Below, piece by piece: positions 1 through 64,000 of a DNA stretch of 64,000 nucleotides. Below the pieces are notes generated by a model. It made no database searches, was not told the DNA's origin, and worked only from the letters and a program-made list of their open reading frames with translations. Numbering within the stretch: the first letter of the stretch is position 1; every line of letters begins with the position of its first letter. The position numbers and the translations under genes were made by a program. Origin of the DNA: Limnohabitans curvus (lineage in GTDB: Bacteria; Pseudomonadota; Gammaproteobacteria; Burkholderiales; Burkholderiaceae_C); contig NZ_NESP01000002.1 in assembly GCF_003063475.1 (NCBI RefSeq), forward strand, positions 95,510-159,509, written 5' to 3'.

Positions 1-586
1 ACGTGAGGGGGGCTAGAAGTAGTGTGGCGCCCCACATGCTGCCATGTGCGTTTGCAAATGGGGCAACTGATTTCGCTGTTTTTGCGTAAGTTGTGGCAAT
101 CCCGTATGACATTGCTGCAGCCAATCCTGCGGCGATTGCAATAGTCCCGTTTTCTTGCAAGGTGAGCGCTTCAACACCCGCTAGTACGCCAACACCAATG
201 AGCCCTAAGGTCATTCCTAAGGTGGCTTTAATGGTAAGCGGCGATCTGAACCAGAGCGCACTGATGACTGCGGCCCAAATGGGGGCTGTTGCATTAAGGA
301 TGGATAGAAGCGACGCGCTAACTGTTTTAGCAGCGTAGGCGAAAAGAAGAAAGGGGATGGCTGAATTGAACAAGCCAAGGATCAAATAGTGTTTCCAGTG
401 CAAAGAAACAAATAAGTTTTGTTTGCTGTAAGTACTGATTGCGAATAGAAAAAGAGCGGCAAGGCCGACACGACAAAATATCAACAGAGTGGGGCCCAGA
501 ACAGGGGCGCCGATGCGCATGAATAAAAAAGATGCTCCCCAAATAGCGGACAAAAGCAACAAACGAAAAAGACTTGAAGAGTTCAT
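1..586 (-). CDS. EamA/DMT-family transporter (3' end outside window)
   Basis: Reading the minus strand from an ATG at 586 gives an open frame to the window edge. It begins MNSSSLFRLLLLSAIWGASF and continues with hydrophobic helices separated by short loops. The WGASF motif at the end of the first helix is typical of EamA-domain drug/metabolite transporters of the inner membrane. About 195 of the usual 290-300 residues are present. The frame is closed just upstream of 586 by a TGA, which fixes the start. It is the last visible gene of the aminobenzoate operon and could export or import an aromatic acid or amine, but the substrate is inference from position only. Confidence 0.82.
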   Translation of the reverse strand, partial: MNSSSLFRLLLLSAIWGASFLFMRIGAPVLGPTLLIFCRVGLAALFLFAISTYSKQNLFVSLHWKHYLILGLFNSAIPFLLFAYAAKTVSASLLSILNATAPIWAAVISALWFRSPLTIKATLGMTLGLIGVGVLAGVEALTLQENGTIAIAAGLAAAMSYGIATTYAKTAKSVAPFANAHGSMWGATLLLAPLT

Positions 587-658
587 TGACGAAGGTGCTC
601 ATGTAAGGTGCTAAAGGGGAGCATCAAGCTCCTATGGCGGGGAGTAGTGGAGACAACT

Positions 659-1054
659 TTACTCAGGCACGACGGCTGTGGCTTCAATTTCAATCTTGGC
701 CCGATCTTCAAGTAGGTCGGCGACTTGAACGAGAGTCATCACAGGGAAATGACGTCCAATGACGTCCTGATAAGCTTTTCCGAGCGCACGTGAGTGCTGG
801 AGATATTCGGCTTTATCTTTGACATACCAAGTCATTCGTACTAAGTGCTCTGGTCCTGCATTGGCGCAAGCTAGGGTCTGGACGATGTTTCGCAGGGCTT
901 GGCGACATTGCTCTACGAAATCGTCGGTTTCGAATTGGCAGTCACCATTCCATCCAATCATGCCCGCGACAAATATTTGTTGTCCTCGAGTCTGGATGCC
1001 GTTGACGTAACCTTTAGGAGGTAGCCATCCATCGGGTTGAAGTACGTTCCACAT
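659..1054 (-). CDS. RidA (YjgF/YER057c/UK114) family protein
   Basis: A 131-residue protein of the RidA fold, recognised from the length, the IFVAGMIGW segment, the central region with a conserved EHLVRMTWYVKD stretch, and the ending IEIEATAVVPE. Family members hydrolyse reactive enamines/imines or act as small ligand-binding trimers in the cytoplasm. The start has a good ribosome site (AAGGA) placed between the ligase stop at 1065 and this ATG. In this operon the 2-aminobenzoyl-CoA ring product would carry an enamine/imine, so a deaminase or imine-hydrolase role in the pathway is a reasonable inference. The exact subfamily cannot be settled by eye. Confidence 0.88.
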   Translation of the reverse strand: MWNVLQPDGWLPPKGYVNGIQTRGQQIFVAGMIGWNGDCQFETDDFVEQCRQALRNIVQTLACANAGPEHLVRMTWYVKDKAEYLQHSRALGKAYQDVIGRHFPVMTLVQVADLLEDRAKIEIEATAVVPE

Positions 1055-1064
1055 GTGTTATTCC

Positions 1065-2735
1065 TTAAGCAAGTTGTTGTAATTTGAAGCGCTGAACCTT
1101 ACCTGTTTCGGTACGGGGAAGCTGGTTAACGAAAATGATTTTCCGAGGGTATTTATATGGTGCAAAGTTATCTTTAACGAATTGCTGCAAAGCCATTTCC
1201 ATTTGTGTAGAGCCAACGTATCCCTCTTTTAGTACAACAAAGGCAGTGACAATTTGGCCGCGATCTTCGTCGGGCGTTCCAATTACGCCACACTCAGAGA
1301 TGGCAGGGTGCTCTAGGAGTGCATTCTCGACTTCAGGACTTGCAATGTTGTAGCCGGCGGAGACGATCATGTCGTCGTTGCGCGCTAGATAGCGAAAGTA
1401 GCCTTGTTCATCCATGATGAAGGTGTCACCTGGTAGATTCCAGCCATTTTTTACGTAGTCCTGTTGCCTGGTGTCATCGAGGTACCGACACCCCGTAGGT
1501 CCACGAACGGCTAACCGACCAGGGACACCAGGGGGTAGAGGATTCATTTGGTCATCAACAATTTGCGTTCGATAACCTGGGACTGTGTAGCCGAGACAAC
1601 CGGGCCTGACGTGTTTCCCTGCGGATGCGATGTAGATGTGAATCATTTCTGTGCCGCCAATACCGTCAGTGATTTCTTGGCCTGTACTTTTTTTCCACAG
1701 CTCTCTTGTTGCATCTGGTAGCGCCTCTCCGGCAGAGATTGGGTGGCGTAAGCAGCTCAAGTCAAACTGCGGAGCAATTTGTGCCATCTGGCGGTAGAAA
1801 GTAGGAGCTGTGTAGCACTGAGTTGCGCGGTATTGCGAGATCGTTTCTAGAAGTGACAGAGGTGTGTATTTTTCGATCAAAATAGAAGAGGCGCCATAGC
1901 GTAGGGGAAATGTTAAGAGTCCACCTAGACCGAACGTGAAAGCTAATGGAGGTGTGCCGCACACTATGTCTCGGGACGTCATTTCTAAGAAGTGACGTGG
2001 AAACAAATCGCACATTGCCAAGATGTCGCGATGGAAGTGCATCGTGCCTTTGGGAACTCCCGTGGTTCCGCTTGTAAAAGCGATCAAGCAAACATCATCT
2101 CGGCTGGTTGTGCATGCTTGGAAATCCGCATTGTGGCGAAACATTCTTTCTTCTAAACATGTATTTGAGGACGTACCACCAAAATGCAGAATTTTTTGCA
2201 ATGACGGAGTGTTGTGCGGGTGGAGAGGATCTAAGCAATGATCTAGCTCATCTGCCAATGAGGCGGCACAAAGTGCAGCAGTGATTTGTGCTTTGTCTAT
2301 GATTTTCTGCAGTTCTGCAGAACGTAACAAAGGCATCGTGGGAACCAAAACTAATCCAGCCTTAATGCCGGCGAGCCAACAAGCGGCAGTCATGGGAGAG
2401 TTTGCGCCACGCAGCAACAAGCGGTTGCCGCTTACTAAACCCATGTCGGAGACTAAGACATGGGCGATGCGATCTACTTGTTGTTGCAGTTGTTCGTAAG
2501 TCCACGTGAATGGCCCGAGGGGACTTTGTCCGTGAAGTGCAGGCAATTTTCCGTTCCCGGCAATAACATGACGATCAACTAGTTCGCTGGCGACATTGAG
2601 CTGTTCGGCGTATTGAATTTCTGGACGATCAAAGATAAAGAGAGGCCATTGTTCCTTGGGCGGGAGTCGATCGCGGGCAAATGTGTCGACATGCGAGGAG
2701 GGGAGAAGGTTGTTGATACACATGGTGTGGTTCAA
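1065..2735 (-). CDS. abmG: 2-aminobenzoate-CoA ligase (benzoate-CoA ligase family)
   Basis: An AMP-forming acyl-CoA synthetase of 556 residues. The P-loop-like motif [17 protein letters not shown] lies near residue 220, and the hinge and C-terminal lysine motif [13 protein letters not shown] is at the end. Such enzymes activate aromatic acids with ATP and CoA in the cytoplasm. The assignment to 2-aminobenzoate rather than benzoate rests on the neighbouring aminobenzoyl-CoA monooxygenase/reductase and beta-oxidation-like genes. The listed start is a TTG overlapping the upstream TGA (TTGA). An ATG four codons later at 2723 is an equally plausible start. The symbol follows the Azoarcus aminobenzoate cluster and is tentative. 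Confidence 0.82.
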
Positions 2736-3928
2736 TCGCTTTCTTTGAGCAATTCGCGCGCGATGATTAGTTGTTGCACTTCGCTTGCACCTTCGTAGAT
2801 GCGCAGGGCACGAATTTCCCGATAGAGGGATTCAACGATGCAGCCTTTTTTCACCCCCATGCCCCCATGTAATTGGACGGCCATGTCAATGACGTGTTGA
2901 GCGTTTTCGGTGGCCGTGAATTTGGCCATGGCAGCTTCTTTAGTGATGCGCTGACCTTGATCGCGCATCCACGCTGCGCGATATGTCATGAGGCGAGCCG
3001 CGTCAATTTGCATGGCCATATCAGCAAGCTTGGCTTGGCTTAGTTGAAACGAGGCCAAGTTAGTTCCGAACATTTGTCGGGTTTTCGCCCATTGCAGTGA
3101 CTCATCAAGAGCCCGTTGAGCAAAGCCAAGCGCGGCGGCAGCAACGGAAGTGCGAAAGACATCCAAAGTCGCCATGGCAACCTTGAAGCCTTGGCCAGAT
3201 TCACCTAAGCGTTGCGAGATTGGGATGCAGACATTGTCTAACTTCAAATGAGCTAAAGGATGTGGGGCTATGACATCTATGCGTTCGGCGATAGAAAAGC
3301 CTGGCGTATGAGCATCAATAATGAATGCACTAATACCGCGAGAGCCCGGGGCCTCATTAGTGCGCGCAAACAGCACATAGAAATTGGCTATGCCGCCATT
3401 AGATATCCAAGTTTTTTCGCCATTGAGAACGTAGTGATCGGCTTGGATGTGTGCCTGACATTGCATGGCGGCTACGTCGGAACCTGCTAGAGGTTCGCTT
3501 AGGGCAAATGCAGCGATGGCGTTGCCATTCGTGACGCGAGGTAAGTAACGTTCTTTTTGTTCATCTGTGCCGAATAAGCTAATTGCGCCAGAGCCTAGAC
3601 CTTGCATGGCAAAAGCGAAGTCTGCCAATCCGTGGTGCCACGCAAGAACTTCGCGTGTCAAACAAACGCTGCGTGTATCTATTGAATTGGCAATGCCGCC
3701 ATATTGCGTACCTGCGACAGCATGACGTAGCCAACCATCTTGTCCAAGTACTTGGACCAGCTGCTTACAAGCGTTGTCAACTGTAGTATCTTCATGCGAC
3801 ACATTAAGCAAATGTTTATGTCCCCAGGCATGCAACTGCGAGTGCAATGTTCTATGTGTCTGATCAAAGAATGGCCACTGCAACGCTTGTTGCCATGAAG
3901 CGGAGGTTGTATGTGTTACAGCACTCAC
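2732..3928 (-). CDS. acyl-CoA dehydrogenase
   Basis: A 398-residue flavoprotein of the acyl-CoA dehydrogenase family. It has the characteristic [18 protein letters not shown] segment, the substrate/FAD region [19 protein letters not shown], the QLHGGMGV motif and a [17 protein letters not shown] ending that carries the catalytic glutamate region. The start is a GTG (3928) two bases after the upstream TGA, preceded by AGGGAG. It lies in a tight operon with a CoA ligase downstream and an enoyl-CoA hydratase upstream. It probably oxidises a ring-derived alicyclic or ring-opened CoA ester in 2-aminobenzoyl-CoA breakdown; the exact substrate is not visible. Confidence 0.9.
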
Positions 3929-3930
3929 AA

Positions 3931-4785
3931 TCAGTCTCCCTTGAAGAAGGGTGTGCTTTTGGCGACGAAGGCGTTGTACGCGCGGTGAAAATCATTGGTC
4001 ATCATGCAGATGGCCTGAGCCTGAGCTTCGGCCTCGATTGCCTCATCGATGCCCATATTCCACTCTTGCTTAAGCATTTTCTTTGTCATGCCGTTTGCAA
4101 AAGTGGGGCCACTGGCGAGCTCGACTGCGAATTGCTGTGCCTGTTCAAGCAAGACATCTGGTTCGCACAATCGATTAAAGAATCCCCATTGCTGTGCTTC
4201 ATCGCCTTTTAAGGCGCGACCAGTGAATAGGAGTTCACTGGCTCGCCCTTGCCCGATGGTTCGAGGCAGAAGGGTGCATGCCCCCATATCGCAGCCTGCG
4301 AGGCCGACGCGATTGAAGAGAAAGAATGTTTTGCTGCGTGCTGTGCCGAAGCGCAGATCAGAACCTAACGCAAGCATGGCGCCTGCGCCTGCACTGACGC
4401 CATCAACTGCTGCGATGATAGGTTGTGGACATGCGCGCATGGCTTTGATCACATCACCGGTCATGCGAGTGAACGCAAGTAGACCCGGCATATCGAACTT
4501 GGTGAGTGGGCCGATGATTTCATGTACATCACCGCCTGAACTGAAGTTCTCTCCAGCTCCGCTCAAGACGATCGCATCAACATCATCTGCGAGGCACATG
4601 GAGTTAAATAAGTCGCGAAGTTCTGCGTACGAGTCAAACGAGATGGGGTTCTTACGCTCTGGGCGATTCAGAGTGATGGTGGCGACACGCGCTAGCCAAG
4701 AAAAATCAAAGTGTTGTGCTTTGTAGTCAAAGAGGGAAAGTCGATGACGTGGCAAAGAGTGAGGTTGTCCAAGTAGGTGCTTCAT
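3931..4785 (-). CDS. enoyl-CoA hydratase/isomerase family protein
   Basis: A 284-residue crotonase-fold protein. The oxyanion-hole segments are visible as [16 protein letters not shown] and [18 protein letters not shown], followed by the [21 protein letters not shown] region expected to carry the acidic catalytic position. There is a roughly 30-residue N-terminal extension before the first beta strand. It sits two bases upstream of the acyl-CoA dehydrogenase gene, so the two are translated together. It likely hydrates or opens a CoA-bound intermediate of the 2-aminobenzoate pathway. Ring-cleaving hydrolases of this superfamily exist, so hydratase versus hydrolase activity is open. Confidence 0.88.
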
Positions 4786-4812
4786 GAAGTGTCTTTGGTG
4801 AACGATGCGTGT

Positions 4813-5610
4813 TTAACCAGCAGACTCGCCGCCATCAACGGCAATGGCTTGTCCGTTAATGCTTCGAGATTCGGTTTGGCAAAGCCAGAGAACACATGAA
4901 GCCACTTCTTCAGGGCGAATCATGCGTTGTTGGGGATTGCGACGCGTGAGTAAGCTAAATGCTTGTTGAGCCGTCTTGTCCGTATTTCGAACGATGTCCT
5001 CAATGGCCTGTGCGGCGATCGCTGTTTCTGTATAGCCTGGACAAACAGCATTTACGGTGATGTGATTTTTTGCCAGTTCAAGTGCGAGAGATCGTGTCAA
5101 TCCAACGACGCCATGTTTTGCGGCTGTGTAGGCGCTGACGTGTGTGTAGCCTTGCAATCCAGAAGTGCTGGCGATATTGATGATCCGGGAGGGATTGAGA
5201 GCGGACCCGGTTGTTCGAAGAGATGGAATTGCAGCGTGTATGCAATTGAAAGTTCCCGTGAGATTCACGGCTAGCATTTGGTTCCATAAATCAGGACTGG
5301 TTTGGTCAATGGAGCTGCTTTTTGCTTGACCTGCGTTGTTAACAAGAACATGAATGGGGCCAATGGCTTGGATTGCTTCTGAAAATCCTCTTTTCACTTG
5401 TTGCAAATCGGCGATATCTACCGACTGAACAAACTTGCGACCATGTCCTGGTAGGTCGCTTGCCATTGCATGGAGTGCTTCTTTGTTTCTGCCCACTAAG
5501 GTCAAATTTGCATCAGCTGTTGCAAGTAGTTGCGCAATAGCGGCACCGATGCCGCGGGCAGCACCGGTGATGACGATGTGCTGATGGGATAAGTCAATAG
5601 ATATCGTCAT
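4813..5610 (-). CDS. SDR-family 3-hydroxyacyl-CoA dehydrogenase-like oxidoreductase
   Basis: A 265-residue classical short-chain dehydrogenase. The cofactor motif TGAARGIGAAIA is near residue 15, NNAG near 93, the catalytic YTAAKHGVVG (Tyr-x-x-x-Lys) near 163, and the C-terminal INGQAIAVDGGES is typical. It starts with an ATGA overlap of the upstream fused monooxygenase/reductase gene. In the pathway context it would oxidise the hydroxyacyl-CoA formed by the hydratase. A NAD-type cofactor is likely because residues after the glycine motif lack an obvious arginine for NADP, but this is weak evidence. Confidence 0.88.
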   Translation of the reverse strand: MTISIDLSHQHIVITGAARGIGAAIAQLLATADANLTLVGRNKEALHAMASDLPGHGRKFVQSVDIADLQQVKRGFSEAIQAIGPIHVLVNNAGQAKSSSIDQTSPDLWNQMLAVNLTGTFNCIHAAIPSLRTTGSALNPSRIINIASTSGLQGYTHVSAYTAAKHGVVGLTRSLALELAKNHITVNAVCPGYTETAIAAQAIEDIVRNTDKTAQQAFSLLTRRNPQQRMIRPEEVASCVLWLCQTESRSINGQAIAVDGGESAG

Positions 5611-7934
5611 TTCTTTTGAGCGTTAGATTGAGTTGCTGCACGTTCAAAGTTAGCTTCGAGTTGACGCTTCGCGGAGAGGTAGGGCTTATGCCAAGCTATG
5701 TTGGAGTAACCAACACGAGCGGCTTCAGATAGCGTCCATGCAGGATTGGCCAAATGCGGGCGCGCAATGGCGCAGAGATCGGCACGCCCTGCGGCGATGA
5801 TGCTGTTGACATGATCAGCTTCGCTGATGGCACCTACAGCGATGGTGGCGATGCCCGCTTCTTGGCGGATCTGATCTGCAAAGGGAGTTTGGAACATGCG
5901 ACCATAGATAGGCTTTTCTTGTACGCTCACTTGTCCAGATGAGCAGTCAATCATGTCTGCGCCTGCCGCTTTAAAAGCCTTAGCGATTTCGACGGCATCA
6001 GTAGGTGTGATACCTCCATCAACCCAATCGTGAGCGGAAATGCGAATGCTCATAGGAAGGTGCTTAGGCCAAACCGCGCGCATGGCCTTGAAAATCTCAA
6101 GAGGCCAACGCAAACGATTTTCTAGGCTACCTCCGTACTCATCGGTGCGTTTATTTGTGAGTGGGGAAATGAATGCAGAAAGAAGGTATCCGTGCGCACA
6201 ATGCAACTCAAGCCAGTCAAAACCTGCGTTAGCTGCTCGACATGTTGCTTGTACAAACTCATTTCTGATTTCTTCTAGACCTGCATGCGTGAGTGCGGCG
6301 GGTGCAGTGCCGTTGGGCATATAGGGCTCAGTAGAAGCAGAGCACAAAGGCCAGTTGTGGTCTTCGAGAGGATGGTTAGCGCCTTTGCCTTCCCAAGGGC
6401 GGTTGGTGCTGCCCTTGGGTCCTGCGTGCCCGAGTTGAATACCAATCTTGGCATCACTGTTTTGATGTATCCAAGATACGATGCGGGTAAAGGCCTGTTG
6501 TTGGACGCCATTCCAAAGGCCGGGGCAATAGGGTGTGATGCGACCTTCTGGACATGGGGCCGTCATCTCAACCATTACCAGACCCGCACCGCCTAGTGCA
6601 CGCGAGCCGAGGTGGACGAGGTGATAGTCACCAGCTATGCCATCAACCGCGGAATACTGCGCCATTGGAGAAACAACAACGCGATTCTTCAATGCTACGG
6701 AACGCACCTGGTATGGCGTGAACATTGGAGGGATTGGAACATCGGTTTGTACATTCGCTTTTTCTGCAAACCATTTCTCATAGTTCTCAAGCCATGTCTT
6801 GTCCCGTAGACGTAGATTTTCATGACTAATGCGTTGGCTTCGCGTGAGCATTGAGTACATGAATTGTTCGGGTTCGAATTGTTCGCAGTAACGAGCATCA
6901 CAAACTTCGAACCATTCCATGGCGTTCCATGCGGCATTTTGTAGGCGCAGAGTTTCAATTCGACGTGCCTCTTGATATGAGTTAAGCACGTTGGTAATTT
7001 GCGAGGCGTCGTGGCCGTACTGATCAAATTGGCGGGTTAGCTCTATGGCATCTTCGAAGGCAAGTTTGGTTCCCGAACCAATGGCAAAGTGGGCTGTATG
7101 AACGGCATCACCCATTAAGACAACGTGGCTACCGTTTTGGTTTTTCAACCACCACTGTTCGCAGACAACACGCTGGAAACTTAACCAAGCTGAGCCGCGA
7201 AGATGGCGAGCATTGGTCATCAAAGGGGCGCCTTGCAATGATTCTGCGAAGAGCTTTTCGCAGAATGCGATGGACTCCGTTGAGTCTGCCTTGTCTAAAC
7301 CGTGAGCGAGCCATACATGCTCGGGACACTCCACAATGAATGTGGTGGTGTCGCTGTCGAACTTGTAAATGTGCGCTTGAAACCAGCCGTGTTCAGTTTT
7401 CTGAAAATCGAAAGTGAATGCGTCAAAGAGGCGATTAGTGCCGAGCCAAATATATCGATTGGGGCGCGTGACGATGTCGGGCTTGAAGACATCGACGTGT
7501 AGATCACGGATTCTCGAATTGATGCCATCACTTGCAATGATTAGATCTGCGTCGGGGTAATCGTTATCCGAGTTGGCTTCGGTCTCGAAAACCAATTTAA
7601 CGCCCAGTTGTTCGCAACGTTTCTGCAAGATGTTGAGCAACTTCTTGCGACCAATGCCGACGAAGCCATGTCCGCTGGAGCGCAGGGTTTGGCCTTTGAA
7701 TCGTAGTTCGATGTCATCCCAATGATTGAACGCGTGCTGAATTTCAGTCGCAGTTGTTGTGTCCCAGACACGCATGTTTTCCATCGTCGCATCTGAGAAA
7801 ACGACGCCCCAGCCAAAGGTGTCGTACGGGTGATTTCGTTCGACAACGGTAATGTCGTGCTGCGGATGACGAAGCTTCATCAACAAACCGAAGTACAAAC
7901 CAGCAGGCCCGCCACCAAGACAGACAATATTCAT
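5607..7934 (-). CDS. 2-aminobenzoyl-CoA monooxygenase/reductase-type fused flavoenzyme
   Basis: A 775-residue natural fusion. Residues 1-380 form a PHBH-type FAD monooxygenase (GGGPAGLYFGLL at the N-terminus and VVLMGDAVHTAHFAIGSGTK around 280). From about residue 400 the protein is an old-yellow-enzyme barrel (FTPYQVRSVALKNRVVVSPM, ELHCAHGYLLSAFISP, IAVGAISEADHVNSII). This architecture is known for aminobenzoyl-CoA monooxygenase/reductase and the related salicylyl-CoA 5-hydroxylase/oxidoreductase. It hydroxylates and then reduces the CoA-bound ring. It is the first gene of the operon, with a GAGGT ribosome site before ATG 7934. Aminobenzoyl-CoA is favoured by the ligase and RidA neighbours; salicylyl-CoA is the alternative. 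Confidence 0.88.
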   Translation of the reverse strand: MNIVCLGGGPAGLYFGLLMKLRHPQHDITVVERNHPYDTFGWGVVFSDATMENMRVWDTTTATEIQHAFNHWDDIELRFKGQTLRSSGHGFVGIGRKKLLNILQKRCEQLGVKLVFETEANSDNDYPDADLIIASDGINSRIRDLHVDVFKPDIVTRPNRYIWLGTNRLFDAFTFDFQKTEHGWFQAHIYKFDSDTTTFIVECPEHVWLAHGLDKADSTESIAFCEKLFAESLQGAPLMTNARHLRGSAWLSFQRVVCEQWWLKNQNGSHVVLMGDAVHTAHFAIGSGTKLAFEDAIELTRQFDQYGHDASQITNVLNSYQEARRIETLRLQNAAWNAMEWFEVCDARYCEQFEPEQFMYSMLTRSQRISHENLRLRDKTWLENYEKWFAEKANVQTDVPIPPMFTPYQVRSVALKNRVVVSPMAQYSAVDGIAGDYHLVHLGSRALGGAGLVMVEMTAPCPEGRITPYCPGLWNGVQQQAFTRIVSWIHQNSDAKIGIQLGHAGPKGSTNRPWEGKGANHPLEDHNWPLCSASTEPYMPNGTAPAALTHAGLEEIRNEFVQATCRAANAGFDWLELHCAHGYLLSAFISPLTNKRTDEYGGSLENRLRWPLEIFKAMRAVWPKHLPMSIRISAHDWVDGGITPTDAVEIAKAFKAAGADMIDCSSGQVSVQEKPIYGRMFQTPFADQIRQEAGIATIAVGAISEADHVNSIIAAGRADLCAIARPHLANPAWTLSEAARVGYSNIAWHKPYLSAKRQLEANFERAATQSNAQKK

Positions 7935-8084
7935 AACATTTACCTCATAAGACTTTAGAAGTAAATTATTAAATACTACAAGCTATGGAGGGTTCATGGG
8001 AAACCCCCGAAATTTGATTGCCAAAAGATTACATATCGGCGCACGGTTGTTTCGTCACTCGTAAATACCTAGAAAGTCGTATCG

Positions 8085-8117
8085 ATAACGAATTGCGTAT
8101 TTAAAAGCATTCGTTAT
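8085..8117. promoter_or_regulatory. inverted repeat in the divergent operon/porin promoter region
   Basis: ATAACGAAT (8085-8093) and ATTCGTTAT (8109-8117) form a perfect 9-bp inverted repeat with 15 bases between the arms. It lies in the 282-bp gap between the aminobenzoate operon (left) and the porin gene (right). It may be an operator for a regulator of either unit. No regulator gene is adjacent within this window. Confidence 0.4.
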
Positions 8118-8216
8118 GCTCTCTTTGGCTGTCTTTTTTGAACTCGTATTTCTTAATGAACATGCTGAGTCGTAAGAGAAAGCATTTTTAATTCACTTTT
8201 TGAGGAGAAGCATGAC

Positions 8217-9377
8217 ATGAAGAGATTTTGTTCAGCCTTAGTGGCAACAGGGTTGGTGTTTCCGTTGGTTGCATATGCAAATGAAGCGGGGGCAGTGCAG
8301 AGTGAGAACAACATTAAGTTCTATGGGTTTGTTCGCTTTGATGGAACTCACGATTTAGGATCCAACAACACAGCGAATGGTGATTGGGCAAGTTTTTTGC
8401 AAAGTCAACCAATTGAAGGATCAATCGACTCGAAGAAACGTGGTGGTACCTACTTAACGGCGCGGACTTCAAGATTCGGGTTTGATGGCAAATTGGCAGG
8501 GGGTACTGTAGGCTTCAAATTAGAAGGTGATTTCAACGGTACGACAGCAGAGGGTGGCCAAACAGGGCGAGCGGCTAACAACGGGACAGGTTTGCGAATT
8601 CGTCACGCATACGTGGAGATTCATAATTGGTTGGTCGGACAAACATGGTCAAACTATGAAGACTTTGCTGGTTTGCCTGAGACGGTTCAGTTCAATCCCT
8701 CTTTAACTGCCGCGGCACCGAGGCAAGCACAGGTCAGATACACGTTCAATCTTCCAGCCTCGCAGTTGAGTTTTGCAGTCGAAAACGGGGGAAGTTATAC
8801 GAGCGGAGCTTCGGGTGCAGACTTTGATAAGGGGGTCGATGTCACTGCGCGCTGGAACAAGTCTGGTGATTGGGGGCATGTCTCTGCACGTATGGCCTCT
8901 GTCGGTTACAACACCACTGATAACAGTGGCGTGACACATAGTGCGCGTGGTTACCAGGCTGGGTTGAGCGGCTCCACGGTTGTTCCTACTGGCAAGTTTG
9001 TGTATGGGGCATTTACAGGTAATGGTGGGGGGCGTTACGCGTGGGGTTCTTTGTTCCAAGGGGCTGTGTTGACCAATAGCGGAATCAGTCTTTTCAAATC
9101 GCACGGATCCCACGTTGGGTACACGCATAACTGGTCAGGAACGCAACGCTCTAATTTGGCTTATTCGGTTGTGAACTTCGCCAATAACCCTAACGCTATT
9201 GGAAATGAGAGTAACAAGAAACTTTCACAAATGCATGTCAACTTAATTTCTAATGTGGCTAAAAATACAGAGCTTGGTGTTGAGTATGCTTACGGGAAAC
9301 GCACGTTGATGAATCCAACTGGTGACAACTACGGAGTAGAGAAGAGATTGAATGTTGCACTAACAACAATGTTCTGA
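8217..9377 (+). CDS. Gram-negative porin (trimeric beta-barrel)
   Basis: A 386-residue outer-membrane porin. A signal peptide (MKRFCSALVATGLVFPLVAYA) precedes the mature start NEAGAVQSENN. Alternating amphipathic strands follow, and the C-terminus VEKRLNVALTTMF ends in the phenylalanine that BamA recognises. GAGGAG precedes the ATG at 8217. It transports small hydrophilic solutes across the outer membrane. It is divergent from the aminobenzoate operon and could share its control region. Bases 8558-8590 are identical to spacer 13 of the type I-E CRISPR array at 35.9 kb, so the gene is a self-target. Confidence 0.92.
   Translation: MKRFCSALVATGLVFPLVAYANEAGAVQSENNIKFYGFVRFDGTHDLGSNNTANGDWASFLQSQPIEGSIDSKKRGGTYLTARTSRFGFDGKLAGGTVGFKLEGDFNGTTAEGGQTGRAANNGTGLRIRHAYVEIHNWLVGQTWSNYEDFAGLPETVQFNPSLTAAAPRQAQVRYTFNLPASQLSFAVENGGSYTSGASGADFDKGVDVTARWNKSGDWGHVSARMASVGYNTTDNSGVTHSARGYQAGLSGSTVVPTGKFVYGAFTGNGGGRYAWGSLFQGAVLTNSGISLFKSHGSHVGYTHNWSGTQRSNLAYSVVNFANNPNAIGNESNKKLSQMHVNLISNVAKNTELGVEYAYGKRTLMNPTGDNYGVEKRLNVALTTMF
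8558..8590 (-). other. self-protospacer of CRISPR spacer 13 (in porin gene)
   Basis: All 33 bases equal the spacer segment 35859-35891. The crRNA-like strand corresponds to the minus strand here. The three bases at the PAM side, counting the base that would become the last repeat base, read AAC. Confidence 0.93.
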
Positions 9378-9381
9378 AAGA

Positions 9382-9415
9382 ACAGGCCTTCGGTTCGAAG
9401 GAGTCGTGGGCCTGT
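9382..9415 (+). terminator. hairpin after porin gene
   Basis: ACAGGCC (9382-9388) pairs with GGCCTGT (9409-9415), with a second small CTTCG/CGAAG hairpin inside. It follows the porin stop codon directly. There is no long T-run, so efficiency is uncertain. Confidence 0.5.
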
Positions 9416-9419
9416 CGGT

Positions 9420-9887
9420 TCTATCATTACCAATAGTGGCACTCACCCAAATCTTTAGACATATCCCTGATGTCCACCCAAATTTCCACACCTGAAGTGA
9501 TCGGGGGCAGGGTCTCAACGCCGACACCTGTGGGCAGGACGCATGTTCTGGCTTTCCCCGTAGGAAGGCCAAGGGGAGAATGTCTTGAAACCCAACTAAC
9601 GCGCCACCGTCATCACGCTGCTGTAGCGCGACACCCCATAGCGTGAGATTGCCCGCATCACCGGAATCACCGCAAAACCACTCGCAGCTATCGCACCGCT
9701 GGCTGCTTGATCTGACCTGCCCCCACTAGCCGTACCACTGAATTAGAAGTTAGCCCAAGGTGCTAAGATTATTGCAAGACATGATGGTTTATATTTGCGG
9801 TAACAGGTGAATTACTCGAGTGCTGTTGCGCGAACTGAGCAGGCTCGGAATCGGCAATGCGTAAGTTACGCCGAGCATCTTCTATTT
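9420..9887. other. intergenic segment with decayed sequence, no intact gene
   Basis: This stretch between the porin and the fimbrial operon has no credible open frame. Its base composition is more GC-rich than the AT-rich fimbrial operon beside it. It looks like worn-out coding or mobile-element DNA, but I do not recognise the source. It contains the perfect match to CRISPR spacer 14. Confidence 0.45.
9717..9749 (+). other. self-protospacer of CRISPR spacer 14 (intergenic)
   Basis: These 33 bases are the exact reverse complement of 35920-35952. The PAM-side triplet, counted as for spacer 13, reads ACC. The site lies 1.16 kb from the spacer 13 target and on the opposite strand. Confidence 0.93.
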
Positions 9888-10439
9888 CTAATACTGAAGT
9901 AAGAACTGGGCACGACCATTAAAATACCCATTAGATCTTGCACCACTACCTTGGAGATGAACTTGTACTGGTTCGAATTCAATTCGAACGTAGTTAATTA
10001 CCCCTGAGACAGCTCTCCCAGAATAAGAGCCACCAACCATATCTCTGAAATTCCTATCGACAACTCCACCATTGACGGTTTTAATTTTTGGATGAACTAG
10101 TATTTTATCTGTGCCAAACCCAGATAATATCAATGCGTTAGTAATAGGGTCGGAATCTTGCAGGGCGATAACTAATTGGTAATTCGTGTCAGTATCGCAT
10201 TTAAAAGAAATGTTTGTAGACATCGGTGTGTTCTTCAACTCAAATTTATCATTTCTTCCCTTAATTAGGGATGCATTAGCTCGGACTTGACTTACAGGAG
10301 CGTCTATCACACACAGTGCTGAAGCTGTGCTTGGAAGTATTATTGTATCTATAATTAGGAGAAAGAGACAATTTCTGGCATGTTTCAATTGTGCCAAAAT
10401 GGCACTCTTAATGTAGACAATTTGAGCCAAGTTATTCAT
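9888..10439 (-). CDS. fimbrial minor subunit / tip protein candidate
   Basis: A 183-residue secreted protein with an N-terminal hydrophobic segment (CLFLLIIDTIILPSTASA) and a mature part starting LCVIDAPVSQV. One cysteine pair (ALCVID and FKCDTDTNY) and the ending YFNGRAQFLLQY, with alternating hydrophobics, resemble pilin subunits that give a donor strand to a chaperone. It overlaps the chaperone gene by four bases (ATGA) and is last in the operon, where minor subunits or tip adhesins are often placed. I do not recognise a specific family; the role is inferred from position and fold-like features. Confidence 0.65.
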   Translation of the reverse strand: MNNLAQIVYIKSAILAQLKHARNCLFLLIIDTIILPSTASALCVIDAPVSQVRANASLIKGRNDKFELKNTPMSTNISFKCDTDTNYQLVIALQDSDPITNALILSGFGTDKILVHPKIKTVNGGVVDRNFRDMVGGSYSGRAVSGVINYVRIEFEPVQVHLQGSGARSNGYFNGRAQFLLQY

Positions 10440-11191
10440 TCCCTTATGACGATGATGTTCTCTATTTTGTCATGATGGACTACTTGGAGAACAAGGCTGG
10501 AGATGGCCTCTGTCGTATCGATGTTGAATAACCGCTCGTGGCGAGCTAGGACAGTCCCTAATCCATTTATTTTAGTACCATTCAAGATATACTGACGGAT
10601 ATTAATACGGGAGTCACCCATATTCTTCACAAACAAGCTCAACTTTCTCCCATTTTGTTTATATGATGCAACGACTTTCACAAGTTCCTTTTCTTTCTTC
10701 GAGAAGTCCGAAACATAGACTGGGACTGTAATCGCCATACCAACTCCAACATTCGGGGTCACAGTTTTAATATCAGCGAGTTTTTCATTTTCTTTTTCAG
10801 GAGTTGGAATCAAAATCTCATTAAACATAACTCGATATAAACCTTCTCCTTCTATCGAGTCGCCAACATATCTGACTTTGAAGACAGCACTATCACCCGG
10901 ATTCACCCTATGCACTGGTGGAAATATTTCTAGATCATTACTAGGGACGGTTGACAAATTTCCTAGTTTGTCCATGTCCCAAGCAAGCCCTTTGCTTGTG
11001 ATGAAGATAGTATCGTCGCGGTCGTTAAATAGAGTGAATGTGATTACTTTATTAAACCCTTTGGTAACATTGAGCTCGCCAACTAATTTATCCACACCTA
11101 AGGCCGAACATGCAGAATATGAAATGTACAATGCTAGACCAAAAATTCGAGATTTCCAAGACATTTTGAATCTCCAAGAAGAAATATTCAT
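10436..11191 (-). CDS. periplasmic fimbrial chaperone
   Basis: A 251-residue protein with a signal sequence (IFGLALYISYSACSA) and an immunoglobulin-like first domain that continues VTFTLFNDRDD-like into the FPPVHRVNPGDSAVFKVRYV segment. The motif of proline, then hydrophobic residues before the YRVMFNEI strand is characteristic of PapD-like chaperones. These cap pilin subunits in the periplasm and hand them to the usher. It lies 13 bases after the usher gene. The sequence is divergent from classical PapD and closer to the CS1/alpha-type chaperones by general appearance; that subgrouping is tentative. Confidence 0.8.
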   Translation of the reverse strand: MNISSWRFKMSWKSRIFGLALYISYSACSALGVDKLVGELNVTKGFNKVITFTLFNDRDDTIFITSKGLAWDMDKLGNLSTVPSNDLEIFPPVHRVNPGDSAVFKVRYVGDSIEGEGLYRVMFNEILIPTPEKENEKLADIKTVTPNVGVGMAITVPVYVSDFSKKEKELVKVVASYKQNGRKLSLFVKNMGDSRINIRQYILNGTKINGLGTVLARHERLFNIDTTEAISSLVLQVVHHDKIENIIVIRE

Positions 11192-11204
11192 TTGAACTCC
11201 GTAA

Positions 11205-13532
11205 TTAATTGCACTGTAATGTCGACATCGTTGCGTTGTATTGAGGCCTCAATTCTAGGTCCGCTGGTAGTTGGACGATACATCTTTCCCTACTTCTAGG
11301 TATCGTTACAAGAATGGACGTAATATCGTTAGGTAAATCCTCTAGGAAGACTTCGCCATTTTCTAGAACGTACACATGTTCACCAAGATTGAGGACAGAA
11401 CCAGTTGGGACAACATTACCCGCCTTAAAAATCAATCTTATCCACCCTTGTCTCACATTCTTGACTTCTGGCTCCCAGTATGTCGCAGTCCATGGGTCTG
11501 GATTTCTTCCTACCAATACATTGGGTAATTTAATGTTGTTCGGAATTTCTTCTGCCGCGACTCTTAATGAAGGGGTGATATTTGTTCCATACATTGGGAT
11601 AACTGCATAACCATCCTGATTAGTTACAGATTTTACGATTCCGTTATTATCTTCTACAGTTCTATTGCTTAGCCCTTTCAAACGAAGAACGGCCAAGCCA
11701 TTCTCGACGGTGCGAGTCGTAATAATATTTTCATCAAAAAAGATCAGACCACCAGACTCATTGAGGCCTAGGGAGTAACTTCCATCATTTTTGATTCGTA
11801 CATTGGCCTGATACGCCCCATGCCATGGATAATAATTAACGGAGCTATTGATATTAGTCGTAGATTGGCCATACGGTTGCTTCGTTATATCCGCACCCAT
11901 TGAGTACTGCGTTTCGTTGTTAGCCGTATTCGTATATGAGGTTGAATAAGATCTCATTGCATTGTGATTGTCAGAGTTATTTAGACTAATACTATTCATT
12001 AGATGAGCCTTATCTAGCGCAATCGTTGCTATTAAACCTAAAACAAATGATCGGTTGTTGTCTGTGCGTTGCTCAGTTCCATATAAAGAGATTCCCCATC
12101 CTTTTGCGACTGGGACACTCCAATTAAATCCGAAGCTCGAAGATATAGGGCGAGAGTCGATTGATGATGATCTCAAGAACGAGAGTCGACCGGCTCTTCC
12201 CGCTGGGACTTGCAGACTATGTCGGATGTTTCTGCATATGCTTTCTTCTCCTATTGGAAAATTTGACGCAGGACAACTCTGCTGTGTAAGGCCGGAATAC
12301 CAACTCGCATGCTCGGAATGTAAGTTGATTCCCCAATATCCATTTTTCTTAGGATTAACAAAATCTTTCTCAATAGAACGATTCTGACCAGCGCCAATTG
12401 ATAGCCAAGCCGTTGGAATAAGATCGAAGGAAAGACCCCTCGCATGTGAATACTTCCCAAGTGTTGTTGATAGTTCGCCTGTTAGATATTTGTTGATTCC
12501 ATATCGATAAAGGAATCCGGTTCCAATATTATTTATCTCTGTTAAACGGATATTGTTGGATCTTGTGCTGTTTTTAATTTGCCCGAAAAACAACTTCCAG
12601 TTCGCCTCGCCAGTTGGTAGCAATTGGGGTGTTACTGGTATAAATTCATTCCATGTCCGAACCTCACGTCCTGAGTCGTCGACTAATGTTAGGGCGTATT
12701 GGCCATTATCAGAAGCGTTGGAAGTAAGATGGGAGAGAGGCAAGCTGTAATAACCTGCTGAAATTGGGATTTCCTTTATTAAAACGCCCCTTACTCGAAT
12801 CTGAATTCTGCCAGGAACATCAGCAAACCCTTGTATCGATCTTACTTCATCTCTAGGGCGACGATGCTCTTCTGATTCTAATACCAGTCCATACAAAGTA
12901 GTCGCGGCACCCGTATTATTCACTACGTTCAATCCGAACTTGGCCGTGAACCTTTTCTCAGGGAAACTGCGTTTCCAACTTGCATCACGTAGAAATCCGA
13001 AAGATCGTCCATTTGCATTGGATGCGTATCCGTCTAGTGTGAATAGGCCAAAGGGGGAATATTTTTTCCCACTTATTCCTAATGTTATATTTGTCATTTT
13101 AGTCTGCTCGAACCAAAAGCCAGTTTCATGCTGTAGGGCATACACGTTTATGGGCGATCCAAGAGGAGTCTGGCGCAACTCGCTAGATATGGATGTTTCC
13201 CTAGGAGCCTGTGGCTCATAATCGGAAGGGCTCACGTGAGCCCTTCCTATGTTTTTACCGTCCAATCTCTCTATTTTCACCTTTGCTTTCCAAAATGGGC
13301 GTCCTTCGCAAATTAGTCCATCTGGAAGTTTCTGGAGTTTCACGCGCTCGAAGAACAATCCTTCTAAGTAAAGGGAGTCATCTCCATGACGAACACATGT
13401 TGCATATGCACCCATAAGAGATTCATTGAGATAAATTAGCCTGTCACTAACTTGTATATCTGTTTCTGAGACCGCACTTTGAGCGATCATTAAGAAAGCA
13501 AGCGCTAATCCCTCACTTCGTGAGCTTCTCAA
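11205..13532 (-). CDS. outer-membrane fimbrial usher
   Basis: A 775-residue usher. After a signal peptide (ending near SAVSETD) there is an N-terminal domain with a cysteine pair, then a long series of beta strands, a plug-like segment (GFADVPGRIQIRVRGVLIKE) and C-terminal domains with CIVQLPADLELRP. Ushers form the outer-membrane pore through which fimbrial subunits are assembled. The gene follows the major pilin gene by 16 bases and precedes the chaperone. At 775 residues it is within the range of alpha-type ushers and a little shorter than most 800-870 residue FimD-type ushers. The operon is AT-rich relative to its surroundings, suggesting acquisition. Confidence 0.84.
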   Translation of the reverse strand: MRSSRSEGLALAFLMIAQSAVSETDIQVSDRLIYLNESLMGAYATCVRHGDDSLYLEGLFFERVKLQKLPDGLICEGRPFWKAKVKIERLDGKNIGRAHVSPSDYEPQAPRETSISSELRQTPLGSPINVYALQHETGFWFEQTKMTNITLGISGKKYSPFGLFTLDGYASNANGRSFGFLRDASWKRSFPEKRFTAKFGLNVVNNTGAATTLYGLVLESEEHRRPRDEVRSIQGFADVPGRIQIRVRGVLIKEIPISAGYYSLPLSHLTSNASDNGQYALTLVDDSGREVRTWNEFIPVTPQLLPTGEANWKLFFGQIKNSTRSNNIRLTEINNIGTGFLYRYGINKYLTGELSTTLGKYSHARGLSFDLIPTAWLSIGAGQNRSIEKDFVNPKKNGYWGINLHSEHASWYSGLTQQSCPASNFPIGEESICRNIRHSLQVPAGRAGRLSFLRSSSIDSRPISSSFGFNWSVPVAKGWGISLYGTEQRTDNNRSFVLGLIATIALDKAHLMNSISLNNSDNHNAMRSYSTSYTNTANNETQYSMGADITKQPYGQSTTNINSSVNYYPWHGAYQANVRIKNDGSYSLGLNESGGLIFFDENIITTRTVENGLAVLRLKGLSNRTVEDNNGIVKSVTNQDGYAVIPMYGTNITPSLRVAAEEIPNNIKLPNVLVGRNPDPWTATYWEPEVKNVRQGWIRLIFKAGNVVPTGSVLNLGEHVYVLENGEVFLEDLPNDITSILVTIPRSRERCIVQLPADLELRPQYNATMSTLQCN

Positions 13533-13548
13533 ATCTTTACATCACCTT

Positions 13549-14217
13549 TTAGTAGTCCACAGTAACCCTTGCTGCTCCCGTAAATACATCTCCAGTTGGC
13601 TTTCCCACTTTTGCTGCGGAATTTGAATTGTAAAAAGTGGGTCGCCATGTCACCTCTGAGATAAATTCACTTGCACTTGCCGTTTTGGCCAAGAAAGCTG
13701 TTGAATAAGGTCTCGTCAATCCTGAATAATTGGTATAACTCCACCCAGCGGGGACCTTGTCAATTGATACCTGCTCATATTCGAGCATCGCAGCACCACC
13801 GAAAAATGCGACGGGTGGAGTGGATGAATCCACTAAGAATTGTGTCGCCACCCACCCTGCTGCCCAAGGAACCGAGCCAGGTGCTGGGGCGACTAGAAAT
13901 CCGGTTATTACGGTGGGCTCACTACAAGTAATTGTTGTTGTGATCTCTAGAGCTGGGCTCGTAACTCTATTGGACATGCCAACTCCAGGAGTGGTAATGC
14001 CATGTGCTGTCAAATAATTCCCTAGTGACAATGTTGAATTTGTTGCAGTGGGCAATTGGAGGGCACCTTTCGAATTAGTCACTTTGCAGGATGGTGAACT
14101 AACGGCTAACGAGATACCAATGTCAGCAGTTGCGGTGGCAGCCACTGCGCTGTTCGCAAGACATACGCCTACCAACCAAATCGCAGTCGCGGGTACTTTC
14201 ATTCTCAAGAAATGCAT
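13549..14217 (-). CDS. major fimbrial subunit (CS1/alpha-type pilin candidate)
   Basis: A 222-residue secreted protein with a signal peptide ending ANSAVAATATA. The mature part has SPSCKVTNSKG, a second cysteine (TTITCSEPT) and an ending GDVFTGAARVTVDY. This resembles structural pilins that use donor-strand complementation. It is the first gene of the fimbrial operon, the usual place for the abundant subunit. AT-rich DNA upstream (14218-14300) should hold the promoter. Function is well supported by usher and chaperone downstream; the subfamily is tentative. Confidence 0.76.
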   Translation of the reverse strand: MHFLRMKVPATAIWLVGVCLANSAVAATATADIGISLAVSSPSCKVTNSKGALQLPTATNSTLSLGNYLTAHGITTPGVGMSNRVTSPALEITTTITCSEPTVITGFLVAPAPGSVPWAAGWVATQFLVDSSTPPVAFFGGAAMLEYEQVSIDKVPAGWSYTNYSGLTRPYSTAFLAKTASASEFISEVTWRPTFYNSNSAAKVGKPTGDVFTGAARVTVDY

Positions 14218-14397
14218 GATGATTACTCCTGTTAAGACATATCTATTTTATTACAAACTGAAAGAAAAACAATACTAAAGAATCTTTAATTTTGCGCATC
14301 GAAGGTTGCAACTAACCGGGCGCGGTGTGCCGTTCCAAAGTAGTTCCTTTAGCGCCATGGGGTTGAGAGGCAGAGTCAAGCTGTGCTGTGAAATTGT

Positions 14398-15807
14398 TTA
14401 CATGTGTTGGGAAATGTCCGTTTTTTTCGCATACCAGACAAAATACACAACGCTAACGAAAATCAAAGCAGGGATGCCAAAGACCAATGTCATTTGGAAT
14501 TCCTTTGTGAATGCGGTGGTGATCATGATGGCCAGCATGAGAGCTCCACCCAAAAATGTCAGGTATGGAAAACCAGGCATGCGAAAGGGCAAAGCTTGTG
14601 AGTTTTCATTGCCCCACTTCTTTCGGAAGAAGAAATGAGTGACAAAGATCATGAACCATGTGAACAGGGCACCAAACATTGAAACGGCCATCATGAGGGT
14701 GAAAGATTGCTTTGGAGCAACGATACTTAGAATGGTTGCCAGTGCAACGCCGCCAGTGGAGAGCAGCAATCCCAGCATTGGAATACCACGTTTGTTAAGA
14801 CGGCCCAACTGCTTAGGTGCATAACCTGCGCAAGACAAACTAAACATCATTCGTGTTGTGATGTAGAGCTGGCTATTCATCGCGGAGAGTGCTGCGATAA
14901 GGACAACGAAATTCACCACGCCTGAGGCGCCAGAAATGTTGACCGCAGTCATAACTTTGACAAATGGACTTTCTTCATGGCCGGCTTGGGTCCATGGGAC
15001 GATGGCAAGCATGAGACCCATTGTGAGTAGGTAAAAGAGCGCTAAGCGGATGAGTGTTGTACGAACTGCGCTCTTGATGGCTTTTTCAGGCTCGTGTGCT
15101 TCGCCAGCAGCTACTGCAATCATCTCGATTCCAAGGTAACCGAATATCGCGACGATGACTGCAATCCACATTCCCCATAACCCTTGCGGTAAAAAGCCCC
15201 CATGTTCAGTGTAATGATGGAGCCCAGGAACTACGTCACCAACTCTTGTGGCAGGACCAAAGACCACATATGAACCAATCATAATGAATGCAATGATTGC
15301 AACGATCTTTATTACCGAGAACCAATATTCAACCAGACCAAAAATATTGACGCTGAACGCATTGATCAGCACTAGGGCAAGTGAGAACGATGAAATCCAG
15401 AACCAACTCGGTATATCTGGGTACCAGAACTTCATGTAAATGCCGATGGCCGTTACTTCAGTTCCAATGGCTAAGACATTGCATGCCCAATATGCATAGC
15501 GAACCATGAACCCTGCCCACGGACCCATGTAGTGTTCTGCGTACGCACCAAAAGAGCCTGAGGTAGGGTGAACAATGGTCATCTCTGCGAGGCACCCCAT
15601 CAGGATCAGGGCGATGAGCGCGCCAATAGCGTAACTGATGATCACGCTTGGACCGGCAAAACCAATCGCCAATCCACTTCCTAAGAACAAACCGGTGCCG
15701 ATTGCACCTCCAATTGCAATCATGCCCATTTGTCCTGCGCTCAGGACTTTTTTGAGCCCTTGCTCTTGCTCGACGATTTGCTGGAAGCTATCCATAGATT
15801 TGCTCAT
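14398..15807 (-). CDS. APC-family amino acid permease
   Basis: A 469-residue inner-membrane transporter with about 12 hydrophobic helices. The first helix carries IAIGGAIGTGLFLGSG, the substrate-backbone binding motif of the amino acid-polyamine-organocation family, followed by the GALIALILMGCLAEM segment. It is divergent from a D-amino-acid dehydrogenase and an alanine racemase, so D- or L-alanine or a similar small amino acid is the likely substrate. General resemblance is to the AAT subgroup (CycA, GabP, AnsP). The specific substrate is inference. Confidence 0.87.
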   Translation of the reverse strand: MSKSMDSFQQIVEQEQGLKKVLSAGQMGMIAIGGAIGTGLFLGSGLAIGFAGPSVIISYAIGALIALILMGCLAEMTIVHPTSGSFGAYAEHYMGPWAGFMVRYAYWACNVLAIGTEVTAIGIYMKFWYPDIPSWFWISSFSLALVLINAFSVNIFGLVEYWFSVIKIVAIIAFIMIGSYVVFGPATRVGDVVPGLHHYTEHGGFLPQGLWGMWIAVIVAIFGYLGIEMIAVAAGEAHEPEKAIKSAVRTTLIRLALFYLLTMGLMLAIVPWTQAGHEESPFVKVMTAVNISGASGVVNFVVLIAALSAMNSQLYITTRMMFSLSCAGYAPKQLGRLNKRGIPMLGLLLSTGGVALATILSIVAPKQSFTLMMAVSMFGALFTWFMIFVTHFFFRKKWGNENSQALPFRMPGFPYLTFLGGALMLAIMITTAFTKEFQMTLVFGIPALIFVSVVYFVWYAKKTDISQHM

Positions 15808-16040
15808 GCAGTCTCACTCCTTGAGGTTTTATTGCTAAACGATGGCGACAGCTCGGTCCTGTGGACCGGTGCGCGTCGCAGTAGGCACTTTTTGTGCAGA
15901 AGAACTCCGAACGGGTATGACCGAAGGCTAACTCGATAAATAACCCATTAGACTCATTATTGTTTCATTTAGTAAATAATACAAACTAATAAGCGGGGGT
16001 GTTTACCCTAGTCTTTGAACAAACTTTGAATGGGGAAGTA

Positions 16041-17315
16041 ATGCAAGTTGTTGTTTTGGGTGGAGGGGTCATAGGTGTATGTACTGCGTATTACCTTGCG
16101 AGAGAAGGTGTTGATGTCATCGTACTGGAGGCGGGTCCAGACGTCGCTACGGGGACGAGTTACGCCAATGCAGGGCAGATCTCACCTGGATATTCCACGC
16201 CATGGGCAGCACCAGGCATGTCTTTGAAGGCGCTGAAGTGGATGTTTCAAAAGCATGCGCCGCTGAGTGCTAGGTGGGATGGCAGTTTGTTTCAATTGCG
16301 TTGGATGTTGCAATGGTTTTCAAATTGCAACGAGTCGAGTTACGCGCGTAACAAAGAACGAATGATGCGCATTTCGGAATACAGCAGGGATTGTTTGCAA
16401 CAACTCAGAGCAGAAACGGGGATTTCATATGAACACAGATGTGCGGGGACATTACAACTTTTCCGTGAGCAGGCTCAGGTTGATGCTGCACAAAAAGATA
16501 TCCGTGTTTTGCATGAGTGTGGAGTTCCATTCGAGCTTTTGGATCGAGATGGAGTGATTCGGGCTGAACCAGGGCTTGAAGGAGCGAGCGCACTGATTGC
16601 TGGTGGGTTGAGATTGCCCAAAGACGAAACGGGAGATTGCCGTTTGTTTACGCAAGAACTTTCTCGGATGGCGCGAGCGTTGGGAGTCCGCTTTCAGTTT
16701 GGTATGAGGGTCGAGAAGTTGTTGAATGTGGGAGACAAGATTACAGGGGTTCAGTATGAAAAAGGCGGAAAGCGAGGTGTGCTGTCTGCAGATGGTTATG
16801 TAATGGCAATGGGGGTTGACTCTCGACAAGCGCTTTTGGATGTTGGAGTAGATGTGCCGGTTTACCCCGTGAAGGGATATTCACTGACGATGCCGGTGTT
16901 TGATCCTTCTCGTTCTCCGATATCTACAGTTTTAGACGAGACGTACAAGATTGCGATTACACGTTTTGATCGGCGGATTCGTGTGGGGGGGATGGCCGAG
17001 TTGAAAGGTGTAGACCGTACGTTGCTGAGTCAACGCCGCGAAACGTTAGAGATGGTGGTCAAACAGTTATTTCCTGGTGGGGATTTGTCGAAGGCAGAAT
17101 TTTGGACGGGGTTGCGCCCGATGACTCCGGATGGTCCCCCGATTGTGGGGGAAACGTTCTTTCAGAACCTCTATTTGAATATCGGGCATGGAACGCTGGG
17201 CTGGACGATGGCCTGTGGTTCAGGTCGGTATGTGAAGGATTTGCTTCTGGGAAGGGAGACGCAAATCAGACAAGAGGGATTATCGATGCGACGTTATAGC
17301 CGCAATGTGATCTGA
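16041..17315 (+). CDS. dadA: D-amino acid dehydrogenase
   Basis: A 424-residue FAD enzyme. The N-terminal [20 protein letters not shown] is the ADP-binding beta-alpha-beta fold and [20 protein letters not shown] is the typical next block. The C-terminal [18 protein letters not shown] and [16 protein letters not shown] match DadA. It oxidises D-alanine and other D-amino acids to 2-oxo acids and ammonia, passing electrons to the respiratory chain at the inner membrane. I chose the ATG at 16041 because GGGGAAG lies just before it and the protein then begins at the Rossmann strand; an upstream in-frame start at 15999 would add 14 unconserved residues. An alanine racemase follows after 20 bases. 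Confidence 0.92.
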
Positions 17316-17335
17316 ATCTAAAGGGAGACAAAGAA

Positions 17336-18397
17336 ATGACGCGACCAAGCCAAGCATTGATAGACCTAAATGCGCTCTTGAGCAATTACAAGAAATTGCG
17401 AACGTTTCATGGCGGAAAGGCATTTGCTGTTTTGAAAGCGAATGCATATGGTCATGGGGCTGTGCGATGCGCGAGAAAGTTAGAAATGGATGCAGATGCA
17501 TTTGCTGTTGCATTTCTGGAAGAAGGGCTCGAGTTGAGAGAGGCAGGTATCCAAAAGCCCATACTCTTGTTGGAGGGCGTTTTTGACGTTAAGGAGTTGC
17601 GCAAAGCGGCCAATCATGGTTTTTGGGTTGTTGTAAGTCGACATGAACAATTGGAGATGATTGAGCAATGCTCTAGTGCAATGCGTGGACTTAATGTGTG
17701 GCTCAAGCTTGAGACGGGGATGAATCGCTTGGGGCTGGATGGTTCTTTGGCGTGTGAATATATAGCGCGACTGTGCGCGACCAAGGCGGTAGCAAAAGTG
17801 AGTTTCATGACACATCTTGCTTGTGCAGATGTTGAAGGGGATGACTTTTCAACCAAGCAAATTGAAAAACTAATGAATGCGACGAGGGGGCTCGATTGTG
17901 AGTTGAGCTTTTGCAATTCTGCGGGAGTTTTAAGCGCAAAAGGCCCACCTTCAGATTGGGCCAGATTAGGAATTGCAATGTATGGCGTTAATCCTGTGCC
18001 AGGTAGTTCGTTTTCTCTAGAGCCAGTAATGGAGTTGAAAAGCCAAATCTTTGATGTGAAGAATGTCAAAGCAGGGGAAGGTGTCGGATATGGTTGCACC
18101 GTGCGAGTTAGTAGAGACTCTAGAGTAGGTATTGTGGCTTTGGGTTATGCAGATGGCTATCCAAGGAATGCGATGGGGTGTTCGGTGTTGGTTGATGGGC
18201 GGCTCACGAAAACATTGGGCGTGATATCAATGGATATGCTCGCTGTTGACATTACCGATCTCGAGAACTCAGGTCAGGGTAGCCAAGTTGAGTTGTGGGG
18301 GAAACACATTCGTGTTGCAGAAGTGGCGCAATACGCCCGAACAATTCCGTACGAGCTGCTTTGCAACGTTAAGAGGGTGAGCTTCTTGTCGATATAA
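17336..18397 (+). CDS. dadX: alanine racemase, catabolic type
   Basis: A 353-residue PLP enzyme. The lysine that holds PLP is in AVLKANAYGHGA near residue 36, and the second catalytic tyrosine is in GEGVGYGCTVRVSRD near residue 247. The C-terminal domain contains GVISMDMLAVDIT. It interconverts L- and D-alanine in the cytoplasm. Being in a pair with dadA, it should feed D-alanine to the dehydrogenase, as in the dadAX operon of other proteobacteria. The biosynthetic enzyme Alr belongs to the same family, so the symbol depends on context. Confidence 0.88.
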   Translation: MTRPSQALIDLNALLSNYKKLRTFHGGKAFAVLKANAYGHGAVRCARKLEMDADAFAVAFLEEGLELREAGIQKPILLLEGVFDVKELRKAANHGFWVVVSRHEQLEMIEQCSSAMRGLNVWLKLETGMNRLGLDGSLACEYIARLCATKAVAKVSFMTHLACADVEGDDFSTKQIEKLMNATRGLDCELSFCNSAGVLSAKGPPSDWARLGIAMYGVNPVPGSSFSLEPVMELKSQIFDVKNVKAGEGVGYGCTVRVSRDSRVGIVALGYADGYPRNAMGCSVLVDGRLTKTLGVISMDMLAVDITDLENSGQGSQVELWGKHIRVAEVAQYARTIPYELLCNVKRVSFLSI

Positions 18398-19267
18398 ACA
18401 TGGTATCGGGCATGCCAACTTCCGCAAAATGCAAAAGACTACTCTTTTCTAAGTTAGAGCCCAGCGTCCAGCACATCGCCCTAGCTTTGAATTGGATGCA
18501 ATCCAAGTAACCTATGGGGTTCAGCACGTGGAGACCGCCAACACCTAGATAAGTTGGTGTTCACATTGATTGAGAATTGCCCCACCTGTGATTTGGAAAT
18601 CGGCAACATTGCGCGTCACGACCGCAATTTCATTCACGATTACAGTCGTTTCAATGAACCTATCGCGCTCGCCTGGAAAAAATAGACAAGGCGTGCTGCA
18701 TGAGCCATGTGCGCAACACGGCGCTTGATGCGGGGTTTCGAATTCGAGCGAGAAAACGCTCAACTCTATGCCGTAAAGTTTGTGTTCGCCTTGCTAGCAT
18801 TCATCATGCGTAGTTCAGGCACCACTTTCGTATAGAGAACGTACATCATGAGATGCTAGCCGCTTGGGTGCTGACGTTGTGCGGTGTGTCTCAAACTCAA
18901 TTCCTGCGGCACTAAGCATTGCCAGCAGATTGGCGATATTCTGATGCTGCTTGCTCACTGCAAGCATGCTTCGAAACTCAACAATACATGCGCCGTTTTG
19001 CCCAGATAGGTCATGAATTCAGGGCCGGCTCTGCTCGCCCTTTTTTGCGCGGCACATCTTGATTCAGCTCGCGACTAGAGAGTTGTAATCATGAAATCAC
19101 TCCCAAACTTAACTGGGCTGGGTCCGTGGAGACAAAGTCGCGCATGTATTGCGCGTGTCTATCTCGATTTGTCGCCACAACAGTGAGGCGGGGCAACGGG
19201 GCATCTCATTCAACATGGACTCGTTAGGAAAGCGCTGTTCTGCAGTTTCTGACTGAGAAACTTGGAC
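18398..19267. other. 870-bp gene-poor stretch with gene remnants
   Basis: No intact gene is visible. A VapC-like C-terminal remnant lies at 18545-18650. Around 18800-19060 the minus strand gives short protein-like pieces (for example NIANLLAMLSAAGIEFETH) interrupted by stops. I cannot assign them to a family. Confidence 0.5.
18545..18650 (-). pseudogene. remnant of a VapC/PIN-domain toxin
   Basis: The minus-strand frame contains IAVVTRNVADFQITGGAILN. It matches the conserved C-terminal part of VapC ribonuclease toxins (VTRNxxDF...G..LLNP). Upstream sequence in the same frame is unrelated, so only the tail of the gene survives. No antitoxin is visible nearby. Confidence 0.65.
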
Positions 19268-19777
19268 TTAGAAACGAACTCCAAGAGCAAGACTTAAGCC
19301 TCGCGTTGACTCAGAGTTTGGGCCTCTTCCGTACATCATGTAATCAATTTGCCCGTAGTAATCTTTTGTGAGTTGCATCTGCATTCCAAAACCGTACGCC
19401 ACGTTTGAGACAGCCCCGCCCGCCGAGCCTCCCAGCAGAGTGCGATTGAACCCTATGCGACCGAAGAGTTCAACATCTTCTGCTACGGGGGTATGAGGCT
19501 TCAAGAATACGCCGCCCATGGTGGCTGTTACTTCTTCGTCCTTGTTGACTGTTGTGGCCGCCATGCCTTCCAGCGCCCAGTTTTCATTGATATCCATACC
19601 AATGGTGATGCGAGCCAGCTTTGGCCTGATCTTTGATGTGTCAGGGAATTTGACGATTAAAGGCAAGTGTGCAATCTCTCCATAGAAGACGGGAGAAGTT
19701 TCTTGCTGTTCGTCTTGGGCGAGAACGCTGTGGGCCCAAAGCGTAGAAAGAATCAAAAAATAGAACTTCAATTTCAT
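19268..19777 (-). CDS. small outer-membrane beta-barrel protein
   Basis: A 169-residue secreted protein with a signal peptide (MKLKFYFLILSTLWAHSVLA) and amphipathic strands ending GLSLALGVRF, with the C-terminal aromatic residue of outer-membrane barrels. The length suits an 8-stranded barrel of the OmpA/OmpX/surface-antigen type. I chose ATG 19777 because the signal peptide begins there; an upstream in-frame extension has no signal. It is divergent from a repeat/NHL lipoprotein gene. A clear paralogue with the same layout lies at 62950-63453 (shared blocks FYGEIAHLPLIVKF/FYGEVGQLPLVVRF). Function unknown. Confidence 0.82.
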   Translation of the reverse strand: MKLKFYFLILSTLWAHSVLAQDEQQETSPVFYGEIAHLPLIVKFPDTSKIRPKLARITIGMDINENWALEGMAATTVNKDEEVTATMGGVFLKPHTPVAEDVELFGRIGFNRTLLGGSAGGAVSNVAYGFGMQMQLTKDYYGQIDYMMYGRGPNSESTRGLSLALGVRF

Positions 19778-19945
19778 GAGCGCTCCCTGCCTTGTGTCGT
19801 AAGTCCGATAGATCTCTTCTAGATTGTCAAAATTGTACAACAAATATATACAAATTGTTTTATAAGTAGTAATAGAATACTCTATATTTGTTGAACACCT
19901 TATTTGTGAGAACTATTAGGTGCGTTTTTATGAAGGAGGTTCCTT

Positions 19946-22012
19946 ATGTTTTCTTGTGGTTCTTGTTTCCATCCTCGTAAAGATCGAGGGTTTCTTAGTT
20001 TGCTTCTTTCATTTTTGATGTTAGCAATGCTTAGCGCATGCGGAGGCGGAGGAGGGGCTAGTGGTGGGTTTGAGAATAGAACTTATCCTGTTGGTGGGAG
20101 CATCTCTGGTTTAGCCAGCGGTCAGACGGTGGTGTTGGAAAACAACGGGACGGATCCTTTGTCTGTTCAGGGGAATGGTGATTTTGTTTTTGATACACCT
20201 ATTGCGTTCAACGGCAGTTACAACGTTACAGTTACTGGTCAGCCTACTGGGCAGATGTGTTCAGTCGCAAACAATTCAGGTTTTGGCGCTGGTGTGACGG
20301 CTAATGTGCGTGGCGTCAATATCGTCTGCTCTACTAACCACTACACCGTAGGTGGCAGTGTGTCTGGCTTGGCTAGCGGCCAGTCGGTGATTTTGAGGAA
20401 TAACGGTGCAGATCTTCTGATTGTTCCAGGGAATGTCGATTTTGTCTTTGATACACCGATTGCGTTCAACGGTAGTTATAACGTCGCTGTTGATGCCCAA
20501 CCCACGGGACAAGTTTGTTCAGTCGCAAACAACTCTGGTAGCGGCGCGGGTGTAACAGCCAATGTGACCAGTGTGAGTATCGTTTGTGCAACAGCTACAG
20601 CCAATAGCTACACGATTGGAGGCAGCGTATCCGGGTTGTCCAACGGGCAGCAGGTGACGTTGCAAAACAATGGAGCAGATGCGCTCACTGTGACCTCTAA
20701 CAGCAGTTTTGTGTTCTCGCAACCTGTAGCGCTAAATGGAAGCTATAGCGTGACAGTTGGCACGCAACCCACGGGACAAGTTTGTTCAGTCGCAAACAAC
20801 TCTGGTAGCGGCGCGGGTGTAACAGCCAATGTGACCAGTGTGAGTATCGTTTGTGCAAATGCTCCGGCAAGTACCTACACGATTGGAGGCAGCGTATCCG
20901 GGTTGTCCAACGGGCAGCAGGTGACGTTGCAAAACAATGGGGCAGATGCGCTCACTGTGACCTCTAACAGCAGTTTTGTGTTCTCGCAACCTGTAGCGCT
21001 AAATGGAAGCTATAGCGTGACAGTTAGCACGCAACCTACAGGGCAAGTTTGCTCAGTCACAGCGAACGCGAGCAGTAGTTCAGTGACGAGTGATGTGTCC
21101 AACGTGACTGTTTCATGCTCAGCATCTGCGGCAAGGGCAATTACAACTCCGCTGGTCAGCACAGCAACTGATAATCCAGCCCCCACCGGCGTTGCTGTGG
21201 ATGCGCAAGGAAATGTTTTTGTAGCTCAATGGCGGGATGATTCTGGAAGTGACCCAGGTATTGTTCCTATCGTTTCCAGTGCCTGGCGTACTGTCTCCAA
21301 GATAACCACAAGCAACCAGCAATCAGCCTTTGTCTCAGGATTGATATCACCAGTCGGCTTGACTTTTGATGCAAGTGGGAACTTGTACATTGTTCAAACA
21401 GACTCAACCATAATCAAGAAGGTCACAAGTGCGGGTGTTGTGTCTACGTTTATTGATATAAACGCAATTGATTCGAACATCACTACGCCTGCAGCGATTT
21501 ACTTTGACAGTCAAACCGACAAGTTCTATGTGTCGGACCAGTATAGTGGCTACATCTCAGTTGTTACGTCTGCTGGTACGCGGAGCAGATCAATCCCGCT
21601 ACCCAACTTCCCATCTGTATTAGGAGTTGTAGTTGATGCGAGTGGCAACATTTATGCCAGTGATTACACGAACAGTCGGATCCTGAAGATAGACACCTCA
21701 AACACCGTGACGACATTCGCGGGCTCGTCGCAGGGCTTTGCAGAAGGCACGACAACAAATGCAAAATTCAACAGTCCATACGGCATCACCAAAGACACGA
21801 GTGGAAACCTGTATGTGGCGGATCAAGGAAATAACAAGATCCGCAAGATCACTGCGGCAGGTGTTGTCACTACGCTGGCTCCTACACTGAGTTCTGGTGT
21901 TGCAGCAACTTTCAACGCCCCCACAGGGGTCACAACAGATGCGAATGGGGTTTTGTATGTGACGGAATATTACGGGCGTAAAGTTAGCAATATTGTTTTT
22001 GTTCAGCCTTAG
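19946..22012 (+). CDS. lipoprotein with four 85-89-residue repeats and C-terminal NHL-type propeller
   Basis: A 688-residue protein with a lipoprotein signal (LLSFLMLAMLSACGGGGG; lipobox LSAC). Four repeats follow, each beginning with YxxGGSVSGLxxGQ and ending with a CSVANNSGSGAGVTANV-type stretch that carries paired cysteines. From about residue 395 there are NHL-type blade motifs (GVAVDAQGNVFVAQW, GLTFDASGNLYIVQ, GVVVDASGNIYASD, GITKDTSGNLYVADQGNNKI). GAAGGAGGT precedes the ATG. It is probably anchored in the outer membrane and exposed. The same repeat occurs in lipoproteins at 30840 and 63627, and the same propeller at 52650. The ligand is unknown. Confidence 0.85.
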   Translation: MFSCGSCFHPRKDRGFLSLLLSFLMLAMLSACGGGGGASGGFENRTYPVGGSISGLASGQTVVLENNGTDPLSVQGNGDFVFDTPIAFNGSYNVTVTGQPTGQMCSVANNSGFGAGVTANVRGVNIVCSTNHYTVGGSVSGLASGQSVILRNNGADLLIVPGNVDFVFDTPIAFNGSYNVAVDAQPTGQVCSVANNSGSGAGVTANVTSVSIVCATATANSYTIGGSVSGLSNGQQVTLQNNGADALTVTSNSSFVFSQPVALNGSYSVTVGTQPTGQVCSVANNSGSGAGVTANVTSVSIVCANAPASTYTIGGSVSGLSNGQQVTLQNNGADALTVTSNSSFVFSQPVALNGSYSVTVSTQPTGQVCSVTANASSSSVTSDVSNVTVSCSASAARAITTPLVSTATDNPAPTGVAVDAQGNVFVAQWRDDSGSDPGIVPIVSSAWRTVSKITTSNQQSAFVSGLISPVGLTFDASGNLYIVQTDSTIIKKVTSAGVVSTFIDINAIDSNITTPAAIYFDSQTDKFYVSDQYSGYISVVTSAGTRSRSIPLPNFPSVLGVVVDASGNIYASDYTNSRILKIDTSNTVTTFAGSSQGFAEGTTTNAKFNSPYGITKDTSGNLYVADQGNNKIRKITAAGVVTTLAPTLSSGVAATFNAPTGVTTDANGVLYVTEYYGRKVSNIVFVQP
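20498..21122 (+). repeat. near-identical intragenic repeat DNA
   Basis: Repeat units 3 and 4 of the lipoprotein gene start at 20609 and 20876, exactly 267 bp apart, and are almost identical over much of their length. A block of about 95 bp, from CCCACGGGACAAGTTTG to AGTATCGTTTGTGCAA, occurs at about 20499-20592 and 20767-20859. It occurs again, identical as far as I can read, at about 63908-63999. This favours recombination or gene conversion within and between these genes. Confidence 0.85.
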
Positions 22013-22271
22013 GAATTGATATGAGTGCTAAGGGCGAGGGCTGAGAAGCCTGAACCCTTAGTGGCCTGATTGTCCGGGCGCACAGAGCGTAAGAATATTG
22101 TTCGATTAGGGAGAGTGGCACGGCTCGGTTGCGGCTGGGCTCTGGGCTTTTTTGTTGCTCAAGGAGCCAAAATGTTTATTTTTAAGTTATTTAAATTATT
22201 TTGAATACTTAATAAGTTAACTATACTTGCCGTCTATTGGGTGGCTTCTTATGAAAATCGCGAGGCAAAGC
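22013..22271 (+). promoter_or_regulatory. AT-rich upstream region of the purine operon
   Basis: An AT-rich stretch (22165-22230) precedes xdhA. It contains TTGAAT at 22201-22206 and TATACT at 22222-22227, 15 bases apart, a suboptimal sigma-70 promoter candidate. The 10-mer TTAACTATAC (22217-22226) is repeated upstream of the oxidoreductase gene at 56968-56977. Confidence 0.35.
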
Positions 22272-23738
22272 ATGTCACAAACCACAAATCGTGAAGGTGT
22301 TCTACGGTTCTGGAAGCGAGGGCAAATCATCGAGTTAGACAATATTCCGCCAGACAGGATGCTGCTAGATCTCTTGAGGGAGGATTTACGCGTATGCGAT
22401 GCTAAAGAGGGCTGTGCGGCGGGTGATTGTGGCGCCTGTACGGTGGTTATTGCGGACACGGTGGATGGTGAGCATTTAGATTTCCGAGCGATCAACAGCT
22501 GTATTCGTCCTGCACATGCTATTCATGGAATGGCCTTATGGACGGCAGCCGATCTGGCTCAAGAGGGGGTGCTTCATCCAGCACAGGCTGCGATTGTTCA
22601 GCGACATGGGACACAGTGTGGATTTTGTACGCCTGGCGTAGTGATGAGTTTATTTTCGCTGTATCAACGTACATGTGCACAGAGTGAGGAGCTTCAAAAA
22701 TCTCATGTGATCGATGCCTTGTCCGGGAATTTGTGCCGTTGTACGGGCTATCGATCTATCGTTGATGCTGCATTTTCTATGCGTGACTATCCAAAAGTAC
22801 TTGAAAATGAGAAAGAAATTGCTCATCAGTTAATGACGATTCGGTCTTGTGCGCATAGTGTTATGAATTATGAGATGCCGACGGAGTTGTCGACATTATT
22901 AGAGCTGAGAGCCCAGCATCAGAAGGCTCAGTTGATTGCCGGCGCTACGGATGTTGGCATATGGGTAAAGCAGGGTATGAAACATCTGCCCCACATCATT
23001 GATGTGCATCGTGTCAAAGAGTTGCGTGCGATAGAAGTTACTGCCAATCATTTGTGTATAGGTGCGGCCGTGTCGTTGCAAGAGGCCTTTGATGTACTCG
23101 CGAAAGAGCGCCCTGTCGTTAAAGCGTTCGCAGCACGTTTTGCTGGGTGGCCTGTACGGCAATCGGGCACGCTAGGCGGCAATATTGCAAATGGCTCACC
23201 GATTGGCGACAGCATGCCTCTGCTGTTGTCTTTAGATGCAACAGTGGTGTTGAAAGCGTGGCGCAACTCTAAGGTAATGTCTAGAGAGTTGCCTTTGTCC
23301 GAGTTCTATATGGGCTACAAGAAGACGGTGATGTGGCCTGATGAGGTGTTAGTTTGTATCAAGGTTCCTCGGCCATCTGAAGGCGAGTGGTTGGGCTTGT
23401 ACAAGGTATCGAAGCGACACGAAGACGATATTTCCGCAGTGTGTATGGCCATTCGCATAGAGGGGCATAAGCAAGGACTGGATGTTGTGAGAATCGGTCT
23501 TGGCGGCGTGGCAGCAACCCCTGTTCGTGCAATGAGAACGGAGTGCATTTTGCAGGGCCGAGAAGATGAGTATGCGGTTTGGAAAGAGGCGCAAGTTGAA
23601 ATCGCGAACGAATTCGAGCCAATTTCAGATTTACGAGCGAGTGGTGAGTATCGACAAATAGTCTTGGGTAATTTGCTCGAGCGGGCATACCTAGAGCGCA
23701 CGAAACAAGGCGCGGTACGTTTGGAGGACTTGTCATGA
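22272..23738 (+). CDS. xdhA: xanthine dehydrogenase small subunit (2Fe-2S and FAD)
   Basis: A 488-residue subunit. The plant-type 2Fe-2S cysteines are in CDAKEGCAAGDCGACTVV. The second cluster is in QCGFCTPGVVMS and GNLCRCTGYRSI. The FAD-binding domain follows, with LIAGATDVGIWVKQ and GGNIANGSPIGDSMP. It passes electrons from the molybdenum subunit to NAD in the oxidation of hypoxanthine and xanthine to urate. I prefer the ATG at 22272, which has GAGG six bases upstream; an in-frame ATG at 22251 is also possible. Its stop overlaps the start of xdhB (ATGA). Confidence 0.92.
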   Translation: MSQTTNREGVLRFWKRGQIIELDNIPPDRMLLDLLREDLRVCDAKEGCAAGDCGACTVVIADTVDGEHLDFRAINSCIRPAHAIHGMALWTAADLAQEGVLHPAQAAIVQRHGTQCGFCTPGVVMSLFSLYQRTCAQSEELQKSHVIDALSGNLCRCTGYRSIVDAAFSMRDYPKVLENEKEIAHQLMTIRSCAHSVMNYEMPTELSTLLELRAQHQKAQLIAGATDVGIWVKQGMKHLPHIIDVHRVKELRAIEVTANHLCIGAAVSLQEAFDVLAKERPVVKAFAARFAGWPVRQSGTLGGNIANGSPIGDSMPLLLSLDATVVLKAWRNSKVMSRELPLSEFYMGYKKTVMWPDEVLVCIKVPRPSEGEWLGLYKVSKRHEDDISAVCMAIRIEGHKQGLDVVRIGLGGVAATPVRAMRTECILQGREDEYAVWKEAQVEIANEFEPISDLRASGEYRQIVLGNLLERAYLERTKQGAVRLEDLS

Positions 23739-26035
23739 ACAGCATAAATACTTTGTTAAAGAGTAGTGACTCTCACGAGAGTGCTATAGGACATGTCCAA
23801 GGGACCGCCCCATATGTTGATGACATGCCATTAATAGAGGGCACATTGCATGGAGTTGTCGTATTGAGTTCGCTCGCCGCAGGAACTCTTTCTCATGTGG
23901 ATTGGGTATGGGCACAGTCGCAAGAAGGGGTCTCGGGAGTTGTGACTGGGAGCGACATACCAGGGAGCAGCAAATTAGCCACTTATGTGGCGGATGAGAA
24001 TATCTTTGCAGAGAGCGAAATTGCATACTACGGTCAAGTGGTAGGACTGGTGGTGGCAAAAAGGCGAGAGGTTGCGGCGCGAGTGGCTAATTCAGTACCG
24101 ATGCGAATCGATGCCGAGGCCCCCACCTTGGACGCAAGACAAGCATGTGCACAGTCAAGCTTTGTACTGCCAAGTGTTCATTTAGAAAGAGGGGCAATTG
24201 ATGCTGGGTGGCAAGAGAGTGTTTATCAGCTATCTGGCAAATTAGAGGTGGGAGGACAAGAGCATTTCTATCTTGAGGGTCAGGTGGCATACGCCATATC
24301 TCAAGCAGACGGACGGTGGGAGATTCATTCCAGCACCCAGCACCCAGGGGAGGTGCAACATTGGGTCGCACATGCGCTGAATATTCCGATGCATCAGGTG
24401 CGTGTGATTTGTCGTCGCATGGGTGGGGGTTTTGGGGGAAAAGAGACCCAAGCTGGCCACTTGGCGGTGTGGGCAGCATTGGCCGCAAACAAGTTCAAAG
24501 TGCCCGTGAAAGTACGTTTAGACCGCAAAGATGATATGTTGGTGACAGGAAAACGTCATCCATTCAGTCACGAATGGCAAGTGGGTTTTGATGCCGATGG
24601 TCGAGTTAAGGCATTCGAATCATTGCAGATGGCGCATTGCGGGCATAGCGCAGATTTGAGTGGCCCAGTTGCAGATCGAGCAATCTTTCATACAGATAAC
24701 GCATATTGGTTACCTGCAGTTAAGGTGACATCACATCGTTGCAAGATGAATACACAGAGCCATACGGCATTTAGAGGCTTTGGGGGGCCGCAGGGGGTGA
24801 TTCTGATTGAGACGGTGATGGGAGATATCGCACGGTGTCTGAAGAAGGATGCCTTAGATGTTCGCTTGCAAAATCTCTATGGAATTCAAGAGCGCAATAT
24901 TACGCCCTATGGAATGGAGATTGAAGACAACGTCTTAGAAGCACTAATCACGCAACTTGCGACTGATTGCCAGTACCGGGTAAGGCGTGAGGAGATCAAA
25001 CAATGGAATGCTCAATCGGAAAATCTTAAGAAAGGATTGGCGTTAACGCCAGTCAAGTTTGGAATCAGTTTCACTGCGACGCAATTTAATCAAGCGGGTG
25101 CCTTGGTGAGTGTGTTTACAGATGGCAGCGTTTTGGTGAATCACGGTGGAACCGAAATGGGACAAGGTCTTCATACGAAGGTCTGTCTGGTGGTGGCCCG
25201 AACGTTAGGGATCTCCGAGCAGCGTGTTCGTATCAGTGCAAGTGACACTGACAAAGTAGCCAATGCAAGTGCAACGGCGGCTTCTAGTGGAACAGACATG
25301 AATGGGAGAGCCGCAGAGTATGCCGCGCTTCGGATCAAGAAGAACATTGCAGATTGCCTTGCCAAAAACGATGGATGTTCTGCGGATGAGATCACCTTTA
25401 TTGATGACTCGGTCGTAACGCCACGGCACAAGCGCAGTTTCGAAGAGGCTGTGCAATTTGCCTACAAGCAACGGGTGCAATTGTGGAGTGATGGGTTCTA
25501 TGCGACGCCGAAGATCAACTACGATCCAAAAACATTGACGGGGCGGCCTTTCTACTATTTCTCCTACGGCGCAGCATGCAGTGAGGTTGCAATTGATCTT
25601 CTAACGGGCGAGTACAAGCTACTTAGAACAGACATATTGCATGATGTTGGGAGATCATTACATCCAGAGATTGACATCGGGCAAATCGAGGGAGGGTTCT
25701 TGCAAGGTGTTGGATGGTTAACGACCGAGGAGCTGGTGTGGGATCAGAGCGGTAAGCTCTTAACGCAAGGTGCGAGTACCTACAAGATTCCGACAGCAGC
25801 AGATATGCCAGAGGAATTGAATGTTAGTTTGTGGATGGAAGAGAACCGTGAGGCAAACGTCGGTGGGAGTAAGGCAGTTGGGGAGCCGCCCTTTATGCTT
25901 GGGATAAGTGTTTTTGAAGCGTTAAGAGATGCTGTGGGGTCGGTTAGGGATTCGACAACGCCCGTTGAGTTAGATGCTCCCGCAACGCCAGAGCGAGTTC
26001 TCAAAGCGGTTACACGTGTTAGAGAAGTGGACTAA
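23735..26035 (+). CDS. xdhB: xanthine dehydrogenase large (molybdopterin) subunit
   Basis: A 766-residue molybdenum subunit. The N-terminal a/b-hammerhead domain has HVQGTAPYVDDMP. The motif RRMGGGFGGKETQAG near residue 230, HTAFRGFGGPQGV near 345, GGTEMGQGLHTKV near 470 and the C-terminal GGSKAVGEPPFMLG block with the catalytic glutamate are all present. It binds the purine at the molybdopterin centre. It is translationally coupled to xdhA and followed three bases later by guanine deaminase. The maturation chaperone gene xdhC is not in this operon. Confidence 0.93.
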   Translation: MNSINTLLKSSDSHESAIGHVQGTAPYVDDMPLIEGTLHGVVVLSSLAAGTLSHVDWVWAQSQEGVSGVVTGSDIPGSSKLATYVADENIFAESEIAYYGQVVGLVVAKRREVAARVANSVPMRIDAEAPTLDARQACAQSSFVLPSVHLERGAIDAGWQESVYQLSGKLEVGGQEHFYLEGQVAYAISQADGRWEIHSSTQHPGEVQHWVAHALNIPMHQVRVICRRMGGGFGGKETQAGHLAVWAALAANKFKVPVKVRLDRKDDMLVTGKRHPFSHEWQVGFDADGRVKAFESLQMAHCGHSADLSGPVADRAIFHTDNAYWLPAVKVTSHRCKMNTQSHTAFRGFGGPQGVILIETVMGDIARCLKKDALDVRLQNLYGIQERNITPYGMEIEDNVLEALITQLATDCQYRVRREEIKQWNAQSENLKKGLALTPVKFGISFTATQFNQAGALVSVFTDGSVLVNHGGTEMGQGLHTKVCLVVARTLGISEQRVRISASDTDKVANASATAASSGTDMNGRAAEYAALRIKKNIADCLAKNDGCSADEITFIDDSVVTPRHKRSFEEAVQFAYKQRVQLWSDGFYATPKINYDPKTLTGRPFYYFSYGAACSEVAIDLLTGEYKLLRTDILHDVGRSLHPEIDIGQIEGGFLQGVGWLTTEELVWDQSGKLLTQGASTYKIPTAADMPEELNVSLWMEENREANVGGSKAVGEPPFMLGISVFEALRDAVGSVRDSTTPVELDAPATPERVLKAVTRVREVD

Positions 26036-26038
26036 CTG

Positions 26039-27388
26039 ATGAATATTGAGCGCAAAAAGAAAAGAGGGTGGCGCGCAAATTTGTTGTGGTTTGCAGATGC
26101 AGCTAAGAAAGAGCTTTCGTACTTACAAGACGGGCTATTGATAACAGCTGAAGGTGCCGATGGGGTTGTCCGTATTGAAGCGTTGGGCGCTTATCAAGAG
26201 GTTCGACAAAAGTATTGCGATGTGAGTGTGACGCATTGGCCAGATCGTTGCATAGCCCCTGGCTTTATTGATTTGCATGTTCATTATTCTCAAACGGACG
26301 TGATTGCATCGCCTGCACAAGGGCTTCTTCCCTGGTTGGAGCAGTACACATTTCCGCATGAGAAGAGGTTCTCTGAGATTGATTACGCGAGTTCGGTTGC
26401 TCGATATTTCTTAGATGAATTGCAAAGAAACGGAGTAACAACGGCGCTTTGTTTTGCGACTTCACATGTTGAGTCGGTTGACGCATTGATGCAAGAAGCT
26501 CAAGCGAGAAGACTTCGAATGATTACGGGGAAGGTTTTGCAAGACCGATTCAGTCCGGATGGGTTACGAGATGTAGATACTGCTCAGAGCTTGCAACAAA
26601 CACAAAGTTTGATTGAGAAGTGGCATAAGAAAGACCGGCTTGGATATGCCATCACCCCTCGATTTGCGCCGACTAGTTCAGAACGACAACTACGCGGGTG
26701 CGGGGAGTTGGCGCAACAATATCCGGATGTGTGGGTACAGTCCCACGCGGCTGAAAACAAAGACGAGATCCGATGGGTAAAGGAGCTCTATCCAAAAGCG
26801 CGCAGTTACATAGATGTCTACGATCAAGTTGGTTTGTTGAGACAACGAGCTATTTATGCGCACTGTGTGCACATAGATGGGGAAGATCGTGACCGATTGG
26901 CTGACGTTGGGGCGTCAATTGCCTGTAGTCCTACCAGTAACTTATTTCTTGGTAGTGGTTTTTTCGATTTCGCGGGTGCAGACGAGGCGGGTGTGAAGTA
27001 TGGTCTAGCGAGCGATGTCGGTGGGGGAACAAGCTTCTCGCCATTTGTCACCATGCATGCGGCTTATACCGTAGCTCTCCAAGATGCTGGGCGAAGAAGT
27101 CATAGTTTGTCCCCTCATGACTTGTGGTGGATGCACACAGCAGGAGCAGCCCAATGCTTAGGATTGGAGGGCATTGTTGGGAATTTATTGCCAGGGTGTG
27201 AAGCGGATTTCGTTGTTATAAATCCATCGGCAACGGAGTTGCTGAAACGGCGGACCACTCAAGCCGAGTCTTTAGAGGAATGGTTGTTCGCGATGATTGT
27301 TTTAGGTGATGATCGACTGATCTCTCGCACGGTTATCCAAGGCGATGATTACGCAAAGGTGGGGCAGGCCTATTGGCCAGAGATATAG
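26039..27388 (+). CDS. guaD: guanine deaminase
   Basis: A 449-residue amidohydrolase. The metal motif PGFIDLHVHYSQTDVI is near residue 80, the third metal histidine is in WVQSHAAENKDE near 235, and the fourth metal region ASDVGGGTSFSPF is near 322. The residue pattern matches GuaD, which converts guanine to xanthine with release of ammonia. It ends the xdhAB operon and supplies xanthine to the dehydrogenase. Start ATG 26039 follows the xdhB stop by three bases. Confidence 0.92.
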   Translation: MNIERKKKRGWRANLLWFADAAKKELSYLQDGLLITAEGADGVVRIEALGAYQEVRQKYCDVSVTHWPDRCIAPGFIDLHVHYSQTDVIASPAQGLLPWLEQYTFPHEKRFSEIDYASSVARYFLDELQRNGVTTALCFATSHVESVDALMQEAQARRLRMITGKVLQDRFSPDGLRDVDTAQSLQQTQSLIEKWHKKDRLGYAITPRFAPTSSERQLRGCGELAQQYPDVWVQSHAAENKDEIRWVKELYPKARSYIDVYDQVGLLRQRAIYAHCVHIDGEDRDRLADVGASIACSPTSNLFLGSGFFDFAGADEAGVKYGLASDVGGGTSFSPFVTMHAAYTVALQDAGRRSHSLSPHDLWWMHTAGAAQCLGLEGIVGNLLPGCEADFVVINPSATELLKRRTTQAESLEEWLFAMIVLGDDRLISRTVIQGDDYAKVGQAYWPEI

Positions 27389-27471
27389 AGATGATCTCTG
27401 AAGAATATGTCATGAATTTTGTGTAGAAGGGAGCTGCATTTTGAGAGGCCATTGTTCCTGCTAGAGCCCAA

Positions 27472-27917
27472 CTACTTTATTACGACATGCAACAGAGTCA
27501 ATCTCCGTGTCCTCACACCTAGTAGATGCAACTTCCCATTGAAGCTCTCGATGTAGCCGTTTTGCATGGGGCGTCCTGGTTGAGTCAAGATATGCCTCAC
27601 ACCATGCGCCGTTGCCCAAGCCATAAAAGCTTGGCTCGCGAACTCAGGGCCGTTGTCTGTTCGTACTGCTAACGGGTAGCCTCTGAAGATCGCCGCTTGG
27701 TCCAGCAAACGAGTCACGTACTGGTCTGAATGCCATAGTCCACCGCAATGTCTACGCACTCATGACTGAAGTCATCGGCCACTGTTAGGCATTTGATCCT
27801 GCGACCGTTGGACAAGCTATCTGAGACAAAGTCCATGTTCCAAACCTCGTTGACGGTTTGCGCCAATTGCATTGGCACACGTTCATTCAATGGGCGCATG
27901 TCCTTACATCTAGTAGA
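27472..27917 (-). pseudogene. IS3-family transposase (OrfB) relic, frameshifted and truncated
   Basis: Two minus-strand frames carry parts of one integrase-core transposase. One has VNEVWNMDFVSDSLSNGRR with the first catalytic aspartate. The other has YPLAVRTDNGPEFASQAF with the second and MQNGYIESFNGKL with the glutamate. The frame changes at about 27715-27735, and both ends of the gene are missing. The IS66 element at 27918 borders it directly, so it was already a relic or was cut by that insertion. Confidence 0.85.
27910..27917. repeat. 8-bp target duplication, left side of IS66 element
   Basis: CTAGTAGA here is repeated exactly at 30840-30847. Eight-base duplications are the family rule for IS66. 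Confidence 0.9.
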
Positions 27918-28014
27918 GTAAGCGTCTAGCAAACACATCTTGCATGTGAACGGTTTTGATGTAGACAGCATTTAAACTGTAAACTTATTGTCTGTGTCGA
28001 GAGTTTTAACTGCC

Positions 28015-28323
28015 ATGAGTACCAAGCAAACCGTTCTTGATCGGGAGTTGTTTGCACAAGCTCTGCGCCATATGGGTGAACAAGATCTGCTCTATCTCAA
28101 CCGTATGGTTGTCGAACGGTTAAATCTGTTGGCTCAAGCCAAGAGTACTGTCCAACTGGCTCAATTCACCGAGGGTGACCGAGTCCACTTCACCACCGGC
28201 GATGGCATCACCAAATACGCTTTGGTTGTACGCCTCAACAAAAAGACAGCCAGCTTGCTCACAGATGACGGACAGAACTGGAAGGTCTCACCGCAGTTGT
28301 TGCGCAAGGCCAGTCCCGCTTGA
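28015..28323 (+). CDS. passenger gene of IS66 element, unknown function
   Basis: A 102-residue protein beginning MSTKQTVLDRELFAQALRHM. It is hydrophilic, with a helical N-terminal half (VVERLNLLAQAKSTVQLAQF) and a beta-rich C-terminal half (EGDRVHFTTGDGITKYALVV, then NWKVSPQLLRKA) resembling a small SH3-like domain. I use the ATG at 28015 rather than an upstream TTG. It lies inside the IS66 ends and converges on tnpC. A decayed similar sequence occurs on the plus strand near 31896-31975, outside the element. I do not recognise the family. A DNA- or RNA-binding accessory role would be a guess. Confidence 0.7.
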   Translation: MSTKQTVLDRELFAQALRHMGEQDLLYLNRMVVERLNLLAQAKSTVQLAQFTEGDRVHFTTGDGITKYALVVRLNKKTASLLTDDGQNWKVSPQLLRKASPA

Positions 28324-28342
28324 GTTCTATTGCTCCAGTCGC

Positions 28343-30025
28343 TTAGCCGCACTCCCAGCTAGCAGGCTTCCAAATATGAGGCATCAACAAATCAATGTCG
28401 CTTGCCTTGTGTGTCGGTAGACGCGTCAGTACATCGCTCAGATACATGTACGGGTCTAACCCATTGAGCTTGGCCGATTGAATCAAGCTCGTGATCGCCG
28501 CAGCCCTTTGCCCCGCCATCAACGACCCCGCAAATAACCAATTCTTGCGCCCAGTCGCCCATGGCCGAATTTGCTGTTCATCATGGTTGTTGTCTATCGG
28601 CAAGTTCCCATCTTCAATGAACCGCGTCAACGCCACCCAGCGCTTGAGGCAGTAATCCATCGCCTTGGCCGACGCCGTTCCATCAGGCACCCTCTGACGC
28701 TGCGCCTTCAGCCACCGATGCAATTGATCCGCAATGGCGGCTGACTCGCTCTGCCTCACCTGCAGCCGCTTGTCCGCCGACTCATCCTTGACGCGTCGCT
28801 CAATTCCGTACAACTGACCCATCAAATCAAGCGCCGTTTGTGCCAAGCTGTTCTGGTTGGCCAGCAACAAGTCCATGAACTTACGCCGCGCATGCGCCAT
28901 GCACCCCACTTCAGTTACGCCGCCTGCAAAACACGCTTTGTAGCCCCCGTAGTCATCACACACCAAGCTGCCTCGCCAGTTGCCTAAGAAGTTGCGCGCA
29001 TGTTCACCAGACCTACCAGGCTGGAAGTCATACACCACCGCCTTCGTCTGCTCAAATACCCCAGCCGCATAAGCCCACAAATACGCCCTGTGCGTTTTAC
29101 CCTTGCCAGGCGCGAGCATCGCCACAGGCGTCTCATCTGCATGCACCACTTGGCAATTCAGCACATGGCGTTTGAGCGCATCTGCCAAGGGTTGCAATCG
29201 CACCCCGCAAACCCCAACCCACGCCGCCAGCGTCGAACGAGGAATCGCTAACCCCGCACGACCAAATATCGCCTCTTGTCGGTACAGCGGCAAATGATCC
29301 GCATGCTTGGCCACCAACACATGGGCCAGCAACCCCGATGTGGGGATGCCTTTGTCAATCACCTCAGCCGCCACTGGCGCTTGAATCAATGTCTTGCAAT
29401 GCAAGCACGCCCATTTGCCACGAACATGACGCTCCACCGTGAACTGCCCAGGCTCGTAATCCAGTTTCTCACTCACGTCCTCACCAATACGCTTGAGTTC
29501 ACAACTACACCCGCACATCGTGTTCTCTGGCTCATGGTGTCGCTCCACGCGAGGCAGATTCGCAGGCAACGCCGCACGCTTTGGCTTGGACTTCTCACTC
29601 GAGGCTTGTGTTGTTGGCACAGCTGACGCCTTGAGCTCGTCGAGTTCTGCCTCAATCGCCGCTAAATCAGCGCTCACAGCCTCTTCGAACAAATGCTGTT
29701 GATCCACATTGAGCCGCTCGCTCTTGACACCAAATTGCACGCGCTTGAGCTGCGCCATCTCAAACGTCAGTTTCTCAATCTTGGCATCGCGCCAATTGAT
29801 CTCAGCATCTCGCTTAACAATTTCAGCTTCACGCTTGGCGATTTCAATTGCTTGCTGATGAATTTGATGCGCATTACGCTCAATGCGTTGCAGCAACTGC
29901 TCAACAATGCTGCGTGTCGCATCGTCGAGTTTGGCCAGTTCTATTGCTGCAATCATGAGAGTCAAGTCTGCCAGCCAAGCACCTCCTTGACCATCGGCAT
30001 ATCCACCAATTGCCGTGCATCTCAC
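28343..30025 (-). CDS. tnpC: IS66 transposase TnpC
   Basis: A 560-residue transposase. An N-terminal coiled coil (about residues 30-110, rich in Glu/Lys/Ala, with repeats of EIAKREAEIVKRDAEI) is followed by a zinc-finger-like part (ENTMCGCSCELKR, WACLHC). The catalytic core has VVHADETPVAML, LVCDDYGGYK and the DNNHDEQQIRPWATGRKNWLF block typical of IS66. The start is a GTG at 30025; an ATG at 29956 is an alternative. The frame is intact, so this component could still be active, but its partner genes are frameshifted. Confidence 0.93.
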   Translation of the reverse strand: MRCTAIGGYADGQGGAWLADLTLMIAAIELAKLDDATRSIVEQLLQRIERNAHQIHQQAIEIAKREAEIVKRDAEINWRDAKIEKLTFEMAQLKRVQFGVKSERLNVDQQHLFEEAVSADLAAIEAELDELKASAVPTTQASSEKSKPKRAALPANLPRVERHHEPENTMCGCSCELKRIGEDVSEKLDYEPGQFTVERHVRGKWACLHCKTLIQAPVAAEVIDKGIPTSGLLAHVLVAKHADHLPLYRQEAIFGRAGLAIPRSTLAAWVGVCGVRLQPLADALKRHVLNCQVVHADETPVAMLAPGKGKTHRAYLWAYAAGVFEQTKAVVYDFQPGRSGEHARNFLGNWRGSLVCDDYGGYKACFAGGVTEVGCMAHARRKFMDLLLANQNSLAQTALDLMGQLYGIERRVKDESADKRLQVRQSESAAIADQLHRWLKAQRQRVPDGTASAKAMDYCLKRWVALTRFIEDGNLPIDNNHDEQQIRPWATGRKNWLFAGSLMAGQRAAAITSLIQSAKLNGLDPYMYLSDVLTRLPTHKASDIDLLMPHIWKPASWECG

Positions 30026-30042
30026 AAACCAACATCATGCCC

Positions 30043-30373
30043 TCACAGCAAATCTATCGCACCTTCAATGCGCTGCCATGGCAACCCCACAACCAGTGCA
30101 TCAAGCTGCACCCGACTCAGCCCTCGCGTCTGACTACCCTCATCTTGTGCCCACACAAATTTACCCTTGTGCAGCCGACGCGCCGCCAACCAAATCCCAA
30201 CCCCGTCATGCACCAACACCTTGAGCCGATTGGCGCGACGGTTGCTAAACACATACGCCGTGTGCGGCTTGGCCGAACCAAATACACCCACCACACGCGC
30301 CAATCGCGCTATCCATTCCCGCACGCATGTCCAGTGGCTGCACCGCCAGCCACATTGCATCTATTCGGATCAT
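30043..30373 (-). pseudogene. tnpB: IS66 TnpB, frameshifted
   Basis: The N-terminal block MIRIDAMWLAVQPLDMRAGM is read in one frame from 30373. The rest, ARVVGVFGSAKPHTAYVFSN and KGKFVWAQDEG, is read in another. The frame changes at about 30300. Together they make a normal-length TnpB of about 110 residues. A programmed frameshift is not known for this gene, so decay is more likely. Confidence 0.85.
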
Positions 30374-30790
30374 GTCAGCAACTGCCCCAGCATCGTGGCA
30401 CATGCGTTTGCCGCGTCCACTGGCCATTTCATAGAAATGCGCGATTTGCCTCGCGTCACCTCAATTTCTATAAAACCACTTGGTAACACATCATGGCTAG
30501 CAGGCCCTTGCATCACAGCGCTTGGCTCCATGGCAATTGCTACAAATTGAGCTTTGACGCTCAATATGCTTGGCCCAACCAATGCCAGCCTCGTATTCAT
30601 CCAGCCATCGATGCACCATGTTGGCATTTAACCCATGATTCAACGCAATCCCAGCAATACTTGCCCCAGCTCGGCTGCATTCGGCTACAACTCGCGCTTT
30701 AAGGCTGGGTTCGTAAAACGTCTTAGGCGCTCTCTGTTTTATCGTGAGCGAGCTGCCCACCGTGTCCACTGTTTTGTTCATCGTGGACAC
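30370..30790 (-). pseudogene. tnpA: IS66 TnpA, frameshifted
   Basis: From 30790 one frame gives an N-terminal HTH-type segment with RVVAECSRAGASIAGIALNH and MVHRWLDEYEAG. From about 30575 a second frame gives the C-terminal half ending IEIEVTRGKSRISMKWPVDA. The break lies near 30575. The end overlaps tnpB's start. Confidence 0.83.
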
Positions 30791-30839
30791 TGTGCCTGTC
30801 TATTCCCTGTTCAACAATATGACTTCACCAGCCGCTTAC

Positions 30840-31760
30840 CTAGTAGACGCACATTACCATGTTCAATGACTTGTAGTAGCCGCTGGAGAGAGAGGGCCCG
30901 GATGTATCGATGAGTTCGTAGTTGACGCCGATCATCGACTGCGTTGATGTCCAAGTTAAGCCACTAACCCACCCCAAATTTATATGAATCTTCGAATTGG
31001 ACATATTCCATAATTCAGTGCTTGTAGGCAACCGCCAGCCGTACCATTTGCAGTATGTATAGGCATTGCTCCAGCCGCGTAATTCCCAAAGGGGCCGCAT
31101 CCAAGTCAATCCGCCATATTTGAAATAGTCCATCACGACGCAAACGATATTCACGGAGTTGACGTTGGATGTCACGCCAGCACCGCTGCTGGAGTTATTG
31201 ACGACGGAGCATGTTTGTCCAGTGGGTTGAGTTCCGACAGTTACATTGAAGCTACCGTTAAAAGCAACAGGTGTGGGGAAAATGAAGTTACCGTTTGATG
31301 TGACTATCAACGCATCAGCGCCATTGTTGTGCAAGGTGACTTGTTGTCCGTTAGCTAAGCCAGAGACGCTGCCTGCAATCGTATAAGTGTTGGTTGAGCA
31401 AACGATATTCACGGAGTTGACGTTGGATGTCACGCCAGCACCGCTGCTGGAGTTATTGACGACGGAGCATGTTTGTCCAGTGGGTTGAGTTCCGACAGTT
31501 ACATTGAAGCTACCGTTAAAAGCAACAGGTGTGGGGAAAATGAAGTTACCGTTTGATGTGACTATCAACGCATCAGCGCCATTGTTGTGCAAGGTGACTT
31601 GTTGTCCGTTAGCTAAGCCAGAGATGTTTCCAGTGATTACGTACGTTGTATTGTTAGATTCATTGCCCCCACCGCAAGCGGTAAGCATTAGTGCAAACAC
31701 AGATAATAAACATAAGGACTTGGGTGCGATGAATTCCTGAAATCTTACAAGAAATGGCAT
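30840..31760 (-). CDS. lipoprotein with two tandem repeats and Lcl-type (DUF1566) C-terminal domain
   Basis: A 306-residue protein with a lipoprotein signal (LCLLSVFALMLTACGGGNES; lipobox LTAC). Two repeats of 86 residues (YTIAGSVSGLANGQQVTLHN ... SVVNNSSSGAGV) precede a C-terminal domain of about 95 residues with GLTWMRPLWELRGW, YCKWYGWRLPTSTELW and a final MVMCVY. The WRLPT motif is typical of the Lcl/DUF1566 domain found in surface proteins. I use ATG 31760; an upstream GTG exists at 31790. The stop codon lies in the duplicated target of the adjacent IS66 element. Likely surface-exposed; function unknown. Confidence 0.82.
   Translation of the reverse strand: MPFLVRFQEFIAPKSLCLLSVFALMLTACGGGNESNNTTYVITGNISGLANGQQVTLHNNGADALIVTSNGNFIFPTPVAFNGSFNVTVGTQPTGQTCSVVNNSSSGAGVTSNVNSVNIVCSTNTYTIAGSVSGLANGQQVTLHNNGADALIVTSNGNFIFPTPVAFNGSFNVTVGTQPTGQTCSVVNNSSSGAGVTSNVNSVNIVCVVMDYFKYGGLTWMRPLWELRGWSNAYTYCKWYGWRLPTSTELWNMSNSKIHINLGWVSGLTWTSTQSMIGVNYELIDTSGPSLSSGYYKSLNMVMCVY
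31141..31627 (-). repeat. two direct repeats, period 258 bp, nearly identical
   Basis: The block at 31141-31369 recurs at 31399-31627 without a difference I could find. They encode the two identical repeats of the lipoprotein and would allow slippage or unequal recombination. Confidence 0.88.
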
Positions 31761-31790
31761 GAAGAACCTTTGTGAGCACCTAGCAGACAC

Positions 31791-32189
31791 ATTTATTAAT
31801 GAAACACATTGAACTACAAAAGTGTAAATATATAATTCTATTGCATGAATTTGGTACGAGGTTTAACAGTTATTGATACCATGTAAACCTTTTTGGATCG
31901 CAATCTGCTTTAGCAAGTCCTATGTCGCATGGGTAAACAAGATCTGCTTCATCACAACTAATATCTGCGGTATCGAAACCATCCTGGTCGCCAGGATTAA
32001 TAAAGATAGGTGACTCTTGGATTGCTCATCGGCAAATTGTGCGGTCTTCATATCCGTGATACGCCAGAATTAGCGAACCTACTGCCTTGGTAGGTGTGGC
32101 TGGGGCGTCTCGCCACCTTTTAAATTGCGCAACCAGGCTGCACTACGCACTCTAGAAGTGTGAATGCCGCTAATTTTGATCGCCTAAGA
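31791..32189. other. intergenic region with a decayed copy of the IS66 passenger gene
   Basis: No intact gene is present. From about 31896 to 31975 on the plus strand the sequence is similar to 28040-28105, with an identical core ACAAGATCTGCT and many substitutions and indels around it. AT-rich sequence at 31800-31870 probably contains the promoter of the leftward lipoprotein gene. Confidence 0.5.
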
Positions 32190-32290
32190 CAAAAGGCCGC
32201 ATATAGCGGCCCTTTCATTTGATGCATCTGGAAGAAATCTTCAGCTTGTTAGCGCCCAGAGCACATATCCCAATTTACTTCTACGAGACT
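32190..32290 (-). ncRNA. tracrRNA-like gene of the type II-C relic locus
   Basis: Read on the minus strand, an anti-repeat (32290-32248) contains AGTCT and then ATTGGGATATGTGCTCT (17 bases complementary to the crRNA form of the orphan 36-bp repeats). After GCTAAC and a small stem-loop region comes a strong hairpin, GGGCCGCTATATGCGGCC, followed by TTTT (32191-32214). An extended -10 motif TGCTATATT lies just upstream of the anti-repeat. Size and order (anti-repeat, stems, terminator) match tracrRNAs placed beside cas9. No expression evidence can be obtained from sequence alone. Confidence 0.72.
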
Positions 32291-32334
32291 AATATAGCAC
32301 AATAGACCACATTAATTAATACAAGGCCGCGGAT

Positions 32335-34071
32335 ATGAATGAAATGCACTATAGGCTAGCTCTAGACCTCGGTTCCACATCCCTTGGCTGGGCCATGGTC
32401 AGGCTTAATGCAGAAAACCAACCCTGCGCCATCATCAAAGCTGGTGTTCGCATTTTTAGCGATGGTCGTAACCCCAAAGACGGGTCATCACTTGCAGTGA
32501 CTCGGCGCGAAGCACGCGCCATGCGCCGCCGCCGCGATAGGCTGCTCAAGCGCAAAGCGCGCATGATGAAAACTCTCATCGCGCACGGCTTCTTTCCGCA
32601 AGACGAAGAAGATCGCAAACTACTTGAACGTTCTGACCCATTCGCACTGCGCGCCAAGGGGCTTGACCAAGCACTAAGGCCCGATGAGTTTGCGCGTGCG
32701 ATATTTCACATCAACCAAAGACGCGGTTTTAAAAGCAACCGCAAAACTGACAAAAAAGAAAACGACAGCGGAGCATTAAAAACGGCCATCAGCCAATTGC
32801 GCCAAGCGATGCAAGCAACCCAATGCCGCACCGTGGGGGAATGGCTCAATATGCGTCACCAATCAGGTCTATCGGTACGCGCACGCTATCGCCAACACAT
32901 GGTGCAGCGCGAAGATGGCAAAACCAAAACTGAAATGCGTTACGACCTCTACATTGATCGCGCAATGATCGAAGGCGAGTTTGATGCACTTTGGCAAAAA
33001 CAATCCCAACTCAACCCCAAGCTGTTTACCGAAACGGCGCGTGCAGAACTTAAAGACTGCTTGCTGCACCAACGCCCACTCAAACCAGTTAAGCCTGGCC
33101 GATGCACGCTCATGCCCGAAGAAGAGCGCGCGCCATTGGAACTGCCTAGCCAGCAACGCTTTCGTATTTACCAAGAGGTCAACAATCTGCGCTTGTTGAA
33201 AGAAGGTCTGAGTGAGCAAGCCCTCACGCTAGAGCAACGCAACCAAATCATTCAAGCACTTGAAGGCAATACGAAGCGAACATTCACACAGATCAAAAAA
33301 CTCATTGGGTTTTCGGGTGGCTTTAACCTTGAAGATGGAAAACGCACAGAGCTCAAAGGCAACAGCACGAGTGCAATGCTAAGCAAGAAAAATTTGTTTG
33401 GTCCTGCATGGTTTGAGCTGAGTGAAGATCAACAAGACCGCATCGTGATGCAGCTTGTCAAAGAAGAAAACGAAGCCACTCTGGTGCGTTGGTTGCAAGA
33501 AAATACGGGCATCGACGAGGCCACAGCAGAACGCGTGGCAAACACCAACTTAGCAGAAGGCTACGGCAGCCTTTGCGCCAATGCACTGCAAAAAATATTG
33601 CCTGCACTCAAAGCCGAGGTCATCACCTATGACAAAGCTGTGCTGACTGCTGGCTTTGACCACCATAGCAACATCAGTCATGCCAGCACAGGCGAAATAC
33701 TGCCTTGTTTGCCCTACTACGGCGAATACTTGCAACGCCATGTTGGCTTTGGCACTGGCAAGCCCGAAGACACACCAGAAAAGCGTTACGGCAAGATTGC
33801 CAACCCCACCGTACACATTGGGCTAAATCAAATTCGCACGGTGGTGAACGCCTTGATCAAACGCTACGGCCAACTGAGTGTGTACATGCGCTTTTGCACC
33901 AGCCATACGCAAATGCAAACCTATTGCCAGCGTGTAGAACAAGCACTGCCGCTAGGTGGGCAAGTGAACATTTTTCAAATGACCGATAAGCAATACGAAC
34001 GCATCATTAGCTTTCAGGGCCGCAAGGCCATGCCTGCGAAAAAGACGCCAGATCAGTTTGATTTGTTTTGA
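32335..34071 (+). pseudogene. cas9'-'cas2: in-frame fusion of Cas9 (type II-C) N-terminal half with Cas2 C-terminal half
   Basis: One open frame of 578 residues. Residues 1-512 are Cas9: RuvC-I (YRLALDLGSTSLGWAMV, catalytic Asp kept), the arginine-rich bridge helix (RREARAMRRRRDRLLKRKAR), recognition-lobe sequence and the beginning of RuvC-II (NPTVHIGLNQIRTVVNALIK). The RuvC-II glutamate, HNH, RuvC-III and PAM-interacting domains are absent. From about residue 514 the sequence is the C-terminal half of a type II Cas2 (SVYMRFCTSHTQ, NIFQMTDKQYERIISFQGR, ending FDLF). A deletion between about 33871 and 33876 therefore removed the rest of cas9, all of cas1 and the start of cas2. It cannot be a nuclease of the normal kind. 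Whether it is translated is unknown. Confidence 0.9.
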
Positions 34072-34106
34072 ATCAGCCGGTTTCTTGAACGCTAAAAAGC
34101 AAATAA

Positions 34107-34125
34107 CCCCTTGTAAAACAAGAGG
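34107..34125 (+). terminator. hairpin after cas9/cas2 fusion
   Basis: CCCTTGT and ACAAGAGG pair around an AAA loop shortly after the stop codon. There is no T-run after it, so this is a weak call. Confidence 0.35.
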
Positions 34126-34138
34126 TCACGTGCTGTCT

Positions 34139-34174
34139 AGTTTAGACGATTGGGATATGTGCTCTAGCCGGAAC
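34139..34174 (-). CRISPR. orphan type II-C repeat 1
   Basis: A 36-bp unit that in crRNA orientation starts GTTCCGGCTAGAGCACATAT. It differs from repeat 2 at one base. It lies downstream of the cas9-cas2 relic, where a II-C array is expected. The Tn3-type element begins two bases after it. Confidence 0.85.
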
Positions 34175-34176
34175 TT
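34172..34176. repeat. 5-bp target duplication, left side of Tn3-type element
   Basis: AACTT, repeated at 50749-50753. Five bases is the rule for Tn3-family insertion. Confidence 0.9.
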
Positions 34177-34226
34177 GGCTAAATGTGCCCATCCCCTCGA
34201 AAAGGTAAAACGAGCGATTACTCCTA
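34177..34226 (+). repeat. left terminal inverted repeat of the 16.6-kb element
   Basis: Starts GGCTAAATGTGCCCATCCCC. It is the exact reverse complement of 50699-50748. A diverged third copy lies at 45759. Confidence 0.95.
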
Positions 34227-34242
34227 AAAACAACCCGAGGAG

Positions 34243-35090
34243 TCATGAGGAGCTAAGGCGCAATTGTTGTTGTTCGGAAATAACTTGATAACCCATCGCT
34301 CGGTAACCCCGCTGTCGCTTTTCCCACATCCTGTAGAGTTGAGGATGATCCGGTTCAACGTAATCGTAAATCAAGATGTCGCTCTTGTTTGCCTGGTCAC
34401 GATGTAGCCGTCCAACGTATTGCTGTAGCGTTCCGGCCCATGAGATCGGCAGCGTCAGAATAAGCGTGTCCAACGGTGCATGATCGAAACCCTCGCCGAC
34501 CAGTTGTGCGCTGGCCAACAATATGTGCGGGGCGTCCTGCGGTAAATCCGCCAGTGCCTTGATGATGGTCTGGCGTTCCTTTGCCTTCATGCGCCCGTGC
34601 AACATGAAGCATGGGTAGCCGACATTCCCAATTGCGTGTGCAACAGGTCAAGGTGTTCCGTTCTCTTGGTCAGTAGCAGCACCTTGCGCCCGTTTTCCAG
34701 GGCATTGGTCGCGTCGGCGACGATGCGTGTATTTCGATCATTGTCCTCAGCAAATAGCCGAATAACCTCTTGGATACTGGCGTTCAGTGGAACAGACGGA
34801 GTCGGAAGAGGCTGGACCCGAACCAATAGCTGATCAGGGACGTGTGCCGGGCGTTTTGCAATATGCCTGACGGGACCTGACTGCATGAAGATGATTGGAT
34901 GATGCCCATTGCTGCGAACGGGTGTGGCGCTGAGCCCGAGAATGAAGCGTGCGCTGGCTTGCTTCAAAACTGCTTCGAATGTTTCTGCGGTTAGATGATG
35001 CGCCTCATCAATGATCACCTGTCCGTATTAGCTGAACAGTTCGGGCAAATTGTCGCGGCGCGCCAAGCTTTGAATAAGGGTGGCTCAAAA
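34243..35090 (-). pseudogene. superfamily II (DEAD/DEAH) helicase relic
   Basis: Two minus-strand frames together give the core of a helicase. 35040-34600 has the Walker B segment GQVIIDEAHHLTAETFEAVL and the motif LGLSATPVRSNG. 34605-34243 has the second helicase domain with ASAQLVGEGFDHAPLD and QQYVGRLHRDQANK. A frameshift lies near 34600 and an in-frame TAA near 35025 (LPELFS-stop-YGQ). The 5' part is missing where the CRISPR array begins. The sequence type resembles large helicases of the TOTE/restriction-like group, but this is only an impression. Probably a remnant of another defence or accessory gene. Confidence 0.8.
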
Positions 35091-35098
35091 AACGCACG

Positions 35099-36163
35099 GG
35101 CCTATCCCCGCATGCGCGGGGGAACCTGGTCTTGTCGCCGCAGTCGAAGAGCATTCAAGGGCCTATCCCCGCATGCGCGGGGGAACCGTGGCTTGTCAGC
35201 GGGTCAGTCCAGCGTGCGAAGGCCTATCCCCGCATGCGCGGGGGAACCCTGAAAGTCCAAACCCGCTCCGGCTCAATCTTGGGCCTATCCCCGCATGCGC
35301 GGGGGAACCACAGACATTCGGCGCGAACAGCTAAGAAAATGGGGCCTATCCCCGCATGCGCGGGGGAACCTTCCCCGATAGAGAGTCGCTGTTCTCCGCT
35401 GTGGGCCTATCCCCGCATGCGCGGGGGAACCGACTCCGCATGCAAATAAAACCAGTCGCCCCAGGGCCTATCCCCGCATGCGCGGGGGAACCCGTCACCC
35501 TTCTTCCAATGTTCTTCGAGCTATGGGCCTATCCCCGCATGCGCGGGGGAACCGAGGTTCGAAAAATGATTAGTCCAATCACGCAGGGCCTATCCCCGCA
35601 TGCGCGGGGGAACCCATCGAATTGCCTTGCGCTCGAAGTTGGTGAAGGGCCTATCCCCGCATGCGCGGGGGAACCATAAATCTTGCGCTTTGATCGGTGT
35701 CTCTTCTGGGCCTATCCCCGCATGCGCGGGGGAACCAGGCTTCTTCGATTTCTGGCCTGCAACTTCGTGGGCCTATCCCCGCATGCGCGGGGGAACCCTG
35801 CGACAAGAGAACAGGGCGCAGGCTTCTTCGGGCCTATCCCCGCATGCGCGGGGGAACCCCAAACAGGGCGAGCGGCTAACAACGGGACAGGGGCCTATCC
35901 CCGCATGCGCGGGGGAACCCTTCTAATTCAGTGGTACGGCTAGTGGGGGCAGGGCCTATCCCCGCATGCGCGGGGGAACCGCTGGATCGCACTTTTGCGC
36001 TCTGTTCTTAGCGGGCCTATCCCCGCATGCGCGGGGGAACCCGACGATGCGCTTTCGACACCAATTTGTCCTTGGGCCTATCCCCGCATGCGCGGGGGAA
36101 CCATAGGCTCATTGATCGAAGCGTGCATAAACGTGGGCCTATCCCCGCATGCGCGGGGGAACC
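35099..36163 (-). CRISPR. type I-E CRISPR array, 18 repeats and 17 spacers
   Basis: Eighteen identical 28-bp repeats start at 35099 and recur every 61 bp up to 36136. On the minus strand the repeat begins GGTTCCCCCGCGCATGCGGG and can fold on CCCCGCGCATGCGGGG. Spacers are 33 bp, or 32 bp if the base before the plus-strand repeat is counted as repeat (G in all but one unit, A at 35220). cas2 and the leader lie at the high-coordinate end, so the newest spacers are near 36163. No repeat, even at the trailer end, is degenerate. Spacers 13 and 14 (numbered from 35099) match this chromosome. Spacers 11 and 12 overlap by 11 bases. Confidence 0.98.
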
Positions 36164-36231
36164 TCTTGATCATAAGTCCTTGATCCAGAAAAGAATTCCA
36201 ATGTTCACATCCAATTTTTAAAGAGCAAAAT
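36164..36231 (-). promoter_or_regulatory. CRISPR leader with IHF-like site
   Basis: The 68 bp between cas2 and the first leader-side repeat are AT-rich. The minus strand reads GATCAAGGACTTA at 36185-36173, which fits the IHF core ATCAANNNNTTR except for the preceding base. In E. coli IHF bends the type I-E leader at a similar place for spacer integration. Confidence 0.55.
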
Positions 36232-36528
36232 TCAACCGCCCGCACGTGCGATCCACATGCCATCTATTTCAATCAAAGTTTTGGCTGGCGTCCCCAAATT
36301 CGCCAAACCAACACCTCCCGTCGCCTCCCTTTCGCGCCAAATCATGACAATGCTGCCGCGTGGTTCTGTGGTGTGCCATTCCGTCATCACACGCCACACA
36401 CGCTCGCGCACGCCTTTGCTCATGCGTGGGCTGACATAGGTGCACGGCGCCACCTCCAACATCACAGATGCCAGGAAACCACGAAAGCGGTCGGCCACAT
36501 CACGTGTCACTATCGTCACCAGCGCCAT
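36232..36528 (-). CDS. cas2: type I-E CRISPR adaptation protein Cas2
   Basis: A 98-residue protein starting MALVTIVTRDVADRFRGFLA, the ferredoxin-like fold typical of I-E Cas2, with YVSPRMSKGVRERVW and GSIVMIWREREATGG. Cas2 bridges two Cas1 dimers during spacer integration. I chose ATG 36528 because it begins exactly at the conserved first strand; a further upstream in-frame start would add 14 unconserved residues. Even so, it overlaps the end of cas1 by 29 bases. It is the last cas gene before the leader. Confidence 0.93.
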   Translation of the reverse strand: MALVTIVTRDVADRFRGFLASVMLEVAPCTYVSPRMSKGVRERVWRVMTEWHTTEPRGSIVMIWREREATGGVGLANLGTPAKTLIEIDGMWIARAGG

Positions 36529-37393
36529 GCGCCACCTCGTCCATGCGTAATACTTGTTTGATGCGGTCAATCATGGATGGAATGACCGACTCTTTACGGA
36601 AAACACGGGCCGCTTCACGGCGCACAACGCGGTCCATAACTTCCCCAGATTTTTCGCTCTGCTTTACCGCCATGAATGCAATCGCAAGCGTGATTTGGTC
36701 ACGGTACAAGTCCGCAACATCCAGCACAAAAGCTTGTCCTGAATCTTCGTGAATAAAACCAAGCTGAGGAATCGCAGCAACGGCTTGAACGGCAATGGCC
36801 GCAGCGGCTTGCACCGCTGTCGCAGCGTGATTGATGGCTTGGTTGGGCAAATCATCTGCATCGGGGTTGGCACGGTCAAAGCGTCGGCCATGCCACTGAA
36901 TGCCAAACTTTTCAGCCATCAGACGATAGGTGGCCTTGACACGACTTCCCTCAATGCCTCGCAACGTGTCCAGATCTCGATGGGGCAACACTTCACCGAG
37001 CCGTAGCGCATACATGTGGCGTGCCACACTGATGCGCCGTCTTGGGCTGCCCCACAACTCTGCCTGCCTGCGCGCAACGTCTGACCTGTCGGGCATCATG
37101 GGCGGCGCGGTGTAGCTGCGCACACCATCCACACCCACTGCGGCCATCAAGGTGCCGTGTCTGGCCAGCAAACGCAATGCATCATGCGTGACACTGCTGC
37201 CCGGCCCAAGCAAGATCATGGACACGGCTTGATGGGGAATCTGGTCGAAGCTAGGCGTCAATGAGTCCTTGCCACGCGCAAAGTGCAGGCAGCCATTGAT
37301 GACGCACAACTCACCACGCTCCAGCCAAATCAAGCCATGCCTATCAGCATGCGGCACTCGCGCTGTTTCAAGACCTAAGCGCCCTTTCAACAT
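36500..37393 (-). CDS. cas1: type I-E CRISPR integrase Cas1
   Basis: A 297-residue Cas1 of the I-E type. The metal-binding residues are visible as the glutamate in LRGIEGSRVKATY (near 148), the histidine in LGFIHEDSGQAFVLDVAD (near 214) and the aspartates in that same block. Cas1 with Cas2 inserts new spacers at the leader end. Length and motifs are complete. It follows cas6e by 8 bases. Confidence 0.96.
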   Translation of the reverse strand: MLKGRLGLETARVPHADRHGLIWLERGELCVINGCLHFARGKDSLTPSFDQIPHQAVSMILLGPGSSVTHDALRLLARHGTLMAAVGVDGVRSYTAPPMMPDRSDVARRQAELWGSPRRRISVARHMYALRLGEVLPHRDLDTLRGIEGSRVKATYRLMAEKFGIQWHGRRFDRANPDADDLPNQAINHAATAVQAAAAIAVQAVAAIPQLGFIHEDSGQAFVLDVADLYRDQITLAIAFMAVKQSEKSGEVMDRVVRREAARVFRKESVIPSMIDRIKQVLRMDEVAHGAGDDSDT

Positions 37394-37401
37394 GGTCAGC
37401 T

Positions 37402-38130
37402 CTAGGTTGCGGCAGCGGGTTTGAGCAAGAGCATGCCAAACCCAAACGCACGGTGTCGACCAATGCCGCGTGCCACCAACGCGGCAAAAGCCGCACTGTC
37501 ACGCACACGCAGCACACCCGTGAACACCGCATCAGGGCCTTGCACTGGCCGTTTGGGACGAGCACCTTCGGCTTGTGGTGCAGCACTGCGCACCACAGCG
37601 CTGAGACTGAACTCGGTCATGCGCACTTCATGCAAATCGGCAACGTCTTCAAACTGCCGCTTGAGCCAATCGGCATAGACAGCCTCTCGCGATAACACCG
37701 CATCGGGCATGCGTTGCGCCGCCGACAAAAATGCATCCAGTTCTTTGTCTTCTTTGCGCACCACAGGTCGCACGCGTACTTCGAACGACAACAATTGCCC
37801 GGCCTTCCAGCTGGTGGGGAATGGGCGGATGAGCAATCCGGGGGACTGTGGCGTGGCATCCAAGCCTAACATGTCAGCCACTTCGGGCGTGGTCATCGCC
37901 ACCGCCAAACGGATGGCTTCGGCCTGTTTGGTGTAGGCCAACAAACCTTGGCCAGAGCGGAAACTGAATGGCTGCGGAGCCAAGTCTGCAAATGCGGCTC
38001 TGAGTACCGCATGAAACGCGTAGCCCAAGTCACCCTGCCCACGGTCTGGAATCAAACCCTGCCGCTGTGCCCATGGCAACAAACGGTCGAGCTTGGGGCG
38101 CAAATGAATCAAATGAAAGTCTTCGCTCAT
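37402..38130 (-). CDS. cas6e: crRNA-processing endoribonuclease Cas6e (CasE)
   Basis: A 242-residue RAMP protein. The C-terminal glycine-rich loop GIGRHRAFGFGMLLLKP is characteristic of CasE. The N-terminal part GDLGYAFHAVLRAAFAD holds a histidine that may be catalytic. It cuts the repeat RNA at the base of its hairpin and stays bound to the crRNA in Cascade. It overlaps cas5e by four bases (ATGA). Confidence 0.93.
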   Translation of the reverse strand: MSEDFHLIHLRPKLDRLLPWAQRQGLIPDRGQGDLGYAFHAVLRAAFADLAPQPFSFRSGQGLLAYTKQAEAIRLAVAMTTPEVADMLGLDATPQSPGLLIRPFPTSWKAGQLLSFEVRVRPVVRKEDKELDAFLSAAQRMPDAVLSREAVYADWLKRQFEDVADLHEVRMTEFSLSAVVRSAAPQAEGARPKRPVQGPDAVFTGVLRVRDSAAFAALVARGIGRHRAFGFGMLLLKPAAAT

Positions 38131-38891
38131 GCGGCCTCCTGCTCTGTGATGCTGTGCGGCTTTAGAAGCAACACGCCCTCGCGCACAGGCCGCCAGCCAC
38201 CATGCACACCGCTGGTCCAGTTACGTTCGTCGCACACGTCCAGCGTTCTGTCTTGCTGATCGGGCAAGCGGCCTTCGCCGTCTGGCCACTGGGCACGAAC
38301 GTTGTGCGATAAAGCGGGCACGGCCAACTGCAAGGCGCTCAAAATGTTGTCAGCCTCCATCAAACCTGCCATCAGGCGGTCTGTGGGCAAACAGTTCTTG
38401 CGACCCACAAACAACGGGCGAGCGGGCTTGTCCAGTGCAGTAGCCAAATCGTCCAAGGTGGGGGCCTCTTCGGCAGGCTTCAGGCGCAGGGCAACGAGGA
38501 CATTCATGTCTGCGTGGTAATGGCGGTAACGTTGGAGCGTCAAGCCCCTTCGGCCATCAGGCATAGGCGAATAGCTTGGGCTTTTTTTCCTGCCTTCTGC
38601 CTTGCCGTGCGTTGTCCACCCTGCGTCATCTTCATAGATCAATGCTGTTTGGTAATCCTCTAGCCTTTCTCCAGAAGCATCCAACCTTGCACCCATCACC
38701 ATCCGCTCTTGCAGGCGGTTGTGCAGGGTGTCATCACCGCGGTCCCAGCCCAAGGCGTTGGCCATCAACCCCGTCACCATCGACAAAGCTGGAAAGTCAC
38801 GGATGACACCGTAGTTATCGATCGTCTCGCCGCCAAACGCAATCAAAGGCGCTCGCAGTCGCAATAACAAATGCTGCACCATCTCAGGCAC
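38127..38891 (-). CDS. cas5e: Cascade subunit Cas5e (CasD)
   Basis: A 254-residue RAMP protein beginning with QHLLLRLRAPLIAFGGETID, a typical Cas5e opening, followed by FPALSMVTGLMANALGW. It caps the 5' handle of the crRNA. It overlaps the cas7e stop by 8 bases. Confidence 0.93.
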   Translation of the reverse strand: MPEMVQHLLLRLRAPLIAFGGETIDNYGVIRDFPALSMVTGLMANALGWDRGDDTLHNRLQERMVMGARLDASGERLEDYQTALIYEDDAGWTTHGKAEGRKKSPSYSPMPDGRRGLTLQRYRHYHADMNVLVALRLKPAEEAPTLDDLATALDKPARPLFVGRKNCLPTDRLMAGLMEADNILSALQLAVPALSHNVRAQWPDGEGRLPDQQDRTLDVCDERNWTSGVHGGWRPVREGVLLLKPHSITEQEAA

Positions 38892-40086
38892 CTTGCGCAG
38901 CGCCGCTGACGATGCGGTTTTGCACCCACTGCGTCAGGTTCGCCAATGGCAAACGCTCAGCACTCGGCATTTGGCAATCGTCTACACACAGAAAGCGGCG
39001 TTCGCTGGGTGCGCCATAGGCGGTGTCGAGACGTTGCAGTTCGTTGGCTAATTGACCGACTGCGCGTTCACGAATCTTGTCGCCATCGGTGTCCAATGCA
39101 TTTTGGAATGCGCCTGCGAGGCTGCGGGGTTGCCAATCACCTGCCTCGACCAACATCAGCTTGGCCCATTCAAAAGGGGCGGTACTGCCGCGCTTCGCAC
39201 CGGGGCTGACCGTGGCGATCAAGTGCAATAAATGGTGTACCACCTTGGCAGCTAACTCACGTTGGTCAGCACCGATTTTGAAGCAGTCTTCGATCTTCAC
39301 GCCTTCAAGGTTGGCCACTAATTGCGGCACGTCCACCACCACATAGCCGTAGTACAGGCCTGAGGCCAGTTCAGTGTCGAAGATGCCAGCAGAGCTTTGC
39401 TCACCCGATTCACGTAATAGATCGTCCACTACGGTGAAGTAGTCGTTTTCTACCTGTGCCTCGTGCACCGTGAAAGCATGTGTCACATACACCGCAGCAT
39501 CACGGCTGGTCAGCACATCCGATGTGACCATGCGGCCAAACAATGCAGACTCCAAGCCACTGCCATGCTTGATCATGGTTTCAATATTTTTCTTTTCGTC
39601 TTTTTCCTTCAACCATGCGGCTACCGCCTCTTTCAGGGCGTTGGTCTCGGTGTGCTCTTTTCCTAGCGCCACACATTTGCCGATGAGGTAATCGCGTTCG
39701 GCTTTGCCGAGCAAAACAGCCTGCCCTGTGCTCAATGCGTCTTCATCTTGCGGGCTTTTGCCAGCTTTGTCCAAAAGCCCAGCATTGCGCATGCCCTCAA
39801 TAGCGGCCTGCGCCAAGGCTTCATTCATGCCTTGTTCAATCATCATGTCGCGCATTTGTCGGGGCAGCTCACGCGAACGAATGGCCATTGGCACACCTAA
39901 GCTGGACAAAGAAAACACGTCATCCGCCACGCGCCAATGACGCTTCAGACACTGCGAAGAAATGCGAGTGCGAATGGCGTTGCCATAGGGCAAGCGCTTG
40001 GCCAAACCGGCATCGTCACGATTGAGAAGCGCAGCAGGGTAGTTGTGCAGGGTATGGATTTGAATGAAACGAGGCAATGTGGTCAT
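38884..40086 (-). CDS. cas7e: Cascade backbone subunit Cas7e (CasC/Cse4)
   Basis: A 400-residue protein with the opening RFIQIHTLHNYPAALLNRDD, LPYGNAIRTRISSQCLKRHW and the central DAAVYVTHAFTVHEAQVEND, all typical of Cse4/CasC. Six copies line the crRNA in Cascade. It is somewhat longer than the 363 residues of the E. coli protein, which I attribute to loop insertions. Confidence 0.95.
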   Translation of the reverse strand: MTTLPRFIQIHTLHNYPAALLNRDDAGLAKRLPYGNAIRTRISSQCLKRHWRVADDVFSLSSLGVPMAIRSRELPRQMRDMMIEQGMNEALAQAAIEGMRNAGLLDKAGKSPQDEDALSTGQAVLLGKAERDYLIGKCVALGKEHTETNALKEAVAAWLKEKDEKKNIETMIKHGSGLESALFGRMVTSDVLTSRDAAVYVTHAFTVHEAQVENDYFTVVDDLLRESGEQSSAGIFDTELASGLYYGYVVVDVPQLVANLEGVKIEDCFKIGADQRELAAKVVHHLLHLIATVSPGAKRGSTAPFEWAKLMLVEAGDWQPRSLAGAFQNALDTDGDKIRERAVGQLANELQRLDTAYGAPSERRFLCVDDCQMPSAERLPLANLTQWVQNRIVSGAAQGA

Positions 40087-40122
40087 GATGCGTGTTCTTT
40101 TTGAAATGGATAAAAAGTCTGT

Positions 40123-40677
40123 TTACTTGGTTCGAGCAATAGCGCTGAAATAATCGCCAGCAATGCGAAGGCGAAGCGTTTCCGCTATTTCTTTCTCAGC
40201 AACCTCTTGTGCATCGTTTTTGCGAATGAGTTCGCTCAGGGCGTACCAATTGGGCTTGACCTGCTTGCTGGCCAACAGACGTAGCAAACGAGGAACAATT
40301 TGCAAAAACGCATCGCCACGTGAGGCCAGTAATTTGGTAACACGTGGTTCCGACACGCCTGCTTCGGCCATCTGTTTTCCAAGCGAGCCCTTGCCATGCC
40401 CGGCCAATGCCATGCCGTGTGCAATCAACGCCCAGCGCCTCCATGTAGATGGTCGCCATGTGTCAGGTGACAAACCAGCATCAATCAGCGCACGCGACAA
40501 TGCTGCAATTTGGTGTGGACGTAATGCACCAGGATCAAGCCGCGCCAATGCGGCGCGCGTACCCGGATCGGCACGGTCGATGAACCCCACAAGCTTGCCA
40601 AGCGAAAAGTCACTAGCCGCTGCGGGTTCTGGCGCAGACGGCTGCACCTCGGATTCTGAAAGTTCAAGCATGGTCAT
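40123..40677 (-). CDS. cse2: Cascade small subunit Cse2 (CasB)
   Basis: A 184-residue, helix-rich protein. The block GTRAALARLDPGALRPHQI and a C-terminal part with NWYALSELIRKNDAQEV fit Cse2, which stabilises the displaced strand of the R-loop. It overlaps cse1 by 14 bases and precedes cas7e by 36 bases. Confidence 0.9.
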   Translation of the reverse strand: MTMLELSESEVQPSAPEPAAASDFSLGKLVGFIDRADPGTRAALARLDPGALRPHQIAALSRALIDAGLSPDTWRPSTWRRWALIAHGMALAGHGKGSLGKQMAEAGVSEPRVTKLLASRGDAFLQIVPRLLRLLASKQVKPNWYALSELIRKNDAQEVAEKEIAETLRLRIAGDYFSAIARTK

Positions 40678-42307
40678 GTGTCTCCTCTTCGGGTGATGTG
40701 GATATGGTTTGTTTATTGGATTTCAGGGCATGGGCAAGTGCAGGCAATTTGTTGCCGTGCATCATTGAGCGCAAACGCCCAAGTGCTGCGGATTGCGCGC
40801 GATACCGCAGTTGGCCACTGCGCGGGCCTGCGGTGAAAGCGGATTGCAGAATTGACTCAGCATGGTCAGCCAATGTCAACAACCATTGATGACGAACCAT
40901 CTCGCGGTCTTCAGCTTCAATTTCTTCGATCAGTTCAGGAAAGAACTGCGCATCGCATTGCGCCTCAAAAGGCTGTGCAAATAGACTGGCACGATCTTTC
41001 ACCGCGTCACTGGCATCTTTGTCTTTTCCACTTTCGTCCCTCGCACCATTTCCGAACAAAACTGTCAAAGCAGCCCAGAGCATTTTTCTCACCTCCGCAA
41101 TTGCAGCGATGCGGTCGTTCGCCAATTTGGCCAACTCGTCAGTGCTTTGGGTCAGGAATGCTTTGCGAACGGTTCTGGAAACAAGAATGCACCGCTCGTG
41201 GTAACCCTCGGTCTTGCCTCGTCCTCTGGCTACTCCTTGGGCAAGCAGATACACCCCCTCTGTGTCATCGCTGGGTAACCAGATTTGCGCCGTCGGCTTG
41301 GTGAACTTTTTTCCCAGCAAAAGCTCTGTCGCCAACTTGTAGTCAAAGCCACGGCTTCCAATCGTCAACGCTTTAGATGCTGCACCATCCACAGGCATCC
41401 ACGGGTCTCCTGTGATGCCGTTGAGTTCTTTAGCTGCAATTCTTTGCGCTTTGCTGCCTGTGACAAATGCATTGAGCTTGTCAGCGGTATTGATCAATCG
41501 AACACGCCGACAAATTTCTATATACCAAGGATCAAGACTTGCAAACGATAGGCTGTCGCTGCCATCCCATGAAATCAACCAAACCAAGGCGAAACCATTA
41601 ACGCTCGAAAACCCAAACGTCTCAACGAGTTCATCTCGGGTTCTAGCAACTGCAACAAGATCACGGCACCATCGCGCGCCCCAACTGCCACGTGGATGCA
41701 CACCGACACCACATCTGCTTGCGAAGCCTCCATTCATTCGCGAAGTGCCGTAGTTTCCAGCCCCCAAGAATCCTTCTTGGGTTTGCAGGCTAATTAATGC
41801 ATACACCCACTCTTCAGGGGTACTGTGCGACATTCGCGCCGCCTTCAAATCATGATTCTTTGAAGTCACCAGCATGTCTAGCTCGTCTGCGGCTACCAAG
41901 CAGTTTTTCCAGCTATTGATGCTTCTACTTGGCTCTGCGGCTTGCATAAAAGCAGGGCTGTTCACCGGACTTACCAAACACCAAGCGGCACCATCCGGAT
42001 CATCGGGCGTGAGAGCCAGCAACGCCGCACGCCACTCGACAGCAGTAGCAAATGGCTCTGCACGTTCAGATTGATGTAGAGCGATAGCAGCCAGCTGCAC
42101 CAAAAACGCATGCCATGGATGGCGTTGGTGGGGACGCAGCGCGGGGAAGTCACGCACCTGGTCTTGCGCCATCGCTACGAATAATTCAGGCAAGGTCGTT
42201 GCTACGCGCTCGCCCGTATCGGTTCGACGGTAATGCAGCCGCCGCTCATCAAGCAGATTGCCAAACAGCGTTTGCGCAACATCAGATCCCCTGATCTTTG
42301 TGGTCAT
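40664..42307 (-). CDS. cse1: Cascade large subunit Cse1 (Cas8e, CasA)
   Basis: A 547-residue protein with LPELFVAMAQDQVRDFPALR near the N-terminus, WSVP-like region replaced by HPRGSWGARWCRDLVAVART, and a C-terminal helical bundle. Cse1 recognises the PAM and recruits Cas3. It overlaps the cas3 stop by four bases (ATGA). Its position and size fit the type I-E operon. The PAM loop cannot be identified by eye. Confidence 0.93.
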   Translation of the reverse strand: MTTKIRGSDVAQTLFGNLLDERRLHYRRTDTGERVATTLPELFVAMAQDQVRDFPALRPHQRHPWHAFLVQLAAIALHQSERAEPFATAVEWRAALLALTPDDPDGAAWCLVSPVNSPAFMQAAEPSRSINSWKNCLVAADELDMLVTSKNHDLKAARMSHSTPEEWVYALISLQTQEGFLGAGNYGTSRMNGGFASRCGVGVHPRGSWGARWCRDLVAVARTRDELVETFGFSSVNGFALVWLISWDGSDSLSFASLDPWYIEICRRVRLINTADKLNAFVTGSKAQRIAAKELNGITGDPWMPVDGAASKALTIGSRGFDYKLATELLLGKKFTKPTAQIWLPSDDTEGVYLLAQGVARGRGKTEGYHERCILVSRTVRKAFLTQSTDELAKLANDRIAAIAEVRKMLWAALTVLFGNGARDESGKDKDASDAVKDRASLFAQPFEAQCDAQFFPELIEEIEAEDREMVRHQWLLTLADHAESILQSAFTAGPRSGQLRYRAQSAALGRLRSMMHGNKLPALAHALKSNKQTISTSPEEETHDHA

Positions 42308-44952
42308 GGATTTGCTCCGTTCATGTCGTCGGTGATTCGTTCCAGCCCCAGGCGGCTGTAGCGGTAGGCGCTTGCGCCCAAGATGAAGATGAAGCTGCCA
42401 TCAATGCCGATAGCCTTAACCATTGGCTGTGTGTCCGGTGACTCACCTTTGGGCCATAAGTGATGTCGCATGGGTAAGTGCTGTATCACTTGCCCAAATG
42501 GCCCCGACTGCGGTGGATCAAAGGTCAATATGTAATCGGCAGCGCCTAGGCGACTGGTTACCTTTTGCTCTCCATCCAAAAACACCAGTGCGTTACCTGC
42601 TTCATCTTCAAAACGCTTGTCGAAGGGCAGGCGATGAATTGCTGCCACGCCTTTTTTTGCTTGCAATTCGCCTTCTACGCTTTGCCCATGCGCTGCCCAA
42701 TCCGAACCCAGTTCTTTTTCAATTTCAGTCAACACTTCGGGATGCGTCGCCCGCTCCACCAACTCCCGGTTGTCCTGAGGAATGGTGTGACTTGCTGCAC
42801 CATTGATGAGTCGCCGAGTGGCCTCCAAAATACGCAAATCCATGTAGATACCCCCGCCGTTGTGAAATCTGCCTAAACCATGACGTGATTTCTTGAGGCA
42901 ACTTTCAAGGTTGGGACCCGTAGGCACCAGCACCACGGTTTGGGCTTGTTTGTAGTTTTCGGGGCGCTCTTCAGGCTTTCGGACATGTCGGTGTAATCGC
43001 CCCACACGTTGCAGCAACACATCCATGGGGCACAGGTCGGTTATCAACAAGTCCGCATCGATGTCTAAGCTTTGTTCAAGCGTTTGTGTGCCCACCACGA
43101 TGCAGGCTTGCAATGGCTTGGTGCGTTGCTTGCCAATTTGCTGCTCAACCGCTTTATCCAACAAAGGGCGGTCTTCTCGGCTGTAGCGGCTGTGGTGCAC
43201 CGTCGCTATGCCATTGAGGTTGAACAAGGCATCTTGCAAACCGTTTTGCTGCGCCATGCTTTCGATGGCCCGAAAAGTGGCTAATGCCGTGGGCACGGTG
43301 TTGCGAATGACCAGCACTTTGGCCCCTTGCTTCGCAGCTTCTATGGCCAAGGCGGCGATGACTTCTGGGCTTTCTATGCAGTCTTTGACTTGCCAATGCA
43401 CGCGCTTGCTTAGCCCTGAGTCAGGCAATCTGTCAGTGTTTTCGCCATCGGTAATTGCGGGATAAGGCAAGTTGATCGCTTGTGCCAATGTAGGCATGGG
43501 GACATTGGGCGATAGGAGCTGCTGGTAGCGGTGGCGGGCGCTTGAGCCAAGCGTGGCCGACAACAACAAGGCATGGCCACCTGCATTCAAATGTGCTTTG
43601 AGCAAATGCGCCAACAGTGTGGCCATGTAGGCGTCGGAAGCATGAACCTCATCGACCACCAACAGGCTGCGTGAGAGCAAACTGTGGCGCATGTGTGCAT
43701 GCCTCACTTGCAATGCGCCCAGCAGCGCTTGGTCAATGGTGCCGACCGCCAATGGCGCAGCCAAAAATCGTTTACTCGATTCCGCAGCCCAACGGCTGTG
43801 CGCTTTTTGTTCATCGGGTTTGTCTGCCCAGAGCACTTCAAAGTCGGGAAGTTTTTGGACGCTTTGGCCATCGGCGCATTCGTAGCCTGTCAATGCTCGC
43901 ACCACTAGGGGCGGCTCTTGCCCTGTGTCCCGCCACATATTCGAGGCAAATTGCCGTGTCCGTTCGTAGAGTTGTGTTGCTGCCACGCGTGTGGGCAATG
44001 CGAAGTACAAGCCATCCACTTTCCCTGCTTGGAATAGCTTTGCGAAGCGCCATAGAGCGGCTTCTGTTTTGCCGCTACCCGTTTCTGACTCCAGGATCAG
44101 TAGCGGCCCCAAATCGGGTTCAGCCATCTTCGATTGAATGGGGCGTGGCGAAGGCACGTTGAATGCGGATGAGAAATCGGGTGCACTGGGCAGTACGTTT
44201 CTCCACTGCTTGGAATCGAAGCCAATTGTTTGAATCGCCTCACGGGCACGTTGCCATACCCATTGGTTGCGATCTTCATCAGCTTCGGCATAATGGAAGA
44301 AATCGGTATCCGATCCCAGCCAGTCGGCAAATTGCACCAAGCCGGCAAACAAATGAGCGAACTCTGCGCTGTCAGGTAAGGCTGGTCCAGCTTCAAATGC
44401 TGAAGGGAACCATTTCTTTAAACATTGGCCAATGTCTCTCAATGTGGCCTGCGGGTCATAAACCAATTGACCGTCACAAACCACCGATCGCCAAATTTTC
44501 CGATCTATCAGACAGGACTCTTCCACTGGGCGTCCGTGATGGCTGATGGATGCACGCCACAGACTCAAACATGCAGTACCCCATGCGCCCATTTCATCTA
44601 CTGGCAACTGGGCGATCAGCTTCTCATCCCCGAAAATACACAGGGCTTCATTGGTATGCCCTGCTGATGCAGGCCAGCCTTGTGGTGTAGATCGATCCGT
44701 TTGCGACCAACGCTTGGCTTGAAAACCTGCATTCGCCTTACCTACATCGTGTAGAAAAGCCAACACAGTCAAACGCATCATGTCAATATCAGTTAACTCC
44801 CGCCCAGCCGTTCGAGTCAAAGCGCTGCGCGCACCATTTGTTTGCACGGCCGCCGAAAAACAGGCGGCCACATCGAGCATATGTGCTGTCAAAGGGTGAC
44901 TTTCCCCTTGCTTCTTTAACTTACCCCAAGCCGTCGACAAATAACAAACCAT
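42304..44952 (-). CDS. cas3: type I CRISPR nuclease-helicase Cas3
   Basis: An 882-residue HD-helicase fusion. The HD nuclease has LTAHMLDVA (near residue 22) and VLAFLHDVGKANAGFQAKRW (near 69). The helicase has Walker A ESETGSGKTEAALWR, DEVH in LLVVDEVHASDAYMATLL, LLLSATLGSS and QRVGRLHRHVRKPEE. All key motifs are kept, so interference looks possible. It is the first cas gene; about 200 bp of AT-rich DNA (44953-45150) upstream should contain the promoter. Confidence 0.96.
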   Translation of the reverse strand: MVCYLSTAWGKLKKQGESHPLTAHMLDVAACFSAAVQTNGARSALTRTAGRELTDIDMMRLTVLAFLHDVGKANAGFQAKRWSQTDRSTPQGWPASAGHTNEALCIFGDEKLIAQLPVDEMGAWGTACLSLWRASISHHGRPVEESCLIDRKIWRSVVCDGQLVYDPQATLRDIGQCLKKWFPSAFEAGPALPDSAEFAHLFAGLVQFADWLGSDTDFFHYAEADEDRNQWVWQRAREAIQTIGFDSKQWRNVLPSAPDFSSAFNVPSPRPIQSKMAEPDLGPLLILESETGSGKTEAALWRFAKLFQAGKVDGLYFALPTRVAATQLYERTRQFASNMWRDTGQEPPLVVRALTGYECADGQSVQKLPDFEVLWADKPDEQKAHSRWAAESSKRFLAAPLAVGTIDQALLGALQVRHAHMRHSLLSRSLLVVDEVHASDAYMATLLAHLLKAHLNAGGHALLLSATLGSSARHRYQQLLSPNVPMPTLAQAINLPYPAITDGENTDRLPDSGLSKRVHWQVKDCIESPEVIAALAIEAAKQGAKVLVIRNTVPTALATFRAIESMAQQNGLQDALFNLNGIATVHHSRYSREDRPLLDKAVEQQIGKQRTKPLQACIVVGTQTLEQSLDIDADLLITDLCPMDVLLQRVGRLHRHVRKPEERPENYKQAQTVVLVPTGPNLESCLKKSRHGLGRFHNGGGIYMDLRILEATRRLINGAASHTIPQDNRELVERATHPEVLTEIEKELGSDWAAHGQSVEGELQAKKGVAAIHRLPFDKRFEDEAGNALVFLDGEQKVTSRLGAADYILTFDPPQSGPFGQVIQHLPMRHHLWPKGESPDTQPMVKAIGIDGSFIFILGASAYRYSRLGLERITDDMNGANP

Positions 44953-45216
44953 TACGCTCAGACATGTAGTTTTTTCTATTTATATTAGAAATAAATTATC
45001 ATTCAAATGTATTATACAAGATGCTCTTATATTGAGTCACAGCGCACGACTCTGTTTCCATGGGCTAACTCAACGTACGCGTGGATCAATGTTCTGCAAT
45101 ATGACTAACCGGACGCTTAAAGCAATGACATTAGAGTTAACAACTCTTTGGCATTGATGAGTGAATGAAACTGAATCCCCCATTTCTCTACGAGCGGTCG
45201 GGCAGGTGATGCTGGA
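44953..45216 (-). promoter_or_regulatory. AT-rich upstream region of the cas operon
   Basis: No gene is visible. The segment 44965-45040 is AT-rich (TTTTCTATTTATATTAGAAA) and lies directly upstream of cas3. AT-rich regions here are silenced by H-NS in enterobacteria; whether that applies is unknown. Confidence 0.45.
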
Positions 45217-45758
45217 GGAGGCGTCTCAGAAAACGGGAGAAATCGTACGCTATAACCAGATTGAGGCCACCGGCCCGTTAGCTCTGCACTTACCTGCGGT
45301 CGCGGATTTCACCCAGGCGGTTGAAGAATACGGAACCGGCCAGCGCGTTGTGCGGTTCGCCCTTGCTCAGCACGGCATGCACGCGGCGACGCAACTCAAC
45401 CCTTTGCATCCATTCCGTGATGAACAACGTGCGCTCGGGTTCTGATGAACCAGGCGTTCGATGTGTTCGCGAGCATGTGGCGCGAGTTCGGCTTGACGGG
45501 CGACTGCGCAGCCAAGCCTGCCAAGGTCATCTTGCCGTTGCATCGGCGTTTGTGCAGCTCGTCGAGGTGTCGGCGCTGCGCCGGTGGCGCAGCGAATCGA
45601 GGACGTTGCTGGTCTCCACGATGTCCTTGTCGGTCTGCAAGGCCAGCTCGGTCGTGGCATGAACAGCTTGACGATAGTGCGTCAGGCCGAACGGCTCCAT
45701 GCCAGATACGTGAGCAGATCAAGAGGTGTTCACGTCGGGCTTTCTCCCGCTCTGTATA
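45217..45758 (-). pseudogene. Tn3-family tnpA deletion relic with degenerate end
   Basis: A 38-bp sequence like the Tn3 end (GTCTCAGAAAACGG, 45217-45254) is followed by short pieces similar to the two extremes of the nested tnpA gene. 45290-45440 resembles 47365-47500 (gene 3' part), and 45445-45720 resembles 49330-49750 (5' part). The middle is deleted and frames are broken. It ends exactly at the third copy of the large element's terminal repeat (45759). Confidence 0.75.
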
Positions 45759-47061
45759 GGCTAAATGTGCCCAACCCCTCGAAAAGGTAAAAGGAGCTAA
45801 CTTTCCCTCTAAAGGATGAGCGATTTTCAGTCGGCAAAAGGTCCCCTTGCCCAGGCTGAGTGGCATTGCTCCAAAAAACTGAGTCGGCATACTGTGTAGC
45901 CAAGGCATCTAGATCAATGCCTTGCTCATCATCGCTGAACTCGAACGACCCGAACATGTTCACGTGCTGCCACGCCACCGGCGACATACCTTGGATGAAC
46001 GCGATGGCATCCAGATCCCCTGCGACCACCTTCTGTTCGTACACCTTGGACAGTAAGGCGGTGTTGTAGTAGATGACCGCGTTGGCGATCAGCCGCGCAC
46101 AATCGTTCCAAACCTGCTGCTCGGTTTCCGTCTGTACTTTGAATTTACCTCCATTGATGAATGACACTGCCCGACGGAAACGGTGATAGGCCTCGCCCCG
46201 ATTGAGTGCTTTTTGTACGCTTTGACGCAGCTCGACATCGTCAATGAAATCAAGGATGTAGATGGTACGCAGGATGTTGTCCAATTCCCACAGGGCCTTT
46301 TTGGTGCTGTTTTGTCTGGCATAGCTGCTAAGTTTGCGCACCACCGTGGCCTGCGTCGTGTCCTTTTGTGCAAGGGAGGCCATGATGCGCTGGATATTGG
46401 GCCACTCGCTGATGATCAGATCCACGTTGACCCTATTGCTTGGTCGAATCAGCATGTCGGCAGGATACTGACTTGGTAGTTCGAACCCGACCAATGATGC
46501 AGTCTTCTTTTGCAAAGTCTTGTATCGCGGTGCAAAGCTGTAGCCGTGGACAAACAGGCTCCAAAAATTGACTTGGTTGGTTCCATGCGTATCGGTCGAG
46601 TGCCGCGTTGGCTTGATGTCCAACGTGTTGTTGTAGAGCAGATCAAATACGAAATGGCTCTCATGTTCGTGGGTGCCAATAATCTTGGCGTTGATGGGCA
46701 CATGGTTGGCCACCACGGTGCAAGCGCTAACCCCCTTGTCCCAGCCGAAATACTTGGGCGAATAGCGGGAGTTGAAGGTGTTGATCTGGGTTTCAAACCG
46801 CTGACCATCGCTGCTGGAATGCAACTCATCACGAATGTTGAAGAGTTTGAAGGCCGGCAGCGCGGCCGTGGCATTGCTGATGGCATCATTGGCCGCATGC
46901 ACAGTTTCCGGCCGCAAATAACTGCGGGCGGTGGCGATCAGGGATGCGTGGTTCAAGCCCGAGACTTCGGCCATTTTGCCCAGTCCCATGTTGGTGCCGT
47001 AGGCCACCACACAAGCTAGGATCTCGCGCAGGTCCGGAGGGTTCTTAACGGAGCGATTCAA
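45730..47061 (-). CDS. truncated Tn3-family transposase (C-terminal 443 residues)
   Basis: The protein has the Tn3 DDE core: HSSSDGQRFETQ with the first Asp, STDTHGTNQVNFW with the second, and ALNRGEAYHRFRRAV with the glutamate. Full-length enzymes have about 990 residues, so the N-terminal DNA-binding half is missing. The cut is at the nested Tn3 unit starting at 47074. It is different in sequence from the nested tnpA. A diverged copy of the large element's terminal repeat (45759-45797) overlaps its 3' end, so this was probably the transposase of that repeat family. It is likely inactive. Confidence 0.85.
   Translation of the reverse strand: MNRSVKNPPDLREILACVVAYGTNMGLGKMAEVSGLNHASLIATARSYLRPETVHAANDAISNATAALPAFKLFNIRDELHSSSDGQRFETQINTFNSRYSPKYFGWDKGVSACTVVANHVPINAKIIGTHEHESHFVFDLLYNNTLDIKPTRHSTDTHGTNQVNFWSLFVHGYSFAPRYKTLQKKTASLVGFELPSQYPADMLIRPSNRVNVDLIISEWPNIQRIMASLAQKDTTQATVVRKLSSYARQNSTKKALWELDNILRTIYILDFIDDVELRQSVQKALNRGEAYHRFRRAVSFINGGKFKVQTETEQQVWNDCARLIANAVIYYNTALLSKVYEQKVVAGDLDAIAFIQGMSPVAWQHVNMFGSFEFSDDEQGIDLDALATQYADSVFWSNATQPGQGDLLPTENRSSFRGKVSSFYLFEGLGTFSLYRAGESPT
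45759..45797 (+). repeat. third, diverged copy of the large element's terminal repeat
   Basis: GGCTAAATGTGCCCAACCCC and following bases match 34177 onward, with one mismatch in the first 34 positions and then divergence. It has the same orientation as the left end. Confidence 0.88.
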
Positions 47062-47106
47062 AATATGCTCGAAGGGGTCGTCTCAGAAAACGGAAAAAAT
47101 CGTACG

Positions 47107-50075
47107 CTAAGCCGGTTGCAGGGGCCGTAGTGGCCTGAACTTGCCTGCACCGATCTTGGCGCTGCAGCGCCAGAGGTAATCGCCGGTCAGGTTGATGTGC
47201 TCCCAGCCGAGCGGCGACAGGTACCGCAACAGCGCGTCATCGACGGCATGGCCGTTGCTGCGCAGTCCGTGTGCTGCCCGCTCCAGATAGACCGTGTTCC
47301 ATAGAACGATGGCCGCCGTCACCAGGTTGAGGCCGCTGGCCCGGTAGCGCTGCGGCTCGAAACTGCGGTCGCGGATTTCACCCAGGCGGTTGAAGAACAC
47401 GGCGCGGGCCAGCGCATTGCGCGCCTCGCCCTTGTTCAGCCCGGCATGCACGCGGCGGCGCAGTTCGACGCTTTGCAGCCAGTCCAGAATGAACAGCGTG
47501 CGCTCGATGCGGCCCAGCTCGCGCAGGGCGACGGCAAGGCCGTTCTGGCGCGGGTAGCTGCCGAGCTTCCTGAGCATCAGTGAGGCCGTCACCGTGCCTT
47601 GCTTGATCGAGGTGGCCAACCGCAGAATTTCATCCCAATGGGTGCGGACGTGCTTGATGTTGATCGTGCCGCCGATCATCGGTTTCAATGCGTCATAGAC
47701 CACATCGCCCTTCGGAATGTAGAGCTTGGTGTCGCCCAGGTCGCGGATGCGCGGCGCGAAGCGGAATCCCAGGAGGTGCATCAGGGCGAAGACGTGATCG
47801 GTGAAGCCCGCCGTGTCGGTGTAGTGCTCCTCGATCCGCAGGTCGGACTCGTGGTACAGCAGGCCGTCGAGCACATAGGTCGAGTCGCGCACGCCGACGT
47901 TCACTACCTTGGTGTGGAACGGCGCATACTGGTCGGAGATGTGGGTGTAGAACGCCCGGCCAGGGCTGCTACCGTATTTCGGGTTGATGTGGCCGGTGCT
48001 CTCCGCCTGGCTGCCGGTGCGGAAGTTCTGGCCGTCCGACGATGACGTGGTGCCGTCACCCCAATGCCCGGCGAAGGGATGCTGGAACTGGGCGTTTACC
48101 AGTTCGGCCAGCGCCGTCGAATAGGTTTCGTCGCGGGTATGCCAGGCTTGCAGCCAGGCGAGCTTGGCGTAGGTCGTGCCGGGGCAGGACTCCGCCATCT
48201 TGGTCAGGCCCAGGTTGATCACGTCAGCTAGGATCGTGGTCAGCAGCAGGTTCTTGTCCTTGGCCAGGTCACCCGACTTCAGGTGCGCGAAGTGCCGGGT
48301 GAAGCCCGTCCATTCGTCGACCTCCAGCAGCAATTCGGTGATCTTGACGTGCGGCAGGATCATAGCGGTCTGGTCGATCAGGGCTTGCGCGGTATCGGGC
48401 ACCGCCGCATCGAGCGGTGTGATTTTCAGGCCCGACTCCGTGATGATGGCGTCCGGCAGCTCGTTGGCCTGTGCCATGCGGTTGACGGTGGCGAGCTGCG
48501 TTTCCAGCAGCGTCAGCCGGTCATGCAGGTACTGGTCGCAGTCGGTGGCCACGGCCAGCGGCAATTCACTGGTTTGTTTGAGGCTGGCGAATTTCGCGGG
48601 CGGCACCAGGTAGTCCTCGAAGTCCTTGAACTGGCGTGAGCCTTGTACCCAAATGTCGCCGGAGCGCAGCGCGTTCTTCATCTGCGACAGGGCACACAGT
48701 TCGTAGTAACGCCGGTCGATGCCGGTGTCGGTCATGACCAGTTTCTGCCAGCGCGGCTTGATAAAGTCGGTCGGCGCGTCCGCAGGCACCTTGCGGGCGT
48801 TGTCGGTGTTCATCCCGCGCAGCACCTCGATGGCATCAAGCACCTCCTTGGCTGCGGGCGCAGCCCGCAGCTTGAGTACGGCGAGAAATTCTGGTGCGTA
48901 CCGGCGCAGCGTGGCGTAGCTCTCGCCGATGCGGTGCAGAAAATCGAAGTCCTCGAGCTGCGCGAGCTTCTGCGCCTCGGTCACGCTCTCGGCGAAGGCA
49001 TCCCAGGACATGACGGCTTCGATGGCGGCGAACGGATCGCGGCCCGCTTGCTTGGCCTCGATCAGCGCCTGGCCTATACGGCCGAACAGCCGCACCTTGG
49101 TGTTGATCGCCTTGCCGGATGCCTGGAACTGCTGCTGGTGCCTCTTCTTGGCATCATTGAACAGCTTGCCCAGGATGCGGTCATGCAGGTCGATGACTTC
49201 GTCGGTGACGGTGGCCATGCCCTCGATGGCGAGCGCCACCAGCGTTGCGTAACGCCGCTGCGTCTCGAACTTGGCCAGGTCGGCAGGCGTCATTTGGCCG
49301 CCCTCCCGGGCGATCTTGAGCAACCGGTTTTGATGAACCAGGCGCTCGATGCCGGAAGGCAGGTCGAGTGCCTGCCACGCTCTCAGGCGTTCGATGTGTT
49401 CCAGCATGTGGCGCGAATTCGGCTTGACGGGCGACTGGCGTAGCCAGGCCAGCCAGGTCGTTTTGCCGTTGTCCCGACGCTTGAGCAGGTCATCGAGGCG
49501 ACGACGATGTGCGTCCGTCAGCGGTTCGGCCAAGGCGTCGTAGATGCGACGCGGTTTGCGCGGGTAATCGCCTCGGCGCAGACGCGCTCCACAACATCAA
49601 GCGTCGGCAAGATGATGTGCCGGTGGCGTAGCGAGTCGAGGACGCTGCTGGCCAGCACCATGCCCTTGTCGGTCTGCAAGGCCAGCTCGGTCGTGGCATG
49701 AACAGCCTGCCGATAGTGCGCCAGGCCGAACGGCTCCATGCCCAGATACGTGCGCAGTTCAAGCAGGTGCTCACGCCGGGTTTCCTCTCGCTCGGCATAC
49801 TGTGGCCAGCATGCAGGGTCGAGCCGCAGTTGCCGTGCTATCCATTGCAGCAGGGGCATCGGCACGGCAGCATCGGGCAGCAGGCCCTGACCGGGGAAGC
49901 GCAGTAAGCACAACTGCACCGCGACACCCAAGCGGTTGGCTTCGCCGCGCCGCTGTCGGATCAGTGACAGGTCAGGTTCGCTGAACGTGTAGTGCCGGAT
50001 GAGTTCGTCTTGGGTATCGGGTAACGCCAGCAGGCTTGTCCGCTCGGCGGCGGACAGAATGGAGCGGCGGGGCAT
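47107..50075 (-). pseudogene. tnpA: Tn3-family transposase TnpA, single frameshift
   Basis: The N-terminal 170 residues ([20 protein letters not shown] onward) are read from 50075. The remaining 800 or so are read in a second frame down to 47107, with [34 protein letters not shown] and [17 protein letters not shown] holding the D-D-E residues. The shift is at about 49550, where one extra base seems to be present after an AACCGC. Length of the repaired protein (about 985) is normal. Unless the shift is a sequencing error, the transposase is inactive. Confidence 0.9.
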
Positions 50076-50077
50076 GG

Positions 50078-50367
50078 TTAGTCGTCCGTTCTCAGGTATT
50101 GGTAGAGGGTTTCGCGGCTAATGCCGAACTCGCGGGCGAGCTTGGCCTTCTGCTCGCCGGCAGCGACTCGTCGGCGTAGTTCGACGACCCGCTGCCGGCG
50201 AGCAGCCGTTCCAACTCGGGCCGCTGGGTGTCCTTGCCCGACGCCTTGTCGGTGAACAGCCGTTCCACCAAAACATGCTCACGTTGCCGTTCCGGGTTCT
50301 GGTCAAAGCTGCTGACGCGGACGTAACCGATGCGCTGACCTTGCAAAGAATAGCAACAATGCCGCAC
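50078..50367 (-). pseudogene. tnpR: serine resolvase TnpR with internal deletion
   Basis: The N-terminal part GQRIGYVRVSSFDQNPERQR has the catalytic serine and leads to DKASGKDTQRPELERLL. The C-terminal HTH part [20 protein letters not shown] is in another frame, so about 90 residues of the middle are missing. It overlaps the tnpA start. Confidence 0.85.
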
Positions 50368-50396
50368 TCCAACAGCATCGTCAGAATTTGAATGCG

Positions 50397-50612
50397 ATGA
50401 TTAATTTGGCCAATATCACTTTCGGAAAGACGATTCCAGATCAATGCCGACGTGAGATTTCTCATCTCTATAACGCGGGCAGGTATACACAGGCCCAACT
50501 GGCTGCTGCGTACGGCATCAGCCAATCTGCCGTGAGCAAGATCATCAACGGCCAAATCCCCGCACCCATCGGCGGCGTGAACCCTCAAGGTATTGCGGCT
50601 AACGCAGCATAA
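50397..50612 (+). CDS. small HTH protein in nested Tn3 unit
   Basis: A 71-residue protein with a clear helix-turn-helix, YTQAQLAAAYGISQSAVSKI. It lies between tnpR and the right 38-bp end, on the opposite strand. Start ATG 50397; a TTG three codons upstream is also in frame. It could regulate the transposon or be the remains of a larger gene. I do not recognise a specific family. Confidence 0.6.
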   Translation: MINLANITFGKTIPDQCRREISHLYNAGRYTQAQLAAAYGISQSAVSKIINGQIPAPIGGVNPQGIAANAA

Positions 50613-50698
50613 CCAGGATCGGCACGGGCAAGTTCAGGTCACTACGGCCCCTGCAACCGGCTTAACGTACGATTTTTTCCGTTTTCTGAGACGCCCCC

Positions 50699-50748
50699 TA
50701 GGAGTAATCGCTCGTTTTACCTTTTCGAGGGGATGGGCACATTTAGCC
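50699..50748 (-). repeat. right terminal inverted repeat of the 16.6-kb element
   Basis: Exact reverse complement of 34177-34226. Confidence 0.95.
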
Positions 50749-50753
50749 AACTT
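50749..50753. repeat. 5-bp target duplication, right side
   Basis: AACTT, same as 34172-34176. Confidence 0.9.
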
Positions 50754-50781
50754 GAAGTAAGCAAACAACTCTCTTTTGTCA

Positions 50782-50817
50782 AGTCTAGACGATTGGGATA
50801 TGTGCTCTAGCCGGAAC
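50782..50817 (-). CRISPR. orphan type II-C repeat 2 with flanking old spacers
   Basis: A 36-bp repeat. The 30 bases before it (50752-50781) are the old spacer that followed repeat 1 before the Tn3-type insertion. The next 30 bases (50818-50847) may be another old spacer, but no repeat follows it. Confidence 0.85.
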
Positions 50818-50853
50818 CGCCAAGCGAATACCGACGAAGATTTCAGCCGATCT

Positions 50854-50880
50854 ACCTAAGATAATCTGAATTATCTTAGG
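50854..50880. terminator. hairpin downstream of the toxin gene
   Basis: CCTAAGATAAT and ATTATCTTAGG form a perfect 11-bp stem around a CTGA loop. It lies after the toxin stop codon in its reading direction. Confidence 0.6.
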
Positions 50881-50933
50881 CTCAAATTTCAGCATCAATT
50901 CGGCTCTTCGCCGCTAATCTTGAGGCCTCCTTT

Positions 50934-51260
50934 TTATCTCGGCAAGCCGAGATGCACCTTGATTGCGTCTTCGACGGCCAGCAGATCGGCCTTTACCAGA
51001 CTTCCCAATTGGTTTTTTAGTCTCGCTTTGTCTGCAGCCATGATTTGGTCCGCCATGGCTTTGCTGGCTTGCCCTGCAATGGCCACAACAGCTTCGCCTG
51101 GGTAGGTCTTGCCTGTGTTGCTTGTCAGTGGCACAACCACCACTCTGGCCAGGTTTCGGTTTGCGGCATCGTTGCTGACGATGATCGCTGGGCGGGTCTT
51201 CTTGATTTCTGTACCCACCGATGGATCAAACTCAACCCACCAGACTTCACCGCGCTTCAT
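50934..51260 (-). CDS. PemK/MazF-family toxin (endoribonuclease)
   Basis: A 108-residue protein beginning MKRGEVWWVEFDPSVGTEIK and containing KTRPAIIVSND and VVVPLTSNT, typical of PemK/MazF mRNA interferases. I chose ATG 51260 at the conserved MKRGEVW start; it overlaps the antitoxin gene by 14 bases. It is located between orphan type II-C repeats 2 and 3, so it came in after the array was formed. Confidence 0.92.
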   Translation of the reverse strand: MKRGEVWWVEFDPSVGTEIKKTRPAIIVSNDAANRNLARVVVVPLTSNTGKTYPGEAVVAIAGQASKAMADQIMAADKARLKNQLGSLVKADLLAVEDAIKVHLGLPR

Positions 51261-51477
51261 TGGCCATGTCCTTAGCGAGTGCGTTGGTCCATTCCATAGC
51301 TTCGGCTTCACGGGCCTGGTCTTGGGCCATGGCCTTGTATCCGTCATCCAGTGACTTGCCCAGGACGTGAGGGCGCAACAAGTCTTCGATGAATTGGCTC
51401 ATCTTCCGCTTGCCAATGGTGCGCCACAGCCCTTCGTAGACCGCCTCATCCAGCGTGATCGTCATCTTCTTGTGCAT
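51247..51477 (-). CDS. antitoxin partner of PemK/MazF-type toxin
   Basis: A 76-residue protein. The N-terminal KKMTITLDEAVYEGLWRTIG and FIEDLLRPHV look like a ribbon-helix-helix DNA-binding domain. The acidic, helical C-terminal part (QDQAREAEAMEWTNALAKDM) would bind the toxin. Toxin and antitoxin are co-transcribed, antitoxin first. Confidence 0.85.
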   Translation of the reverse strand: MHKKMTITLDEAVYEGLWRTIGKRKMSQFIEDLLRPHVLGKSLDDGYKAMAQDQAREAEAMEWTNALAKDMANEAR

Positions 51478-51496
51478 GATTGCTCCTTGAATACGT

Positions 51497-51506
51497 TATA
51501 CGTATA
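51497..51506. promoter_or_regulatory. palindrome upstream of the antitoxin, operator candidate
   Basis: TATACGTATA is a perfect palindrome 20 bases upstream of the antitoxin start. Antitoxins of this kind commonly repress their own operon. Confidence 0.45.
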
Positions 51507-51619
51507 CATTGTAGGCTCAGATGCCCAAAGAAAGCAAGCCCATATCACTGCGCTCGCTTCCAAGAGCCTCAGCGGGTTAGACGTGCTTTAAATTTCGTTT
51601 TCTACAGCGATCCCTAATT

Positions 51620-51655
51620 AGTCTAGACGATTGGGATATATGCTCTAGCCGGAAC
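51620..51655 (-). CRISPR. orphan type II-C repeat 3
   Basis: A 36-bp repeat with one change from repeat 2 (A for G in GGGATATATGCTC). The 30 bases before it (51590-51619) have spacer length. It is the last recognisable unit of the old array. Confidence 0.82.
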
Positions 51656-51662
51656 GCGGGGG

Positions 51663-52286
51663 TCAAAGCGGACGCTGATTGATTTTCTGAAGGATTAGGA
51701 CCGCGTCAAGAAAACCACGTAGCCATTCCATGTCGACAGGTTTTCTCATATATTGAACCCCGTCAGGGAGACCGCCTTCTGCGATAACTTCATCATGGCT
51801 TAAGCCGCTCATTGCGACAACGGCTATGTCTCGATAAAGTCCATGCTTACTCAGTGACTTTAAAAATTCGAAGCCATTCATATGAGGCATCCGTAAATCT
51901 GTGAGTATGACGTGTGGCTTCCAGCTTGTTAAATCTAACAAAGCATCTACGGCTGAATCATAAAGAAGTGCATCGACTGCCATACCCCATTGTTCAAATG
52001 AGGCCTTAAGCATCAGTCGAGTCGGTTCGTCGTCATCAATGATGAGTATGCGTGTCAAGCCGCGATGGGGATTCATTGATGGCGTTGAGGGTAGCTTGTG
52101 CTGAAGTTGGTATTTACGAATTGATGCTAGTGAGATTCGTCGATGACCGCCTTGTGTTTTCCAAGCGACCAACTCATTCTTTTCAACGAGTGCCTGAACA
52201 GTCCCAACGGACAAGTCGAGCAGATTAGAAGCGTAACTTGTGCCGCAATAGTCGTCATGTGATTCACTTAGCGGATGTTCTTTCAT
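51663..52286 (-). CDS. response regulator with N-terminal excisionase/MerR-type HTH
   Basis: A 207-residue protein. Residues 15-60 (YASNLLDLSVGTVQALVEKN ... WKTQGGHRRISLASIRKYQL) form a winged HTH like those of excisionases and MerR proteins. From about residue 77 there is a receiver domain (RILIIDDDEPTRLMLKASF, phospho-acceptor Asp in VILTDLRMPHMNG, lysine in QYMRKPVD). DNA-binding first and receiver last is the reverse of the common order. A likely partner is the hybrid kinase at 53955. Confidence 0.86.
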   Translation of the reverse strand: MKEHPLSESHDDYCGTSYASNLLDLSVGTVQALVEKNELVAWKTQGGHRRISLASIRKYQLQHKLPSTPSMNPHRGLTRILIIDDDEPTRLMLKASFEQWGMAVDALLYDSAVDALLDLTSWKPHVILTDLRMPHMNGFEFLKSLSKHGLYRDIAVVAMSGLSHDEVIAEGGLPDGVQYMRKPVDMEWLRGFLDAVLILQKINQRPL

Positions 52287-52649
52287 ATGCTTTCTTTGAA
52301 GTATGGACTGCCAATATTGTATTCTTAACCCATCGATTTATGAGTTATTTATGGCTATTTTTTGATATTTTCAACACAAGCGCGAGAATTGCCTTTGCAA
52401 TGTTGGCATTCACGTGAGCAAACCCATTTTCGTTATGTTCTCTGAAAATGCCCAAATAACGTTGGTACCGGGCTGTGCGCTAGCAGCAACGGGTCGTCGT
52501 TATGCCTTAGTCGAATGCTTAACTCATTGAAGTAGGCGCAATGTATTGGAGCGCAACAATGCTCATGATTCACATGCTGAAAGCTGAGTAGGTGTTTATA
52601 TAGATCATATCTTCTGGCTTGAGCGGTAACTCGGCCATCATCGCGCTTG
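52287..52649. other. 363-bp intergenic region
   Basis: No gene or clear repeat is seen. It holds the promoter of the leftward regulator gene. A short segment (52465-52500) is GC-rich and weakly symmetric. Confidence 0.4.
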
Positions 52650-53675
52650 CTAATTCAGGGGTGCGGAAACGAGGACTTTGCGAACTTTATGACTGCCGTA
52701 ATCTGATACATACAAATAGCCAAAAGAGTCAATTGCTAAACCTGATGGGAGGTTGAAGCGCGCACTACTGCCATCGCCATCAGACGTTCCAGGTGCGCCA
52801 ATGACACCGGCCAATGTAGATATATTGCCAGTTGGGGTAATTTTGCGAATGACATGGTTTCCCTGGTCAGCTACAAGAATATTGTCATTCTTGTCTGTGA
52901 TGATTCCGAAAGGCTGGTTCAGATTTGCTTGACCATTCAGTGAAATTGAGAGACTAGTAACAAGGAAATTGGAACCAGACTTGGTGATCTTCCAAATTTT
53001 GTTTAAGTTGTAATCTGTGACAAGAATATTGCCATGGCTATCAAGAGCAATACCTTGCGGACGGCTGTCGCTTGGGAAGGTAATTGTTTGAGTTACACCA
53101 CCAGAGATGATGTACAGAGATCCAAAGAAATCGGCGACATAAAGTGCGCCGGTTTTCCCATCGAAATAGATGGCATTTGGGGTCGCATTTGGAATGTCGA
53201 CGAAGGGAGATTTAATCTTAGTACTAAGTGGAATTTTATAAACTACGGTGTCATCAGTTGAAGCAACGTACAAATTTGAATTCTTATCAAGTGCAAGGCC
53301 TACTGGTGCGGAGAACCCAGCCGTAAATGCGGTTTCTTGATTATTAGTATCAATTCTCCGGATAGTATCGTAGTAATTAGAGACTACATGATTGTCCGCA
53401 TCTGGCTGATCATCGCGCCATTGCGCAACGTACAGATTTCCCGAATTGTCAGTTGCCAATCCGATTGGGTTTGGATTCTCAGATACAGCGCCGCCAACAA
53501 GAGTGGTTACTTGAGCTAGTCTAGTGGGTGATATTTGTGCGGAGACGGCCCCTACTTGCAGTGCTGATATGGCATTGATTCCAGTAGCCTCGACACTCGT
53601 CTGGCCGCCCCCGCCACAGCCGATAAGGAGTCCTAATGACGTAGCTATGACTGTCAATTGCGCAATATTTTTCAT
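52650..53675 (-). CDS. NHL-repeat lipoprotein
   Basis: A 341-residue lipoprotein (VIATSLGLLIGCGGGGQ; lipobox LIGC) that has the propeller domain without the N-terminal repeats of its relatives. Blade motifs include GLATDNSGNLYVAQWRDD, GLALDKNSNLYVAST, GIALDSHGNILVTDYNLNKI and GLAIDSFGYLYVSDYGSHKV. It closely parallels the C-terminal part of the protein at 19946. It stands between a receiver-type regulator and a hybrid kinase, so it might be a surface sensor or effector for that system; this is inference. Confidence 0.87.
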   Translation of the reverse strand: MKNIAQLTVIATSLGLLIGCGGGGQTSVEATGINAISALQVGAVSAQISPTRLAQVTTLVGGAVSENPNPIGLATDNSGNLYVAQWRDDQPDADNHVVSNYYDTIRRIDTNNQETAFTAGFSAPVGLALDKNSNLYVASTDDTVVYKIPLSTKIKSPFVDIPNATPNAIYFDGKTGALYVADFFGSLYIISGGVTQTITFPSDSRPQGIALDSHGNILVTDYNLNKIWKITKSGSNFLVTSLSISLNGQANLNQPFGIITDKNDNILVADQGNHVIRKITPTGNISTLAGVIGAPGTSDGDGSSARFNLPSGLAIDSFGYLYVSDYGSHKVRKVLVSAPLN

Positions 53676-53954
53676 GAGGAGCCTTGTGGAGATAGACGGA
53701 AGTGATGGTGCTTAACCACACGTGCAGAGAAAGGGGGGTACATCACTTGATGTAGCTCATATAATGCTAGCACAAAAACATCATTAAAAGGTTTTTCTGA
53801 TATACATTAGAACTACTTTAAGGCCCATGGAGTTGCTCATTAAAGCGCCTTGACACGGTGTCTGATCTGTTTGATGCCATTCAGCAGAAGTCAAATCGAA
53901 CAACTGATAGTGTCTGGTAGGCATAGAATCGATGACTAAAGGGGTGTCTTGTAT

Positions 53955-55799
53955 ATGAAATTCTCTGCTACCGAAGAAACAAACTACCCTAGTCGGTTGT
54001 TGAAATTACAAAGAACTTTCTTGTATTTGTTTTATACGTCGGTCCCTCGGAAACTGAGGACGAAGGAGAATATATTTTTCCTTTGTTTCTCGAGTTCGGC
54101 ATTATTCTTTTTGTTGTTTCTCATTGGTCCTGTTCTTTGGGTGATTAACCAAGAGCGGTCATCAATTTCCGCCTTCATATGTTCCTTTTTCATCTTCATT
54201 AGTATGATTATGTGGAAGCGTGGCAGTTCGCTTGTTCTGGTGCATCTTATTTATCAAGGTTCGTTATTAGGAGTTATTCTCTATAATGCCTATTATCTGG
54301 GCGGTGTTACATCATCAGTCATGGTATGGATGGGGCTAGTTCCAATTCTCCCTATTTTCCTTATGTCTAGGGAGTGGGGTTATGGGTGGCTAGTAGGCTC
54401 TATTGCAATTGTCTTAGGTATGTTGCAATTACAGATAAACGGCCATATCCCGATGAGGTTGGGAGATACGATTGATGATTTGTATTTGAGCACATTAATG
54501 ATAGGAATGCTGAGTCTTACTCAAATGATCTTAGTAAGTACGTATGACACGGCAAGCTGGACGATGTTTCAGCAAATCACAAAGAAAAATGAGGCGCTAC
54601 AAGCGCTCTCTAGAAAATTGGAAATAGCAAGTTCCCATAAAGATACATTCCTTGCAACTGTTAGTCATGAGATGCGTACACCGTTGAACGCAGTATTCGG
54701 GTTTCTGAATATTATTGAGAGAACAGATCATTTGCCATCTGAGGTCTATGGATTTGTCAAACACGCGAAGAACTCCTCATCACATTTACTAACTGTTATT
54801 AATGACCTATTAGATTTCTCCCAAATGCAGCAAGGCCGATTGGTACTTGCTCCTCAGGTGGTCCATCTAAAGCAAACCGTGTATCAAATACATGCGGCTT
54901 TACAAAGCCGAGCAGCCGAGAAGAATCTGAAGTACAGCCTTGAATTCATTGGCGAGATCCCTCCGTATGTTAAGTTGGATCCCCATCGGTTAACTCAAAT
55001 CCTCCTTAATTTGCTTGGGAATGCGGTGAAGTTCACGAATCAGGGTGGTGTGAGAACGGAGATTCGTGTCTTTTCGGCTGTTGATGTGAAGCACAGCCAT
55101 GACGTTACGTTTGAGATCGTGGTCTCGGATACTGGAATCGGGATATCTGAGCATCAGATCGGAAAAGTATTTGAGCCATTTGTTCAAATCAAAGAACAGG
55201 ATCATATAGAGTCCGATTATTCGTTAAGGGGTAACGGACTTGGTCTTTCGATTACAAGAAGTCTTGTTCTATTGCAAGGTGGGGTTATAGACGTCCAAAG
55301 TAAGAAGGGAGAGGGTTCGGCGTTTCGTGTGTGTTTGCCGGTTCATGTTGAGCAGGCGCCAAACTCTCTGCGTGATAAGTCTGAGCCCAGCGTGAATCCA
55401 ATTGAAATAAATCTTCTGGTTGTGGATGATCACCAGATGAACCGAATGGTAGTAAGCAACCTAGTTAAAAAGTTCTTCCCTAATGCAACTATTACAGAAG
55501 CAAAAAATGGAACAGAAGCGTTGACGAAGATGCGCTCAGAACTCTTTGATTTAGTACTAATGGACCTGATCATGCCTGATCTAACAGGAACGGAAGTTGT
55601 TGAGATCATTCGCAAGGAGGCCGCTCCTTATTCAGATGTCAATGTCGTTGCTTTAACTGCTAATTTGGCTAATGAGGCTTTGCATGAATGTAATCGTGTT
55701 CACATGCAAGGCGTCTTGCCTAAGCCTATAGATCTTGGTTTACTTGTGCAGACGATTACACAGTTTGGAATGCCCAAAGATCTGAAAGAAATTCACTGA
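53955..55799 (+). CDS. hybrid sensor histidine kinase
   Basis: A 614-residue membrane protein. Residues 30-200 contain about six hydrophobic helices. A short coiled coil (EALQALSRKLEIASSHKDT) leads to HisKA (FLATVSHEMRTPLNAVFGF, phospho-His), the ATPase domain (NLLGNAVKFTNQGG, VSDTGIGI, GNGLGLSITRS) and a C-terminal receiver (NLLVVDDHQMNRMVV, Asp in LVLMDLIMPDLTG, Lys in VLPKPID). I prefer ATG 53955 over a TTG two codons earlier. It is divergent from the NHL lipoprotein and near an HTH-receiver regulator that may be its target. Confidence 0.92.
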   Translation: MKFSATEETNYPSRLLKLQRTFLYLFYTSVPRKLRTKENIFFLCFSSSALFFLLFLIGPVLWVINQERSSISAFICSFFIFISMIMWKRGSSLVLVHLIYQGSLLGVILYNAYYLGGVTSSVMVWMGLVPILPIFLMSREWGYGWLVGSIAIVLGMLQLQINGHIPMRLGDTIDDLYLSTLMIGMLSLTQMILVSTYDTASWTMFQQITKKNEALQALSRKLEIASSHKDTFLATVSHEMRTPLNAVFGFLNIIERTDHLPSEVYGFVKHAKNSSSHLLTVINDLLDFSQMQQGRLVLAPQVVHLKQTVYQIHAALQSRAAEKNLKYSLEFIGEIPPYVKLDPHRLTQILLNLLGNAVKFTNQGGVRTEIRVFSAVDVKHSHDVTFEIVVSDTGIGISEHQIGKVFEPFVQIKEQDHIESDYSLRGNGLGLSITRSLVLLQGGVIDVQSKKGEGSAFRVCLPVHVEQAPNSLRDKSEPSVNPIEINLLVVDDHQMNRMVVSNLVKKFFPNATITEAKNGTEALTKMRSELFDLVLMDLIMPDLTGTEVVEIIRKEAAPYSDVNVVALTANLANEALHECNRVHMQGVLPKPIDLGLLVQTITQFGMPKDLKEIH

Positions 55800-55806
55800 T
55801 GTAGTT

Positions 55807-56145
55807 TTAATGATGTGGACTCTTGCATGTGAAGTCTTGGTTGAAGTGTTCCAAGATTTCTTCCCAGCAATCGGCGGTGATTATGTGTCCGTCTTCTGCG
55901 ACCACTCCCTGAGCAATCATAAATAAAGACTTTAGCCTTTTCTGTGCTTTTTTTGCAGTCATCTTAGCCTCAGAAAATGATTTGCAGCCTTGTACTCTTA
56001 GCCAAGCTTGGGAGGCTTTGAAAAAGGAATAGCGAATTTCCTCTGCTTCTGCAGAAGACTGGGCGGCGGGCATTAATTCAATAGCCTTCTTGCGCATTTC
56101 ATTCGTAATAATGACAGCATTAGTCATGGCGGATTGTTTAGGCAT
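55807..56145 (-). CDS. hypothetical protein, third gene of a small operon
   Basis: A 112-residue basic, helix-rich protein (MTNAVIITNEMRKKAIELMP; FFKASQAWLRVQGCKSFSEA; MTAKKAQKRLKSLFMIAQG). It ends 8 bases from the hybrid kinase stop, convergent. It follows the gene at 56159 by 13 bases. I do not recognise the family. A role in DNA or RNA binding is possible from its charge. Confidence 0.65.
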   Translation of the reverse strand: MPKQSAMTNAVIITNEMRKKAIELMPAAQSSAEAEEIRYSFFKASQAWLRVQGCKSFSEAKMTAKKAQKRLKSLFMIAQGVVAEDGHIITADCWEEILEHFNQDFTCKSPHH

Positions 56146-56158
56146 GTTCCGCGCGGGC

Positions 56159-56536
56159 CTAATGAAGGTAGGCTGCTTTCTGAGGATGGATTGGTGTGCC
56201 GATCAATTGTGGAATGAGCTTCATGTTCTTAAAAACACGGAAATTCTCTATGTCCTCTGGTAGGAAGTCGGACAGCTCTTGATTAATCTCGCCATGGTTA
56301 TTACGCCAATAGCCATTGGTAAGTCTGACGAAGTTCCGATACTCAATATCGCCCACGCTGCTGTAAAGGATGAGCTCAACAGCGCAAATGGAACGCTCAC
56401 TTGATGCTCGGTATTCGGCCATGAGCACAGTGCGATTTGAGGATTCATCCGCATAGAGGGCGGCACATCCTTGATACAAACCGGGTGCGAGAGCTGCTTT
56501 CTGAGCGGCAACTGACGGATGGTTATAAATAAACAT
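56159..56536 (-). CDS. hypothetical protein, second gene of a small operon
   Basis: A 125-residue protein with mixed helix and strand character (GLYQGCAALYADESSNRTVL; VELILYSSVGDIEYRNFVRL). Its ATG follows the stop of the upstream RHH gene directly (TAAATG), with AAGGAG in the end of that gene, so translation is coupled. No signal peptide or membrane segment. Family not recognised. Confidence 0.68.
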   Translation of the reverse strand: MFIYNHPSVAAQKAALAPGLYQGCAALYADESSNRTVLMAEYRASSERSICAVELILYSSVGDIEYRNFVRLTNGYWRNNHGEINQELSDFLPEDIENFRVFKNMKLIPQLIGTPIHPQKAAYLH

Positions 56537-56893
56537 TTACTTAACTCCTTGACAATTAATGCGTTGTCTTTGGGCAAAGAGGCCCGTTGCTACAAGTGAA
56601 ATTCCTTGTTCTAGATTGGACGAGATCACTTTTGTTTCGACACTGCGCTTGTGATCAAGAGCCGCAACCATGGCAGCAGTGACTTCAGCAAGCTCGTTTG
56701 AGTGGAAAACAGTTTTTTCTAATGAGTTGATTCGGTCTACGACTTCTTCATGCCTACGGTCGTAGCCAGCTAAACCTTGATTTAAAAAGGTTCGCAGCAT
56801 TTCTGCGCGCGAAATGCCAAGCTGTTTTGCTACCTGGCTTAGGGCGGCATGGGTTCGTTCATCTAGTCTGATCAGAACTGCTCTGGTTTTCAT
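56537..56893 (-). CDS. ribbon-helix-helix DNA-binding protein
   Basis: A 118-residue protein. The N-terminus KTRAVLIRLDERTHAALSQV and the following QLGISRAEMLRTFLNQGLAG are an RHH (CopG/Arc-like) domain. A longer helical C-terminal region with EEVVDRINSLEKTVFHSNEL may form a coiled coil. Such proteins act as regulators, antitoxins or relaxosome accessory factors. As first gene of a three-gene operon with two unknown proteins, it probably autoregulates; more cannot be said. Confidence 0.78.
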   Translation of the reverse strand: MKTRAVLIRLDERTHAALSQVAKQLGISRAEMLRTFLNQGLAGYDRRHEEVVDRINSLEKTVFHSNELAEVTAAMVAALDHKRSVETKVISSNLEQGISLVATGLFAQRQRINCQGVK

Positions 56894-57008
56894 TTATAGA
56901 TTGTAACACCTGAGTACACAAAATCATAACATAATGATTCTAAAGTAGGCATAAAACTAGTTTCGGATTAACTATACGTACATTGGAATGTATTTAAAGG
57001 AGTGAGAA

Positions 57009-58496
57009 ATGTGGAAGCCAGTGCAACGCATCAGATGGAAGACAGAGCCGGGGGGGTGGCCCAATGAGGCTCAAGCGAAGGCCGCAATGCTTTTCGAGCC
57101 CATGCGTGTTGGTCCATTACATCTGGACTCAAGAGTCTGGGTGCCTGCCATGGTTCCGTGGCGAGCGGCATTAGACGGTTCAGTTACTTCCGCGAACATC
57201 GACTGGTATCGAAGATTTGCACAAGGAGCCCCGGGCGTAATCGTGGTGGAGGCAACGGGGATACGTGATGTTCCATCTGGTGCTTTATTGCGTATCAGCG
57301 ATGACAAATTCGTGCAAGGGCTGGGTGAAATCGCTCGTGTGATACATGAGGCCAGTGGGGGACGAACGCGGGCAATTATTCAACTCATTGATTTTCTTGC
57401 AATGAAGCGTCGCCCGGATCCTAAAGATTTCTTCTTCCGATATTTAGCGATTACTGAACGACATCGGGAGAAGTTGAATCTACCTGGGACAGATGATTTA
57501 CAAGTGAGAACAGCGCTTTCAAAGCTAACAGAAGATCAGTTAACGCAGGTGTTAGAAGCGCGCGAGTTGGAAAATTTGAAGATGGGATTTAGGGAGCGTG
57601 TCACGGACGTGCATCTTCAACACATTCGAGAATTACCAGAGCAGTTGCCATCGCTTTTTGCTCAAGCAGCGAAGAGGGCCCAAGACGCTGGGTTTGATGG
57701 TGTCGAATTGCATTACGCGCATGCGTACACCATGGCATCTTTCCTATCGACCTTGAATACTCGGCAAGATAAGTGGGGCGGATCACGGGAGGACAGAGTC
57801 AGATTACCGTTGGATGTATTTCGTGCGGTGAAAGCGTGTGTTGAACCGAGCTTTGCGGTCGGGTGTCGTCTGTTGACGGAAGAAATCATTGCTGGTGGTG
57901 CAGGGCAAGAAGATGCTGAGTTTTATGCACTTGAATTGTCGCGAGCTGGAATGGACTTTTTGTCTTTTTCCCGAGGTGGAAAATTCGAAGACGCACAGCA
58001 ACCTAAAGTGAAGCATGCCGCTTACCCGTATACAGGACCATCTGGGTACGAGTGCATGCCTCAGTACATCTCGGACGAACAAGGCCCTTTTGGCAGGAAC
58101 GTTGCGCCGACAAGAAGAATTAGGCAACGGTTGCGTGCAGAGAATCTGCAAGTGCCAGTGGTGGTTGCGGGTGGGATTTACGATTTTTCTGTTGCCGAGG
58201 AGCTACTTCGCAATGGCAGCGCAGATCTTATTGGCATGGCGAGACAAAGCCTTGCAGATCCAGATTGGCCGGAAAAAGTACGAATGGGTAGGGGTGAGCA
58301 GGTTCGTTTGTGCCGTTATTCAAATTACTGCGAAGCATTAGATGCTAGGCATGAAATGGTGACATGTGAGCTGTGGGACCGTGAAGATTTGCATTTGCCA
58401 GGGGTTGCGAAAACTCCGGACGGGAGACGTCGACTGGTACCAAAAAGCGAAGCGTGCAACAAGTCTGATGATAATGGTAAACACTTAATGAAATAG
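57009..58496 (+). CDS. old-yellow-enzyme family NADH:flavin oxidoreductase
   Basis: A 495-residue FMN barrel enzyme. LFEPMRVGPLHLDSRVWVPA opens the barrel, VELHYAHAYTMASFLSTLNT carries the active-site histidine region, RQDKWGGSREDRVRLPLDV is the usual next block, and VVAGGIYDFSVAEELLRNGS with DLIGMARQSLADPDWP binds the FMN phosphate. A C-terminal CRYSNYCEALDARHEMVTC segment has cysteines but not a full 4Fe-4S motif. AAGGAG precedes the ATG. A purine-type permease gene follows after 136 bp. The substrate is unknown. Confidence 0.87.
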   Translation: MWKPVQRIRWKTEPGGWPNEAQAKAAMLFEPMRVGPLHLDSRVWVPAMVPWRAALDGSVTSANIDWYRRFAQGAPGVIVVEATGIRDVPSGALLRISDDKFVQGLGEIARVIHEASGGRTRAIIQLIDFLAMKRRPDPKDFFFRYLAITERHREKLNLPGTDDLQVRTALSKLTEDQLTQVLEARELENLKMGFRERVTDVHLQHIRELPEQLPSLFAQAAKRAQDAGFDGVELHYAHAYTMASFLSTLNTRQDKWGGSREDRVRLPLDVFRAVKACVEPSFAVGCRLLTEEIIAGGAGQEDAEFYALELSRAGMDFLSFSRGGKFEDAQQPKVKHAAYPYTGPSGYECMPQYISDEQGPFGRNVAPTRRIRQRLRAENLQVPVVVAGGIYDFSVAEELLRNGSADLIGMARQSLADPDWPEKVRMGRGEQVRLCRYSNYCEALDARHEMVTCELWDREDLHLPGVAKTPDGRRRLVPKSEACNKSDDNGKHLMK

Positions 58497-58520
58497 TGAT
58501 TTGTAAACTATAACGTCTAT

Positions 58521-58547
58521 ATAAAATCCTAAGGGGGTAGATTTTAT
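58521..58547 (+). terminator. hairpin between oxidoreductase and permease genes
   Basis: ATAAAATC (58521-58528) and GATTTTAT (58540-58547) form a perfect 8-bp stem around an 11-base loop. It could be a terminator of the first gene or part of a leader of the second. Confidence 0.4.
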
Positions 58548-58632
58548 TTGCGGCTGTCTCGAATCTGCTTTTGTATGTAGTGCGGGCCTGCCAAAAACGT
58601 TCTCCTATTTTTTAAACTTACCAAGGCTCAAG

Positions 58633-59928
58633 ATGTTTCAAAAACTCTTCTCATTGCGGGAGCACAACACAACCGTACAAACGGAGGTAGTGGCGGGGTT
58701 AACAACGTTTCTGGCGATGGCGTACATAGTGTTCGTCAATCCAAACATTCTGAGTACGACGGGAATGGATAAAGGGGCCGTGATTGTCAGTACATGTTTA
58801 GCAGCGGCTTTTGGTTGTTTCGTGATGGCCTTTTGGGCGAACTGGCCTGTTGGGATGGCGCCAGGAATGGGGCTTAATGCCTTTTTCGCGTTCACCGTGG
58901 TGCAGGGGATGGGCTGGACTTGGCAGGCGGCTTTAGGCGCAGTCTTTATATCTGGTTGTATTTTTGTCTTGCTAACGTTGACGGGGGTACGGCGTTGGAT
59001 TGTCGAGGCGATTCCGGAATCTTTACAGGTAGCAATTCCAGCGGGCATTGGCTTATTTCTCGGACTGATTGCACTCAAAAGCGCAGGTGTTGTTGTCAAG
59101 AATGACGCAACGTTCGTGGCGATGGGTGATTTGCACGATAAGTCTGTACTATTTGCTGTGATTGGATTTTTCACGATCGTTTCTTTGGATTACTTCAAGA
59201 TTCGGGGCTCGATCTTGCTGGGCATTCTGGCGGTAACTGCTTTAGGTGTGGGTTTCGATCCTAATGTGCAGATGCCTTACGAGTTCACCTCGTTGCCGCC
59301 AAGTATTGCACCTACCTTTATGCAATTGGATGTTGCCCAAGCATGGAGTAAAGGTATCTTTAATGTGGTCTTGGTATTCGTCTTGGTAGAGATATTTGAT
59401 GCTACCGGTGTCTTAACCGGAGTGGCTAGACGCGCGGGGCTTTTGAGTAGACCCAATGGTATTAACAGAGCCTTGAGTGCAGATAGTGTTGCCATTCTGG
59501 GTGGTTCTGCATTGGGTACAAGCAGCACAACTGCATACATAGAGAGTCTCGCAGGCATTCAAGCGGGTGGAAGAACAGGATTGACTGCGTTAACGATTGG
59601 TGTTCTTTTCTTGTGTGCTTTGTTCTTCGCCCCGGTGATTACGGTAGTGCCCGCGTATGCAACGGCGCCCGCATTGGTCTATGTTGCTGGGTTGATGTTG
59701 TCTGAGTTATCTCATGTGAAATGGGAGGACGTTACCGAGGCGATACCTGCCGCTTTGACCGTATTTGCGATGCCTTTTACGTTTTCTATCGCGAATGGTT
59801 TGGCCTTCGGATTTATTTCTTACACAACATTGAAGCTATTTACAGGGCAATGGAGAGATGTTCATCCAGCAGCATGGCTGATAGCAATCTTGTTTATGAC
59901 ACGATTCATTTTCTTTGGCGGTCATTGA
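58633..59928 (+). CDS. NCS2-family (AzgA-type) purine permease
   Basis: A 431-residue transporter with about 12-14 hydrophobic segments. EVVAGLTTFLAMAYIVFVNP at the start, GMAPGMGLNAFFAFTVV in the second quarter and SALGTSSTTAYIESLAGI near residue 290 are hallmarks of the hypoxanthine/guanine/adenine (AzgA/PbuG/GhxP) branch. It brings purines through the inner membrane with protons. Functionally it fits the xdhAB-guaD operon at 22-27 kb. Which base it prefers is not visible. Confidence 0.92.
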   Translation: MFQKLFSLREHNTTVQTEVVAGLTTFLAMAYIVFVNPNILSTTGMDKGAVIVSTCLAAAFGCFVMAFWANWPVGMAPGMGLNAFFAFTVVQGMGWTWQAALGAVFISGCIFVLLTLTGVRRWIVEAIPESLQVAIPAGIGLFLGLIALKSAGVVVKNDATFVAMGDLHDKSVLFAVIGFFTIVSLDYFKIRGSILLGILAVTALGVGFDPNVQMPYEFTSLPPSIAPTFMQLDVAQAWSKGIFNVVLVFVLVEIFDATGVLTGVARRAGLLSRPNGINRALSADSVAILGGSALGTSSTTAYIESLAGIQAGGRTGLTALTIGVLFLCALFFAPVITVVPAYATAPALVYVAGLMLSELSHVKWEDVTEAIPAALTVFAMPFTFSIANGLAFGFISYTTLKLFTGQWRDVHPAAWLIAILFMTRFIFFGGH

Positions 59929-59936
59929 AGCGCCCC

Positions 59937-60484
59937 TGTCAGAAAAGGTTGCCTGATGCAGCAGAACCCGTTGTCGCAGGTTTGCTTACCAAAGAAGGTC
60001 TGGATGCTGCAACCGTGCATTTGCGCTCGGCGATGGGAAAAGATGTTTTGCTAATCCAAACGCCACATTGCGCGAGCTGTTCTCTCGTATGGTCCTTAAC
60101 GTACTGTGTGGCAATACCGATGATCATGCACGAAATCACTCAGCGTTTTGGGATGGCAATCAGTTGACTTTGACGCCCGCCTATGACATATGCCCGCAAT
60201 TACGCGCAGGTCAGCAGGCTTCGCAAGCCATGCTCATACACAAGCGTGATCGCAGCAGTCAGTTAGCTACTTGCATTGCCGCAGCACCTTCGTTTTTGAT
60301 CGAGAAAGAGGATGCGATTCGTATCGTTAATCAGCAAGTGGGCACTATCGAAAAAGAATGGCAGTTCGTTTGCGATGAGGCGAACTTGAACGAAGTGGAT
60401 TGCACGCTGTTTTGGCGAAGACAGTTCTTGAACCCGTTTGCTTTTCAGAGTGCGCCCGCGGGGATTCGTATCCCCTGCAGATGA
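59937..60484 (+). pseudogene. HipA-type toxin relic (C-terminal part)
   Basis: The plus frame from 60068 reads ELFSRMVLNVLCGNTDDHAR and LTLTPAYDICPQLRAG, the kinase-core and metal-binding region of HipA family toxins. The upstream sequence 59937-60067 shows only broken fragments, and the N-terminal two thirds of the gene and the HipB partner are missing. It lies right after the permease gene. Confidence 0.82.
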
Positions 60485-60669
60485 CTAAAAACAAATGTCT
60501 TTGTTTTAATAAGAAGCAAAGAACACACGTTCGGGCTCAATGTGGAATGGGCTCTTGGGCTGTCAGAACTGGTGAATGCAGAGTCTTCAACCAATAGCCG
60601 ATCCACATAGGGTAGGGTGCGAATTTTCAGTTATCTCATTAACGGTTAAAATAAATACAAAAGTTTAGA
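60485..60669. other. intergenic DNA, no gene seen
   Basis: Short out-of-frame coding-like fragments end at about 60600, then AT-rich promoter DNA of tnaA begins. Confidence 0.4.
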
Positions 60670-60698
60670 TTGAAAGTAAATAAATAGTTAATTATAAT
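60670..60698 (+). promoter_or_regulatory. sigma-70 promoter for tryptophanase
   Basis: TTGAAA (60670-60675) and TATAAT (60693-60698) are separated by 17 bases, nearly the ideal arrangement. The tnaA start is 110 bp downstream, leaving a leader of about 100 bases. Confidence 0.65.
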
Positions 60699-60722
60699 TG
60701 TAATGCAGCGAATGTGCGTCGG

Positions 60723-60750
60723 GCGCGGTCTTTTGGGCAACCGCGACGCT
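60723..60750 (+). other. hairpin in the tnaA leader
   Basis: CGCGGT and ACCGCG pair around a 10-base loop within the transcribed leader. A short frame from ATG 60703 runs through it, but it has no tryptophan codon, so a TnaC-type control is not supported. Confidence 0.4.
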
Positions 60751-60808
60751 GGCCTCCTTCGCATTACGTTGCTGCGATCAGATGGGGGGCTTGAGAGGAG
60801 TTATTCCC

Positions 60809-62173
60809 ATGAAAACGATTATTGAGCCATTTCGTATCAAGTCTATAGAGCCCATTCGCATGTTGTCGCGTCAAGAGCGTGAAGAGAGGCTGGCTTGCGC
60901 GCATTACAACTTGTTCGGCTTGCATTCAGAAGATGTATTGATAGATTTGTTGACGGATAGTGGTACTGGTGCTATGAGTGCTGCGCAGTGGGCGGCTGTC
61001 ATGCGGGGGGATGAAAGTTATGCTGGGTCACCCTCTTTTTATCGCTTCGAGAAAGCAGTGAAGAATTTGATGCCTTTTAAGCATGTAATTCCAACGCATC
61101 AAGGTCGAGCAGCGGAGGCAATTTTGTTTTCGATTTTTGGTGGCTCAGGAAAAAATATTCCTAACAACACTCACTTTGACACGACTAGGGGCAATATAGA
61201 GGCTTCGGGTGCGGTAGGCCATGATCTAGTGATTGCAGAGGGCTTAGATCCATCGAACGAGCATCCATTCAAAGGCAATATGGACCTGTATCGCCTAGAC
61301 AAGTACTTGGAGCAGTACGGAAAAACTGTGCCGTGTGTGATGATCACAATCACAAACAATGCAGGAGGTGGACAGCCCGTCAGCTTGGCCAACATCCGAG
61401 GAACGGCGGCCCTGGCTAGAAAGTACGGCAAGCCTTTTGTAATTGATGGATGCCGGTTTGCTGAGAATGCATGGTTTATCAAAGAGCGTGAACAAGGACA
61501 ACAAGATCGGAGTATTCCGGACATTGTGAGAGACTGTTTTGTTGAGGCTGATGTGATGACGATGAGCGCCAAAAAGGATGCATTTGGCAACATTGGAGGC
61601 TGGCTGGCATTGAATGATGATGACTTAGCCGAGCAGGCACGTAACCAACTGATCCGGTCCGAAGGTTTCCCCACATATGGTGGATTGGCGGGGAGAGATC
61701 TTGAAGCTCTAGCGCAAGGCTTGAGTGAAATTGTTGATGAGGATTATTTGCGGTATCGGATTCGAACTAACAGTTACATTGTTGAGCGCTTATCCAAGCT
61801 AGGAGTGCCTGTCGTCAAGCCTGCAGGGGGGCACGCAGTCTTTGTTGATGCGCGTAGCTGGCTTTCACATATCCCACCTCTCGAGTACCCAGGGCAGTCG
61901 TTAGCCGTTGCGTTATACGAGGAGGGTGGTATTCGAGGTTGCGAGATTGGGACAGTAATGTTTGGACGGCAGCCTGACGGAACAGAGATACCAGGGAGTA
62001 TGGATCTGGTGCGACTTGCTTTTCCGAGAAGGACATACACGCAATCTCATGCTGATTACGTTGTTGAGGTGTTTGAAGAGCTAAGCAAAGTGAAAAAAAG
62101 ACTTGGTGGCTATAAAATCACCAAAGAGCCACGATTGATGAGGCATTTCACGTGTGAGTTTGAGAAACTTTGA
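60809..62173 (+). CDS. tnaA: tryptophanase (tryptophan indole-lyase)
   Basis: A 454-residue PLP enzyme of the tryptophanase/tyrosine phenol-lyase group. It has EPFRIKSIEPIRMLSRQERE at the start, DLLTDSGTGAMS, VIPTHQGRAAEAILF, NAGGGQPVSLANIRG and the PLP lysine in MTMSAKKDAFGNIGG. The segment GGIRGCEIGTVMFGR resembles tryptophanase (EIG) rather than tyrosine phenol-lyase, which has an arginine (MERG) there. It splits tryptophan to indole, pyruvate and ammonia. I chose ATG 60809, preceded by GAGAGGAG; an in-frame ATG at 60782 is also possible. Confidence 0.88.
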   Translation: MKTIIEPFRIKSIEPIRMLSRQEREERLACAHYNLFGLHSEDVLIDLLTDSGTGAMSAAQWAAVMRGDESYAGSPSFYRFEKAVKNLMPFKHVIPTHQGRAAEAILFSIFGGSGKNIPNNTHFDTTRGNIEASGAVGHDLVIAEGLDPSNEHPFKGNMDLYRLDKYLEQYGKTVPCVMITITNNAGGGQPVSLANIRGTAALARKYGKPFVIDGCRFAENAWFIKEREQGQQDRSIPDIVRDCFVEADVMTMSAKKDAFGNIGGWLALNDDDLAEQARNQLIRSEGFPTYGGLAGRDLEALAQGLSEIVDEDYLRYRIRTNSYIVERLSKLGVPVVKPAGGHAVFVDARSWLSHIPPLEYPGQSLAVALYEEGGIRGCEIGTVMFGRQPDGTEIPGSMDLVRLAFPRRTYTQSHADYVVEVFEELSKVKKRLGGYKITKEPRLMRHFTCEFEKL

Positions 62174-62949
62174 AGAGGGTCTGGTAGATGACTTCGTGTG
62201 CATACGCATGGAGGGATCATCTGGGGAAATCGATCCGCACCGAGTTGCAATTTGTTTGACCATCAATTGCCCCAATTGCGATTTCTAAGATGGGGCTTAT
62301 TTCGACCTACAGATGAGTTTTGCTGAGGTCCTCTGCGACCTCCCGCCTTTGTGAGTCATGGATTCGCCCTCTAGTAGGCCTTAGAAGTATTCGTGCAGAC
62401 GCGAGGTTCTGTAAGTTTGGCCAATTTGGGCCTTCCAGCTCCAACTCTGCTTCGACTGAGCGACCATCGGCCGATTTTCAAGCTTGCCATCGCGTGTCGC
62501 GGCGTTACGCATTAACTTTTGTGAAATTGTTGAGGTGTCTCGTCCCAAGCAATGAGCGATCTCCCGTACACCAACGTTTTAGGCTCGTAAAAGCCCACTT
62601 CTTTAAGCTTAGCGGACGATAAGTACCTTCAAGAAAAAAACTTTGACATGAATAATGGCAAGCATCCATGATGCCTGGACCATCTAGAGCCAATTGCCTC
62701 AGCGGCCCTTCCACTTGTGATTTTGGTTGAATCTTGCCCCCGAACATGAGTTCGTCGAAGTAATTGTTGTACGCAAGCGCATCTATAAAACCAAAACCTT
62801 GAGCTCAGGTCGATACTCTTGATTACACCGAAGACTTTCACAATCGAACCTTTAGCTCCAGCCATCTGGCGGCGTTAGTCTCGATGCGTTTGAGTTCGCC
62901 AATCTGGGGCTTGACTTTGTCCGCCTTAGCGAGATGAGCCCAAGTTGAA
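62174..62949. other. 776-bp stretch without an intact gene
   Basis: I see only broken frames on both strands, for instance short minus-strand pieces between 62505 and 62865. It may contain a decayed transposase or other gene, but no family is recognisable. Confidence 0.4.
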
Positions 62950-63453
62950 TTAGAAACGAGTACCAATTGAGAAAGTAGCACCTCGAACAGACTCGGAGTT
63001 GGGACTTTTGCCATAGATCATATAGTCAAATTGGCCGTAGAAATCTCTTGTGAGTTGAGTCTGTAAGCCGATTCCATATGCAGTTCTGGTTATAGAACCA
63101 TTGGCGACTCCCCCCAACATTGTTCTATTCACGCCCAATCGGCCAAAGAATGTGACATCTTCATTGATGGCTAAATGTGATTTCAAAAATGTGCCGGCCA
63201 TAGTGGCTGTGACATCCTCATCTTTATTGAGGGTTACACCCAACACTCCTTCGACAGCGAAGTTTTCCGTAATGTTAATTCCGATGAGGCTGCGAACCAG
63301 TTTTGGGGTGACTTTGGATGCATCTGAGAACCTGACAACCAAAGGAAGCTGTCCTACCTCGCCATAAAACGTTGAGGGGGGCTCTTGTGCGCAAACAGCA
63401 TTTGCAGTGATGACAAGAAAGAGAGTAGTGAGTTTTCGAATTGTCATTTTCAT
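62950..63453 (-). CDS. small outer-membrane beta-barrel protein, paralogue of 19268 gene
   Basis: A 167-residue secreted protein (signal peptide LTTLFLVITANAVCA) ending RGATFSIGTRF. It shares long blocks with the protein at 19268-19777: NKDEDVTATMAGTFLKSH against NKDEEVTATMGGVFLKPH, FGRLGVNRTMLGG against FGRIGFNRTLLGG, and YMIYGKSPNSESVRG against YMMYGRGPNSESTRG. It is again divergent from a repeat lipoprotein gene. An 8-stranded barrel is likely; function unknown. Confidence 0.83.
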   Translation of the reverse strand: MKMTIRKLTTLFLVITANAVCAQEPPSTFYGEVGQLPLVVRFSDASKVTPKLVRSLIGINITENFAVEGVLGVTLNKDEDVTATMAGTFLKSHLAINEDVTFFGRLGVNRTMLGGVANGSITRTAYGIGLQTQLTRDFYGQFDYMIYGKSPNSESVRGATFSIGTRF

Positions 63454-63573
63454 AAGCGATTTACAGTCCTAAGACCCGATCTTTCAGTTGAGTGAACCTG
63501 CTGAGCAAAAATTGTACTCTGAGCATCTCGAGGTGATAAATATATCTGTACGATAACATTTTTGGCCGCTAGA

Positions 63574-63594
63574 TATGTATCATATGATTACATA
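63574..63594. promoter_or_regulatory. inverted repeat in the divergent promoter
   Basis: TATGTA and TACATA flank the 9 bases TCATATGAT, itself mostly palindromic. It lies between the barrel gene and the repeat lipoprotein gene and could be an operator. Confidence 0.4.
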
Positions 63595-63626
63595 CTAGTA
63601 CGCGAACTGCCTGAAAGAAGATCAAC

Positions 63627-64000
63627 ATGTCAATTTTCCCCCTTTTCCAGAATTCAGATCAGCGTAGGTCTTTTTATTCATTTCTAACTCTCGCCACATT
63701 TTCTTTCCTCAGTGCCTGCGGTGGGAGTAGTCAATTTAATGACCGAACCTACGCTATAGGTGGGTATATTTCGGGACTAAACGCTGGCCAGCAAGTTATT
63801 TTGGTAAATAACGCATCGGATACATTAACGGTTGCTGCAGATGGGAGTTTCCTTTTCAATAAAACCGTTGCTTTTAACGGGAGCTACAACATAACCGTTG
63901 GCACGCAACCCACGGGACAAGTTTGTTCAGTCGCAAACAACTCTGGTAGCGGCGCGGGTGTAACAGCCAATGTGACCAGTGTGAGTATCGTTTGTGCAAC
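63627..64000 (+). CDS. repeat lipoprotein (3' end outside window)
   Basis: The frame starts at ATG 63627 and stays open to the window end. The signal ends FSFLSACGGSS (lipobox LSAC), and the first repeat begins RTYAIGGYISGLNAGQQVIL. The last 95 or so bases are identical to repeat DNA in the gene at 19946. With the neighbouring barrel gene it copies the layout seen at 19268-22012. Whether an NHL propeller follows cannot be seen. Confidence 0.85.
   Translation, partial: MSIFPLFQNSDQRRSFYSFLTLATFSFLSACGGSSQFNDRTYAIGGYISGLNAGQQVILVNNASDTLTVAADGSFLFNKTVAFNGSYNITVGTQPTGQVCSVANNSGSGAGVTANVTSVSIVCA

Follow-up and report, generated by a model that had tools for sequence, protein, structure and literature searches.

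A complete type I-E CRISPR-Cas locus within a Tn3-type unit inserted in the Cas9-type CRISPR array of a Limnohabitans plasmid

A 16,572-bp unit on the Limnohabitans curvus plasmid contig NZ_NESP01000002.1 carries 17 spacers and eight cas genes, all full-length, between 50-bp perfect inverted ends, and it is inserted in the repeat array that belongs to a Cas9-type CRISPR system. The unit occupies positions 34177-50748 of the window, the 64,000-nucleotide stretch that was analysed. We consider it very probable that a Tn3 unit carried the complete type I-E locus and transposed as a whole into the Cas9-type array. A complete type I-E locus inside a Tn3-type unit had been predicted originally, and the marks of transposition do enclose the whole locus.

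The left outer inverted repeat (34177-34226, plus strand), which defines the end that we call family A, is matched perfectly over 50 bp by the right outer repeat (50699-50748, minus strand). Both are flanked by AACTT (34172-34176 and 50749-50753, plus strand), confirming the coordinates first proposed for the repeats and the duplication. The chance that two random backbone 5-mers agree is 0.00116. Array comparison placed one 36-nt repeat of the invaded array immediately to the left (34139-34174, plus strand) and the next to the right (50782-50817, plus strand), with the remainder of a split spacer at 50754-50781. Removal of the unit and one AACTT yields repeat (36 nt), spacer (30 nt) and repeat (36 nt), with the same 66-nt period as the array of the Limnohabitans plasmid pTEGF4. 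Since excision restores the period of the invaded array, the AACTT duplication is proven internally. Comparison of 14 family A end copies, three of them from the window, showed that GGCTAAA is the true start of the end, as the preceding bases differ among copies.

The host plasmid is a relative of pTEGF4 (NZ_AP027057.1), which is 97.0% identical to the window over a 9551-bp stretch on the right of the unit; the two aligned pieces that border the unit on the left are 90-93% identical. pTEGF4 encodes full-length cas9, cas1 and cas2, together with 29 regular repeats and one more past a toxin-antitoxin pair. This sister plasmid carries the invaded array uninterrupted. Related arrays without the unit were also found in genomes G033 and G017.

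Type II-C loci consist of cas9, cas1 and cas2, without a fourth cas gene. These three genes and 36-nt repeats are present on pTEGF4, and the arrangement is broken in the window. Here, a 578-aa frame (32335-34071, plus strand) joins Cas9 residues 1-515 to Cas2 residues 42-108, with 95.7% and 95.5% identity, respectively, to the pTEGF4 proteins. The 2571 bp of locus L026 (12676-15246) that are absent here correspond to the deletion of about 2.57 kb that joins cas9 to cas2. The resident Cas9-type system is wrecked in the window. The best anti-repeat match for a tracrRNA lies upstream of cas9 both here (a candidate at 32220-32310) and on pTEGF4, and is weak; an Rfam scan of 27000-52000 returned no matches.

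All eight genes listed in the original prediction are full-length open frames on the minus strand, and each matches its NCBIfam model. These are cas3, an HD nuclease-helicase (42304-44952; TIGR01587 and TIGR01596 above cut-off, with motifs conserved relative to 4q2c), cse1 or cas8e (40664-42307; TIGR02547 positions 1-496 of 504, below the curated cut-off), cse2 (40123-40677; TIGR02548), cas7e (38884-40086; TIGR01869), cas5e (38127-38891; TIGR01868), cas6e (37402-38130; TIGR01907), cas1e (36500-37393; TIGR03638 above cut-off, and aligned to solved Cas1 structures) and cas2e (36232-36570; TIGR01873). Close relatives of cse1 are annotated as CasA in one source, and P0001, a Cse1 with 9 member sequences, is 96% identical to the product. 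Repeat analysis of the adjoining array (35099-36163, minus strand) identified 18 repeats with identical 28-nt cores, separated by 17 spacers of 33 nt. The 61-nt period and the palindromic, GC-rich repeat are those of type I-E, as are the gene content and the order cas3-cse1-cse2-cas7e-cas5e-cas6e-cas1-cas2. The locus departs from the usual type I-E system in its site within a transposon and in two spacers that match the carrier plasmid exactly.

Two Tn3-type transposase genes had been recognized inside the unit; both are present, but they come from two different Tn3 elements. The transposase that fits the outer ends, tnpA-A, survives as its C-terminal part only, a 443-aa open frame (45730-47061, minus strand; DDE_Tnp_Tn3) covering positions 584-953 of the 954-position model. 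The fragment is about 96% identical, over 409 residues, to the tnpA products of loci L047 and L053, and its 3' end adjoins an internal family A end copy (45759-45797, plus strand; 2 mismatches in 39). Between tnpA-A and the right outer repeat lies a nested Tn3 of a second family, B, with its own ends and unequal 5-bp flanks (47074-50698, minus strand); its tnpA is split into two frames (808 and 185 aa), and its resolvase is a 91-aa fragment. The frames scanned encoded no recombinase other than that fragment and, in particular, no counterpart of the tyrosine recombinase of L047. A decayed remnant of a family B Tn3, with one end and scattered tnpA pieces, was traced at 45216-45758 through direct repeats D3, D4, D6, D8 and D9.

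Behind the left end, a 0.83-kb stretch shares 84% identity with the sequence that follows the same end in genome G279. This stretch is the 3' remnant of a TOTE-type primase-helicase gene (34243-35075, minus strand), with 84% DNA identity to positions 3481-4308 of L050; the intact gene there encodes 817 aa with AEP-TOTE, ResIII and Helicase_C domains. In the unit, the helicase gene is interrupted by the I-E locus between 35075 and 35099. These comparisons identify the left end as native to a Tn3 subfamily that also occurs elsewhere. The unit itself is a mosaic Tn3-family transposon with a second Tn3 nested inside.

Members of the Tn3 family share, at both ends, terminal inverted repeats at least about 38 bp long, and have a 5-bp target duplication and a Tn3 DDE transposase fitting the ends. 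The unit has perfect 50-bp repeats, the AACTT duplication with restoration of the array period on excision, and a fitting transposase, of which the window keeps only the C-terminal part of tnpA-A. It has neither the full tnpA nor the resolution system of its own that autonomy entails. The unit is a defective member of the Tn3 family. It is now non-autonomous, because the N-terminal half of tnpA-A is missing and a search of this genome gave no family A end outside the unit.

Taken together, we propose that a mosaic Tn3 took the I-E locus into its left cargo position, the place of the TOTE-type primase-helicase in the sister element. The unit would then have moved as one 16.6-kb piece into the resident Cas9-type array, through standard Tn3 transposition that duplicated 5 bp. 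Either tnpA-A or a relative in trans would have moved it at a time when most of tnpA-A had not yet been lost to the nested Tn3, and the cas locus would already have been aboard when the unit landed.

The family A transposon might instead have landed first with other cargo, the I-E locus arriving later by recombination or via the nested family B Tn3. The I-E locus does cut the helicase gene between 35075 and 35099, and the family B remnant (45216-45758) and the internal end copy at 45759 lie beyond the cas operon. The ends at 34177 and 45759 form a direct repeat, so recombination between copies of family A could have brought in the cas segment; the cargo came together through secondary events, in an undated order. 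However, no such precursor insertion is seen in pTEGF4, G033 or G017, and the two outer ends agree at all 50 positions, even though other family members differ from them. We regard later entry as unlikely, and prefer transposition of the unit with the cas locus aboard. That the cas locus belongs to an ordinary defence island of the plasmid, with unrelated repeats that frame it by chance or through misassembly, is very improbable. The region is indeed mosaic and holds several transposon pieces, but the 50-bp ends, the duplication and the restored 66-nt period agree independently, the genome is recorded as 100% complete in two contigs, and the same end adjoins its own tnpA in another organism.

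Least probable is a CRISPR-associated transposon built on Tn3, in which the I-E system guides the element, although a complete CRISPR system does lie within a transposon and its spacers do match its own replicon. The locus retains Cas1-Cas2 and a Cas3 that has its motifs, and no Tn7-type transposition gene occurs among the ten frames scanned at or beside the unit ends. The two target sites in the window (8558-8590 and 9717-9749, for spacers 5 and 4) lie about 24-26 kb from the insertion at 34176, and a third lies outside the window, so the known protospacers, those of spacers 4 and 5, are not at a short fixed distance from the insertion. RNA-guided insertion was rejected on the presence of Cas3 and Cas1-Cas2 and the distance of the known protospacers.

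The family A end recurs beyond this plasmid. A 34-nt end pattern with up to 3 mismatches was found in 6 of 399 genomes of the family (including its own), compared to 0 for the reversed control, and the exact 39-nt end occurred at one locus in the genome collection, in Polaromonas, with no cas match within the 8 kb examined. At L006, an open 1037-aa tnpA adjoins the same end. By this evidence, the ends of the unit are those of a genuine Tn3 subfamily that has a transposase of its own. The sister element L047 has different 5-bp flanks at its two ends, which also differ from each other beyond the core, and other family members differ from the ends of the unit.

Independent insertions of the cas operon between such ends had been put forward as support for mobilisation, but only one insertion emerged from 399 family genomes and 15 other I-E loci. 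No cas match was found around other family A ends (ten loci), and neither the end pattern nor Cse1 was found in viral contigs. Cse1 was matched in five plasmid records, at 36.9-41.7% identity. Among the fetched stretches of the 15 I-E loci, none had a family A or B transposase match, and none was bordered by an inverted repeat whose 5-bp flanks agree; these stretches were at most 20 kb, such that a distant flanking repeat could escape, and L029, L063, L065, L070 and L074 are cut by contig ends. G216 and G416 were excluded from this control (genome hits at contig ends), and the extra flanks of G062 (L028 and L076) entered the transposase scan only. Repeated mobilisation thus goes beyond what the single known insertion shows.

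Two I-E spacers match the host plasmid at 33 of 33 positions, at three sites altogether. Spacer 4 (35920-35952, minus strand) matches window positions 9717-9749 and contig positions 93163-93195, and spacer 5 (35859-35891, minus strand) matches window positions 8558-8590 as well as pTEGF4 positions 27927-27959. The flanks of these protospacers are ACC and AAC. Given these exact matches, I-E interference is most likely silent or blocked in this host now. The system had been described as nuclease-competent; the motifs of Cas3 and Cas1 are indeed intact, but exact self-targets persist. The same matches suggest that adaptation most likely worked once in contact with this plasmid lineage. Among plasmids, the I-E array matched 22 records, one at 99% identity or higher, which from the organism list is probably pTEGF4, and 21 at 60-80%, which we took for repeats of other arrays. 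The 31 matching phage records all had E values of only about 4, and six exact 22-24 nt patterns (spacers 1, 2, 3, 9, 11 and the 6/7 overlap), covering 7 of the 17 spacers, were not found in viral contigs.

The routes by which entire class 1 CRISPR-Cas systems pass from genome to genome are largely inferred. Here, the array and all eight cas genes lie within a transposition footprint, which the periodic target allows to be verified base by base. The insertion also offers a natural example of physical interruption of one CRISPR type by another. More tentatively, a Tn3 subfamily with a left-end cargo place for conflict systems may move whole adaptive immune systems between replicons; a mobile I-E system would have displaced the resident Cas9 system via its array, and spacers 4 and 5 may record combat with this plasmid family. 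If so, an immune system jumped onto its own target, or gave a plasmid a weapon against its sisters and was itself tolerated in cis. A mobile CRISPR system whose spacers match its own carrier exactly offers a way to test self-tolerance in plasmid-borne CRISPR.

Among the literature matches listed, there was no earlier example. As described in PMC4133298, TIME-COMP composites share with the unit a 5-bp duplication, Tn3-type ends and capture of foreign DNA between two end copies, as do passenger-bearing Tn3 transposons. Unlike the TIME-COMPs described there, the unit carries a whole adaptive immune system and is not bounded by two 262-bp TIMEs. A TIME-COMP was rejected, since the left end runs into a transposon gene remnant and the right end into the nested Tn3. 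Tn7-like CRISPR transposons also carry CRISPR-Cas aboard a transposon; in the account of PMC6990116 they lack nuclease activity and adaptation genes, and the crRNA selects the target. In contrast, the unit has cas3, cas1 and cas2, and nothing points to guided insertion. Like the plasmid-borne systems surveyed in PMC9071438, where adaptation genes are kept in 36%, the locus is on a plasmid and has spacers against plasmids. It differs from those systems, as they are presented there, in being carried by a transposon, in keeping its adaptation genes and in matching the carrier itself. The Cas9-type locus of pTEGF4 has its locus, repeat and period in common with the invaded site, which differs in the fusion of cas9 to cas2 and in the unit that splits its array.

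The unit (34177-50748) lies within the array of another CRISPR system. The 41-bp repeats on either side of it are CRISPR repeats of a different system, and the corresponding place on pTEGF4, a Limnohabitans sister plasmid (NZ_AP027057.1), holds cas9, cas1 and cas2 with an array of 29 regular 36-nt repeats separated by 30-nt spacers (one of 31 nt) and one further repeat past a PemK/MazF gene pair. In the window, the order is left repeat (34139-34174), TT, unit, AACTT, spacer remainder and next repeat. Removal of the unit and one AACTT gives a 66-nt period with a 30-nt spacer, placing the insertion point after nucleotide 38 of the repeat-spacer period. This reconstruction of the empty site needs no relative for comparison. 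Related arrays that lack the unit are present in two other genomes, G033 and G017. The PemK/MazF toxin gene and its partner (50818-51614) sit between two Cas9-type repeats at the identical place on pTEGF4, and the pair seems to have joined the array in a common ancestor of both plasmids. A lone imperfect Cas9-type repeat was seen in G015, of the same genus (L033 8356-8391), with no second copy found within that 15-kb stretch.

Both the 50-bp inverted repeats at the unit's ends and the AACTT duplication on their outer sides, as originally described, were exact on checking. The control comparison gave a symmetry of 52 bp, two bases beyond the repeat, because the AACTT duplication itself supplies them. 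The outer ends can be assigned to a Tn3 subfamily, family A, whose end begins with GGCTAAA in all 14 copies from the window and its relatives; the bases outside differ. A family A end in G019 (L032 4095-4138) is also preceded by AACTT, in a different context, and its occurrence at two sites could reflect an insertion preference.

The contig, one of two in a 3.03-Mb genome, has 159,509 bases, and the window is its final 64 kb. pTEGF4, from Limnohabitans sp. TEGF004, covers 80% of the first 25 kb at 96.6% identity and was the sole match among 72,556 records searched with that stretch. Since the sequence just upstream of the window matches the pTEGF4 region with the replication initiation gene (89% identity), we take the contig as a relative of this plasmid. 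Locus coordinates in G073, of the same genus, equal those of pTEGF4, and it is probably the same record.

In the invaded Cas9-type system, one frame (32335-34071) fuses Cas9 residues 1-515 to Cas2 residues 42-108; no further Cas9_a match was found in the source genome. An anti-repeat-like stretch upstream of cas9 is kept in both plasmids. Upstream of the cas9 remnant, the window has an extra 4.2 kb compared with pTEGF4 (27676-31930), which holds an IS66-family transposase and a frame with a 234-bp tandem duplication (31140-31631).

A family A end (34 nt, up to three mismatches) was found in 6 of 399 family genomes, the source genome included, and the reversed control pattern matched none of the 399; a BLAST search for the end matched 2 of 61, again including the source. 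In a Polaromonas MAG, the exact 39-nt end follows an open tnpA of 1037 aa at a distance of about 30 bp. In G269, two ends lie 14.06 kb apart with unequal outer 5-bp flanks, enclosing a toxin-antitoxin-like pair (HVO_A0114, TumE), a tyrosine recombinase, a 1070-aa tnpA, and NnrS, FixG-like and hemerythrin genes. In G279 (L050 3475-5928), an intact 817-aa TOTE-type primase-helicase gene stands directly behind the end, followed by a TumE-like pair of the same kind as in G269, so that this place is possibly a cargo slot for conflict systems. Just inside the left end of the unit, 0.83 kb of such a helicase gene is left (84% identical to G279); the similarity ends at 35075, which leaves 24 bp to the outermost I-E repeat core. 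The left end is thus native to the transposon, and the I-E locus cut the conflict-system gene beside it.

The right part of the unit is a mosaic. A decayed remnant of a second Tn3 family, B (45216-45758), comes first. Next to it, at 45759-45797, is an internal family A end, and with it the C-terminal portion of the family A transposase gene, whose product is about 96% identical over 409 residues to the proteins of two relatives (L047 and L053). Between this fragment and the right family A end lies a B copy with its own ends and unequal 5-bp flanks. No family A ends beyond the unit were found in the source genome. The simplest reading is that the unit transposed before its transposase gene lost its front, or that it was moved in trans by a related transposase.

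The claim of a complete type I-E cas set held, with all eight genes matching their models. The cse1 match scores under its curated cut-off, and Cas3 falls under that of the full-length helicase/endonuclease model and over those of both domain models. Aligned to solved structures, Cas3 retains HD, GSGKT and DEVH, and Cas1 retains its catalytic E, H and D. I-E loci are unevenly distributed, occurring in 3 of 84 genomes in the genus (a weak extra match in G062, E 4e-4, is not counted separately) and 16 of 399 sampled family genomes, the source included (E up to 1e-40). Within the genus, G062 comes nearest, with Cas proteins 73-94% identical and DNA similarity limited to the array-to-cas3 span. 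A metagenomic Cse1, with 9 member sequences and a single contig of 3910 bases, is 96% identical to that of the window. For control, we used 15 other I-E loci (13 of the 15 other family matches, G062 and G088). None of the 15 fetched stretches gave a match to a family A or B transposase. Four of them have an inverted repeat (25-28 bp, 86-88%), none with equal 5-bp flanks. Among the literature matches listed (titles and abstract openings, with preprints and most subscription papers outside), there was no account of a complete CRISPR-Cas system as Tn3-family cargo and none of a transposon-borne CRISPR inside another CRISPR array. Each component belongs to a known type, and as far as can be told their combination is new.

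I-E spacer 4 matches the host plasmid at 33 of 33 positions twice (window 9717-9749 and contig 93163-93195), and spacer 5 matches at window 8558-8590, with 33 of 33 on pTEGF4 too; no other matches of the array were found in the source genome at E up to 0.05. A 131-bp repeat (84.7% identity), which resembles an insertion-sequence end, is shared by both spacer 4 sites. The triplets that end on the first spacer base read ACC, ACC and AAC. Adjacent spacers 6 and 7 (35737-35830) overlap by 11 nt and therefore derive from adjacent stretches of the same strand in one target; the overlap implies ATC at the motif position. These four observations suggest AxC as a candidate motif. Three exact targets persist on the molecule that carries the array, so interference is probably off in this cell.

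The spacer 4 sequence is changed on pTEGF4, so this spacer points to the lineage of the window's plasmid and not to pTEGF4. Acquisition of spacers 4 and 5 after the unit landed is the simpler source, since naive acquisition is strongly biased toward a resident plasmid, according to one study (PMC6990116). The unit may instead have taken them from a plasmid of this family before it landed. Another study (PMC9071438) reports a tendency of plasmid-encoded arrays to target other plasmids. Four Cas9-type spacers of pTEGF4 also match their own plasmid (L026, L056 and L057): spacer 1 at 30 of 30 positions, spacer 5 at 29 of 30, and spacers 4 and 17 at about 90%, the site for spacer 4 lying within a pilus ATPase gene.
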